Shown here: one piece after another, positions 1 to 64,000 of the stretch
How the letters are laid out: every line of letters begins with the position of its first letter
Position numbering within the stretch: the stretch's first letter is position 1
Assembly: GCF_037975245.1 (NCBI RefSeq)
Contig: NC_092576.1
Span: forward strand, 27,603,611 to 27,667,610
Reading direction: 5' to 3'
Source of the DNA: Apostichopus japonicus
Taxonomy: Eukaryota; Echinodermata; Holothuroidea; Aspidochirotida; Stichopodidae
DNA length: 64,000 bases
Program-made: the position numbers and the translations under genes
The notes under the pieces: model-generated
What the model saw: the letters and a program-made list of their open reading frames with translations, nothing else
What the model was told of the DNA's origin: nothing
The model's database searches: none

Positions 1-289
1 TACGGGATGGAAGAATTGATAGATTATACTATATTTATGTACAGCAAAGGCAATTGCTGCTAAAAGAAGCAAAACGACCGTTCCAATCGTGTACAGAAGC
101 ACTTCCACAATCGCCATTTTTGAGAACGGGTGATCAAAATGTCTTGTACGTACTACTAGTAGTGCGGTTGTGGTTTCATGAAGTAAACTTAATTAACTGT
201 CCGCGCTGAGATTGACCGTTACAAATACATACAGTAAAATTCTGACCTTACTTACCAGTCCAGTTTCGAACCTCTGGACATACAATCAG

Positions 290-550
290 CGTCCATAGCC
301 TAGCTGGTTAGGGTGTCCACGTACAAAGCGGGAAGCCCGGGTTCGAATACCGGTGAAGGCTGGAATTTTTTCACTGTTCTGGTTTTTCCTTCTCATTACG
401 TTTTCATTTATATATATATATTCATTTGCCTTCGTAGTTGACCTCCATTTAATGAACATATAGTCTGTTCCGGCTTTAGGAATCACAAATGATTTTCGAG
501 TTAATTGTACAGAATGCACCCCTGGTATTTTGAATCTGACGATACACACA
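290..550 (+). repeat. tRNA-derived SINE
   Basis: Seen: a box-A-like stretch at 296-313 (TAGCCTAGCTGGTTAGGG) and a box-B-like stretch at 340-351 (GGTTCGAATACC), about 27 bp apart as in tRNA genes, followed by a non-tRNA body with a short (TA)n. The body's end (about 500-545, containing GTACAGAATGCACCCCTGG) recurs in reverse at about 47455-47510, and a shorter piece (CTTTAGGAATCACAAATGA) recurs near 24505. The internal pol III boxes plus an unrelated tail are the hallmark of tRNA-derived SINEs. There is no acceptor stem, so it is not a functional tRNA gene. Confidence 0.6.
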
Positions 551-619
551 GACTAACCACTCATTAATAAAGGCAAGCAAGGCCGGTGTAGCAGTACAAA
601 CTGTCGCAAATATTCCATA

Positions 620-664
620 TTCAGTATAAACTCTCCCAGTCCCACTGGGACAGTTTATACTGAA
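620..664. repeat. Near-perfect 45-bp inverted repeat (hairpin)
   Basis: Seen: the left arm starts TTCAGTATAAACT and the right arm ends AGTTTATACTGAA. The inner 7-bp stem TCCCAGT/ACTGGGA closes a CCC loop, with one C:C mismatch between the two stems. It lies in a 590-760 region rich in GTACA/GGACA-type words that is also recognisable at 6985-7150, so it is probably part of a non-autonomous mobile element. Confidence 0.5.
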
Positions 665-859
665 TTTACCAGTACATTTAGTCTCCCGGACCTTTTGTAC
701 AAGGCCAGTTGGTACAGACTGTCTCCCAGGACAGTTTATGCTATGATGAAACGAGGGGGGACATTATTTGTTGGTCGCATATTTGGTTGTAAATTGTGTC
801 CCCCTGAACACTACGTCCGCATTAGCATGTACGTTCGAGTAGCAAAAATTTAATTAGTA

Positions 860-1105
860 ATGGACTCTGGCAGTATCCGTATTATTAGCAAACTGTCACA
901 TTTCGGCTTCCGTATATTTAGCAGTAAAGTCGTGCGACAACTAAAAATGGAAAAGCTAACGGAAAACGTGAGACAAATTGCAAATATTCTAAGAGATGAG
1001 AGCTATCCAAGTGGGTTTACAAGAATAAAACAGAGAAGGATCTTAAGGAGACAAAGTCAGTCTTTCAGACTGGCTGAAAATGGAACTCTTGCGTACCGAA
1101 ATTGA
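860..1105 (+). pseudogene. Gypsy-integrase-like (KRBA2-type) N-terminal piece
   Basis: An 81-residue open frame. Its second half (from the Met at 947) has the pattern YPSGFTRIKQRRILRRQSQ followed by a phenylalanine and a short Gly/Leu/Tyr segment. This resembles the N-terminus of Ty3/gypsy integrase-derived proteins annotated in invertebrates as KRBA2-like, where a basic KxxxRRxSxxF segment precedes the HHCC zinc finger. The integrase core motif appears downstream at 2848, but I found no HHCC exon in between. It could be an exon of a domesticated integrase gene or a decayed retrotransposon; the gap and lack of a clear donor favour a relic. Confidence 0.4.
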
Positions 1106-2847
1106 AGGAAAGTTTTGCTATCTAGGGCTTCTCAACTCGCCAAAATCGAGGCAGCTCATACTGACTAGTGACATCTACAGTATAAGGTAATGTCTGTACA
1201 GTAACTTACAGTATAGGATACACAATATGGTATTGGTTGTTAAATGGCGAACGGCCATTCCACAGTTAAACTATAACCAGGCCTCTAGGACTGATTGGTG
1301 CACAAATCATGATATTCTTTTACCACGTTTGGTTAGTTGTAAAAACTCATTCGCAAAAGTCAAGCAATTGCTTATGCAACAGTATAATCAGTTGTATGCT
1401 TGAGCAAAGTTGTAAGTGCATGAACAAAGTTATTAGGGCCTATTTCTTTTCGTTTTGTTTACCCAATTGTCTTAACAAATTTTTGTGAAAATTATTATAA
1501 ATTTCTACCTTTTATCGCCCTGCCTATCATGAAAGATAACAACAGATCACTAAAGCTTACAGAGCTAGTCTGGTTTTGCATGCATGGGACACTATAAAAT
1601 GCTATTATTGGACTATAGCATATAGCCTAGCCTACTTCTGGAGGAAAGTGGCACTAATACTGTACATAACAAATTCACGTTCATTAATTTTGGTTGGTAA
1701 GAACAGATATTGAAGGCATGATAATACTTTTTTAGGTGTGGCATATTCTCTACATGCCAAACCTCACTGCAGAAGAAAACTCCTTAAATATCTATAGACC
1801 CAAATAGTGGCCATGCAATATGTACAATAATGGGAATATTCCATTTCAAACACCGATATAGAGTTGTAATTCAATTTTAAGGCACTTCAGCTAGAATTAC
1901 CAATCCTGCAGCCCATATATTTGTGTGTGTTGTTTGTTTTTTTGTTTTTTTGGGGGGGGGGCAAAAAAACATGATATCTCCTTGATCATGAACTTACTTA
2001 TCTCTTTGAAGGTGTTCATCTTTGCATAGATAAACCAGACAACAGACTATGTCTAGATTCTATTGGAAAACTATCAACGTTGATGTAACAAGTTATGTTC
2101 AACAGGATTTCAAAGCGTCATTGTCCTGTAGACCTACGAACAAGTCTCCATAGCATTCCTGTAACTGGATTATGGAAACAGGTAAATTCTCAATCTGTTT
2201 TAATTGTACAGGTTGTCCGCAGCATGCAGTGAAGGTTTACTTTAGTTAAAGTCATTCTGTATGGACAAATTAAAAATTTACAAGTTTAAAGGTAGTCTGT
2301 ATTGGCCCTAAATTTCGGCCAAATTAATTGCTAAAAGTTTTCAAAAAGTACTTTCCAAGGGGTAATAACCCTTTAAATTGTGCTCAGACATTCTAAATGA
2401 TGACACAAGATATTGAATGTCCCAGTGAGGTAAATTTCCTCCAGGGAAATAAACATACTTAAAGAATTTTGTCCATAGTGAAAATTTGGCATATTTAAGG
2501 CCTATACAGCATACCTTTAAGCCACACTCTGGCCTAACTTCAGAACAACCATCAATATAGGAATATAATTGTAAGTTGCAAGAAGTGGCGTATCATTTTT
2601 CTGGTTTAGTGGTTGAAGAGATTGTAAATATATGGTACAGTATGGTGTAAGGTACATTTTCATGTTTGCAAGGTAAAAATAATTGGCCTAAATCCACCAA
2701 CACCCTGTTTCGATCAGATATCCCACTGTTTTTATCTAGATCTGTGTACAGAATGAAGCAATGGAATAGAACAACAGTCAAGGCAAAGCATGCAACTTGT
2801 AATTGTTTTTGAAATTAGCACCTAAATGCTGTCTTCTTTCTTAACAG
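1106..2847. other. Non-coding, no recognised gene
   Basis: AT-rich sequence with only short open frames. It would be intronic if the integrase-like pieces at 860-1105 and 2848-3009 belong to one gene. A T-rich run followed by a G run lies near 1925-1962. I see no further exon with convincing splice sites. Confidence 0.5.
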
Positions 2848-3009
2848 GTTGGTGTAGATCTTATTGGTCCTCTACCAGTGACAGCTGCCAAGCGACTGTA
2901 CATCATAACACTGTCTGACTTCTATTCAAAGTGGCCTGAGACTAAGGCAATGCCTGACAAGACTGCAGCATCAACTTCTTATTGCATTACTGATGTGATG
3001 ATGAGATAA
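2848..3009 (+). pseudogene. Ty3/gypsy-type integrase core fragment
   Basis: Preceded by a good acceptor (CTTTCTTAACAG at 2836-2847). The 53-codon frame begins VGVDLIGPLPVTAAKRLYII and continues with LSDFYSKWPE and KTAASTS, then stops. This is the first part of the DDE integrase core: VGxDLIGPLP carries the first catalytic Asp, and the SKWxE strand follows. The second Asp and the catalytic Glu are missing because the frame ends at a TAA at 3007-3009. The usual family core is about 150 residues, so this is a truncated fragment. Its acceptor-like start suggests it may once have been an exon of a domesticated integrase gene. Confidence 0.6.
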
Positions 3010-4015
3010 GAATGTCTTAAAAAGTGAATAATTTTCTGTAGTTAGTTCCAATATGAATGGCATCATATCTGTTATTTGTACCATGCAAATAACTTGTAGT
3101 GCATGGCAGAATGCTGTGTTTGAGTATAAATTATTTCCAAATAGGTATTAAGCATACAGAAATGTCACGAAGGTAGGTGAGGACAGAGAAAGTGTACTGT
3201 AAATCTTTGCAGGTTAAGTCCCCATTAACAAGTTTATATGTACATAGTTTTTGTTCCTATATTTACTTGCAAAGTTTCCACCTCTGGTTCGCATATAGCC
3301 TGACAATTGTCGTCATTTGATTTACATCCCCAAAAAGTGATTTTGGCTGGACATGTTTCACTGCAGCAGACACAGTTTATTTGTTGAAGCAAATGATGAG
3401 TAAATAATTAAGACCACATTCCACAGCTAGACACCACCTATTGTGTGTTGTTTTTCAAAAAGGTGTTGGACAGTTTGATATTGTAACCACAGGGAACTTT
3501 TCTGTTTAGAAAGTGTGAACTTATTACCACTTGGCTGTTTTGACAGGAATTTCGACAAGATAAGAGAGGTAATGTATCAACTGAGTTTTGGTACCATTTC
3601 TCTATTAGGTCCGTTGTGGAAAATTGCTAAATGTGTTTGTGTGTGTGGTGGGGGATATTTCCTGAAACCTGGGAGAGGGACCCCTTTTTCTTTGGCAAAA
3701 TAAGGCAATGTTTAGGTCTCTTGATGCAAAATTATGTATAAGAGTACATTTTACTATAATAATGGTAAGCTAGCATTATTTGTTTTTGCATTTGGGTCAT
3801 ACAGAGGGTGTTTTGAACCCCCCATGGATCCTGATTCAGGACAATTAATGTTTGATCGGCATTAAACAGTCATACCATGCACACATACATCAATAGAGCA
3901 CCAAAAGGCATCAAATTTCTGTTGTATCCTAGCTTACTCTAATTTGATAAATTTCTGATCTTAAATTTAATTAATATGTCACAAATGTTGTATTGGCTCA
4001 TGTGGTTAAAACTTT
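3010..4015. other. Non-coding, no recognised gene
   Basis: AT-rich sequence without supported exons. The 62-codon frame at 3515-3703 ends in low-complexity GT/G-rich DNA and is not supported. Confidence 0.5.
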
Positions 4016-4436
4016 TCAGGTTTGGTAGTGAACTGTACAATATAGCGCCAAAATTATGACATGCAATCTCCAATTAATAAAATGGAGCCAGTAATCCCAT
4101 AAACATGTAGGTGTCACAATAAAAGATCATCCAATTAACTCAATGCCTAAGCATAGTTCAGTTGTACACTATACAGTCTACACTTAACCAACATGGTGAA
4201 TGTTAATTATCCTTGTAGTGGAGCTTTCAGGTTTGGTAGTGAACTGTACAATATAGCGCCAAAATTATGACATGCAATCTCCAATTAATAAAATGGAGCC
4301 AGTAATCCCATAAACATGTAGGTGTCACAATAAAAGATCATCCAATTAACTCAATGCCTAAGCATAGTTCAGTTGTACACTATACAGTCTACACTTAACC
4401 AACATGGTGAATGTTAATTATCCTTGTAGTGGAGCT
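4016..4436 (+). repeat. Perfect 211-bp direct tandem duplication
   Basis: The block beginning TTCAGGTTTGGTAGTGAACT at 4016 is repeated from about 4227 with no difference that I can see, through to GGAGCTT. Period 211 bp, two copies. The identity implies a very recent duplication or an assembly duplication. No coding content. Confidence 0.85.
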
Positions 4437-6980
4437 TACACATAACCTTTCAAGATGATAATTTATTTTATATATGACTTACAGTGTGGTATTCACTACT
4501 CATAATATTGCTTTCAACTTTTATTTTGCACAGATTTGGTTGTACTGATATCTCATCCCTGACCACCAATGGAGGGAGTATGTATGAGGTTAACAGAAGA
4601 CATGTCTAGACGATTTTCTTAGCAGTTAACTTGTTACCGACAATAATCTTGTCTTTCACTGTAACATATCATGAGAGAAAATTGCGTCGGCTGCTATACG
4701 TTTAAGCAAAGACAGGCCATTGACTTTTCACTGCCAGTCGTAGTCGAAGGGATGTGACGCTCAAAATTCTTTATCACCTCATTACTTCATTAAATAACAA
4801 ATAAGAAGGCGTGTTTCTTGGTTCTGGAAGTTGTGTTCAAGATAAGTTCTCATAGAAAAACATATAACCGACCATATTCTTCTTCCTGTTGTAACTTTTG
4901 CTGTTATGGATTTCTGTGTAAGTCTTAACGAAAAACCCGTTGGATACATGAGAATCAGCTATTTTATTTGTAATTTACAATCAAGATTAAATTTTTGACG
5001 GTATCAAGTTGCACATTAAAGCATTATATAGGTAATCCTACTGTTTGTGGAAAGCAGTTCAAAGGGGGAATTCTAATAGGGAAACTGCATGGTTTTATTG
5101 AGGTCTTTACCAAACTCTAAAGAGGATGTTCTTCATGTGGATTATGAGAGTTTCAAGTACATATTGCTTGAAGAAGAGTGACAGTAGTATATCTTTCTAA
5201 TCAAGCAATACCTCCCTGCTTGACGGATGCTCTAGAAAGCATGGATTATCTTTAGTTGCATCAGAGCTACAAAGGGAGAGTCATCATTCCAGTTAAATTT
5301 CCCCATGCAGGGGGTAGGAAGTGAGGGTGGGCACACAACATCAGAGGGACATTTTCTCATTCCACAACCACCACTCGATATGCTATAAACCGATACACAC
5401 CGGCCATATCACTTAAATATGATGTATGATGTGTTAGTATGTTATCAATACTATTTATTGAGATTGTTAATTGTTAAACGTGCTATAAAAAGATATGGGA
5501 TGCCATTTTAAAAATGGCATGTACAGACAGTGCCCCCCCCCCCCCAGGAGGCTCCTACCTCCCAGATCCCATGTATAATCATTTTTCACTCTTTGCTCAG
5601 TCTGATATAGATTCAGAATTTTGTGTTTGTGCATGACTATCATCCAATTTCATGTTTTGATTTTCACTATATTAACTTTCTTTGAACAAACTTTTCTCTA
5701 CAAGAATGACATATTTAAAGTGTGAGAAACATGATGAGACAAAAAATCTAGCATATTGCATCCTGTTCTGTCCTATTTGCTTTATTCTTTCCCTTGTTTG
5801 GCTTTGTTTTGTTTCCTGTATGTTTGCAGCTCTTTTGAAGAGGGTATCGTTCTAATATATCTTTTCTAATTTGAACCACTTTTGTCCAATAAGAAACATT
5901 CATAATAAGAAACAACGAACCTTTATCACTGGAATTGCCTGGAATGCCATTTTTCTATACAAATGAAAATTTGCTTCACGCATGGCCATCACAACGGGGC
6001 AGGGGGTGGGGGAATGGCCCTCCACCTTGTTGAGAGGGAGAAAACCTTGACTCGACGATTGAGTGACAAAAATAAGGAAGGGTAAAAAAGTAAACAATAA
6101 AGTAGTAATGAAAGTCAATAAATAGGTGTCAAGCCCATACGGAGAGGGTTGGGGCAGTATTGACATTTTCAAGGTCAGAGAAGTATCTAGTCCAGCTACG
6201 TCATGGTTGTTATTAGCAAACAAAAATGTTTTGGAACTCATCACAGATAGGTCACAGACTTAAAAAGACCCCTCCCCAGGACACACATTCGATAACTTAC
6301 CATCCCACCCCCCCCCCCGAATCCTTGCACTCAAAATTATGTGTATGGGCCTGAGTTTTGTATACAGCGTTGCCGATTTCGTTTAGGATGTAACTTGAAA
6401 ACACCCTCGGTTCCCGTCCTATAATGAGCTTAACGCACGGATGAAATTTCATATTGGGTAGGCAACTCTCGTAGAGCCATGAAGTACAGTTACCATACTT
6501 GCCAAATCTTACCCACTGTGTGTTAGGGAAATACGGCAACAATGAAGTTTGGACTCCTAAAGTTGTAATATTTTACCTCTGCAATTATCATTTTTTGTTG
6601 TAGCTGTTACATTCCCGATCCCGTACCCGCCTTCCGTTGGGGGGGGGTAGTTAGGTTTATACTATCTCTCCCTCTGTAAAGATGACTATGAACGCAATGT
6701 AGTTGCCGAATACAACATGCAACATATACGGAGGATGAAATAGCAGCAATCACAACAAAAACATGATTAACATCTTCTACAGATGGAAGACTTGTTTCTT
6801 TTTCTTCTTTTATTCCCGTTCTATTTTTTGTTTTGCAGCAACGCACAACGTCTCATTTATTTACTGTAACATCTAACTATGTATGCATCTGCTCTAGTTA
6901 TTGATATAATGAACTCAATTGCCTTTTGAATGTTGGAAATGCTTAAATTTTATGCGGGACAAAATATGCTATGAAGTATT
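4437..6980. other. Non-coding, no recognised gene
   Basis: AT-rich sequence with short poly-C runs near 5534 and 6308. The minus-strand frames of 80-115 codons between 5900 and 6846 run through C-rich low-complexity DNA and show no family resemblance or splice context. Confidence 0.5.
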
Positions 6981-6984
6981 TGCG

Positions 6985-7265
6985 GACATTCTGTACCAGG
7001 ACATTTCATCCGGCGGGACTATATTTGCTGTGAGGTGGGGACACAATTTTCAGCAGATAATGTCCGACCGGACTAAATATCCTGGTACAGATTGTCCCCG
7101 TGGACACTTTGTACAGGGGGGCACTCTGTACTGTCACACCGGATGCATTCTGTACAATCATAACACTTGGGTAATACGCCCTCAATGACATTTTTACAAA
7201 GCCAATGTAGACACATTAACACACCAGTGAATCACTGTGGTCGAGTGGTACGGACTTCGGTCTGT
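6985..7265 (+). repeat. Interspersed repeat with tRNA-like box A
   Basis: The GTACA/GGACA-rich part (6985-7150) resembles 590-760. The block from about 7140 (TCTGTACAATCATAACACTT onward) to 7263 matches the reverse complement of about 47355-47475. It ends in a box-A-like GTGGTCGAGTGGTACGGACT (7236-7255), the same tRNA-like head found beside a Penelope fragment and a hammerhead-like core near 47.3 kb. Probably one non-autonomous element family. Confidence 0.5.
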
Positions 7266-7559
7266 TTGATGGAGCGAATAAAGGATTTGAGGAAGGGGTT
7301 GTAACTGGTAACAAACGGAATGCGTGAATTGGGGCTTTCAGACTTCACGGCTCAACTTGTCGGCAGCGAAAATACCCTGTCTAAATAAGTGAAGGGGGTA
7401 TCCGTCGTTCAAGGAATAACCACTTAAAGTGGATACCTGGTGTTCAAAATCTCGTGGGTGGGAGGAAATGAAGCATTGAAGTCTAAGGCATTGGCTGTAA
7501 ACAATAGAAACCTTAAGATTACCTGGGTGAAAACTTTTAAAGTGTTAATACATATGAAT

Positions 7560-8160
7560 ATCAGTGGGCTTATAAAAGACCGAAGTGGTTAACGAATTGC
7601 CATCCAACTTCACCGAGAGCATCTAGAAATGATATTTGATGTATAGAAACTTCGGCAGGAAATTTAATGCTGTCATGAAAAGAATTAACATGATCAAAGA
7701 AAGACTTAGGAGATTCTTCACCATGTGGCCAGACAAAAAATAAATCGTCAATGTATTTATAAAAGCGTGTTGGCTTTAGAGATGTGGATAGCATTTCCTG
7801 TTCCAATACGTGCATAATTACGTTGGCGTAACATGGTGCCGTCTTAGTGCCCATGGCGGTACCATTGATTTGGAGATAATATTTCCCATTAGAAGAGAAA
7901 TAATTATTGCTTCATATGAAACGTAAAATAGGACCAACATCATCAGCTAAAGTGGTTTTGGTGGCATACTTAAGAAGAAAATGAGGGATATTAGTGTACG
8001 AAGAGGATACGTCCATAGTAACAAGTAACTAATTAATCGGTAACGTCTGAATTGTGAGAAGAATTCTCAAAAAAAAAGAGTAGTGTCCTGGATATAAGAA
8101 GGAACATGGCTTAATAAAGTTAATAAAGGGTTGAGTATGGAGTCTATGTATATATCTGTA
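7560..8160 (-). mobile_element. Penelope-like RT fragment
   Basis: On the minus strand the 7570-7854 frame reads MGTKTAPCYANVIMHVLEQE, then YIDDLFFVWPHGEES and SFLDALGEVGWQ. MGTxxAPxxAN and YIDD are the RT palm motifs of Penelope-like elements, YIDD carrying the catalytic Asp pair. Upstream on the same strand (7860-8150), reading through frameshifts and stops, the DVSSSYTNIPH-type motif is recognisable. It matches the fragment at 47640-48350 closely, so both belong to one family. No GIY-YIG domain is visible, so it is a truncated, dead copy. Confidence 0.8.
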
Positions 8161-8294
8161 ATCTAGTTGTGTTTTAAATTAGTTCTTGACACTGGAAGTA
8201 AATAAGAAACATTTTGGCTGCCAACAAATTATGGTTTCTCCTACATGACAGTAAAATCGATTAGGCCTACGTATTGATTGGTTTGTATATAATT

Positions 8295-9631
<1,337 letters not shown>

Positions 9632-9676
<45 letters not shown>
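9632..9676. repeat. (TA)n microsatellite
   Basis: Pure TA dinucleotide run at the 5' limit of the LINE fragment; open frames through it are artefacts. Confidence 0.9.
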
Positions 9677-10027
9677 ACACCTAATTGTATTCTGGTCATT
9701 TGATTGGTCAATTGCTCGTTGATTGCCCACTCTATGTAATAGAACCATGGGTTTTTCTTATTTGGTAGCACTTTTTTTCAATGGTAAGAGAGCAGGGAAA
9801 CATGTCTGTTCAAAACAATCTGTTGCATGAGTGCGTCTTCCCCATCTTAATATAATATGTTGTATAAAACAAATAATGAATGGTTTCCATTCGTGCAATC
9901 GTGCAAAAATGTCATTCGTTGAAACATGTAATTTGTTCCATTCAACGAGGCGAATGGAACATTCCATCATTCAACTCATGAAATATTTGCACTATTGCAC
10001 GAATGGAAACCATTCCTTATTTGTATA

Positions 10028-10175
<148 letters not shown>

Positions 10176-10699
10176 CATTGTTTGGCTCCTTTCATTGTTC
10201 TTGTTGTTGCAGCCTTTCGTGTCACTTCTTTCTCCTTACAGACCTCGTGATCATAACATACGTCAATCATTGTTTCCAGGTTTGTTGAGAACGGACATTC
10301 TAGAAGCTAACCGAAGTACAGGGCAATTTCCCCTAAATAGTGTTATCATCTACGTATTTCCTTCATAAATGTTAATAATAATGCGACAACCTAGTCAGCG
10401 GTGCGTCCCGTCATCCAGTTACAGGTTCCAACCTGCCTATATAGGAATTTCGTTGACATGTGGTGAACTTCCTATTTCTGTACCACATGCTCATCGGAAA
10501 GACCTTTTGAAGTTTATTTGAGTTCCCCTTAATTGCCCGTTTTATATCGGTTATACATCGGCTCAAAGAAAATCCCCTTCTTTGACAGGAAACGGAAGCC
10601 CGGATGCTTGATAATGACTTTAGAAAAGATAATAGCTTGTTGAGTCTCGAAAAATCTGTCGCTCGCCATATTGTGATATCATTGAAAGTTGTAATACTA

Positions 10700-10721
10700 T
10701 ATACATATCTGTATATATATA

Positions 10722-10766
<45 letters not shown>
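10700..10766. repeat. (TA)n microsatellite
   Basis: TA repeat directly upstream of the dispersed repeat at 10780-11045. Confidence 0.9.
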
Positions 10767-10767
<1 letters not shown>

Positions 10768-10779
10768 GGCGCTTTATCT

Positions 10780-11045
10780 CCATTGCCTCTCTTCACCCAG
10801 GTGTATAAATGGGGACCTGCGAGGTAAATTGTAAATATAGTTGCGTGCGCCGGTTTGTGGCTGCACCCTATGGGAAGTCCCCCGGGGGACACGTGGTTGT
10901 GGTGCACTGTGGTGCCCCAGGAGAGATTGATTGAATTGTGCACACTTTGGTGTGTGGGTGTGACAAGTTACCAATGACCAGGGGTTAAGTTGTAAAGTCA
11001 TGTGAGGAGGCATTAGCCTCATACAAGACTGTAAACCTTCAACTT
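10780..11045 (+). repeat. Dispersed ~265-bp SINE-like repeat, intact copy
   Basis: Starts CATTGCCTCTCTTCACCCAG and ends with CCTCATACAAGACTGTAAAC. The same sequence occurs on the minus strand in two halves, at about 44800-44870 and 43990-44160, separated there by LINE sequence. The present copy shows the uninterrupted state. No coding potential; both flanks are (TA)n. Confidence 0.6.
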
Positions 11046-11049
11046 TAAC

Positions 11050-11250
11050 TTTATATATATATATATCTATCTATATATATATATATATATAAATATCTAT
11101 ATATCTATATTTATATATATATATATATGTCTATATAACTGTATCTATATATATAAAAATATATCTACGTATCTATATATCTATATATATATATATATGT
11201 CTATATATATATATATATCTATATAACTGTATCTATATATCTATATATAT

Positions 11251-11284
<34 letters not shown>

Positions 11285-11560
11285 ATATCTTTGTCTATAT
11301 ATATATATATATCTTTATTTCTATATATATCTATATATATCTAGATAAATATATCTATATATACATATATAGATATATATATATATCTATATCTATCTAT
11401 CTATATATATATATCTATATCTATCTACATATATATCTCTCTTTATATATCTCTATCTATGAATATCTCTTTCTATGTGTATCTCTCTCCCTCTCTCCAC
11501 ATATCTCTCTCTCTCTCCACATATCTCTCTCCACATATCTCTCTCCTCATATCTCGTCTC
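11050..11560. repeat. Compound (TA)n/(TATC)n/(CT)n simple repeat
   Basis: About 500 bp of TA and TATC units grading into CTCTCTCCACATAT repeats toward 11550. The change of unit along the tract is typical of an old, diversifying microsatellite. Confidence 0.95.
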
Positions 11561-11830
11561 GTCTTGGAGGGGGAGTGGTGGGGTGTGCTTTGGTAGTTGG
11601 GAGAACACAGCCGTAGAAATTCAACTGCTGTTGTGAAAGATATTTAACTGAAACTCTTTACTTCAACTAAAGAGTATAATTATACGGGGGAAGATTTTTT
11701 CGAATGAAACACTCATCAATGTTTCGGAATATGTTGGTTTTTCAGAATCTTCAGAAACAACTTTGCAATTGTGTTTTTTCAGCATGCTACATCTATAACC
11801 AATGCCGAAAATGTTTAAATGTTTAAGTTC

Positions 11831-12046
11831 CTACACTTTTCCGTTTCTACATTGGGGCGCGACGACTTTTGGACTGTAGTGAGTGGGTGTAAGGGGCTGA
11901 GATGTAAAGTCTTCCAGGTGATCTAACGGAAGGGGTGTCCCGTTGCCTTTGAAACTTTCGGTACAATTGAGAGTACTTGTTGCATCCCTTTCCACCGGAA
12001 TTATACGTGATTGCGCAGCTCTATCTTGATATGTTTTACCTCTACC
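11831..12046 (-). CDS. Possible terminal exon of an unidentified gene
   Basis: A minus-strand open frame whose composition differs from the surrounding AT-rich DNA: it includes TYQDRAAQSRIIPVERDATS and a proline-rich end (SQPLTPTHYSPKVV), then a stop. A possible acceptor (CATTGGTAG) lies just before GGTAAAACATATC near 12042. I found no upstream partner exon and no recognisable domain. It may be the last coding exon of a gene whose other exons lie in neighbouring DNA, or a chance frame. Confidence 0.25.
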   Translation of the reverse strand, partial: GRGKTYQDRAAQSRIIPVERDATSTLNCTESFKGNGTPLPLDHLEDFTSQPLTPTHYSPKVVAPQCRNGKV

Positions 12047-12635
12047 AATGCGCATTAGTCGATTGACAACATAACCTCAAAAATGTTTACACCGACAGAC
12101 AAAACCAGTTAAATTTATTCAGTAATCCGGCAGGTGAGCCCTAGGTACATTCTCTACTCCACCAGTTGGAGTGTTAACGAAATTGTGGTGAGCGTCCATC
12201 TAAAGAATGGGCGATGCTGAGACTTGAGATAGTCCGGGTGGGGAGGATGGGGAAGGGTGGGGGAGCAATGGGAACTTTTCTTATATGTAAATTACGAAAT
12301 GTAACAAAACAAGATATGGAAAGGGAATTTTAACTAATAGGCTTTGTTATCCTTCGTATGCCTGTAGCTGCCTGCTGCCTGTAGCTGAAATTTAACTGTA
12401 CATGAACTTGGGAATTCTACCAAAGTACGGAAGACATCGGCAAAATTAACCAATTCTTTAGAACCTATTTCTGTACAAGATCAAAATGTGATCATGACTA
12501 AAACTCTTACAAGCGAACTTGTATCGGAAACGAACAGTGGTCAAAGAAGTGCTGCATAGCCATTTTAACAGCAGTATTACCCAATTTGACATTATGACGC
12601 CACACAAGTCTCCGATTTCAAGTTGTTTTACAACA

Positions 12636-12651
12636 TATATATATATATATA

Positions 12652-12702
<51 letters not shown>

Positions 12703-12776
12703 ATATATATATATACATATATACACACAAACATATATATATATATACATATATATATATTAATATATATATACTA

Positions 12777-12812
<36 letters not shown>
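12636..12812. repeat. Long (TA)n microsatellite
   Basis: About 175 bp of TA with CATA and ACACA interruptions. Confidence 0.95.
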
Positions 12813-12814
<2 letters not shown>

Positions 12815-12819
12815 CGCTG

Positions 12820-13940
12820 TTGCTCCATTCATTCTCGTCATCTTTCCTATTCATATCTCCCAGTATAGTCAATATTGTTTTTCTCCTGTCTTAAGTTGAA
12901 TATATTAAAAGTAATAAATTCGTCCCTTCTTTTGTTTATCGATCATGCGTCGATACAAGATACATTATCTTCCTATTTAAGCCTTATATAAGCATATTTT
13001 GTATCAGCTATATACGCAGAGTCCGAGATGACCTCAGCTCATACTTTATTAAAATATTGCCAGTGGTATGCATATATTTTATGATATATTCTCAGTGCTA
13101 TGCGTGTATTTTCTATGAAATATTTTTAGTGGTTTGCGTGTATTTCTATTATCGACAGACGTTGTTTCTTAAACAGCCCGGTCAAACCTGCACCCAGTTG
13201 GGACAAGTTTTGACTATACTGTTCTCCACATCCCGCCTCAGAACACTCATAGTGTCAGTATGAACAGTGTCAATATCATGTCTCTATCAGATAATGGCTA
13301 GGAACTGTTTATACTGTCAATACGAGCGCTTTAAAGCATGATAAGGGAGGACGGTGTAAGAGGTATTAGCCTTAGAAAAAAGGTCCAACTGGCTGAAACA
13401 TTTTACCATATATTTACAAATCGTATGCGTGTATTTCTATGTAAGTGATTCAGACAAGCGTTATGAACCTGACTGAGTTTAACGACTTTACTTTAAGTTC
13501 TAGGGACACTTTTGAAAAACTTTGTCCTTATCACACTAATATGCATTAGAAATCATGAAAACAGCTGCAACTCCCATCAAAATCCATCAAAGATTGACCA
13601 TTTTAAATTATTTTCTTAATTCTAGTTTTATTTTTGAATAAACATTAGCTAATTACGAACATTGATGATGTTAAAGTAGTGACTGTCTATTTTTTCTGTT
13701 ATATCATTCCTTAGTTTTTACAACCTACATTTCAATGACACTAAACACAGGTCTGTGGCCTAAAACGATTTTGTTAGTTATTTTGTATTGTCTTCTTTGA
13801 CAAGAGAAACATCACATTATTCAAATGATATATGTGGGCTAAAGTTGTAATTAGGGGCTTTCTTATTAAGGCCTAAAATAAGTAATTCTGATGAGCACAA
13901 CACTTCACGTCATAGTTTGAACATATTTAATGATTTTCCC
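12820..13940. other. Non-coding, no recognised gene
   Basis: AT-rich DNA. The stretch TATTTTATGATATATTCTCA (about 13075-13150) occurs in short imperfect repeats with GTGTATTTCTAT. No exon is supported. Confidence 0.5.
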
Positions 13941-13960
13941 AGATTTATTAATAACTTCCA

Positions 13961-14191
13961 ATGCGTATAACTTGGGAACTAAAAGAGCTTTTCGAAACAT
14001 TTCAGCAGAATCTGAATGAGATTATCACACACAACAAATATACTGAATATATGGCTAAGTGGCTAGAAATCCATAGTACTTTAATTCAAGTAATGTATTT
14101 ATATGCCGACGCGGTTGAGGCAGACCTTACAGACACTGTCCAATCTAATGATCAAGGATGTTATAACTGGGGCAACACACGGGATGCTGCT
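13961..14191 (+). CDS. Possible first coding exon of an unidentified gene
   Basis: From ATG at 13961 the 77-codon frame runs to a strong donor (GCTGCT|GTAAGT at 14191/14192) in phase 0. A pyrimidine-rich acceptor-like TTTTCCCAG lies about 20 bp upstream, with an in-frame stop between it and the ATG, so the start is either here or the exon is partly 5' UTR. The protein begins MRITWELKELFETFQQNLNE, is predicted strongly helical and has no signal peptide. I do not recognise the family. No partner exon was identified with certainty; the exon at 18031 lies on the same strand downstream but needs a phase-0 acceptor that I do not see. Confidence 0.35.
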
Positions 14192-14694
14192 GTAAGTTTC
14201 AATAACAATGTATATCTTAATTAAGTATAAAAAGTCTCACTTATAAAGAAGAAAACGAATCAAATGAAGAGTTACATAATTGAAACATAAAAGTATATTG
14301 GTCAAAATCCTACCTCCAATCAGTTTCGACACCAGAAATCCTGTATAAGGAGTGGGACGGTAAGAGGGGGCAACCTTTTTGTTGTTGAGGGGCGACAGGT
14401 TCGGAAGTGCAAAACCGAACCTTTATGAAGTGCACATCACGGGAGAACCTGGGGGGGGGGGGGGGGTGTTAGGGAGCACGTTCTACCCTCTTCCCCCACC
14501 TGACGCTTCATCGATGAACCAAATAGCTAAGTTGTGAATATTTTCATTTCTAAATACAAAACTTTGTTTCTAACCTTGTCTAACATTATAACCATTATTC
14601 AAGAATGATGTCGATCGATCTCGAGACAGACTTGCAGTGAATATCAGTACAACGTTTGGAAAAATACCTTTAACCTGTTATATTATTTACAACT

Positions 14695-14840
14695 GTACTC
14701 TGTTGCTGACTGGGAATTAATCCCCCTGAGCCACCTTCCCCAAGGCTCCAGCACTTTTAAAAAAGGCATATCATGCTATTTGCTGGTTATCTTACAAAGT
14801 ATATTTTCTTTAGTTTGCAAACTATTTGAACTTTCCGTCT
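14695..14840 (+). repeat. Direct repeat, left copy
   Basis: The sequence around CTGACTGGGAATTAATCCCC, CTGAGCCACC and GGCTCCAGCACTTTTA recurs, diverged, at about 16755-16905. The two copies flank about 1.9 kb. Confidence 0.6.
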
Positions 14841-16750
14841 TTTCTTACGTGAACTTTTTAAATAAGTTGCTTAACCTTTCTTTTCTTCCTACATTAGGCT
14901 TTTGTTATTCCCTTACTTAGTTGACAAGGATTTGTAAGTGTAACCAGAGCATAACCTGGTTAATGTTTTGCATAGTTATCATTTTCTTTTATTTTCCACC
15001 TTTTGTTTCTATCCATTTAATCATTTTCTTATCTTTGTTTTTATTCATTTGATCATTTTCTTTTGTTTCTTTGTTTTTATTCATTTGACAATGAATAACC
15101 TTTACTTGGTAGATTTATGAGTTCCCTTAATTTTCACTTTTATTGCTAACTACTACATGGCAACAGTTAGTGGTCGGGTGGCCCTGTGTGACCTGTCTTT
15201 TTCTTAAGCTAAGTAATTGTTTTGCGTGGTCCTATTTTCTAGGAATATATGAGTGGCTCCAAGAGTCTATCCTTTTTAGAACTGTGGGTTAAATAGACAA
15301 TTTTATAACTTTTGTTTGGTTAGATAGGAATGTTTTGGTGATAGATGATTATTTTAAATGTACCATAGGACACCATAAATTAAGTAATGTGTCTGGTAAA
15401 TTATGTATTAAGTATTAATTGACAGCTGGTTGGTCACTGGACCTCAGATACCAGGAAGTGGAGGGCAAGCTGGTCTAGAGTAGGAGGGGGGAAAGTTGAG
15501 ACAAAGGCTAAATCATGAATACTCAATGAACCAAGCTTTGTGTTTAATTGGTTTAAGGTGGTCATGTGTGAGTTGCCTTGTACTATTATTATGGGATGAA
15601 TTCTTATTATTATGGGATGTATTCTTATTATTATGGGATGGAGTGAATAAGGTAGCATGGTAGGGGGAAATTAAGATGAGACACTGATGCCGAGTTAAGT
15701 TTACAGTAGTTACAGTAGTTAGAGGAGAAGAGTGGAAGGATTAAGTTTGTAATAGTTAGAGGAGAAGAGGGGAAGGATTAAGTTTGAAATGGTTGGGCAC
15801 GAGATCATAATTATTTTCTTAGACTAACTTCATCAGTAATAGGGTAGAGGACCAGTATTAAATTAATTAGAAGTTAAATGGACACTTAATTGAAGCTATT
15901 TACCCATGGAGTTTTTATAGAAGTTTAGTGAATACCTGGAGCTTGTTCTACAAATGGATATTCTATTTTAGTAAAAACCTGGAACTGTTTTACAAGGAAA
16001 TTTCATATTTAATAAAAGTTTATCACCCGGAGCTGTACCAATGGAGGCAGAACTATATTTCATCCTGTGCTAATATCTGGAAACCCTATAATTTTCTGTT
16101 GTGATGGAACTGAACTATAAATTCCCATTTTAATTCAATGTTTGGATCCGGAAGTGAACCCCTGCGATGACCCAACCCGAGTGATGAACAGTTTCTCCTA
16201 GAGACGCCCCAAGCTGAGACGCCCCAAGAGGTTATTTCCCCGAGTAGCGAGCTGTCCAGAGAACCACCCAATCCGGAGACGTCCCCAACTAAGTGAACCG
16301 CCCTAGAAGTTTCCCAAGGAGACAATTTCGTTCTCAAATTGTATTCGGTCGACCCGCGCCGCGATTTTGTTATTATTTTCGTTGGGACTGATAAGTATTA
16401 TTTTTCCATTAAGTTCAGTGGAGTCGTTATAAGAAGTAAGATTTCCGAGATATGTAAGTTACACCCATTTATATAATTTCACATTAAGTTAAAGTAACCC
16501 CATTGATATTAATACAACGTCCATGTGCATCGTAAACACACCACTTTACCTTTATTTGTTTGTTTTTGTGTGAGCATTCCGCCTTTTTAAGTTGTCCCCA
16601 CGATCTCAGAGTAAATCGGCCCTACCCTGATTTGGAGGTGCCACTTGTAATCTTCCCAAACCTAAAAATATATTTAAGCCTCGTCACTGCGTTTTTGACC
16701 GGCTACATAAGACATCATGACCAAAAATACCAATAACGGCAAATTGATAT
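14841..16750. repeat. 1.9-kb segment between direct repeats, with internal minisatellites
   Basis: Contains T-rich CATTTGATCATTTTC repeats (about 15010-15090), three copies of TTATTATTATGGGATG (15586-15641), a duplicated AGGAGAAGAG(T/G)GGAAGGATTA unit (about 15720-15785), and imperfect ~50-bp repeats with CCTGGA(G/A)CTGTTTTACAA (15930-16045). The part at 16140-16340 is relatively GC-rich with two GAGACGCCCCAAG copies. No protein domain is readable. It could be a decayed LTR element or a composite insertion. Confidence 0.35.
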
Positions 16751-16754
16751 ATAA

Positions 16755-16905
16755 ATACAACTGTGCACTGTCGTTGACTGGGAATTGATGAACCTGAGCC
16801 ACCCCCCCGAGGCTCCAGCACTTTTAGTTAAGGCTAGTTTAAAAGAATACATTTCATGTTATTTGTTCGTTCTCTTACTAAGTATATTTTCTTCAGTTAC
16901 CTACT
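16755..16905 (+). repeat. Direct repeat, right copy
   Basis: Matches 14695-14840: TTGACTGGGAATTGATG, CCTGAGCCACC, GAGGCTCCAGCACTTTTA and AAGTATATTTTCTTCAGTT are shared, with substitutions and small indels. The order and orientation are the same. Confidence 0.6.
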
Positions 16906-18020
16906 TATTAGAACTAGCGTCTCATTGTAGCATTATATTTATAGAACTGTGTTAATAAGAAGTTAATTAAAATAAAATAAACAGTAATACGGATTTTGGT
17001 TTGTATGAAACTCTCTGAACTCTCACAAGTAAATAAATAGCTGATCATTTCGGTGTATGAAAATACGTCCCCAACCCCCCTTGCAGGGACAGAGACAGGG
17101 ACCTCCGGAATACTCATTACATGCCTATTATAACAGGGAAAAAATGGATACGGACGTGTTATATTGCCACAATAACAAAGATTCCACAGAAGGTACTCAA
17201 AACTTGTTACCACTACCTAATAAGATACGAACGAGTTATAACTGGGGTGCTGGGGGGGGGGGGGGCTCATCGTCCTCTTCACTTGAAACCTCACCTATTA
17301 TATCAGAAGGCACTCTAGTTTACTTGTTATAGTAAGAAAAAAATATATTAGCAACAGCAAGAAGCCAGGATACTTGTTATATTAAAACATCAAAGAAAAG
17401 AAGAAGGATTTTCTGTATCACTTGATAAATACTAGGCTGAACTGGGTGGTTTCTTTATCCCCCACACCCCGCCTGACGCCACATCCTTTCTTCCACCCGG
17501 GGCACTCAAGGAAACTAGTTATATTATAATAATAACAAGGATTTTCTGTATCACTTTGATACGTACGTGGCTGTCCAGGGGCCTTCCATGATACTTGTTA
17601 TAGGCCATTTGTAACATTAAAGTGTAGAGTACTGATATTATTGTGAAAACAATAAAAATGGTTGTTAGCTCTGAATTGGGAGTGTTCCTAACGAACACCT
17701 TCCCTCCCGTCCCTCTCTACCCTAACCTTCTATCCGGGGACCGTCCAGGATACCATATTAATGGAAAAGTAGGAGTCGGATGGCCTCTTTACCTTACAAT
17801 TGACATTTAAGCGAGAACAGCTGTGAACATCAATTAGATAAAGTAATACAAGGAAGTGAAATCTATATTCAGTCAAGATGTTGAATCAATGCAACTCCGT
17901 AGTACTTTGTGGTATCTCCGCTTATAGTGAGGTTAGGGGATGTCCCTTACTATCTATTTTTAGGCTACTAGAGTGTATAAAATGTGATGGATTTATTTGG
18001 GGGAAGAGCAGAATCACTTG
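16906..18020. other. Non-coding with degenerate short repeats
   Basis: Phrases such as ACTTGTTATATT, AACAAAGATT and GGATTTTCTGTATCACTT recur imperfectly between 17100 and 17600 (period of order 100 bp). A G run lies at 17249-17264. No supported exon. Confidence 0.4.
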
Positions 18021-18030
18021 AGAGTAATTC

Positions 18031-18145
18031 GATGAAATATCAGAAGATAAATATACCAAAGCAGAGAGAAGCACGGATCATCCAGATTTGAGACCATTGT
18101 ATGAAAAAGTATATTGCAATCAACATGAACATTCTCCAGTATATG
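18031..18145 (+). CDS. Possible tyrosine-rich internal exon
   Basis: Frame starting DEISEDKYTKAERSTDHPDL and containing PLYEKVYCNQHEHSPVY, ending at a strong donor (TATATG|GTAAGT at 18145/18146). The tyrosines (LYEKVY, SPVY) with acidic and proline residues look like a cytoplasmic signalling tail, and codon use differs from the flanks. The exon start is unclear: an in-frame TAA lies 6 bp upstream, so the acceptor may be the weak ATATCAG ending near 18043. Owner gene unknown; the adjacent LINE fragment and IL-17-like gene are unrelated in frame. Confidence 0.35.
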
Positions 18146-18539
18146 GTAAGTCATATTATTTATATATAATTATTATATAATATGGTATGGTAATACTGGT
18201 GAATTAGGTCTATACTATTTGATACAAAATAAAGTACAGTTATTTATATTTCATAACAGTTTGACTGTAATCAAGTTTGGTTTAAGACAATCCCCAAAAT
18301 CCGATTTCATTTCTTTCTATGTGAGTCATTGCTACTTTCTGTAGTTGGACGAAAACACAATGGAACGAAATTTTAAAAGTACACAACACATACATTAGCT
18401 TCATTTCATTTATAAAACCAAAACATTTAAGATGGTATTTACTGCGTCATGAATTTCAATCTTATCTTGAAAAGTCTTCGAAATTTGTTGGTTAAATGGA
18501 TTAGGCAGGTGAAGCATTTGTTTGACAATAATAATCGTC

Positions 18540-18878
18540 CATTGTCAATACTGCGTTGCAAAGAGACTGTTACATCTGTTTTGGGATTGCCCTATTAAAC
18601 CGAACTTCATTTTAGATGTGGAGCAAGCTAGGTTCGGCAGTCAGTTTATATTTTCGAAGACTGAAATATGCTTGAAGTATCAATTTTCTGTGAATCACCC
18701 ATATCATTTCTTAATTTTTCATCTCAAGTACTTCATCTTCGGTAAAAAAATTACAAACACGAAAATTAGATGCAGAGATTTTTCCTATCAGTTAAAATTT
18801 GCTATTGAACTTAAAAAAGAACTCAAGCAAAGAGGCAAAGCTTTTTATTTCTCACGAGCAGTAAAAAGACTCATTTAG
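18540..18878 (+). mobile_element. L1/Tx1-like LINE C-terminal fragment
   Basis: The frame reads CQYCVAKRLLHLFWDCPIKP, then a helical region ending in LKQRGKAFYFSRAVKRLI and a stop. The CxxC followed by LLHLFWDCPI is the zinc-binding domain (zf-RVT) after the RT in L1/Tx1-type LINEs, normally CxxCxxxxETxxHLFWxCP. Only this 3' end remains. Confidence 0.65.
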
Positions 18879-19162
18879 TATTGCACTATATTGTTCCGTA
18901 AATTACGATGAATGATTGTTTTATTTTGAATATATGTACTTGTTAATGATTAAATCATTACTTGTAAAATATCTTTGACCTTATTGTATTCAAATATGTA
19001 CGAATTAGCCCAACAATGTTACCAATAAAGTTACCAAGCGTGGTTATCCCACCCCCCTCCCCTAAAAAAACACGTATAAACATTAGCAATGGTAAAAAAA
19101 CACGCATATAGTTTCTGTTCACTTCAAGCAAAACCAAATGAAACCAATTTCATTCAGACAAC

Positions 19163-22100
19163 ATGTTACCTTTCCAGCAAATATTGGCAGCCGTATTCGT
19201 GGTGATGATCTCTATGACGTCTGCGTTTGTCGTGAAACAGACAAAGGAAACAACAAGGACGACCACAGGATCAATACCATCCAACCATGTAATGGCTGAA
19301 AGTGTTTCTACGTCCACTGAACTTAAGTACGACAATATCGAGGGAAAGTCCCCATTTTCATCAATTTCCGGGGCATATCAAGAAGGATATGATAGAAAAC
19401 TGGTAGACCAGTTGCTACTAGCGAACAGTATACCTGGTAAGCAGGGTGAAATGTTCAACGAAGACAATCAAATGGTGTTATCTGAAGGCCTGAAACTCGT
19501 CGATAAAGCCACCAGTGTCCTACAAGAGTATCGTGATATCAAGAAAAGGTCTACAATATGCCAGAATCCAACAGATCGGGATCTTGAGAAACAGCTATTG
19601 ATAGCTAAAATATTTCAGACAATGGACGTTGCAGGGACATGGGAAGGTTTAAAATACGATGTTAATGCAGATAATTACGTACCAACGAATCCAACAACTA
19701 ATATGGCCTTAAATAGAAGAACAGCCTGTCCATGGATGTATGACTCAGATGAAAATGAAGACAGGTAAGACTGACAAACTGCTAGTCCCATTTTCGCATT
19801 GCGTCTTTTCTTTACACTCGCTTCTAGCGAGTTGTTAGAAGTTGGTACACAACAAAATCAGATGAAAGCCCCCAACTTATTGATTGTAACATCCTGTAGA
19901 TATTTGGTAGTTGCCTACTATACGTAATACGTTGCAAGATGATAATATACAGCAGTAAAACATACATCACAGTCCCGTAACTGTGACGCTATCAGGGTTT
20001 ATTCGATTTGAAATTTAAATAAATATCTTTCCTTTTATAATCGTGCTGTTGTCAAATTTGCTCGAAATATTGGAAACTCTGCTCAATTATAGTGTGACAT
20101 TTAGTGAGTTCAGTTTCACCATTATATTTCCGTCGCTGAATAAAATATTCAAACACGACAAATTTAACGTAAACACACATTTTAAACCATTTTCCAAATG
20201 ATGGTATATCTAACTATTATAGTAAAGTGCCAGATAATATCATGACAAAGTGTATTTTTTATCCTTCCTTGAAACATGCAGTCAATGTAGCTATGGTCCT
20301 TCGTAATGAGGATGTTGTCCTCACCTGTAGTAAGTAAAATCCAAGTCGGAACATTCTTTATACAGAATAAACATCTACATGATATCACTTGCCTCAGGAG
20401 ATCTTGAATATGTTATCACTATCAAGGTGAATGTATGATACGTCATAAATGACGTCATTAACCTGTTGACATAACAACATTTCAATTACAATACAGAGAA
20501 CAAGCGGTGTCTGATGTGTGAAGTATTTATACATGTTTTTAAAGTTAATCAATGTAAGTCTGTGTAAGAAAGAACTTCTCTTTATAGAAAATTTCAGAAA
20601 TTACGCCTTAATTATAGGGCATACCGTTATATCTATAAAACAGATAACTGGAATTATATGTGAACAAAATACTCCAACACCAACATTTCCCATCATTATA
20701 TAACAAGAAGTATTACAATCAGCATTGCTATTGAACGTAGTTCAAGAAATCCGATTGACAGCAGTACAAGTCACAGATTTGAACTAAATTGTTGAAATAA
20801 GACTAAATATTACCGGCATTAGTCATTTAGATCCGGAGTTAGGAAAAGCACAACTTAATCCTTTTTGGAAACGTTATTTGTTAAAACGGAGGAAATAAAG
20901 ATTGATTCTAATATTGTAATATCGGAAATAGTAGGTAGAATATCGAAGACACCAGAGGTCTCTCAAACGGGAAGGATATTGATGTCAATAACTTCCTTTT
21001 TAGCAATAATTAAACGACCATGGATATGACCTACTTACGTATGGCGTTTGTGTTAAGACGTATGATATGTTGCCATGTTAATAAAACTGATTGGATTTGC
21101 GTTTGTAAGGTGACAGATGCGCAAAATAAGTGATACCTTGGGTTTGTTTAGTGAATGTTCATCTCGAGAAACACATGAATGAGAATTGCTTATAAAATTG
21201 TAATATTGATTAGGAGATAAAAGAAGCCTTTCGGAAAGGGGATAAGTCTGACAAGCGGTAGTAAATCATGTCAATAAAAAAAATTGCGCGTGTACATCAA
21301 TAGCCTACTGTAGGCCTATGTAATGTTGAGACAGTTGGTTGCGATAGGGATCGAAAACGCGGAGTCTGTTTCATTGCAACCAATACATATGCGCAGTTAC
21401 AAGCTATATCCGTTAGCTTGTATCAAAATGTCACGACAGCTATAAAGTAACTTCCTAATGACAGACATGGACTTCTAAAATACTTGGAATTTTGCTCGCG
21501 CATGCGTCCGAAAGATATTTTGGTTCGACGTATCTATGAGCACTAAGACGAGATTCCATTCCTTTTTCCTCCCATGGCCATGGTTGTGTGATTATTCACT
21601 ACACAATAGTTATATCGATTGTCATATGAATCATGAAGGTCGTTATTAAAGTGGAATGCATGATAAGTTTTTATAACATTACGGTCACGGAGGATATCAC
21701 TGCTAAGTGCACTTTAACCACGCGCTAAAAAACTTCATTGATATATTTGATATCCCTAAATCTAACTTGATGACTAATGTGGATAAAATCAGGACTGATA
21801 TCTTTTTGTGTTCATTTTCTACCTTTCAGGTATCCTAGAATAATAGCATATGCGAAGTGTAAATGTACAAAATGTGTACACCATGAAGTACATAATTGCC
21901 GACAACTTACGGTTGATGAAGTGGTACTAATGAAAGACGGAACATGCGATGAGGGGAATTATTTTAAGTAAGTATGACTCTTACGTCCACACAAAATCAA
22001 GGGTAATAAGAAAATGTATTAAACGATCATAGGTTATTTGTAAGGAACGCCAGTCAAACACGTTACACATATAAAATACATATTTTATAAAAGCGTATCA

Positions 22101-22741
22101 GAAATAAAATCAAATTAAAGCAGCGTAAAATTGTCATCAAGAATTAATAGATTTATTGAGATTACATACATCCTCAGTTCTTACTGTAATCCTACTAGCC
22201 CATGCTACCGATCTACCAGCACGATTCACATTTTACTGTGGGTACAAAACTTTACGATATGAAGTAGTTAATTTGTCCTCTGTCTGTATGGGTTGTTACA
22301 ATCCTACGTATCGGCATGTCACGGTTGCTATTGATGTGTTATATTTTAAATAAATATTATTATGAAAATAACGAAACTTGACTGGCAAAAAATTTACAAA
22401 GAAGATTTTTCCTATTTCTCTTTACTTGTTCATCGCATTGAGATCATCTTAAAATTGATGAGCTATATATGAACTGTATTATTATCATCATTTATTATTA
22501 ACATCTAATGTAATTGCAATATGGTATCAACTCTTCAAGCGGTATTTTTACATACACTACATAAACATACTAACATTACTGAATCAGTGAGTTACATGCA
22601 TAATTCTGAAATTCATGTTTGTTTCTTATAATTATACATATCATATCATTGACCCTTTCTTCATGTTACTTTTCCAGGTACACAGTGGCTCAAATTAAGA
22701 TCCCCGTCGCATGTGCCTGTTCCAGAACATCGTTTAGCTAA
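19163..22741 (+). CDS. IL-17-like secreted cytokine (3 exons)
   Basis: Exons 19163-19764, 21830-21967 and 22678-22741 join in phase to 267 residues (602+138+64 nt). Junctions are AG|GTAAGA/TTTCAG|G and AA|GTAAGT/TTCCAG|G. Residues 1-21 (MLPFQQILAAVFVVMISMTS) are a signal peptide. A long, probably unstructured or helical pro-region follows. The C-terminal third has the IL-17 cystine-knot signature: TACPWMYDSDENEDR-YPRII, then AKCKCTKC, NCRQL, GTCDEG and the final VACACS. IL-17 family cytokines are secreted dimers that signal through IL-17 receptors; the CPW-x-Y-D stretch, the R-YPR-I-A step and the terminal CxC are typical. The first exon is long for the family, giving an extended N-terminus. 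No receptor gene is in the window. The start is the first Met after a TATA-like stretch, with the signal peptide directly behind it. Confidence 0.85.
20438..20458. promoter_or_regulatory. CRE/ATF-like sites in intron 1 of the IL-17-like gene
   Basis: ATACGTCAT followed five bases later by the perfect palindrome TGACGTCA (20450-20457). CREB/ATF proteins bind TGACGTCA. Two close sites in the large first intron of a cytokine gene could form an enhancer, but the motif is short and occurs by chance. Confidence 0.25.
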
Positions 22742-25015
22742 TTGGTTTCTTGCAAATCATATTTCTAACAATTTTTAAGAACTGAAATCGTCTAAATTTA
22801 CTGTTCAGGTATTGTTAAGTCATACTTAAATATTAAGCTATTTCAAGAAGCAATATCTTTGTATAGCCTATGTTAACGTCTCTCAACGTTGGGTTTCTGA
22901 TACCTCTGTAGGGTTTCGTGAAAGGTTTTGAGGTTCTATGGATGAGTGGGGTTATTTTATGTAGGGTGGGGTTGGGGGAGGGATTGACTATACGTATGGA
23001 AAATTGGACTCCGTAAAGTCGAAAGGGTCAGTCAACACTTAGTGACTTGTTTGCTCCGTCAAAACAGTCCGTGGAATCGAGCAAGGCTTAGGATCTATAT
23101 GGCATATATGTTGTTATATTTAAATTGAATTGATATTACAAATTAAATATCTCGTGAAGGGATAGCAACGGTTTCATATATTCTATGATTAATATTAAGG
23201 TGAGTATGCAGTATCTGCAACACTATTCAATGTATTCCTTCTAGTTGAAAAAACTTATGTTTCTTAGCTTTGCCTTTTATTTTTGGTCATCTTAGCAAAT
23301 CAATGTGGATTGTAAATAATATACTTTTATAAAATTATTAATTACTTTAAAATACGCATAAATTCCATGCATCACGTTTCACGAATCAAGGATAGGTTTT
23401 ATTTACCAACAATGACACGCGACAAACACTTCACTGTTTTCATATAAGCATGTTGTGTAACTGGATTTTAAAAAGGTAATGTTAAATTAACCCTAAATTA
23501 ATACTTAAACTGTTAATATTTATTGATATAAACACAGTCGATTGTAAATGTAACCAAATCCCATGTTCTGTAGATATAAAGTATTTGAAATGATTAATCA
23601 GGCATCGTAATATTCAAAGAAATTCCAATTATATGCATGTTTCGTTTTATTATGATTAATAGGCGGTATCTGAAAGAGCAATCAATTTTAAGAGATAACA
23701 TCGACTTTATAATCCAAAAGAAAAACTAGAAAAAAATAGATAGGCTTTAAATTGATAGCCCCACATTCAAGATAGTTTATCAGACTAGTACATATTTTTG
23801 GATTTTATATTATACGATAACAGCTAATATTTAAAAAAAAATTATACAAATTATAAATTTTTCATCTGTTATTAATATGGCACAAATTCTTTATATTTCT
23901 TACGTAAGATATTTGTTACAAACCAATCTTTGCTTTAATATGTTATTTATTACACAGAATGCACACAATATAGTCTTTCATTTAATTGCGGTGTTTCAAT
24001 TTCTAGTTTATTACATGTTTATTACATTTAACATATAATTACTATATTTTGATGAAAAATATGTTGTGTAGCTCGTAAACATTATTCCGTGGTTGTTGTC
24101 ATTTAGAGTTCTCGTCCAAACGTCTCTCTTCTGTGAAAGGAATAGGACACATTCACGCACACGTGCGTGGATCCAGGGTGTATAAGGGTAAACAATTTTG
24201 CTCTTAGAGTACAACTCCACATCCCCTAGATAGATGTTGGCCCAGAGCCTCACCCCTCCGTTTTAAGATCGTGGATTTCCGCTATATGACCTATTCAGCT
24301 GACCACAAGATATAGCATTTGTAAATGAAAACTCTAAATAGGGCAGATGAAACCACAAATAATAAACATAACATTGTCGAAGTCCTACAGTACGGAACAG
24401 CATTCCCGAGAACGAGTTCCCGAAAGGAGGCGATTGTAACCCGTAATGCAGTTGTCAAGTAGTAGTGTTAAAGTATGTTGAAAGTAGTTCTTTCGAGATT
24501 CAGCTTTAGGAATCACAAATGAGTTGGTTAGCAGCATGATTGATCTCTAGAGTAAGGCAAATAATGTCACAAACAGAATGCTTTTTTTTTAAATCGTTAG
24601 AAAGTTGGTGTCACATTAGTTTCTGGAACTGCTTCCTCCTTCCAGAATAATCTCTTAATATATTCGAGTTGTTCGATGCAGTTGTTGTCTGAGCATTGTT
24701 TGTTCCCTCTAAAAGATTCAATGATGTGATGGACAAGGACCGTATATATTTGTATGCGGATAATAATACCGAAACCATTCACTAGTTAACAGAGATAACG
24801 AGATTTCAGTATAAAATTAGCATAAACTTTATACAAATATATATATTTTTCCTAATATATATCTATATATCATACTAATAAACAAATAAAGTTTTACCTT
24901 ATAAATAAATAAAATTTATATATTTTTTATATAAATATATATATATATAAAATCCCAATTTTAGGCCAAAAAGCTCGTGGAATCCGCCCGAGGCCCATTG
25001 TGCGCCTCTTTAATC
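22742..25015. other. AT-rich intergenic DNA, no recognised gene
   Basis: Downstream of the IL-17-like gene. Contains AT-rich sequence with short frames only. A short match to the SINE body (CTTTAGGAATCACAAATGA) lies near 24505. Confidence 0.5.
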
Positions 25016-27215
25016 ATTTATTTCGGCAATTGAAGAGGATGTAAAAACACAGACCTCTGCCCCAGACTTCCGCGACAATCTCAACAAAACTGAGAGACAG
25101 GCTATCCATGAACTCCGGAAGCGCGATGACATTTTCATCAAGCCAGCCGACAAGGGTTCTGCAATTGTCGCTATGGGCAAAAAAATTCTACAAAGAGGCA
25201 GCCAACAGACTACTCGGCAACCCCCAACACTACAAACTCCTGGATTCTGATCCTACTCAAGAAATTACTCAAAATGTGAAAAGAGTCATCCAAACGATAG
25301 TCTCTAACGGTTCCATTGACCGCAAATTTGGCCAAAACCTCCTTGAAAACGACTCAAAACCTGGTCGCTTTTATTTTTTGCCTAAAATTCACAAAGAAGG
25401 CAATCCCTGGAGGCCCATAATATCGGGTAATGGTACAGTGACTGAAATTTTTTTCAAAATTCGTGGATCTTCTCATCCAACCTCTTGTTTCGACCCTACT
25501 GTCCTATGTGCAGGACACTACGGATTTCATCCGGAAAATTGGGGAAATAAAAAATCTTCCCTATCAACTCTGTTAGTTACCTTGGATGTGTCTTCGTTAT
25601 ACACAAATATCCCTAACGAAGAAGGCATTTCGGCCTGCACAAAAGCATTCAAACCGAAACGTGGCAAAACCCCCACGAAGAAAGAATTGACCGAATTGAT
25701 GCAACTTATCTTGACCAGCAATAATCTGGTATTTGGCAACAAACACTACCTCCAAATTCATGGCACCGCAATGGGTACCAAAATGACACCGTCTTTTGCC
25801 AACATCTTTATGGGAAACCTCGAGAAAGAATTTCTATCTCGACAAAACTTGAAACCACACACGTGGTTACGTTTCATTGACGATATCTTTATGATATTGA
25901 CCCATGGTGAGGCAAATCGAAAACACTTCATTGATGATATAAACTCGTTTCATCACACTATCAAATTTACTGCTGATTTTTCTGGACATGGCGTTCACTT
26001 CCTGGACACCACCGTGACCCTGTTAAATGATTCACTCAAAACAGACTTGTTCAATAAACTCACGAACAAGCACAACTACCGCTTACCAAGCAGTTGCCAT
26101 CCACGTCACTGTACCAGAAATATTCCGTACAGTCAAGCATTGCGCATTCGACGCATTTGCTCCTCTGAAGTCGATTTTGATTCACGCACTAAAGAACTGT
26201 CACAACACCTCCTAAACAGACAGTATTTTCGGGGTACTATTGAAAATGCCATCAAAAAGGCTAAAGGCAAACCCCGTACCGAAACATTGACGTACAAAAC
26301 TTGTCAAATCAGTTCCAAAAGGGTACCATTGGTTACTGAATTCCACCCTGGTCTCCCACCACTGGCTAATATCATTCAGAAGAATTTTCACCTACTTCAA
26401 GGCACCGAACGACTGAAATAAGTTTTCCCAGAATTACCTGTCATCGCTTTTAAAAAAAACCCAGCAACCTACGGATATCTTAGTTCGGGCATCCTTTCGG
26501 GATGAGACCCCATAAGGGGAAAGCAAAACAGAAACTACAGGATCATCGCCCTGTACACAAAATTGCAAAACGTGCTTCCTTGTCGATTCGACCGGGGCCT
26601 TTCAGAGCAACCAAACCAAACACACGTTCCAAATTCGGCACAAAATTAACTGCCGATCCAAAAATGTAATTTACCTCATCTACTGCAATATTTGTAACTT
26701 ACAATACATTGGAGAGTCAAAAAACACTCTTAGAATGAGAATGACACAACATAGATCTGCGATCAAAACAAAAAAGATCAACCAACCTGTTTCAAATCAC
26801 TTCAATCTTCAAAATCATTTAATTGAGAATTTGCGTGTTATTGCCATTGACCAGAACGATTTTTGGACAGATAAATCTAGAAAGGAAAAGAAAATTTTGG
26901 GAACTAAACCTTAAGACCACGGCACCATTCGGTTTAAACATCACAAACGATTTGCTGTCCCAGATAAACCAAAACAATTCCTTTGCAATTACGACGGAAT
27001 CGGATTAAAATAATCCCACGCGCATTAAAATAATCCAAATTTCTAAAACTTCTGCTCAATTCAGCAGAAATCAGTAAGTCGCTTTGCCTTTACAACCATG
27101 CCGTCAATCTTCTCTATAAAATAGTTTCAATTCCTGCTACTCCTTGTCACTTTCGGTGATCATGCACTGAAGAAGAGCTAGTTTTGCTCGAAAGCTCTGC
27201 AAAAACCAAACATTG
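25016..27215 (+). mobile_element. Penelope-like element (RT + GIY-YIG), frameshifted
   Basis: Readable in order. KTERQAIHELRKRDDIFIKP then ADKGSAIV lies at about 25078-25170. KFYKEAANRLL, FYFLPKIHKEGNPWRP and IISGNGTVTE follow in the 25108-26421 frame, then LVTLDVSSLYTNIP, MGTKMTPSFAN and FIDDIFMIL (catalytic Asp pair), LDTTVTLL and a basic thumb region. After a stop at 26421 the GIY-YIG endonuclease is readable at about 26670-26990: NVIYLIYCNICNLQYIGES and PVSNHFNL. This RT/GIY-YIG order is diagnostic of endonuclease-bearing Penelope-like elements. Frame changes occur at A7 near 25180, at T7 near 25448 with compensation near 25560, and between RT and endonuclease. The whole is a nearly full-length but inactive copy, unless some frameshifts are sequencing errors in homopolymers. 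Confidence 0.9.
27167..27204 (+). ncRNA. Hammerhead-core-like motif at the Penelope 3' end
   Basis: CTGAAGA (27167-27173) is followed by a GAGC...GCTC stem and GAAA (27190-27193), the order of the hammerhead catalytic core (CUGANGA, stem II, GAAA). Penelope-like elements are known to carry hammerhead motifs in their terminal repeats. I could not place convincing stems I and III, and an unpaired A follows CTGAAGA, so this may be a degenerate remnant. Confidence 0.35.
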
Positions 27216-27302
27216 GCTGTTTTACTTCCAATTGAATCATCGTATCTCACTCGAGATCCAGCCTTTCTCTGAATGCAGCATAGCTGTTTAACAGTTTTCC
27301 CG

Positions 27303-27480
27303 TTATTCCTATATACATATATATATATAGACATATATATATATATTGGCTATATATATACGCTGTATATATATGCTGTATATATATATAGGCTACATAT
27401 ATAGGCTACATATGTAGGCTATATAAGTATATGTATAATTATATATTTATAGTTATTAGTATACAGAATATACTAATATA
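27303..27480. repeat. TA/TAGGCTATA simple repeats
   Basis: TA runs interspersed with TAGGCTACATATA and GCTGTATATA units, immediately after the Penelope element. Confidence 0.8.
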
Positions 27481-28439
27481 ACATATGGATATATTATATG
27501 GATATCCATAAACTGTATAGTTTCAAAGGTGATTGGAGGACACGAACATCCGCTTACCTCAGTTTTGTATCTTTTCTTTTACGTAGACCTGAGATGTCCA
27601 TCGCTGCTATGTACACTGTGTTGTGGGTATTGACCGTAGCTGTATGTATTGGCTGAACAATAGTGTCTAATTTACCGACGGTACCAAGCTGTGTGTGTAT
27701 TTGCTGGCATCGAAGGTGGTGTCTAACACTTCTGTTACACCTCATTCGAAACTAGGTCAGATTACTGGCATGATACGTTTCTTTGTGCGCGAGTCTTCAC
27801 ACCCTTTAAATGTTCTAATGGAATTAACGTATGTATTAGAGTGACTATTGGCACAAGAATCAGTGTTGTCACAATTTGTTCTACTCCTGGGATACATTAC
27901 TGTCGTGTTCATTTGAAACCTCGATTCTATTCTGCGTCAGTTTCATCTCCTTTTTTCCCCGTTTTGTCTGTCCTTGAGGTTTCCCTTGTAGTGTTTGTGA
28001 TGTTTACACGAAGGATTAAGTGAGATTTGGGTAGATTCGTAAAGAGGTTTATTCGGTGACGTACAGGTTAGATGGCAATCTCAAGATAGCTGCTTTTTGT
28101 TTACATACATAAAGAGGACAGTTTTCAAATTTACAGTGACAGGAGAATACAAGCTCATTCATACAGTTATCATCTGTACTTCGTGATATAATGAAAGACA
28201 TTACAGTGTTTTCTCGCTAAACTTATTTCACTGTCAAATTCTTATTTTCGGGTCCCTTCCTTCTATATAGCATATATGGCCACGGCCATTTAAACCCACT
28301 TGTACAACGCAGGCTAATTTCATTGATGATTAACTCATTAGTGATTGCACATCCTTTTCAACTAAAAATGAGATTTCTATCGTGCTGCTGTTATCTGAGA
28401 GCTGCTTGGCTTTCCTTAGCTTGAACTTTCACTCGTCTA

Positions 28440-28870
28440 AGGATCTGGGATACGGTTTTGTGTTTGTGAAAATTGAATTTCAACGTTGGCACATTGCGCA
28501 ACCGTACAGCTTTGGATAGTATTGCTTGTGTCAAATTATCTAATGGTATATATTTGTTTGGACCGATCCGATAAAGACAAAGGATAACAAGCGGTCAAAA
28601 ATGGAAAATCGACAATTCATGGAGTTAATTGTCTACGATCCACGACGTCAAATGTGATGGTCACTTGAGAGTATAAGAGGTCAAAACTGGAAAACTTGTT
28701 TCCGTGATACTCCCTGAAGAATCGTGGTGAAAGTTACATGCAAATTTGTACTTTGCGTTTCGAGATATTTATAGGTGAAATAGTCAGTTTGTGAGGAAAC
28801 AGGGGTGATGTCATAGTTCCACACTGACAGCAAATTATTTCATCGTTCCTTATTTTCTTTTCACTTTACT
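28440..28870 (+). pseudogene. Decayed copy of the orphan exon at 44963
   Basis: The stretch GTGTCAAATTATCTAATGGTATATATTTG, then GATCCGATAAAGACAA, TTAATTGTCTACG and CACTTGAGAGTATAAGAGGTC aligns in the same orientation with 45020-45180. Insertions and stop codons destroy the frame. The similarity continues past the exon into 28690-28830 and resumes at 30540-30800 (compare 45600-45810), so a larger segment was duplicated and later interrupted by LINE and other sequence. Confidence 0.55.
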
Positions 28871-29164
28871 GTTTAACATTTTCCCTTAGGGAATGTTGAA
28901 TTGAATTGAATTTGCTACATTCCATTATTTTACATTTTGAATGAAGATAAATATAGATGGTATCAAATACAGTAAGCAGAAAATATAGAGTATTGAAATA
29001 ATATATATGTGAGATGGAAGTAGAGGAACCAGAAATAAGTGGATACTTTTCTGGTCTGGTCCCTTTGTAACAAAGAAAGTGCAAAGTACAACACCCACCC
29101 CACCACCCCCCTCCCCCAAAAAACCAACAAAGTCAAAATCTTATGACAAGAGAAAGAAAAATAA

Positions 29165-29430
29165 ATAAGAGAAAAAACAGGAAGTACAACTAATATGGAT
29201 TGCTTTGCAGTAGGTATTGATTTAGTTTTTGCTTAAAAGTATTGAGTGTTGGAGAAATTTTAATGACATTATTAAGAGAATTCCATAAGGGTACACCTGT
29301 GCTACGAATTTGAGAATGGTTAGGACTAGTTCTAGAGTAAGGATGCTGTAGCATATTCATCGAACGAGTGTTATAAGTGTGATAACTAGAATTGCAAGTA
29401 TGTGGGAGTGGGTGGGAGAAGACCATGATG
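29165..29430 (-). mobile_element. LINE (CR1/Jockey-like) 3' end fragment
   Basis: The minus-strand frame reads HTYNTRSMNMLQHPYSRTSP, then TGVPLWNSLNNVIKISPTLN and TFKQKLNQYLL. This is the conserved extreme C-terminus of non-LTR ORF2 proteins (NTR...RT...G..LWN.L...I...L..FK..L..YLL). Only about 80 codons remain. Confidence 0.7.
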
Positions 29431-32140
29431 AAATTTGTACATAAATATCCCTAGTTGGTACTTGTACAAATCATATAAAGAAGTTCATTAAAGAACACAT
29501 CCGATGACTTTACTGCATTCCCATATGTTGTTAATACATACATATTTTGTAGAAAATTGGATGATGATTTAGAAGAAGATAAAAAAACTTATCACCGTGC
29601 ATCTTTCATATCACACCTGTTAGAGTTCACCGTTGGTACTAAATATTTGAAACTTCAATTCTTGTTCACTCGTAATCTATACTAAACTAAGTTAGCCTTA
29701 ACTTAAACTTAAAAAATATAAAGAAAATTTCCCTGATTGTCCTTCTACAAGCTGCCTTTTCTTTTCTGATCATATCATGATTGCTTGAGGTCAAACCACA
29801 AAATTCAAATTTTCGATTATGACATAATTATCTGAATAAGTAAATTCGATTTACTGTTCAATGAGCAAAACCGTGAAGGGTAGCAATGCACATGATGAAT
29901 TGACACCCGTTTTTTTTTGTAATGAAAGTGCTTTATTTGGAAACATTTTATTTCTGTATTATGGACGTTATCTTATTTTTCCTTTCATTTCCCCCAAAGT
30001 TGAAAGTCCAAACCGCCACACTTGGTCTCTAACTTTGAACATTACAATAACAACAATAAAAATGCGGAATCATTAAATCAATGCATTTAAATTTTCTTGT
30101 CTTGTCAAAAGAATCAGATATTAAACGATAATAATAAAAGATACATACAAAGCGTTAATATCTGGTAATAGCCATACCCTTTACAATCACCAAGACTGAA
30201 ATGTTCAGCAGTCTTCAATATTAAAACAAAGTCCAATTCACTTTTTAGCTCACATGGGTGACATGATTGAAACGTAGAGTTAGGTTATGGTGGCATAAGC
30301 AAAAATGTCTGGAAGTTCACAAGCGTTCAGTCTGTCCCACCGCACAATGGATTCACTGGGTACATCTTTGTTTCTATTACTTGAAAAAGTTTCAAGACTA
30401 CCCACCTTACTTGCCTTTTTATTGTTAAAGCAAGAAAAAATGTGTAAATGTGGAGATATTTAATGATTATTTTCGGACTTTGATCACAAATGACCTTTGA
30501 CTCCCTTAGATATAAATTATTATTGTACTCTAGAAAAGAGAATTTCATATTGGGTATCAAGTTTAAGCGAGCTTTACTTTTGCCATTATCGTATTTACAA
30601 TGTTTCAGAACTTGACACTTGTTAAGAGAAAAGGTTAGTCCTTCCTGTGAGTTGCGATATGATAAAGAAGCATAATGAGCTTAATGTACAGTTAAGTATT
30701 CTCATTCAATGTGCTAAACTTATGAGGTTTCTTGGTTGGAGATTTGATGAAAGTAGCGGAAATTTTTTGCAACGAATAAACATTGTCCAGCCGTTGAGAT
30801 AAATTAAAGCTATTTGAGAATGTGACTTTCGGCATATCTTACTTATATGAAAAGGTGTTGCGATTTATACCCCTGTACTCCATAAATAACATTAAAAGTT
30901 TTAGAATGTTGAGAAAATGTAGAGTGTGAAAGCAAGATACTATGCCCCAAGTTCATATCTAAGTGAAGAAACAATCCTATTATCAAATTGTTGTTGTAAA
31001 GGATACATACCCGGGTGGAATTTCACAAGTTATTTTTGGCTACTCGTTCTTCCCCTGAAAAGAACCGAATTTCAACACCAAGGAATTCCCGGCTAATATA
31101 ACACATTCAGTTTGCTTACAAAGGCTTTATAGTCCTATTCAATACAACGAATTAACTGAACCGTTAACTGTACCTGCCTTCAAGTTCACGGCTTTATTGT
31201 TGAACTCGATGCTGTGCATTCATTGACAATGCAACTTTTCGCTTCAATTGAGTCTGTAGTCGTTGGCGTATTTCAGTATTGTACGACACTCCCGTCTGGG
31301 CGTGTATTACTTCTCAGGGGCATTAATAACCATGTAATGTACAAGTTATCGTTCTCGAGCTGATATACCCTTTTACACAGTATTTATACTGTTGTTCTCG
31401 CAAACAAGTCTTATCAGAAGTAAAGTGTAACATTGGCAATTCCGAGAACTTTCAGGTTTCTTAAAATTTTCGAAAACTCAATTAATACAATTTAATAATA
31501 CAATTAATACAACATAATAATACAATTAATACAATATAGATATATAAACAGACAAACAGACATACATATAGATAGATAGTTAACTACAGCATAGCTATTT
31601 CTCTCTATATATGTTGCTGTTGAGTAAGTCTTCGAAACATGTATAACATTAACAAAATTTATGATAATATATACGATAACTAAGGGTATGTATCAAGTCT
31701 TCCAAAGTCGGCGTCTTTTATTGTGGTGCTTAAGGAACATATAATAATGTTTTCAGTTCCCAAAAAAATTCAGAAAAGGTTCCATGCATTCGAGAGATAT
31801 GTTAATCAGTATAGTCGTGAACCACCATGGTATTGAACAAGGTATCGTGTGGTTACCATAGTAAATAAAACACTGCCGTGACCGTTTTGCTCTGTACGCT
31901 ACGATGGCATGGGTGGACGTACGATCTCAGATACACTGGACACTAGTTAACGTAAAAGTGCCACATAGCTCTCACCTTCAAAGACACTAATTCACAGTTC
32001 CGCAAACGGGTCCCTATCTCGTAATCCTTAGGTCTCTTGGTTAGGGTATTTACATTGAAACTTTTTTAATCCCTTTGGCAACGTTAACTTCAGTCTGCTT
32101 TTATGTAACAAAACAGGAATATCACATATGGCGACTGCCC
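29431..32140. other. Intergenic, no recognised gene
   Basis: Includes the second block of similarity (30540-30900) to 45600-45820 and AATAC-type short repeats near 31480-31540. A candidate poly-A signal for the minus-strand death-domain gene (AATAAA as TTTATT at 31717-31722) lies 426 bp past its stop. Confidence 0.45.
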
Positions 32141-32147
32141 ACCTCAC

Positions 32148-32722
32148 TCAAGCTTCGCTATATGGATTTTCAATTGTTAACACGTCACGCATATCTTTTA
32201 ACAGCAAAGTCGATTCTTCTAGATGGAGCTTCAACAATGCATCAACGAGTACCTTCAACGAAACAAAATGAGTGAAACCATATGAAAGCAAATGAACCAA
32301 TGTTACTTACTTTCAGATTCATTTTAAAAGGAACGACATTGAACATCATATTTAACGAAATAATTCTGTAAAGTGTTTACGCATGGGAAAGGGGAATAAG
32401 GAGGATTTTGTGACGTCTAGTGTTTAAATAGGTTTGTGTAGCCATTGCCTCCATTTGATTTGTTATATTATTGTAGAAGTTCCATACGTAATACGAGTAG
32501 AATTCTGTAATCTCTTGAACTTACCTCGACAGTTGCTCCTCTTCCACTTCTCTTATGCCAAAGATCCAACAGGTTTGTCGTTTTATCCATAACGCTGCCG
32601 GGCCTCTCTTCGATCTCAAGCCGCAAGTTTTTTGGAACTTGTAGAAGTTTGCCAAACTCATCCCGTTTTTCATCCACCAAGTGCTCTGCTATGCAGTGGT
32701 GTAAGGCTGGCATTGGACTGTA
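32148..32722 (-). CDS. Two exons encoding the death domain
   Basis: Exon 32722-32525 (acceptor TTTTACAG, donor GAG|GTAAGT) encodes 66 residues from YSPMPALHHC to GRGATVE. Exon 32252-32148 encodes VLVDALLKLHLEE to NPYSEA and a TGA. Joined, they match the family pattern throughout: a helical LaxxL start, the LLDLWHKRSG segment with the invariant Trp, then ATVExLxxAL, with the break at a natural phase-0 intron. The acceptor of the last exon (TTTCGTTGAAG) has a weak pyrimidine tract, but the domain continues across it exactly. Confidence 0.85.
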
Positions 32723-35700
32723 CTGTAAAAGTGGTTAAGAATTGATGTTCTACTTTTAGTCTCCCACTTTTAATAGACACAAACAGTGCCAAGTGAACTG
32801 ATCTGTGATATTAGTAAGTCGTTTGTAGATTGCAAGGAGTCACACAGTACTTAATTTGACAGCCTAACGATGCTACAGCTTATATTATCCAACACCTTTT
32901 GTTGGCTATCTGGAGAATTTTCTTTTGCACCAATTCTTCATCCCGAGATTGAGTCACCTAACCTGTCAACTTATTTTTTCCAAAAACTGTAGTTTCCTGT
33001 TTTGGGTGACAAGGTTGGTTCGAACTAAGTGACAGAATCAACACAATCAAATGTCACAAATATTGCATACACAAGCAATAAGAATAATTTAGATCAATTG
33101 GTCAGAAGGATCTGGCTCGTCTGGCTCGTGAAGTTTAAGAACTTACACCAATTGTATTCTGTAGCGTATTACCTATACACGGCTTCACATTAACAAAAAT
33201 ACCAAGGAATATTTTTAAGGTCCGTAGCAATTAGTTATAGTGAGACTAAGAATATGTTCGTACATACTCACGTGTTCATATCGAGCGATTTGGGATTGCT
33301 GATAAAAACAATACACAAACAGATTTAATTAATGAAATTGCTCTCAAGAATTATATAAACTGACGGGGCTTTAGTCAATGACATGAATGATGTAATCTAA
33401 CTGAAGGTTCAGCATGTTTTAAAAAGTAGTTGGTACTTGTACTGTTTTAAGTAGCTACTTTTCTGCTATTACTTCACGCACTGACAAAGTGGCTCTCGAA
33501 AAGACGATATTGTTATACTGTGATATCTCACAAACTATACTTTGCATTGTGTTAGATTAACTGAGATATTGAGCGATATTTAGACAAATGATGAAATTTG
33601 GTTTACACAAACAATGGTTTCATGTATCAAGTATGAATACCAGGTAATTAAAATGAAGAATGTAGTTAGGTTCGTTCCCCGTCAATCCTGGTGTCAGATT
33701 AACTGAAATATTAAGCGATATGAAGACAAATGATGAAACACAGTTTGGTTTAAACACACTATGGTTTCATGAAGCAAGTATGAATACCAGGTCATTTAAA
33801 TCAAGAAGGTGGTTAGGTTTGTTTCCCACGTTAATGTAATGGTGTCAGATTAACTGAGATACTAAGCGATATTTAGACATATGCTCACATGGGTTAAACA
33901 AACATGTTAATTTGTCGAGCAAAGGTTTAATTACGGTCAAATCATGAGAAACTCATTAAATATATTTATTTCTTAATTAAATTACCACAAAATCTCGAGA
34001 ATTTCTTCAGAAGAAGCGAAACGTACCCATTAAGTAGGTAAAGATAAACAGTTACTGGGTTATGTCTTTCACCCCCACTCCCACATCATGTATTAAAATC
34101 AGGAATATTGGTACGGCTGTGCGAAAACTATTACACTTAACAATTAAATTTAGAGAGGACATCCTCGTAATATCCGTATTCCATGAGTATATCTTACCAG
34201 ACTTTCGTCTCCTCCATCTTCGGCATTCTCACTAGGTTGATGGTCAACTTCTTCCACTAACTGTGTGTGTAAATTTATTATGATGTGTGGAACAGTGAGG
34301 AATAGCATTTCAATCAATGAGCGACAGTCATCTACCAGTTAGTTTTATAAACGGTGGCATCTCTGGGTTATCTAAAATACTGTCCATCCTATTTGTTTTC
34401 AAGTCGGCTTGATCATATACGAAATACATCAGTATAATAAATGCATTGTAACGAATTCTTCAAAGTACATTCAATTTGGTTTTCTGTATAGAAACGTGAA
34501 GTGAAAAGGAGATTTATTTTAATAACTCCCAGATATTAACATTATGATGATCCATTTATTTATGAAGAGTAAATGCAGTATTTTTCGTTGCTTAACAAAA
34601 ATTGTCGATATGATACACCAAACATTTAACTAACTACTGCTCGAAATATTTTTTAAACAAAGAATGAATGTTTTTTCCGCAACAAAATCTAATGAGATGT
34701 CATAGTTTGATATACTTGAAAAGCTCTTTTGTAAATTACCAACAACATGCATTCCAACATATAGCAGGCCTATCCTTATTTGTAACTGAGATTTATTGAA
34801 AAGGGAAAACGATTAGCAGAAATTCCCTACCTCGCTGTAGGCGCCTTCTGTTAAATGGATTGGTTCATACGAAGTGCTCCTATGGGTTGGGACAGGTCTT
34901 TTATTCTCCTTACAATAAGAAGAGATATTATTGAAAGTTATCAACATTGTACTGTTCATGTACTTGTTTGTTAAGTTTGTTCTCACAGCAACTTATTTTA
35001 TATAATTAAACCAAAAAAATCATTTGACGAGCAAAGAAAAAATATTATGATGTGTGGAACATCGAGGAATAGCAATTCAATCAATGAGCGACAGTCATCC
35101 AGCAATAAATTAGTACCCATCAAATGGGTCAAGACAGACCGGTACTGTGTTACCACACAAAACACACACACCCATATTATGATATTCCAATTATTTATTA
35201 AGAATTTATGCAGTCTTTTCCGTTGCTTTTGAGAAATCGTCGATACGATACACCAAACATTTAACTAACTACTGCTCGAAATATTTTTTTAAAAACAATG
35301 AATTTTTCTTTCCGCGACAAAATCTAATGAGATGTCATAGTCATAAAGCTCTTTTGTAAATTACTAACAACATGCATTCCAACATATAGCCTATCCTAAT
35401 TTGTAACTGACATTAATTGAAAACGGAAAACGATTAGCAGAAATTCCCTACCTCGCTGTAGGCGCCTTCTGTTAAATGGATTGGTTCATACGAAGTGCTC
35501 CTTTGGGCTGGGACAGGTCTTTCATTCTGCTTACACTAAGAAGAGATATTATTGAAAGTTATCAACATTTGTACTGTTCTTATATGTTTCTTAAGTATGT
35601 TCTAACAGCATCTTATTTTATATGATAAATCAAAAAAGGTAAAATTATTATGATATGTGGAACATCGAGGAATAGCATTTCAATCAATCAGCGACAGTCA

Positions 35701-36271
35701 TCCAGCAATAAATTAGTACCCATCAAATGGGTCAAGACAGACCGGTAATGTGTTTCCACACACAACACACACACACCCACATTATGATATTCCAATTATT
35801 TTTTAAGAATTAATGCAGTCTTTTCGGTTGCTTTTGAGAAAACCGTCGATACGATACACCAAACATTAACTAACTACTGCTCGAAATATTTTTTAAACAG
35901 AAAAAGAATTTTTCTTTCCGCGACAAAATCTAATGAGATGTCATAATTTGATATATTTGAATATTAATTTGAGCAACACCAGGAAGATTTGTTACATTTG
36001 TCACAAAGTGATACAAAAAGGTCTATTGTAAATTACCACCAACATGCATTCCAACATATAGCAGGCCTATCCTTATTTGTAACTGAGATTTATTGAAAAG
36101 GGAAAACGATTAGCAGAAATTCCCTACCTCGCTGTAGGCGCCTTCTGTGAAATGGATTTGTTCATTCGAAGTGCTCCTTTGGGTTGGGACAGGTCTTTCA
36201 TTCTCCTTAAAATAAGAAGAGATATTAATGAAAGTTATCAACATTGTACTGTTCATATACTTGTTTTTTAA

Positions 36272-36309
<38 letters not shown>

Positions 36310-36417
36310 GTCGGTCGGTCGGTCGGTCGGTCGGTCGGTCGGTCGGTCGGTCGGTCGGTCGGTCGGTCGGTCGGTCGGTCGGTCGGTCGGTCGGTCGGTC
36401 GGTCGGTCGGTCGGTCG

Positions 36418-36468
<51 letters not shown>

Positions 36469-39400
36469 CTTGAACCCGGAAAGAAAAGCCATATCCCTAT
36501 TGAGACCATGACAGTGTGAACGTACTCTAAGGATCAATTCGACTTCCTTCAAGTTTCTTTTATTATGGTCAGACAAATTACCCAGGATTATGGCAAACTT
36601 AAGACAGTCGATACTGTGTTGTGGATGATTAAAATGTTCAGCCACTGGAAAACTGGTTTTGTTGAGTCTGATTGTGCTTTTGTGATTATAGAAACGTCGG
36701 AACATAGAGATGTAACCGTACCCACCGGCGCTATTGTTATATACCAATTGGCAGGCAGTCCTGGAGTCGGTGAAGTGTGAAATTCGCCTTAAGGTTGAAG
36801 GCGATTTTCACACAGGTTGAAGGCGATTTTCTGGGGTTTATCTAGTGCTGCCTTGTTTGGGCGCTGGTTTGTCTCTGCTGGTCGGTGGGCGTATTTACTT
36901 TTTTGGCTCGCTTGACTTGAGTTTTGTTTGTCAGAGTGGGCTGGTTGCAGGTAGGACTGTTTGGCTGTGACGTTTTGGATCCCGTAGGGCGGGTCACGTA
37001 AAAGCACATTGCGCTTCAAGTTGAAGGCGATTAATAGCCGTTTATATGGGGCTGCCTTTTTTGTACGCTCGTGTGCTGGGGAGGGGTGTTTTGTTTCGCT
37101 GCGTGCTGGTCGCCCTTTGTGGTCTTTTCAATGTTCCAGTGGGTGGCTGGGGGGTTTGTCTCTGCTGGTCGGTGGGGGTATTTACTATTTTTTAGCTCTC
37201 TTGACTTGAGTTTTGTTTGTCAGAGTGGGCTGGTCTGGTAGTGCCGTTTTGCCGTGACGTTTAGATTCCCGCAGGGCGTGTCACGTAGAAAGTACATCGC
37301 GCGTTGAAGGTGTACATGTTCAGGAAGTCACACAGCTTCACGGATATCCATTGTACATAAATATACATTAGCGTCCGGGATTCACAGGTAAGGCTGTCCG
37401 TCAACGGGATTGAGAAAATGCGACGCACCCATTATATGGTATTAATATACTTTGTATATACTATCTATATACTATGTTTATACTTGGATAGAAGATATAG
37501 TGTCGTATATAGTACTGTCGATATATTATGGGGAAAAAAGCCTTCAATCCCTGGAATTTATCTAACTGGATTTTGCCCGTTTTCCTTTTTTTCCATAAAT
37601 ACCGGTAGTATTTCGTAATTAAGGTCGGCCCAAGGGTCTTCAAACCATGGGTGCAGAATTACTATAAAAAAGTATGTCTATGCGGCAATATTTATACATG
37701 ACCTAACGACGAAATGTTCTGAAAATAAGTACACGTTCTCCGAATATAGAAATCACATATGAAGTGCTCTTGCCAGTTATAATATGCAATCTTCATGAAT
37801 CATGAGAGAAAATAACCAAAACAAGAGATTATAGACACACTTTAAGGGCAGGAGGTTTATATATGCAACACCTCATGTCGATAGATACTTAAAGCAGACG
37901 CGTAGCCAAGGGGAGGGGGCGACGGGGCAGTCACCCCCCTCCCCCTTGAGCATATTTGTTGGTATGTTTTATTATACCGCTAGTAATTTCAAAAGAGAAA
38001 ATGCTAATTAGATGCAACTTACAAGGCCTGGGAAGTGCCATTTCCAGCGATCTGGGAGGCATTTTCAGCCAAAATTCCCACTAACTCATGGCGGCGCTAC
38101 GCTTATAGATAGTTTGCAATGCCGTATCTACGGCTCTGATATTTTGCCTGCAGTTTCGCCCTTCCCTTGGCAAATTCCTCGCTACGCGCCTGACTTAAAG
38201 TACAGTTACATTTCTTACATCACAGTGGCATGCGCAAAGGGAAGGAGGTGGGGCATTACATCTTCAGTCGGGGGTTAAAAGTTTAAAATTAGAACGCTGC
38301 TCCTGTCCCATGAGGCACTTCTACTGAGCATCAAGCCGCTAGCTAAATCAACCGGTGAGATCTAGAATCCCCCTCCACACCACACAATCTGTTGCATGCA
38401 AAGAAGCAACATACCAGCCCTTTAACCGTTCCCATAGGCCTGTCATTTCTGTAATCATCGTTTCCTTGGTTGTCATCCTCTTCCCATGCAACGGAATATC
38501 CATCGTCTTCGCTCCATTCGTAGTAATATTTGTCTTCTGTCTGTGGTTATAGAAATAGTAAATTACTGGTGTAGATCGTGTAAGTAATACGTCTGTATTT
38601 TCAAACCAAAAATATATTTTAATTACATAGAATTATTGCAAGTTAGGTAAGGGGGAATGGTTCACTCGATATATATTATAAACGATTTGTTCTCCATTCA
38701 AATTGCGAGACACGTTTATAAACATGTAGCCATGTTTCTAGAGAGAGTTGTGAATAGATGATATTATATCTTGTCGGAAGCCAGAAAAATTGTCCTCGAT
38801 GTATAGTCGATGATGGAGCAGATTTTGTTTTCAAATGCTTTAGTTTTTTACTTAGTCTTCTTGTTGATGTATCCGCGAAGTGTTTGCTAAGCGGTCAGTG
38901 ATATTCTATGTGTATCACAATGCAACTGTTTGGTAGAAATATGATTTCCTAAATGCACACATTCTTTAAATGTAACGAAATTAAACATTAAACATTTGTG
39001 AACAGTGCCATTATAACAACATTGACTTTTTTGCTGCCAGAATTACACTGATATGCATAATTCATTCATAGAAAGAGAAAAATGCTGTCAGGAAGTTGTT
39101 TGGACGGAAGTATATGAAGAAAGTAAATAGCACTAATGTTCAGCAACGAACTTGAGCCACGGGAATATCCCTTTTCAAAAAAAGAGAACCTGCCGATTTG
39201 CTAAAACAGGAAAGGGATGCTTGCCATGTACCAAATTAGTTCGACATATACAGTACCGTTAATGTAAATATACATAATAATCGGAGCAAAAATATAATCG
39301 TTCAATGCACTTTTCCAACGGTGGAAGATCGCGGTAAAGTTCCTCTTCGTAGTCATTCTTCAAACAATATATATTCTAGAACAGCTTTTTGTCTTCATGG

Positions 39401-41470
39401 AAAGTATAAAGTTTTCTCGATGTGCCCTCCACATATTCTTCTTTAACTATCTTAGTCTGTATCACTAATAATGTGTACTTTACTTCAAAATTTCATATTA
39501 TTTTAGCGCTTTGGATTATACCGTGTCTGTTACTTATAGGACATAAACAAGACACGATAACAGACGCTTGTAGGCAGACAACGGAAATATCCGAAAACTG
39601 TAGGTTACGTAACTGGCAGAGGCAGAGTATTTTCAACAATCCGAAAAGTGATTTGATTACTTCTAACTATGAAATTTTGCCTCTGTGATATGAACATTCA
39701 CCATACAAGAAAATGAACGGAAAGATTAGTAACGATGAGACGACTTAAACAACGCTATCAATAAGATCTAATTAGACTTAATACATATTCATGTATTATT
39801 TTTTGATTACTAATTCCAATCCAAATCATTTCAACAATTTCAAACACGTCCCTTTAAAAATGTGAGAATGAATTATTAACCTACCGTTGCATGTCCTTCC
39901 GTTTCGCGATATGAGTCCAGAAGAACAGCTTGGCCATCCATTCCTTTCCATCCGAACAACTCTCCGGTTGATTTGAACAACTTGCGGGTATAATTATTAT
40001 GGACGGATTTCATCCTGATCACCATTCCGTCTCTGAGAACTAATCGAGGCTTTGTAAGATATCTCACAACTTTAGATGGGAAAACCTCTACGTTGTTTCT
40101 TTGTGTAATCCCCACAACATGATGTCCATGGATGTTTGCCAAGATGAGAATTATGTCACCTTTATGTAATGTTACCTTTTCTTTCGGTTCAGACCAGTCT
40201 GTCTTAGCTACCGCATACCTGAGTGTCATTCCAGCATCTTCAAGACCTTTGTGGTCACATAAATCAAACATAGCGCTAGGACATTTTTTCTGAAATGGCA
40301 CATCTTTGAGTACAGCTACAGCCCCGTCTTTTTGCCTGAAAACGACAAAAACTCGTTTGCTTTTCAGTAAAATAGTTAACTTGTCTTTGACTTTAATTTG
40401 AAGTACTTCTCTCTCGTCGTTTACACACACAGCTTTACTTAAATACTCCGACCCTAAAGAGAGAGAGAGAGAGGTAGAGAAAGAGGTGGAGGTGGAGACA
40501 GAAACGAGCTCCTGAAATTAAAGGTTTCATGTCGGTTTGCTTTGCAAACAGTCAAGAGATAACAGTTTATTTATGATGAAATGTGATAGGAACAAAGACA
40601 ACATAATTGAATGTGTATGCTTATGATATGATTTAATGGACATAATATTTTCTACTTGACGATGTCAATGGATACTATTTGTTCCCTCATTTGTATTAAA
40701 ATTTCATTCTGATCTACTAGAGATCTGAAGAGACTTACACTAGGTATATGTCTCGTCTGATTGTCCTCAGTTAGTGATAACATCATAGCTGTAGGATTGA
40801 TAACATGTGCCGGAATCTACAACTCAATAGATCATTTAGTTGAATTATATTGCGTAAAATCAGCACTTAGCTCACTTGGCTGAAACTTTGGTGTAATCAC
40901 AATATAATTAGAAAGTTAACATCATGTCGACACAGCAGCGTAAGCTAGAAGTATTGTTGAGCCGAAAATACCAGCAAAAAAGGACTTGACACTGAAAATA
41001 TTATGGACGATGCAGGAGAAATAACTAATCAAAAAAAGAACTAACACTAAACACACGTGTATGCAATCTAGATAGACCAAATCAATTAGTTGTGGGATTG
41101 GAGAACACTGAAAACGCTCTCACTGTGTTTAAGCTAAACTGTGAATTGAACCTTCACTGGTCAGGAAATAAAATACTGTAAGAAAGAGAGCCAAAGATGG
41201 GGTTTAACACAAGGTATAAGGAGATACAAAAGGACGTACACAAAAAGACATACAGTTTGTTCATTAGATAAAGAGTGTAAAACAGGAAAATGGGACAGAA
41301 AGAAACAAAATTCCAGCTAATTAAAAACCTTAAATTCTCATGGAATAATATTTCCCATCTACTTGCAGGTTATTATGATGTACAATCTTATGATACTCCT
41401 TACTTGACCATGGGATTTGTCTTGCGTTCTTCGATTTTGTGGAACTGATATTACTTCCTCCGGCTGCCAT
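32148..41470 (-). CDS. Death-domain adaptor-like protein, 10 exons
   Basis: Minus-strand exons: 41470-41404, 40453-39885, 38540-38415, 36202-36128, 35526-35452, 34905-34831, 34260-34198, 33298-33272, 32722-32525, 32252-32148. They total 1380 nt, all junctions are AG/GT and in phase, and encode 459 residues. Residues 1-22 are MAAGGSNISSTKSKNARQIP plus WS; 23-212 form a beta-rich region (DKLTILLKSKRVFVVF; HKGDIILILANIHGHHVVGI; VEVFPSKVVRYL) resembling CABIT or SH3-like barrels (tentative). Residues 213-254 are acidic with YYY and DYRND, 255-329 are three 25-residue repeats with SYEPIHL/GAYSE, and 330-359 are linkers. Residues 360-459 are a death domain: CIAEHLVDEKRDEFGKLLQV, TTNLLDLWHKRSGRGATVE and VLVDALLKLHLEE. 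No signal peptide or membrane segment, so it is cytosolic. Death domains bind other death domains in TLR/IL-1R, TNF and apoptosis signalling. The join between exon 3 and the repeats is supported by phase only. Confidence 0.7.
33549..33905. repeat. ~147-bp tandem repeat in an intron of the death-domain gene
   Basis: AGATTAACTGAGATATT(G)AGCGATAT begins at about 33554, 33696 and 33846, with the units (including ATGGTTTCATG and AGTATGAATACCAGGT) diverged by substitutions and small indels. About 2.3 copies, non-coding. Confidence 0.8.
34275..36230 (-). repeat. Triplicated intron-exon unit encoding 25-residue repeats
   Basis: Three direct units of about 600-760 bp (landmark GTGTGGAAC...GAGGAATAGCA at about 34285, 35048 and 35656). 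Each carries one 75-nt phase-0 exon: 34831-34905, 35452-35526 and 36128-36202. Protein consensus is N-(E/K)-RPVP followed by RSTSYEPIHL and TEGAYSE. In the 5'-most copy (36202-36128) the sequence is STSNEQIHF, so its first Tyr is lost. Splice sites are kept in all three copies (acceptors AGGAG/AGCAG, donor GAG|GTAGGG). Exon duplication lengthened a tyrosine-motif region of the protein. Confidence 0.8.
36274..36470. repeat. Compound (TA)n-(GGTC)n-(TGTC)n-(TATC)n microsatellite
   Basis: TA to about 36304, GGTC units to about 36420, TGTC to about 36456, then TATC. The stepwise change of one base per unit shows the arrays arose from one another. Frames reading Val-Gly-Arg-Ser repeats are artefacts. 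Confidence 0.95.
36460..36790 (-). mobile_element. Penelope-like GIY-YIG endonuclease remnant
   Basis: The minus-strand frame reads FRRFYNHKSTIRLNKTSFPV, AEHFNHPQHS and later LRVRSHCHGLNRD. This is the C-terminal half of the GIY-YIG domain in Penelope-like elements (R...H+..I......P.A.HFN...H... and the final GLN.D). A short matching stretch (AATTTCACACNTCACCG and CAGGACTGCCTGCCAA) lies in inverse at 63670-63710, so the remnant coincides with the outer end of the large inverted duplication. Confidence 0.65.
36785..37325 (-). repeat. GC-richer element, two partial copies in tandem
   Basis: GTTGAAGGCGATT, GTCTCTGCTGGTCGGTGGG, CTTGACTTGAGTTTTGTTTG and GTCACGTA-type phrases occur once at 36795-37010 and again at 37018-37320. 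The counterpart in the right arm is 61290-61478 plus 62365-62470. Probably a LINE 3' region or non-autonomous derivative; no protein is readable. Confidence 0.5.
37500..37640 (-). pseudogene. Left-arm counterpart of the truncated paralogue's last exon
   Basis: On the minus strand TTTGAAGACCCTTGGGCC is preceded by CTGCACCCATGG, where the right arm has CTGCACCCACAG. The acceptor AG is therefore absent here. The frame would read FEDPWADLNYEILPVFMEKK plus a few residues and stop. A 15-bp segment between two CCAG words (including the TAA) is present here but missing on the right, where the frame runs on. Without an acceptor this exon should be skipped in the left gene, allowing splicing on to the repeat exons. 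Confidence 0.6.
37897..38198. mobile_element. MITE-like element in the left arm
   Basis: Ends GACGCGTAGCCAAGGGG and CGCTACGCGCCTGAC form imperfect terminal inverted repeats around a G/C-rich start and AT-rich body of about 300 bp. The right arm has only a C-rich remnant at about 60645-60690, so it was deleted there. Confidence 0.5.
38415..38540 (-). CDS. Exon 3 (acidic tyrosine-rich), left copy
   Basis: 126 nt, phase 0 at both ends: acceptor ATAACCACAG, donor CTG|GTATGT. Encodes TEDKYYYEWSEDDGYSVAWE then a stretch ending DDYRNDRPMG and TVKGL. The Asp/Glu content and YYY and YRN motifs suggest a phosphorylation segment. The right-arm exon 60442-60567 has the same length and phase, with six replacement differences and one silent one by my count. 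Confidence 0.75.
39885..40453 (-). CDS. Exon 2 (beta-barrel region), left copy
   Basis: 569 nt from the acceptor CTCTCTTTAG to the donor ACG|GTAGGT. It starts by completing an Arg codon with exon 1 (A|GG), then SEYLSKAV. The first half (EVLQIKVKDKLTILL, KRVFVVFRQKDG, VLKDVPFQKKC) follows the strand pattern of CABIT domains. The second (KVTLHKGDIILILANIHGHH, VEVFPSKVVRYL) resembles an SH3-like strand order, with ...FPSKVV as in SH3 ALYDY-type ends. No catalytic residues are visible. Domain name is tentative. Confidence 0.75.
41404..41470 (-). CDS. Exon 1 of the adaptor gene, left copy
   Basis: ATG at 41470-41468 has A at -3 and G at +4 (good Kozak). 67 nt encode MAAGGSNISSTKSKNARQIP and WS, plus one base before the donor (TCAA|GTAAGG). 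The same exon occurs at 52465-52531, 55120-55186 and 57555-57621. Preceding ACGTCAT (a half CRE) is conserved in the copies. Confidence 0.7.
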
Positions 41471-41570
41471 ATTTTCCAGATGACGTTTCACACGAACGAA
41501 TGGCACAGTACTGCAATAATGCTGAAAAGAAGGGAAGCTTTTATCATATGAAGCGAAAAAGTACACAGAC

Positions 41571-43405
41571 TTTGTGACACCCTGTTCTGTTTGTTTTTAG
41601 GAAATAAACGTCGGGTTAGGTTTGGCCATAATATAACCCATATGTGCACAGCAAGTGTACTTTCATTTTATGATGGTCTAATAGTTCTTTTGAATATCAA
41701 GCGTTCCAATGCTTTGTTACCTTCGAAGTTTGTACTGTAGTGAGGTCAAGCTTGAAAGATATGTTGCAATCGGGTTTCTCCCAAACATTTTGCGGTACTG
41801 CAAGGCGGAACTATGATTATAGTACTTATATTGACCCCGTGTGTTTGTGTTGGGTTGCTGCATTACATTACCCCTTATATATTTATTTATTGATAAAAAT
41901 AACGACAGTTACCCTCATTAAAACCACGAAATTTATAAATCACATTACTGATATGTTTTCATTTGTCTAAATGAAAGTAAGAAGAAGAAATATTTCTGAT
42001 TTCTTTATAGGCGTTATTACCTTCCATACAAACACTAAGTAGGTCTATTAAAGTACTTACGTATGGCCGGAATATTTTGTTTGAAACTACACATAATGTT
42101 ACATGCAATACCTATGTAATCCAACAATAATGATAAATAGGGCGAGGAACGAACGAACAAGGAATGCGGGCATTGGTTGACAAGTCATGAATTTAAACTG
42201 AGACATTTCCTTACAACCAGCAATAGTGAACATGACTCCATATTGACAACATACTGAATATTCAGCTCCTGAAAACAAGCGTCTTTCCTCCAAAAGAATT
42301 CTTCCGTTTTTCATTGGTAAAACTGGTAAGAACGTTTTCTGGGTGATGACATGCTGAGAATGCCATATTTTAGTTAGTTATTTGTTCACAGTAACCTTCT
42401 ATTTGTTAACACTTCAAGTGCGGACAGTCAATGGTTTTGTAGGATCTGTATAACGGCGGTGTGGGTGGAGCGTTTGATGTCGAAATGTGTTTTTTTTTTG
42501 GGGGGGGGATTTGTTTTCGCTTACTTGGGGGGTGGGGTCTTTTCAGCTCCTAGTTTCGACAAAGACGTTAACATTTGCCACTGTGCGTAAAGCGCACACT
42601 TCAAAGGGGTGTCTCTATGTTGAGTAATACTCCGGGTTATCCAAGTTACTATTCACCCTGAATCTACTAATTTCATTCAGATAACGCAATTAAACCCAAA
42701 AGCTGGTACTACAGTATCCAGGTTGAGTAAATTGTTAACCAGTCACTGTCCACTAATAAACTGAACAAATGATAAATCAAGGTTGCTGATTTCAACAGTA
42801 CACAGGTGAACAACCCAGACCTTTCTTTTGCAATATATGTTGAACTAAGAATCATCTCAACTGTGAACAGCCCTCGGTCTATACAAGAAAGGCTGCCACC
42901 GCTGAATCTCCGCTTAAGCCAAACCAGGAAAGTAAAAACTAAACGAAAACACTAAGGAAGAACTACCAAACAAAATCTGGAAACGTATTGGGAGTTTGGT
43001 CGCACTAGGCATTGTGCAACGCGAAAATTACGATATCAAAACGTAAAAGATATATGAATCAAATTATGCAGAATCCATCGCCTTTGTCAACTGCTACCTT
43101 TGTAAATCTTTGAAAAGAATAGGTCACTTACCGTGTGTTGCAGAGACATTCTTATATTTTCAGTGAATATAACTACTGTTTCACCCCGTAGCAAGTACAT
43201 TCGTTCAATAAACTCGCAGTACGGTTGTATCTAGAACGCTTAGCCTATCTGGGATTAAGTGTACACTACATTGAAACATTGTTCGAAGGTTGCAGTACGG
43301 TAATCCCTACAACAGAGCACCGTCGTTTTGGTCAACATATTCCAAAAAACTTTAACTTTTATTTAAAGAATAGTGCTTTCTAGTTTATGAGAGATGATCC
43401 ATATG
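41571..43405 (-). promoter_or_regulatory. 5' region of the left gene (homologous to the tandem unit)
   Basis: Aligns in inverse to the 5' parts of the units at 50838-58546. No TATA box stands out. Conserved small frames here (for example 42099-42314, ending FLVRSFLALFIIIVGLHRYC) are disrupted or altered between copies and are not called as genes. Confidence 0.35.
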
Positions 43406-43989
43406 GAACTGTATAATGTGGTCACGTGATTTCTTTACAACTGTATCAATTAGGTATTTGATGGGCATATGTTACTTGATTTTCCTTACAAAGATCAAGA
43501 GAGTCTAATAAAACAATTCAATCAATCGGCAAAGTTTCTCTACGTGGTTTGAAACTTACAAAATATTCGATCTAAACCATTTGACACAAATGAAACTCAA
43601 TGAAAGTTTTTATTAATCGTTGCTGGATATATATCTCTTTCAATTAAGAGAAACTTGGCAAAGTAAAAACTCATTGCTATACCACACAAGACCTACCAAA
43701 AATACTCTTGAAGCATTGACAATGAAGCCTACATTTAATGACGCCTGTATGCAGGTGAACATGATATAACGTAGAATACAATCCTTTCTTGTGCAGTTTG
43801 TCTAACTTGTTGAACTCCTGTTAGAACACAACTATGTGGTGAAAACGCAATCAATCATCCGGAACGCGTCACTGTAGTAGGCCTCTATTACTGTATGGCT
43901 GTCAAAGTCAGATAAAGTAAAACGGACAAAGTAAGGTCAATGAAAACTAGCTGTTTGGCATTGTCTGGCACTAGTTGTTTGAACTGTTG

Positions 43990-44880
43990 AAATTTTGTCT
44001 ATCCAAGCGTTCATGCGGGTTTTGGCTTGGAAATGGCCAGTCTTGTATGAGCCAAGGCCCTTCATACGACTTTCAACATTTAACCCCCGGCCATTGGCAA
44101 AGTGTGCACAATATCCTTCCTGGGGTACTACAGTGCACCACATCTACGTGTCCTCTGTGGACTTCCTTTAGATATTTTTACAAGTCAGTTCAGTTCAGTC
44201 AATATATTTCGCATATACATAGACATACAAAAACAGTGCAGTAATGGTATATACAGGATACTAGCAAAACATAAAATGTTCATCAAAGCTAGTAACCCTA
44301 ACGAAAAAGTAAGAAAGAAAAACAAAATGTACAAAACAAAATGTACAATAATATCAATCACGGTACTTGGAAGTTAGATAACTCTTTAGTTAATACTTAA
44401 AGCACATGATTTCGAATGTCTAATACCAGTTGGGAGATTATTCCATATTTGATAACAGTAATAGTTTAGCAGAAACGTTCCATGTTTAGAGCGGTGTCTA
44501 GTGACAGAGAATAGTACATTTGTTCTCGTGACGTTTGGGATGTCTGACCCAATCCTTGGATGTACAATATTTCGAAAGACACAGGCAGTGCATTGTTAAC
44601 GTATTTGTAAGCAAAAGTACACGTTTTGAAAATATGAACATCGTTGAGTTTGAGGACACCGAGAGTACTGTGCAGAGTATTAGTAAGAAAACGCCAGTGG
44701 TTAAACGTGATCGTTTTTAGAATTCTATTTTGAAGAACTTGTAGAGGCTTTAGAGGGGAAATATTGGTCATACCATTCGTTTCCACATCGTAAGAAGTCA
44801 CCTCGCAAGTCCCCATTAATACACCTTGGTGAAGAGAGGCAATAAAGATGAAGAGAGGCAATAACGATGAAGACAAAGTT
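43990..44880 (-). repeat. Dispersed SINE-like repeat split by a LINE fragment
   Basis: Minus-strand halves 44800-44870 and 43990-44165 match 10780-10845 and 10868-11035. The sequence between them is LINE-derived and absent from the 10.78 kb copy. This gives insertion order: repeat first, LINE second. Confidence 0.6.
44175..44800 (-). mobile_element. LINE ORF2 C-terminal fragment
   Basis: The minus strand reads LKPLQVLQNRILKTITFNHW, later HSTLGVLKLNDVHIFKTCTF and YKYVNNALP, and after a frameshift YQIWNNLPTGIRHSKSC. This is the LQxxQNRxLR...L.IL.L.DI......F.YK...LP and WN.LP..IR end of Jockey/CR1-type ORF2. 5'-truncated and frameshifted. Confidence 0.7.
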
Positions 44881-44962
44881 CCATGCTTAAAGACACAAAC
44901 GTAAAGAATTGGCCTGGGCTGGAACCTGCAAACCTATGATCACAACGCTTTCATATTCACAG

Positions 44963-45178
44963 TCAAACATTGTATTTCAAGTTTGGGACAGAGCACGATT
45001 GCTGAACTGGGAGAGTACAGACTGTGTCAAATTGTATATATTTGCTTGGAGGGATCCGACAAAACAAGATAAAGTGCTGTCTAAAACTGAAAAGCTGCAA
45101 TTGTTGGCGTCAATTGTCTACGGTCGACTTCAGAAATATGATATTCACTTGAGAGTATACGAGGTCATAAACTGCTAA
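44963..45178 (+). CDS. Orphan terminal exon, unknown family
   Basis: After a plausible acceptor (TTTCATATTCACAG at 44949-44962) the frame encodes 71 residues, beginning SNIVFQVWDRARLLNWESTD and including KLYIFAWRDPTKQDKVLSKT and LRVYEVINC before the TAA. It looks like a compact helical/strand domain end. A decayed relative lies at 28440-28700, which shows this is a duplicated unit, and the open frame here suggests constraint. No upstream partner exon is identifiable: a LINE-disrupted repeat lies just upstream. It may itself be a gene remnant. Confidence 0.4.
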   Translation, partial: SNIVFQVWDRARLLNWESTDCVKLYIFAWRDPTKQDKVLSKTEKLQLLASIVYGRLQKYDIHLRVYEVINC

Positions 45179-45810
45179 CATTGTTTCTGTGATACTTTTC
45201 TTCATGCAATTCATACTTCTACTGCGTTTAGATGATTATAAGAGAAATGGTCACAGTTTGTAAGATCAGGTTAATATCATAGTTGCACACTGACAGCAAA
45301 CTTATATTTTTTCTATTTATTGTTAGGTAATGTGCAGTTAACAATACGTCTAATAATTAATAATTATACTAGAGAAGATGGGATGAAGATTTAGAAGGAG
45401 GAAAACCACTTTGTCACATCTGTTAGCTTCAAGTTCACTTTTGGTACAAACTTTGGTACATCTCAAAAAAACGATACAAACGAATAGAATGCAAATTCAA
45501 CGTTTCTTAGACAAGATCCCTTCATAAATCATAAGTAATCATTTGCCATGTAAATGAACTTTACGACAATGAATTTTGACCTTTTAAAAATAAAGGGTTC
45601 TATTACTCCAGAAGATAGAGTTTCATATTAATTATCAAGTTTAAACGAGCTTATTATTATCGTGTTTAAAAGGGTTTCGGCATGTGGCATATGTTGAAAA
45701 GAAAACGTTACTTCTTTCCTGTGTGTTGCGAGATAATAAAGAGGCATAATGAGCTTATTGCAACGAATACACATATTCCAGCCGCCGAGATAAATTTAAG
45801 CTATTTGAGA
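45179..45810. other. Non-coding flank of the orphan exon
   Basis: Homologous in part to 28690-28830 and 30540-30900. AT-rich, no exon seen. Confidence 0.45.
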
Positions 45811-45811
45811 A

Positions 45812-45970
45812 TTAACTATTCAGGTGGTTCAATGGGTAGGGTTCTAGACTGATAACCTGGTATTCCGGATTTGATTCCATCTGTATTTTTTTACGTGATC
45901 TGCACAGCAGAATTCCAAAACGTCACGGGCTAAAATGCACTAAAATCCAAATCTTGCCCTCCCAATAATT
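45812..45970 (+). repeat. tRNA-derived SINE
   Basis: GTGGTTCAATGGGTAGGGTT (box A-like) and GGATTTGATTCCA (box B-like) are spaced as in tRNAs, followed by an unrelated tail with poly-T. No proper acceptor stem. Confidence 0.5.
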
Positions 45971-47240
45971 AACTATCAACAACAAACAATTACTCTACAC
46001 AACCACCTGAGCCACCCCAACCCCACATCGAATCCCCACACATGAAATCTTACAAAAGTACAAACGGTCGGCCCGCCCGCAAGCCCAATATTCCCTCAAA
46101 ACCTGAACATCAACGGCCCGAGAAAACAGGTCTCGGCAAGCGGTGAGTAGTTGTATACAATCTTTCTTGGCCAAAATACAGACACTGATGAAACGTCCAC
46201 GTCTTGTTTATTTCAAGTCAACCGTCCTAAGTTGAAGACACATTGGATGCATAACGCTCTTGTAGCGGTATCGTACTTTTTGTTGCCTAGAATCCTGTGT
46301 CCATGTCTCCTTTGAGGTTGCAGATGAAACCGGAATAATGCGAAGAAGGTCGATCCAGAAGCGTTACTTGAGGGCGTGCGTGGATCTTATATTTCTGGTT
46401 TGTCTGTTACAGTTCACTTGAAACGCTGTAGTTGGACTCAACATAACTGAAAGTCATCACTTATTGCTGACCAACAATGAAACTCATGGGAAGGCAGAAG
46501 GGTCTCTAGGAACTTTGTAAAATTATTTATGCCACAAAGATAAGCCTGTGAAATTCTTTAACATAGAATGACTTCACTTTTCCTAAGACTTTGTACACCG
46601 GTCGACCTGTTGTTGTGTACGTCAGGGTTCAAACTTTAATATTGACAAAGTGTCCTTGACTTCTGGTTGCTATAGTATTACTTTTGAAAGTCTATAGGCT
46701 CGTAATTCTGATGAACAGTATTTGCAGCTATTTAATTCATAGCCATCTTACTTCAAACAGAACAGTTAAAACACTGCTAGTAAAGTGATTGGAATTTACG
46801 GACTATGTTTATTTCCATTAATGTTAGGTAAGAACGACGTTGTTCAGATGTGTACGACAAGAAATTTCTCTACGAGTCACCCCAAAACTAACATTGAAAT
46901 TATTACCTCCAAATGACTCTCACTAACATTATTTATTTTAATGACGGATATGTGGCAATGCAATACACATGCCCATATATTTAGTTCTTATTCTTTCTTA
47001 AGATACGTGTTCGATTCCGTGTACCCTTCATTTGCTTAGAAATGTCATATGTGTTGACTTTGTGGGTTCTAGTTATGAACAACTCGACCTCTGTAAGAAA
47101 CGTTATGTCTATGTTATGTTACTTCATTGAAAAATGAAAAGGTTAGCCATCTCTTTTCTCAAACGAAAAGTAGGAGACAAAGTTTTAAGCACTACATTCA
47201 TCGGTAACTAACTCGCATAATATTATGGGTACTATTCAGA
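45971..47240. other. Intergenic, no recognised gene
   Basis: A relatively C-rich start (about 46010-46140) then AT-rich DNA. No open frame with family resemblance or paired splice sites. Confidence 0.45.
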
Positions 47241-47269
47241 TTATTGGAGCCGATTATATCTCCATTAAT

Positions 47270-47510
47270 TTGGTTTCGGTTTTTATTCGGTTTCGTCCTT
47301 TTGGGACTCATCAGGCGAAGGTAGGAATCGAGCCCCGGATCATTGTGTCACGAACAGAGGTCCGTACCACTCGACCATAGTGATGATAATGGTGTTGTAA
47401 TGCGTATAAACTGGCTTTGTATAACTGTCATTAAGGGCGTATTACCCAAGTGTTATGATTGTACAGAGTGCACCCCTGGTGCTTTGAATCTGACAATTTG
47501 ACACAGAATA
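47270..47510 (-). repeat. tRNA-like/hammerhead-bearing repeat
   Basis: On the minus strand: a block shared with 7140-7260 and 500-545, then a tRNA-like GGTCGAGTGGTACGGACC (box A) and CCGGGGCTCGATTCCTACC (box B), then the hammerhead-like core at 47314-47289. It lies immediately upstream of a plus-strand Penelope RT fragment, but in the opposite orientation. Confidence 0.55.
47289..47314 (-). ncRNA. Hammerhead ribozyme core-like sequence
   Basis: Read on the minus strand: CTGATGA, then a 4-bp stem GTCC/GGAC closing CAAAA, then GAAAC. This is the canonical hammerhead catalytic core with stem II, as in repeat-encoded hammerheads of Penelope-like elements and tRNA-related retroelements. Upstream is a tRNA-like segment. 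I cannot place a convincing stem I or stem III with the cleavage site, so activity is unproven. Confidence 0.5.
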
Positions 47511-47639
47511 ACCACTCTATATAGGCACCGAAGTCCGTACCACTGTTATTCTTAATTTATTAACTATATATCTTATATACACTTGCTACACATTCAATTC
47601 TTATATACTTGTTCTTGAGTTATGCAAAATTACGTAGAT

Positions 47640-48350
47640 TACTGATATATTCATAGGCTCCATACTCGACCCTTTATTAACTTTATTAAGCCATATTCCT
47701 TCTTATATAGAAGACACTACTCATTTTGTTTTGAGAATTCTTAACACAATTCAGGCGTTACCGATTAATTCCTTACTTGTTGCTATGGACGTATCCTCTT
47801 CGTACACTAATATCCCTCATGATGAGGGAATTTTCGCTTGTCAAAATTTTCTTCGTGAGTATGCCACCAACCACACTTTAGCTGATGATCTTGGTCATAT
47901 TGTGCGTTTAATATTAAGTAATAATGATTTCTCTTTTAAGGGAAATATTATCTCCAAATCAATGGTACTGCCATGGGCACTAAGACGCCACAATGTTACG
48001 CCAACACATTTATGCACTCATTGGAACAGAAAATGCTATTCACTTCTTTTCTAAAGCCATCACGCTATTATAGATACATTGACGATATGTTTTTTTTTTG
48101 TCTGGCCACATGGCGAAGAATCTCTTCAAGTCTATCTTTGATCATGTTAATTCTTTTCATGACAGCATTAAATTTTCTGTCGAAGTTTCTAAACATCAAA
48201 TATAATTTGATCATGTTAATTCTTTTCATGACAGCATTAAATTTTCTGTAGAAGTTTCTAAACATCAAATATCATTTCTAGATGTTCTGGTCAAGTTGGA
48301 TGGCAATTCCTTAACCGCTTTGGTCGATTATTAGCCCACTGATATTCAAA
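47640..48350 (+). mobile_element. Penelope-like RT fragment
   Basis: Encodes LLVAMDVSSSYTNIPHDEGI, then (frame +1) MGTKTPQCYANTFMHSLEQK and YRYIDDMFFF, followed by a region ending SFLDVLVKLDGN-like. The RT palm motifs (DVxSxYTNIP, YIDD) identify it, and it matches the minus-strand copy at 7560-8160. A 69-bp direct duplication (48140 and 48209) and frameshifts disrupt it. Confidence 0.8.
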
Positions 48351-50260
48351 CGTATTTACACTTTAATAGTTTTCACCCCAAGCTTTTTGCGTTTTGTCGC
48401 CGTTTTCCACTTTTTTGACAAATCGATTGAGTTTTTGACATATATCACAAAACATCAAACTAAGATATAAGCCAAGTTTTTCCCCTGCCAAAAGCGTTAA
48501 TTGCGTCTTTCGTATTAAGTCTCTTATCACCATATGTAATCCGTTCTTTGCTCCTTAATCCGCTTCCTGTATAGTCATGGTTTATTTGGTTCTAATTCCA
48601 TCAATGCAACTAACACTTAACTAGCGTCACACTTCCATTGTGTAACATTTTGTATTCGACTGCCAAATATTGCTGACAAAGTTCCCATGGGTACCGAAAA
48701 TTCCAATATATTTTCTACATCATTACTCTTTATTTGTCAATTAAGAGTCATATCTTATTTCTCTGGGTTTTCTCTATTAGCATATATATATATTTATATA
48801 TACATATTCCTATAAACTGAAGTGAAGTGAAGTGTTCACATGTTTTTATCATTACTATTGTTAAGTATGCTTGGAGCTTGGAGAAATATGACATTACTGA
48901 CAATGCTAAACTTACACCTCTTCTGGCTCAACAACAAACGACGGATATCAAACGATGTTTTCTTTTTTTACTTTCATTAGATTGGACAATTTTTGAAACG
49001 TCTATGGATCAGTAATGCGTAATAAACATATATAAGCGACCTCACACTGAAGCGTTCCATCGTTTCGCCATAATTGAGGCTTACGAGGTACACATCAGCG
49101 ACATGTATAAATATATACTGGTTCGTGCACAGTGCATGGAGGGTCATGTCACGTGTTATCACTAACCAACGCTAATTTTATACAACATGTACTTGTTCTA
49201 TGCTAAATTATCGAATCATTATTTTAGTCATCATAGGATAAATCGATCCGTATTATTAAATGATAACTCAATCCCGACTCCTACCCCCATTTAATTTGTA
49301 TTTGAATATTGAATATCCACCCGTGTTCTAGTTGGTAATGCTAGCCATACTGAACGCTCCTCTGCACTATTTCAGTGGTTAAGTCAAATTTGTCTTCACA
49401 CAGGAAAGTAGTGCTGGCCATTAGAGCACTTGTGTTAACAATCATACGGTGAATTAGATGCGCTCAAAGATGAATCATAATGGCAGTACTTGGGGTAATT
49501 CATGCTATTTAACATACAAATTATGCTAGTGTGAATGGTTTTATCTGCATTGATGGCCGCTACGGTATGCAGACATAGTTTATACGATTAACCCACTTCA
49601 CTTCACCCTCATCCTCATTTTAATATCAAATTCTCTTACAGATCCAGCGAACATTATGACGGAAGGACGTCCAGTTTATCACTAGGATAACGTAATGTGT
49701 AATGAAATTAATACCACTAATATCATAGTTTGTTGCATTTTATACTAAAAATAAAATTCAGGTGGAAGCAGACATTGGGTTGGTTGTGCTGCATGTTTAA
49801 AAAAATTTCCATTAATCATATGATATATAGATTAGCTTCACTAGATGCAGGGTCTATTGAAAATAATGACGCATAAATAGAAAAGTATTGAATGCGTTAC
49901 TTTATGGTTTCCATATCACTAATGATAATACGACAAGGTGTTTGGGGGAGGAAAATGTTGCAAACCGAATATGATAATTAATTTAATTATGTCCTCATTA
50001 ACCTTATATATATTTTAGCACTAAAACCCAAAAGTTTTCTTACATTAGAATTGGTAAAGTGCTGTCCAAACACATCAAGCTGCTTTAAAGATTTCGGCCG
50101 CTCAAAGTTTTACTGTTATTATAGCTATATTATTATTGTGTTATAATTGAAGACAGTTATATATTGTACACCGATATATTTCAAGCCTATATATATTGCA
50201 AATAAGGAAGCTTGGTTGGCATAGAAGTAGGTATGTATTTGTGGTTGTTTACCTGTGTAC
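48351..50260. other. Spacer DNA, no recognised gene
   Basis: AT-rich, between the Penelope fragment and the right arm. The 62-codon frames at 48827 and 48977 lack splice context. Confidence 0.45.
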
Positions 50261-50264
50261 CGTT

Positions 50265-50837
50265 CAAATCAGCAACCTTGATTTATCAGCTGTTCAGTTC
50301 ATTAGTGGACAGTGACTGGTTAATTCCTCTTTGCTGGTATTTTCGGCTGAATAATACTTCTAGCTTACGCTGCTGTGTCGACATGATGTTTACTTCCTAG
50401 CTATATTGTGATTACACCAAAGTTTCCGTCAAGTGAGCTAAGTGTTGATTTTTCGCAATATAATTGAACTAAACGATCTATTGAGTTGTATATAGATTCC
50501 GGCACATGGCAATCACTCCTATCGCTATGATGTTATCACTAACTGAGGAAAATCAGACTAGACATATACCTAGTGTAAGTCTCATCAGATCTCTAGCAGA
50601 TCAGAAGGAAATTTTAGTACAAATGAGGGAACAAATAGTATCCATTGACATCGTCAAGTAGAAAATATTATGTCAATTAAATCATATCATGAGCATACGC
50701 ATTCAATGATGTTGTCTTTGTTCTATCATATTTCATAATAAATAAACTGTTATCTCTTGACTGTTTGCAAAGAAAACCGATGTGAAACTTTAATTTCAGA
50801 AGCTCGTTTCTTTCTCCACCTCCGCCTCTTTCTCTAC
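50265..50837 (+). repeat. Deleted copy 0 of the 5' module
   Basis: The 5' flank sequence (AAATCAGCAACCTTGATTTA to GACTGGTTAA, 50266-50323) is joined directly to intron 1 sequence (TTTGCTGGTATTTTCGGCTG onward). An internal deletion removed exon 1 and about 1.9 kb. Confidence 0.75.
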
Positions 50838-52464
50838 CGATATACAGGTCCATATGGCTCATCTCTAATAAACAAGAGAGCACTATTCTTTAAATAAAAG
50901 TTAAAGTTGTAGGGATTACCGTACTGCAACCTTCAAACAATGTTTCATTTTAGTGTACACTTAATTCCCAGATAGGCTAAGCGTTCTAGATAAAATCTAC
51001 TGTTGAAATCAGCAACCTTGATTTATCAGATGTTCAGCTCATTAGTGGACAGTGACTGGTTAACAATTCATACAACCTGGATACTGTAGTACCAGCTTTT
51101 GGGTTTAATTGAGTCATCTGAATGGAATTAGTAGATTCAAGGTGAACAGTGACTTGGATAGCCCGAAGTATTACTCAACATAAGGTTGCATCCGAATGAA
51201 CCAAGACATCCCATTGAAGTGTGCGTTTTACGCTCAGTGGCAAATGTTAACGTCTCTGTCGAAACTTCGAGCTGAAAACACCCCCCAAGTAAGCGAAAAT
51301 AAATCACCCAAAAAAAAATTTCGACATCAAACGATCCACCCACACAACCGTTCTGCAGATCCTACAAAACCATTGACTGTCCGCACTTTCAAGTGTTTAC
51401 AGTTACAAGGTTACTGTCAACAAATAACTAAATAAACTATGGCATTCTCAGCATGTCATCACCCAGAAAACGTTCTTTACCCGTTTTATCAATGAAAAAC
51501 GGAAGAAGAATTCTTTTCAAGGAAAGTGCTTGTTTTCAGGAGGTGATTATTCAGAATCTTGTCAAAATGGAGTCATGTTTAATGCCCGTATTCCTTGTTC
51601 GTTCGTTCCTCACCCTATTTATCATTATTGTTGGATTACATAGGTATTGCATGTAACATTATGTGTAGTTTCAAACAAAATATTCCGGCCATATGTATCA
51701 CGTAAGTACTTTAATAGACCTTCTTAGTGTTTGTCAGGGAATAAACCTACAGAAATTAGAAATATTTCTCCTTACTTTCATTTAGACAAATGAAAACATA
51801 TCAGTAATGTGATTTATAAATTTCGTGGCTGTCATGAGGACAACTGTTATTTTTATCAATAAATAAATATATAAGGGGTAATGTAATGCAGCAACCCAAC
51901 AAAAACACACGGGGTCAATATAAGTACTATAATCATAGTTCCGCCTTACAGTACCGCAAAATGTTTGGGAGAAACCCGATAGCCCATATCAGTAATATCA
52001 GTATCACCCCATATCAGTAATGTGATTTATAAATTTCGTGGCTGTCATGAAGACAGCTGTTATTTTTATCAATAAATAAATATATAAGGGGTAATGTAAT
52101 GCAGCAACCCAACAAAAACACACGGGGTCAATATAAGTACTATAATCATAGTTCCGCCTTGCAGTACCGCAAAATGTTTGGGAGAAACCCGATAGCAACA
52201 TATCTTTCAACGCTTTCTTGGAACGCTTAGTATTCAAAAGAACTATTAGCCCATCATAGAAAAAAGAACACTTCCTGTCCACATATGGATTATATTATGG
52301 CAAAACCTAACCCGACGTTTATTTCCTGATAACAAACAGAACAGGGTGTCACAAAGTCTGTGTACTTTTTCCGTTTAATACTTTTGTAGGATAAAAATGT
52401 CCCTTCATTTCAGCGTTATTGCAGTACTGTGCCATTCGTTTGAGTGAAACGTCATCTGGAAAAT

Positions 52465-52531
52465 ATGGCAGCAGGAGGAAGTCATATCAGTTCCACAAAA
52501 TCGAAGAACGCAAGACAAATCCCGTGGTCAA
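52465..52531 (+). CDS. Alternative first exon, tandem copy 1
   Basis: Intact ATG and donor; encodes MAAGGSHISSTKSKNARQIP and WS, ending TCAA|GTAAGG. It could splice over the downstream copies to the single exon 2 at 58562 in the same phase. Confidence 0.5.
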
Positions 52532-55119
52532 GTAAGGAGTATCCTAAGCTTGTACATCATAATAACCTGCAAGTAGATGGGAAATATTATTCCATGAGAA
52601 TTTTACATTTTTAATTAGCTGGAATTTGTTTTCTTTCTGTCCCATCATCCTGTTTTACACTCTTTATCTAATGAAGAAAATGTATGTCTGTTTGTGTACG
52701 TCCCTTTTTATTTCCTTATACCTTGTGTTAAACCACATCTTTGGCTCTCTTTCTCAGTATTTATTTCCTGACCAGTGAATCACAGTTTAGCTAAAACACA
52801 GTGAGAGCGTTTTACGTGTTCCCCAATCCCTCGACCAATTGATTTGGTCTATCTAGATTGCACACAGTGTGTTTAGTGTTAGTTCTTTTTTTGATTAGTT
52901 ATTTCTCCTGCATCGTCCATAATAATTTCAGTGTTAAGTCCTTTTTTGCTGGTATTTTCGGCTGAATAAAACTTCTAGCTTACGCTGCTGTGTCGACATG
53001 ATGTTTACTTCCTAATTATATGATTACACCAAAGCTTCCGCCAAGAGAGCTTAGTGTGTTTTTTTAAAGCTATATCATTGAACGAATCGATCTATTGAGT
53101 TGTATATAGATTCCGGCACATGGTAATCACTCCTACCGCTATGATGTTATCACTAACTGAGGAAAATCAGACTAGACATATACCCAGTGTAAGTCTCATC
53201 AGATCTCTAGCAGATCAGAAGGAAATTTTAGTACAAACGAGGGAACAAATAGTATCCATTGACATCGTCAAGTAGAAAATATTATGTCAAATAAATCATA
53301 TCATGAGCATACGCATTCAATGATGTTGTCTTTGTTCTATCATATTTCATAATAAATAAACTGTTATCTCTTGACTGTTTGCAAAGAAAACCGATGTGAA
53401 ACTTTAATTTCAGAAGCTCGTTTCTCTCTCCACCTCCGCCTCTTTCTCTACCTATATACAGGTCTATATGGCTCATCTCTAATAAAGAAGAAAGCACTAT
53501 TCTTTAAATAAAAGTTAAAGTTTTTATTAGGAATATGCTGACCAGAACGACGGTGCTCTGTTGTAGGGATTACCGTACTGCAACCTTCAAACATTGTTTT
53601 AATTTAGTGTACACTTAATTCCCAGATAGGCTAAGCGTTCTAGATAAAATCTACTGTTGAAATCAGCAACCTTGATTTATCAGATGTTCAGCTCATTAGT
53701 GGACAGTGACTGGTTAACAATTCATACAACCTGGATACTGTAGTACCAGCTTTTGGGTTTAATTGAGTCATCTGAATGAAATTAGTAGATTCAAGGTGAA
53801 CAGTGACTTGGATAGCCCGAAGTATTACTCAACGTAATGTTGCATCCGAATGAACCAAGACATCCCATTGAAGTGTGCGTTTTACGCTCAGTGGCAAATG
53901 TTAACGTCTCTGTCGAAACTACGAGCTGAAAACACCCCCCAAGTAAGCGAAAATAAATCACCAAAAAAAATTTCGACATCAAACGCTCCACCCACACAAC
54001 CGTTCTGCAGATCCTACAAAACCATTGACTGTCCGCACTTTCAAGTGTTTACAGTTACAAGGTTACTGTCAACAAATAACTAAATAAACTATGGCATTCT
54101 CAGCATGTCATCACCCAGAAAACGTTCTTTACCCGTTTTATCAATGAAAAACGGAAGAAGAATTCTTTTCAAGGAAAGTGCTTGTTTTCAGGAGGTGATT
54201 ATTCAGAATCTTGTCAAAATGGAGTCATGTTTAATGCCCGTATTCCTTGTTCGTTCGTTCCTCACCCTATTTATCATTATTGTTGGATTACATAGGTATT
54301 GCATGTAACATTATGTGTAGTTTCAAACAAAATATTCCGGCCATATGTATCACGTAAGTACTTTAATAGACCTTCTTAGTGTTTGTCAGGGAATAAACCT
54401 ACAGAAATTAGAAATATTTCTCCTTCTTACTTTCATTTAGACAAATGAAAACATATCAGTAATGTGATTTATAAATTTCGTGGCTGTCATGAGGACAACT
54501 GTTATTTTTATCAATAAATAAATATATAAGGGGTAATGTAATGCAGCAACCCAACAAAAACACACGGGGTCAATATAAGTACTATAATCATAGTTCCGCC
54601 TTACAGTACCGCAAAATGTTTGGGAGAAACCCGATAGCCCATATCAGTAATATCAGTATCACCCCATATCAGTAATGTGATTTATAAATTTCGTGGCTGT
54701 CATGAAGACAGCTGTTATTTTTATCAATAAATAAATATATAAGGGGTAATGTAATGCAGCAACCCAACAAAAACACACGGGGTCAATATAAGTACTATAA
54801 TCATAGTTCCGCCTTGCAGTACCGCAAAATGTTTGGGAGAAACCCGATAGCAACATATCTTTCAACGCTTTCTTGGAACGCTTAGTATTCAAAAGAACTA
54901 TTAGCCCATCATAGAAAAAAGAACACTTCCTGTCCACATATGGATTATATTATGGCAAAACCTAACCCGACGTTTATTTCCTGATAACAAACAGAACAGG
55001 GTGTCACAAAGTGTGTGTACTTTTTCCGTTTAATACTTTTGTAGGATAAAAATGTCCCTTCATTTCAGCGTTATTGCAGTACTGTGCCATTCGTTTGAGT
55101 GAAACGTCATCTGGAAAAT

Positions 55120-55186
55120 ATGGCAGCAGGAGGAAGTCATATCAGTTCCACAAAATCGAAGAACGCAAGACAAATCCCGTGGTCAA
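55120..55186 (+). CDS. Alternative first exon, tandem copy 2
   Basis: Same sequence and donor as the 52465 exon, exactly 2655 bp downstream of it. Same phase, therefore compatible with exon 2 at 58562. Confidence 0.5.
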
Positions 55187-57554
55187 GTAAGGAGTATCCT
55201 AAGCTTGTACATCATAATAACCTGCAAGTAGATGGGAAATATTATTCCATGAGAATTTTACATTTTTAATTAGCTGGAATTTGTTTTCTTTCTGTCCCAT
55301 CATCCTGTTTTACACTCTTTATCTAATGAAGAAAATGTATGTCTGTTTGTGTACGTCCCTTTTTATTTCCTTATACCTTGTGTTAAACCACATCTTTGGC
55401 TCTCTTTCTCAGTATTTATTTCCTGACCAGTGAATCACAGTTTAGCTAAAACACAGTGAGAGCGTTTTACGTGTTCCCCAATCCCTCGACCAATTGATTT
55501 GGTCTATCTAGATTGCACACAGTGTGTTTAGTGTTAGTTCTTTTTTTGATTAGTTATTTCTCCTGCATCGTCCATAATAATTTCAGTGTTAAGTCCTTTT
55601 TTGCTGGTATTTTCGGCTGAATAAAACTTCTAGCTTACGCTGCTGTGTCGACATGATGTTTACTTCCTAATTATATGATTACACCAAAGCTTCCGCCAAG
55701 AGAGCTTAGTGTGTTTTTTTAAAGCTATATCATTGAACGAATCGATCTATTGAGTTGTATATAGATTCCGGCACATGGTAATCACTCCTACCGCTATGAT
55801 GTTATCACTAACTGAGGAAAATCAGACTAGACATATACCCAGTGTAAGTCTCATCAGATCTCTAGCAGATGAGAAGGAAATTTTAGTACAAACGAGGGAA
55901 CAAATAGTATCCATTGACATCGTCAAGTAGAAAATATTATGTCAAATAAATCATATCATGAGCATACGCATTCAATGATGTTGTCTTTGTTCTATCATAT
56001 TTCATAATAAATAAACTGTTATCTCTTGACTGTTTGCAAAGAAAACCGATGTGAAACTTTAATTTCAGAAGCTCGTTTCTCTCTCCACCTCCGCCTCTTT
56101 CTCTACCTATATACAGGTCTATATGGCTCATCTCTAATAAAGAAGAAAGCACTATTCTTTAAATAAAAGTTAAAGTTTTTATTAGGAATATGCTGACCAG
56201 AACGACGGTGCTCTGTTGTAGGGATTACCGTACTGCAACCTTCAAACATTGTTTTAATTTAGTGTACACTTAATTCCCAGATAGGCTAAGCGTTCTAGAT
56301 AAAATCTACTGTTGAAATCAGCAACCTTGATTTATCAGATGTTCAGCTCATTAGTGGACAGTGACTGGTTAACAATTCATACAACCTGGATACTGTAGTA
56401 CCAGCTTTTGGGTTTAATTGAGTCATCTGAATGAAATTAGTAGATTCAAGGTGAACAGTGACTTGGATAGCCCGAAGTATTACTCAACGTAATGTTGCAT
56501 CCGAATGAACCAAGACATCCCATTGAAGTGTGCGTTTTACGCTCAGTGGCAAATGTTAACGTCTCTGTCGAAACTACGAGCTGAAAACACCCCCCAAGTA
56601 AGCGAAAATAAATCACCAAAAAAAATTTCGACATCAAACGCTCCACCCACACAACCGTTCTGCAGATCCTACAAAACCATTGACTGTCCGCACTTTCAAG
56701 TGTTTACAGTTACAAGGTTACTGTCAACAAATAACTAAATAAACTATGGCATTCTCAGCATGTCATCACCCAGAAAACGTTCTTTACCCGTTTTATCAAT
56801 GAAAAACGGAAGAAGAATTCTTTTCAAGGAAAGTGCTTGTTTTCAGGAGGTTATTATTCAGAATCTTGTCAATATGGAGTCATGTTTAATGCTCCTTGTT
56901 CGTTCGTTCCTCACCCTATTTATCATTATTGTTGGATTACATAGGTATTGCATGTAACATTATGTGTAGTTTCAAACAAAATATTCCGGCCATATGTATC
57001 ACGTAAGTACTTTAATAGACCTTCTTAGTGTTTGTCAGGGAATAAACCTACAGAAATTAGAAATATTTCTCCTTCTTACTTTCATTTAGACAAATGAAAA
57101 CATATCAGTAATGTGATTTATAAATTTCGTGGCTGTCATGAGGACAACTGTTATTTTTATCAATAAATAAATATATAAGGGGTAATGTAATGCAGCAACC
57201 CAACAAAAACACACGGGGTCAATATAAGTACTATAATCATAGTTCCGCCTTGCAGTACCGCAAAAATGTTTGGGAGAAACCCGATAGCAACATATCTTTC
57301 AACGCTTTCTTGGAACGCTTAGTATTCAAAAGAACTATTAGCCCATCATAGAAAAAAGTACACTTCCTGTCCAAAATGGATTATATTATGGCAAAACCTA
57401 ACCCGACGTTTATTTCCTGATAACAAACAGAACAGGGTGTCACAAAGTCTGTGTACTTTTTCCGTTCATACTTTTGTAGGATAAAAATGTCCCTTCATTT
57501 CAGCGTTATTGCAGTACTGTGCCATTCGTTTGAGTGAAACGTCATCTGGAAAAT

Positions 57555-60500
57555 ATGGCAGCCGGAGGAAATAATATCAGTTTTACAAAATCGAAGAACG
57601 CAAGACAAATCCCATGGTCAAGTAAGGAGTATCATAAGCTTGTACATCATAATAACCTGCAAGTAGATGGGAAATATTATTCCATGAGAAATTTTGATTT
57701 TTAATTAGCTGGAATTTGTTTTCTTTCTGTTTCTGTCCCATCATCCTGTTTTACACTCTTTAGCTAATGAACAAAATGTATGTCTGTTTGTGTACGTCCT
57801 TTTGTATCTCCTTATACATTGCTTAAACCCCATCTTTGGCTCTCTTTCTCAGTATTTATTTCCTGACCAGTGAATCACAGTTTAGCTAAAACACAGTGAG
57901 AACGTTTTAAGTGTTCCCCAATCTCTCGACCAATTGATTTGGTCTATCTAAATTGCATACAGTGTGTTTAGTGTTAGTTCTTTTTTTGATTAGTTATTTC
58001 TCCTGCATCGTCCATAATATTTTCAGTGTTAAGTCCTTTTTGCTGGTATTTTCGGCTGAATAATACTTCTAGCTTACGCTGCTGTGTCGACATGATATTT
58101 ACTTCCTAATTATATTGTGATTACACCAAAGCTTCCGCCAAGAGAGCTTAGTGTTCTTTTAAAGCTATATCATTGAACGAATCGATGTATTGAGTTGTAT
58201 ATAGATTCCGTCACATGGTAATCACTCCTACCGCTATGATGTTATCACTAACTGAGGAAAATCAGACTAGCCATATACCTAGTGTAAGTCTAATCAGATC
58301 TCTAGCAGATCAAAAGGAAATTTTAGTACAAATGAGGGAAAAAATAGTATCAATTGACATCGTCAAGTGGAAAATATTATGTCAATTAAATCATATCATG
58401 AGCATACGCAATCAATGATGTTGTCTTTGTTCTATCATATTCATAATAAATAAACTGTTATCTTTTCAATGTTTGCAAAGAAAACCTATGTGAAACTTTA
58501 ATTTCAGGAGCTCGTTTCTGTCTCCACCTCCGCCTCTTTCTCTACCTTTCCCTCTCTTTAGGGCCGGAGTATTTAAGTAAAGCCGTGTACGTTAACGACG
58601 AGAGAGAAGTAGTTCAATTTAAAACCAAAGACAAGTTAACAATTTTGCTGAAAAGCAAACGAGTTGTTATCGTTTTTAGGCAAACAGACGGGGCTGCAGC
58701 TGTACTCAAAGATGTGCCGTTTCAGAAAAAATGTCCTAGCGCTATGATTGATTTATGTGACCACAAAGGTCTTGAAGGTGCTGGAATGACACTCAGGTAT
58801 GCGGTAGCTAAGACAGTCTGGTCTGACCCGAAAGAAAAGGTAACAATACATAAAGGTGACATAATTCTCATCTTGGCAGACATCCATGGACATCATGTTG
58901 TGGGGATTACACAGACAAACAACGTAGAGGTTTTCCCATCTAAAGTTGTGAGATATCTTACAAAGCCTCGATTAGTTCTCAGAGCCGGAATGGTGATCAG
59001 GGTGAAATCCGTCCATAATAATTATACCCGCAAGTTGTTCAAATCAACCGGAGAGTTGTTCAGGTGGCAAGGAATGGATGGCCAAACTGTTCTCCTGGAC
59101 TCATATTGCGAAACGGAAGGACATACAAAGGTAGGTGAATAATTCATTTTCACAGTAGAAACGGCACGTGTTTGAAATTGTTGGAATGATTTGGATTGGA
59201 ATTAGTAATCAAACAATAATACTTTTTATATGTATTTAGTCTAATTATATCTTATTGATAGCGTTGTTTTAGTCGTCTTATCGTTACTTGTGTTTCCGTG
59301 CATTTTTTTGTGTGTTGAATGTTAATATCACAGAGGCGAAATTTCATAGTTAGAAGAAATGAAATCACTTTGAGAATTGTTGCAAATACTCTGCCAGTAA
59401 CGTGGTTTAAAGGTTTACGGATATTCCGTTGTCTGCCTACAAGCGTCTGTTACTTGTGTCTAGGTTATGTCATATAACTAACAGACACGTTATAATCCAA
59501 AACTCATATTAAATGTAGAAGTAAAGTTCACATTATTAGTGATACAGACTAAAGTAGTTTAGATGAATATGTAAAGGGCACATGGAGAAAACTTTTTACT
59601 TTCCATGAAGACAAAAAAGCTGTTCTAGAATATATATTGTTTGAAGAATTAATACCAAGAGAAATTTTACCGCGATCTTCCACCGTTGGAAAAGTGCAAT
59701 GAGCGATTATAATTTTGCTTCCATTATTAGAAATATTTACATTGACGGTACTATATATTTCAAACTAATTTGGTACATGACAAGCATCCCTTTCCTGTTT
59801 TACCAAATTGGCAGGTTCTCTTTTTTGAAAAGGGATAATCCCGTGGCTCAAGTTCGTTGCTGAACATTAGTGCTATTTACTTTCTTCATATACTTCCGTC
59901 CAAACAACTTCCTGGCAGCATTTTTCTCTTTCTATGAATGAATTATGCACATCAGTGTAATTCTGGCAGCAAAAAAGTCAATGTTGTTATAATGGCACTG
60001 TTCACAAAATATGTTTTATTGCATTACATTTAAAGGATGTTCGCATTTAGGACTCATATTTGTACAAAACTGTTGCATTGTGATACAAATAGAATATCAC
60101 TGACCGCTTTGCAAACATTTCCAGGATACATCAACAAGAAGACTAAGTAACTAAAGCATTTGAAAACAAGTTCTGCGCTATCATCGACTATACATCGAGG
60201 ACATTTTCTCTGGCTTCCGACAAGATATTATATCATCTATTCACAACTCTCACTAGAAACATGTCTGAATGTTTATAAACTTGAATGGAGAACAAATCGT
60301 TTATGATATATATCGAGTGAACCATTCCCCCTAACCTAACTTGTAATAATTCAATGTAATTAAAATATATTTTTGGTATGAAAATACAGACGTATTACTT
60401 ACACGATCTACACCAGTAATTTACTATTTCTATAACCACAGACAGAAGACGAATATTACTACGCACGGAGCAAAGACGATGGATACTCCGTTGCATGGGA

Positions 60501-61074
60501 AGCGGATGACAACCAAGGAAACGATGATTACAGAAATGACAGGCCTATGGGAACGGTTGAAGGGCTGGTATGTTGCTTCTTTGCATGCAACAGATTGTGT
60601 GGGTATAGAGGGGGATTCTAGATATCACCGGTTTATTTAGCTCAAGGGGGGCGGTTGCCCCCTACACCCCCTCCCCTATCAGTATCAATCGACATGGGGT
60701 GTTGCATATTTTAGTTCAGAAACGTACTGTCCTTAAAGTGTGTCTATAATCGCTGGTTTTGGTTATTTTCTCTCATGATTCATAAACATTGCATATTATA
60801 ACTGGCAAGAGCACTTCACATGTGATTTCTATATTCGGAGAACGTGTACTTATTTTCAGAACATTTCGTCCTTATAAAGGTCATGTATAAATATTGCCGC
60901 ATAGACATACTTTTTATAGCAATTCTGCACCCACAGTTTGAAGATCCTTGGGCCGACCTTAATTACGACATACTATCGGTATTAATAGAGAAAAAAAAAC
61001 ACGGGCAAAATCCAGGGATGCAAGATATATGTCCCGCAAGGCTTTTCCCCCATAAAATATCAACAGTGCTATAA
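57555..61074 (+). CDS. Truncated adaptor paralogue lacking the death domain
   Basis: Exons 57555-57621, 58562-59130, 60442-60567 and 60937-61074 total 900 nt, all in phase, for 299 residues. Splice sites: TCAA|GTAAGG, CTCTTTAG|GG, AAG|GTAGGT, CCACAG|ACA, CTG|GTATGT, CACCCACAG|TTT. Exons 1-3 parallel the left gene: MAAGGNNISFTKSKNARQIP, then the beta-rich CABIT/SH3-like region (tentative), then the acidic segment with YYY and DYRND. The last exon is unique: FEDPWADLNYDILSVLIEKK, then a basic tail to TVL and TAA. No death domain or tyrosine repeat exons follow before 64000. It keeps the putative interaction part but loses the C-terminal effector domain, so a competitor or decoy role is possible (inference). 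It could have up to three alternative promoters. About 25 of 189 exon 2 codons differ by replacement from the left copy and 8-9 by silent change (hand count). Confidence 0.65.
58562..59130 (+). CDS. Exon 2 (beta-barrel region), right copy
   Basis: Same 569-nt length and phase as 39885-40453 on the minus strand. No indels between the two. Differences include S/P, C/Y, D/G, D/V, R/T, D/A, G/R and R/C, while strand cores such as DKLTILLKSKRV and KGDIILILA are unchanged. Confidence 0.75.
60442..60567 (+). CDS. Exon 3 (acidic tyrosine-rich), right copy
   Basis: 126 nt, acceptor ATAACCACAG, donor CTG|GTATGT. Encodes TEDEYYYARSKDDGYSVAWE to TVEGL. Phase 0 on both sides. Confidence 0.75.
60937..61074 (+). 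CDS. Terminal exon specific to the right paralogue
   Basis: Acceptor GCAATTCTGCACCCACAG, then 45 codons and TAA. Contains NYDIL, a Y-x-x-L motif, and a Lys-rich stretch. Relative to the left arm a 15-bp deletion removed an earlier stop, adding about 17 residues. Confidence 0.6.
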   Translation, partial: FEDPWADLNYDILSVLIEKKKHGQNPGMQDICPARLFPHKISTVL

Positions 61075-61478
61075 ACTACACTATATCTTCTATCCAAGTA
61101 TAAACATAGCATATATATACAAAGAATATTAATACCATATAATGTTGCCTCAATGGGTGCGTCGCATTTTCTCAATCAAGTTGACGGACAGCTTGAGCTG
61201 TGAATCCTGGACGCTAATGTATATTTATGTACAATGGATGTCCGTGAAGCTGTGTGACTTCTTCAACATGTACATCTTTAACGCGCAATGTACTTTCTAC
61301 GTGACCCGCCCTGCGGGAATCTAAACGTCACGGCAAAACGTTACTACCAAACCAGCCACTCTGACAAACAAAACTCAAGTCAAGAGAGCCAAAAAAGTAT
61401 ATAAATACGTACACCGACCAGCAGGTACAAACCCCCAACCACTCACTGAAACATTGAAAAGACCACAAAGGGCGACCA

Positions 61479-62374
61479 TTGTTTCGTTCAATGCTCGCGC
61501 CTGTGTGCCCGTCGGCTTGCCGGACCGCCACCTCTCCAGATGTGTGGCGGTCTGTGTGTTGCAAGTCACTAGATAGCCGTCTCAGGGACTTCGCGTGGAG
61601 GATTGCACATGGGGTCCTCATCACTAACCATTTTCGCCTAGTCAGGTGGCGATTAGGTGATGGGATTTGTCCCCGTGTGGGCTGTAAAGCCATCGAGACT
61701 AGCAACACCTTTTGCTGGAGTGTCCCTTTGTCCGGTTGGTGTGGGATTGGTTTCACGCCTTCGTTATTGGTGTTATTGGTTGCACACAGTGGGCCATTAG
61801 TAGTGATTTTGTTTGTATGGTTTGTTGCCCCCTGTGTGCCCAACCTGGGTTAGGGATCTGCTGTTGCTGTTTGCCGCTGTCATCAGCAGACACATCTGGA
61901 AAAGCAGATGCCGCCTACTTTCCGATGGGGACGTCTGGGGGCAGAGGATGTTGTCCCCGTCATGCAAAGTTACATAAGGTTGTGCATGGAGGCGGACCAT
62001 GCACGGCTTCCCGACACTGCCTTTCGTAGACGCTGGCGCAAGCCTGTCGTCTACATCGGGGCGGCGTCTCCCCCGATGAAATTTGGAGTGAGTTAGTTGG
62101 TAGGTGTGGGGGCTGTGTGGTCGTTACATAATATAGGTTGGTTTCATTTTTCTCTTTGTGGTTTGGGGTTGGCTTTTGGGGCCTGTTTGTAGTGTTTTAT
62201 TTGTTTTGCCTCTGTTGGCCTTTGGGTCCGTGTCCTTTTCGCGTCACGTTAAACGCTGCGTTAGTGAGAGATTGATGGGTTTCAGTTGTTGTTTTACAGA
62301 CTGGGTTTGTTTTTGGTTTTGTTGACCTTTGGTCCGTGTCCGTTTTTCTTAGCACGTAAAAAGCAGGGCGACCA
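61479..62374 (+). mobile_element. L1/Tx1-like LINE 3' insertion with target-site duplication
   Basis: Flanked by AGGGCGACCA at 61469-61478 and 62365-62374. The left arm has this 10-mer once (minus strand, near 37108-37117), an intact empty site. The 896-bp insert reads DSRLRDFAWRIAHGVLITNH, then LGDGICPRVGCKAIET and, after a frameshift, WECPFVRLVW-like sequence: the zf-RVT domain of L1/Tx1-type LINEs. The tail has two similar blocks (TTTGG(G)TCCGTGTCC). It is 5'-truncated, frameshifted and clearly GC-richer than its surroundings, and post-dates the inverted duplication. Confidence 0.85.
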
Positions 62375-62469
62375 GCACGCAGCGAAACAAAACACCCCTC
62401 TCCAGCACACCAGCGAACAAAAAAGGCAGCCCCATATAAACTGCGATTAACTGCCTTCAACCTGAGGGG

Positions 62470-62926
62470 AATTTTCTGGTGGAAGAATTTGATACATTGT
62501 CCTTGTAGTTATTATTTTTCTCTTTCAAACCATGTAAAAATTGTCCCCATTCGACGTTTTCTTCTTGTAGAAATCTGGATTTCAAATTCACCAGTTTCTC
62601 ACCAAAAGTACCGTTTGTTCGAACGCTTCAATATGGTGATTGACGTAGTGCTTGCAAATAGGCAAAACAGGCGACTTGAAGTTAGCATTCCCATTTCCGC
62701 AGCAAATAAACTCACGTGTAAGCACATTGGATTGCCTAATATATATAACGTAAATACTCGCGAACATATATCCTACGATGCCCAGTTGGTGTACTTGTAT
62801 AGCGTTACACATAGTACACTCACACTCAAATCACAGTTCATAAACTGTTCTTCGAAATCGCTGAAATAAAATTCACGGATCAAATAAAGAGTAAAATGAA
62901 ACTTGAAAAGTTTTAGTTACACCGAA
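62470..62926 (+). other. Right-arm-specific DNA with an unexplained open frame
   Basis: A 126-codon frame at 62489-62869 (middle part NMVIDVVLANRQNRRLEVSI) has no family that I recognise, no clear splice sites and no counterpart in the left arm. It ends near an AATAAA (62871). It could be a small gene or a chance frame. Confidence 0.25.
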
Positions 62927-63415
62927 AGAGCAGAATGTAGCACCGAGAAGCTAAGGCTTCGGAGAACTGTCCGATTGTAAACGTTAGAGTAGCCTATACA
63001 TATATATCTTTCGTTACACAAAGACCTCGAAACCACCGATCTACTACATATATGGCGGCTTAAGGAGTTTTTTAAATCATATCTAATTTATAAGAAATTT
63101 CACCGGAAATTATGGAAGAAATTTTTCGGAATCGTTGTCAGAGCAGAATGTAGCACTGAGAAGCTTAGGCTTCGCAGAACTGTCCGATTGTCAACGTTTG
63201 AGTATAGCCTACATGAGAACATTCTTCGCATTGGAGCTGGATGGCGCGATGTAAAGCCTAAACAACGAAGAGTCTGCTGTTAAAATTTACCTTGTGTTAC
63301 ACAAAGACCACGGAACCACCGATCTAGTACATGGCGGCTTAAGGAGTTTTTGAAAACATATCTAATTTCTAAGAAATTTCACCGGAAATTAAGGAAGAAA
63401 TTTATCTGTATACAA
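62927..63415 (+). repeat. Tandem duplication of ~211 bp, diverged
   Basis: GAGCAGAATGTAGCACCGAG at 62930 recurs at 63141, and CACCGGAAATTA(T/A)GGAAGAAA at both ends. The second copy has an extra ~65 bp near 63215-63280. Non-coding and absent from the left arm. Confidence 0.8.
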
Positions 63416-63859
63416 ACGCGGTTTTTGTTGTGATTTCCGTATAGGTACTGTGCGGAGGGTGGGTTATGACGCAATCTGCTATGGCAGAGCTGACGTCACG
63501 TATTGTACTGTTCAAATCATATTTGAAATGTCTATCCGTAACGATTAAAAAATCGTTTCTCTGTCAAACGCAACATTAGCGTTCTTATACTTTGACAACA
63601 TGTTTGGAAAATTATTTACTATTTTTTAAGGTAACTTCTTTGAGCCACCAGACAATCCTTTGAAGCCGAATTTCACACCTCACCGCCCCCAGGACTGCCT
63701 GCCAACTGGTATATAACTATACAGGCAACGCCGTTGGGTATATGACTATACAAACGTAGTGTCACTCTACATGCCGACGCGTAAATGGCAATTGCATAAT
63801 ATTATCACATATGTTTTTTTTTAAATTGTTCTTGTCATCTTTAATAAGGGTAGTCATGC

Positions 63860-63877
63860 TCAGTGCAGAAGCACTGA
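63860..63877. repeat. Short perfect hairpin
   Basis: TCAGTGC-AGAA-GCACTGA, 7-bp stem and tetraloop, near the window end. It may be the terminal hairpin of a retroelement running off the window. Confidence 0.4.
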
Positions 63878-64000
63878 TTTCCTGAGGAGCACTCAATACA
63901 AATGACCTATACAGTAATTTTGCAGCAGAAAAACGGTATACATCCAAAAGCACAAAAAGGAGGGCAAAAAGATAGACAAGCAAATGTCGGACATCTAAAC

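Follow-up and report, generated by a model that had tools for sequence, protein, structure and literature searches.

Does the region between positions 32,148 and 41,470 of the 64,000-nucleotide stretch of Apostichopus japonicus DNA analyzed here (contig NC_092576.1; hereafter, the window) encode one protein that combines a beta-type domain, a tyrosine-bearing middle and a death domain, and could such a protein link tyrosine phosphorylation to death-domain signalling?

The window gene and its death domain

Ten exons on the minus strand of the window join in a single frame of 462 residues plus a stop codon, with GT-AG borders in the nine introns (9/9), a phase 1 junction after exon 1 and phase 0 junctions after all the others. 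At the sequence level, this predicted model is confirmed as a ten-exon single gene; the in-phase exons proposed by an initial annotation, with their 27-nt microexon, are thus retained, whereas the product is three residues longer than the 459 then counted. Exon 1 (41404–41470; this and all following coordinates of the gene refer to the minus strand) provides the start codon and aa 1–22, and exon 2 (39885–40453) the N-terminal beta-type domain (aa 24–212). They are followed by an acidic and tyrosine-rich exon 3 (38415–38540), by three copies of a repeat exon (exons 4 to 6, at 36128–36205, 35452–35529 and 34831–34908), by exon 7 (34198–34260), supported by the comparison with paralogues, by the microexon, exon 8 (33272–33298), and by exons 9 (32525–32722) and 10 (32148–32252), which encode the first and second parts of the death domain, the latter with the stop codon. 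An Rfam search of positions 32000–41600 gave no match.

The assignment of a C-terminal death domain across a splice junction was borne out by Pfam, where PF00531 matches aa 383–448 with an E value of 1.3e-5 and 25.6 bits (cut-off, 22.6), as the sole family above its cut-off in the whole window protein; exons 9 and 10 alone reach 9e-7 and 29.4 bits. The same profile matched six of the six family members tested (E <= 10, best 3.5e-11), whose death-domain exons were joined across introns by ourselves. By profile, the best plausible relatives in the PDB are the death domains of ankyrin (E 0.0018) and FADD (E 0.028), although, unlike these proteins, the window protein shows no ankyrin repeat, ZU5 or DED in Pfam. 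Two helical chains, 3mlg and 21gi, score above both in the same search and look like chance matches.

The genome contains three close paralogues (B, G5 and G7, the window gene being A), which share with A the exon order, the phases and the microexon; exon 1 is also conserved in all three. Their models, of 462, 409 and 503 residues, are all open, and contain ten, eight and twelve exons because the number of repeat exons varies. Paralogue B, inverted relative to A, starts within the window on the plus strand, with exon 1 at 57555–57621, exon 2 at 58562–59130 (88.7% amino-acid identity by tblastn) and exon 3 at 60442–60567, its remaining exons lying past the window end; more copies resembling exon 1 begin at 52465 and 55120.

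Tyrosine motifs and SH2 exons

The three 78-nt repeat exons of A differ pairwise at 4–5 of their 78 bases, the first copy lacking the first tyrosine of the pair. The tyrosine repeats of the initial annotation hold for the window gene, where 12 of the 155 linker residues are tyrosines, but not for the close family as a whole, as B and G5 retain few of the repeat tyrosines. Exon 3 contributes a YxN motif (YRN), present in A, B and G5 and lost in G7. ITAMs follow the pattern Yxx[IL]-x6-8-Yxx[IL], and the predicted motif of the window gene fits this spacing, as in ITAM-bearing immune receptors and adaptors. In A, the repeats produce one such motif, YEPI-x6-YSEL; the pattern is found three times in G7, but not in B or G5. 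In A, the first 13 residues (aa 320–332) of the motif, YEPIHLTEGAYSE, are encoded by exon 6 (34831–34869), and its final residue, L333, by the first codon of exon 7 (34258–34260). The pattern was sought only after the tyrosines had been seen. Shuffling the A linker recreated it in 128 of 20000 cases and shuffling the whole protein in 152 of 5000, whereas the ITAM-like spacing of A and G7 was found in 15 and 91 of 20000 repeat-unit shuffles, respectively.

On the other hand, more distant paralogues (G8, G9 and G10, all partial models) carry SH2 exons between their N-domain and death-domain exons, on the same strand. The SH2 profile PF00017 matches G9 with an E value of 6.1e-8 (33.1 bits) and G8 with 3.8e-4 (20.9 bits, 0.1 below the cut-off of 21), while the SH2 of G10 was recognized by tblastn only. 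The SH2 translations of distant paralogues contain YLFR or FLVR, which we take to be the FLVR-type arginine motif. This genome has many SH2 exons (40 rows), and the one found near locus G11 (E 8.4e-9, 35.9 bits), 13 kb away, may come from another gene; no death domain was detected at G11 by genome search. In the window gene, no SH2 was found by Pfam in the protein, nor by searching the extended window with four SH2 queries (best E 0.43). A loss of SH2 in the window branch was considered and set aside, since it relies on rooting with G11, whose long branch the tree program flags as unsafe, and for this reason only the absence of SH2 from this branch is stated.

With a probability of about 0.5, the best explanation is a small and fast-diverging family of putative phosphotyrosine-to-death-domain adaptors, in which tyrosine motifs in the window branch would take the place that SH2 occupies in its relatives; the SH2 exons of the distant paralogues and the ITAM-like spacing give indirect support to this link. 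The window gene, a member of this family of eight loci, would encode a soluble adaptor made of an N-domain with an SH3-like middle, a variable middle, and a C-terminal death domain. The variable part includes SH2 exons in G8, G9 and G10, and tyrosine motifs encoded by tandem 78-nt exons in the window branch. A tyrosine kinase would phosphorylate the ITAM-like motif, on which SH2 proteins would then dock, possibly the SH2/death-domain sisters themselves. Such docking would gather death domains and start their assembly, whose output would be NF-kB, caspase or inflammatory signalling.

Among the alternatives, a death-domain adaptor independent of phosphotyrosine survives best, as a possible if clearly less favoured reading. 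The N-domain would sense or bind, the middle would be a flexible and fast-evolving spacer, and the tyrosines would be incidental, in keeping with their scarcity in the repeat exons of B and G5 and with the divergence of the linker, whose pooled repeat exons (pS 0.043, pN 0.186; 45 non-independent pairs) are the fastest-evolving part of the gene. The SH2 exons of three distant paralogues, the rarity of the ITAM-like spacing of A and G7 in repeat-unit shuffles and the tyrosine content of the linker speak against such a spacer. A bolder version of the phosphotyrosine-linked adaptor family is more speculative still: ITAM/death-domain scaffolds (A and G7) would be docked by SH2/death-domain adaptors (G8 and G9), converting a kinase signal into direct death-domain assembly, with the tyrosine-poor, head-to-head sisters B and G5 acting as brakes.

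The N-terminal domain

The N-terminal domain spans roughly 190 residues of beta type and has homologues at eight loci. Its tentative initial naming as CABIT is not supported. Neither the whole window protein nor any of seven family N-domains (0/7) matched PF12736 at E <= 10, a profile that three CABIT domains matched with 228, 260 and 171 bits as a positive control. No invariant cysteine appears in the alignment of seven N-domains, whereas the three CABITs compared share one cysteine and the motif LP....G.F. Comparison of the N-domain profile with one and three CABITs by hhalign gave probabilities of 0.7% and 0.5%, a negative of little power because the CABIT-to-CABIT control was itself weak (4.5%, E 0.009, in the right region). 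A genome search with a GAREM1 CABIT returned no family match and one unrelated row (E 6.35); a direct genome search for PF12736 found no match, and neither did its control, so that this result is not evidence.

The alternative name, SH3-like, fits better than CABIT. For the middle segment of the domain (aa 91–163; 40032–40250, minus strand), 20 of the 23 matches in a PDB profile search were SH3 domains, against none of two for the reversed profile, although the best E value was only 0.014. Another PDB search gave SH3 in eight of nine matches. In Pfam, SH3_2 was matched by two of the seven N-domains (best E 0.099) and stayed below its cut-off (member 1, 12.3 against 21.8 bits). AlphaFold2 reached a mean pLDDT of 29.5 for the N-domain when run with two window sequences, and 41.1 in a second prediction, neither giving a usable fold. 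The signal for an SH3-like middle is weak but consistent, and it could not be tied to CABIT, as a PDB search with the GAREM1 CABIT gave no match.

That the N-domain is a genuine CABIT, highly divergent and joined to a death domain, is an unlikely reading. The beta-rich pattern, one short stretch aligned with the GAREM1 CABIT by hhalign and the low power of that comparison would suit it. PMC3931654 describes CABIT as possibly a pair of six-stranded barrels, with which an SH3-like segment would not conflict; against this reading count the Pfam, hhalign and genome-search negatives and the lack of a conserved cysteine.

Constraint in the family and known systems

Among the close paralogues, Ka/Ks values for six pairs range from 0.42 to 0.89 in exons 1–2 and from 0.43 to 1.28 in exons 9–10, and the divergence between A and B in the four introns compared (3.9–8.9%) is about equal to that of their exons; coding constraint among the close copies appears weak. 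Comparison of exon and flank divergence in five related pairs gave uncorrected p values of 0.008, 0.030, 0.073, 0.16 and 0.38, and diversifying selection may be the cause of the fast change of the linker. A decaying family, whose recent copies drift with little or no function, would agree with a Ka/Ks of up to 1.28, with the similar divergence of introns and exons and with the two TGA codons in the N-domain of G10. Such decay is nevertheless very unlikely: all four close copies (4/4) have intact splice sites and an uninterrupted frame from start codon to stop codon, and the fast change may also reflect diversifying selection, two of the five pairs having p < 0.05 before correction.

The N-domain gave ten genome matches, of which two with internal stops (E 0.185 and 0.82) were left out. 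At seven of the resulting eight loci, a family death-domain exon follows on the same strand, 6.5–15.1 kb downstream. Of the 27 rows in the genome search for death domains, the best seven are those at these loci. Two separate genes, at 38.4–41.5 and 32.1–36.2 kb, are hardly credible when the order of N-domain and death domain recurs at seven loci, three of them at ~40% identity, and the phases of the exon 3/4 junction are compatible in 4/4 close copies.

Searches of viral and prokaryotic collections found no relatives of the family. Phosphotyrosine kinase signalling and death-domain assembly are usually joined through chains of separate proteins. Synthetic SH2/PTB-DED chimeric adaptors were made by Howard et al. 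2003 (cited in PMC2575513), which, as far as that text describes them, likewise place a phosphotyrosine-binding module and a death-fold module in a single adaptor; those are man-made and based on DED, whereas the genes reported here are natural, carry a death domain and include a window member with tyrosine motifs and without SH2. A natural family that unites a death domain with SH2 or ITAM-like motifs in a single chain would provide a direct shortcut, such as has until now been made in the laboratory (Howard et al. 2003, cited in PMC2575513). Within one genome, the family includes genes that have SH2, genes that have ITAM-like pairs and genes that lack both, offering a ready comparison of the roles of the modules.

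The window protein resembles the CABIT adaptors THEMIS (PMC3931654) and GAREM in its beta-rich N-terminal region and its character of a tyrosine-bearing adaptor, but differs in lacking a CABIT match and the conserved core cysteine, and in its C-terminal death domain. Finally, the Death-like/TRADD-N proteins of invertebrates (PMC8195603) vary at their C-termini, where SH2 and SH3 are among the domains found, and resemble the present family in combining a death-fold with SH2 or SH3 and in their expansion in marine invertebrates; their death-fold is N-terminal and followed by TRADD-N, whereas the death domain of the window gene is C-terminal.

The window gene and its genomic relatives

The window gene (A) consists of ten minus-strand exons within positions 32148..41470, separated by nine introns that all carry GT-AG borders. 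The ten in-phase exons and the 27-nt microexon described in the initial annotation stand, but the joined product computes to 462 residues and not 459. The C-terminal death domain proposed there is likewise borne out by a Pfam match at residues 383-448, the sole domain over cut-off in the protein.

A search of the genome (671.6 Mb, 35 contigs) with the N-terminal domain (N-domain) gave ten matches, two of which (E 0.185 and 0.82, with stops inside) were left out. The eight loci kept are A; its inverted plus-strand copy B, located in the window by tblastn of the window protein and extending past the window end; G5 and G7, which form another head-to-head pair on this contig, some 0.78 Mb distant; G8, likewise on this contig at 24.14 Mb; G9 and G10 on contig 1; and G11 on contig 13. 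The same eight loci were recovered with G11, the most divergent member, as query. A family death-domain exon lies 6.5-15.1 kb downstream on the same strand in seven of the eight, and the same seven lead the 27 genomic matches to the G8 death domain (E 2.0e-32 to 7.2e-9; next locus, E 4.2e-4). Moreover, A, B, G5 and G7 each have an uninterrupted reading frame (462, 462, 409 and 503 residues), with splice phases and microexon in common. The earlier proposal that both domains belong to one gene is thus upheld, and A is a single gene.

Both A and B are included in a large inverted duplication, in which window positions ~9.6-43.4 kb match ~50-90 kb (window numbering carried on past its end) in blocks of ~80-92% identity. 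Two extra copies of exon 1 and its flanks (95.9% over 97 bases) map to 52465 and 55120 on the plus strand, in tandem blocks upstream of B, and are possible alternative first exons.

A possibly SH3-like N-terminal domain

In its N-terminal region the window protein matches no Pfam family, and the seven family N-domains tested gave nothing above chance level. A profile of these seven sequences matched the PDB nine times at E <= 10; eight of the matches are SH3 domains, aligned over one and the same stretch. This middle segment alone (residues 91-163) matched 23 chains (best E 0.014), 20 of which we take to be SH3, partly by name; these matches are not independent, since many come from one family (sorbin, vinexin). 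The reversed-profile control matched two chains, neither of them SH3, and Pfam SH3_2 appeared under cut-off in two of seven members (best E 0.099). The CABIT name given tentatively to this domain at first finds no backing in Pfam or in a profile comparison of low power, whose CABIT-to-CABIT control was itself weak.

Tyrosine repeats and SH2 exons

The linker between both domains contains a 26-residue repeat, encoded by a tandemly copied 78-nt exon. A and B each have three copies, G5 has a single one, and G7 has three exon pairs. Across the junction of its final copy with exon 7, A encodes YEPI-HLTEGA-YSEL, with the spacing of an ITAM. Copy 2 spliced straight to exon 7 would also produce an ITAM-like motif, copy 1 would not. 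Three ITAM-like pairs occur in G7, and a pattern search of the B and G5 protein models found none. Shuffling the A linker produced the pattern, which was chosen for testing post hoc, in 128 out of 20000 cases; the corresponding counts were 15/20000 for the A repeat unit, 91/20000 for the G7 unit and 152/5000 for the whole A protein. A long tetranucleotide and dinucleotide repeat (~36268-36463) closely precedes the first copy of the repeat exon.

When the distant paralogues G8 and G9 were compared, a pair of exons conserved in both emerged in the stretch separating N-domain from death domain; translated, they resemble an SH2 domain (Pfam, 33.1 bits in G9 and 20.9 in G8; cut-off 21), and tblastn found the same exons in G10. 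An SH2 exon near G11 scores 35.9 bits, lies 13 kb from the N-domain and matches the G9 SH2 at no better than E 0.14; it may belong to another gene, but the residues KLTD directly preceding SH2 in both this and the G8 exon count for family membership. Other kinds of SH2 exon are frequent in the genome, the G9 query giving 40 matches. About two dozen other SH2-encoding matches on contigs C4, C14, C19, C20 and C9 (34-41% identity to the G9 SH2), many of them interrupted by one and the same internal stop, may represent a family that has expanded or is mobile. The window gene itself showed no SH2, either by Pfam on the protein or by SH2 queries against the extended window.

Origin, proposed working and precedents

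The N-domain tree groups the four close copies (support 98/96) and joins B with G5 (99/99), while A and G7 are placed within the group at only 70/76; G11 sits on a long branch. The B and G5 grouping suggests that A/B and G7/G5, each arranged head to head, probably both derive from a single older pair, with an ITAM-like member on one strand and a tyrosine-poor member on the other. Coding constraint among the close copies is weak: in six pairs each, Ka/Ks spans 0.42-0.89 over exons 1-2 and 0.43-1.28 over exons 9-10; four introns compared between A and B differ by 3.9-8.9%. For the repeat exons, pooling of 45 non-independent pairs gives pS 0.043 and pN 0.186, and comparison with their own flanks gives p values of 0.008, 0.030, 0.073, 0.16 and 0.38 in five related pairs, a divergence compatible with diversifying selection and relaxed constraint alike.

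An IL-17-like cytokine gene of two in-phase exons (19163-19763 and from 21830, plus strand; Pfam IL17 E 2.6e-9, 37.8 bits against 24) has an 88.5% identical inverse copy of its first exon past the window end (82825-82226 in the extended numbering), which indicates a joint duplication of the cytokine and adaptor genes. No such copy was found in the DNA around G5, G7, G8, G9, G10 or G11. A reverse transcriptase frame at 25045-26421 on the plus strand (RVT_1 E 1.1e-9) is presumably of a Penelope-type element.

Only the anatomy of these genes is observed, and we infer each functional step. The death domain would be the output, with tyrosine motifs, or SH2 in the relatives, as input. Under a kinase signal, several adaptor proteins would come together and thereby nucleate a death-domain complex.

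No description of this adaptor family was found in searches of the open-licence literature, in which 'CABIT' and 'death domain' occurred together only in a drug-resistance review; 'death' is absent from the main text of a survey of SH2 transcripts in sea-star eggs (PMC11593052). Synthetic SH2-DED adaptors are cited in PMC2575513. Finally, the combination of a death fold with SH2 has a precedent, as PMC8195603 describes invertebrate proteins with Death-like and TRADD-N domains whose variable C-termini include SH2 or SH3.
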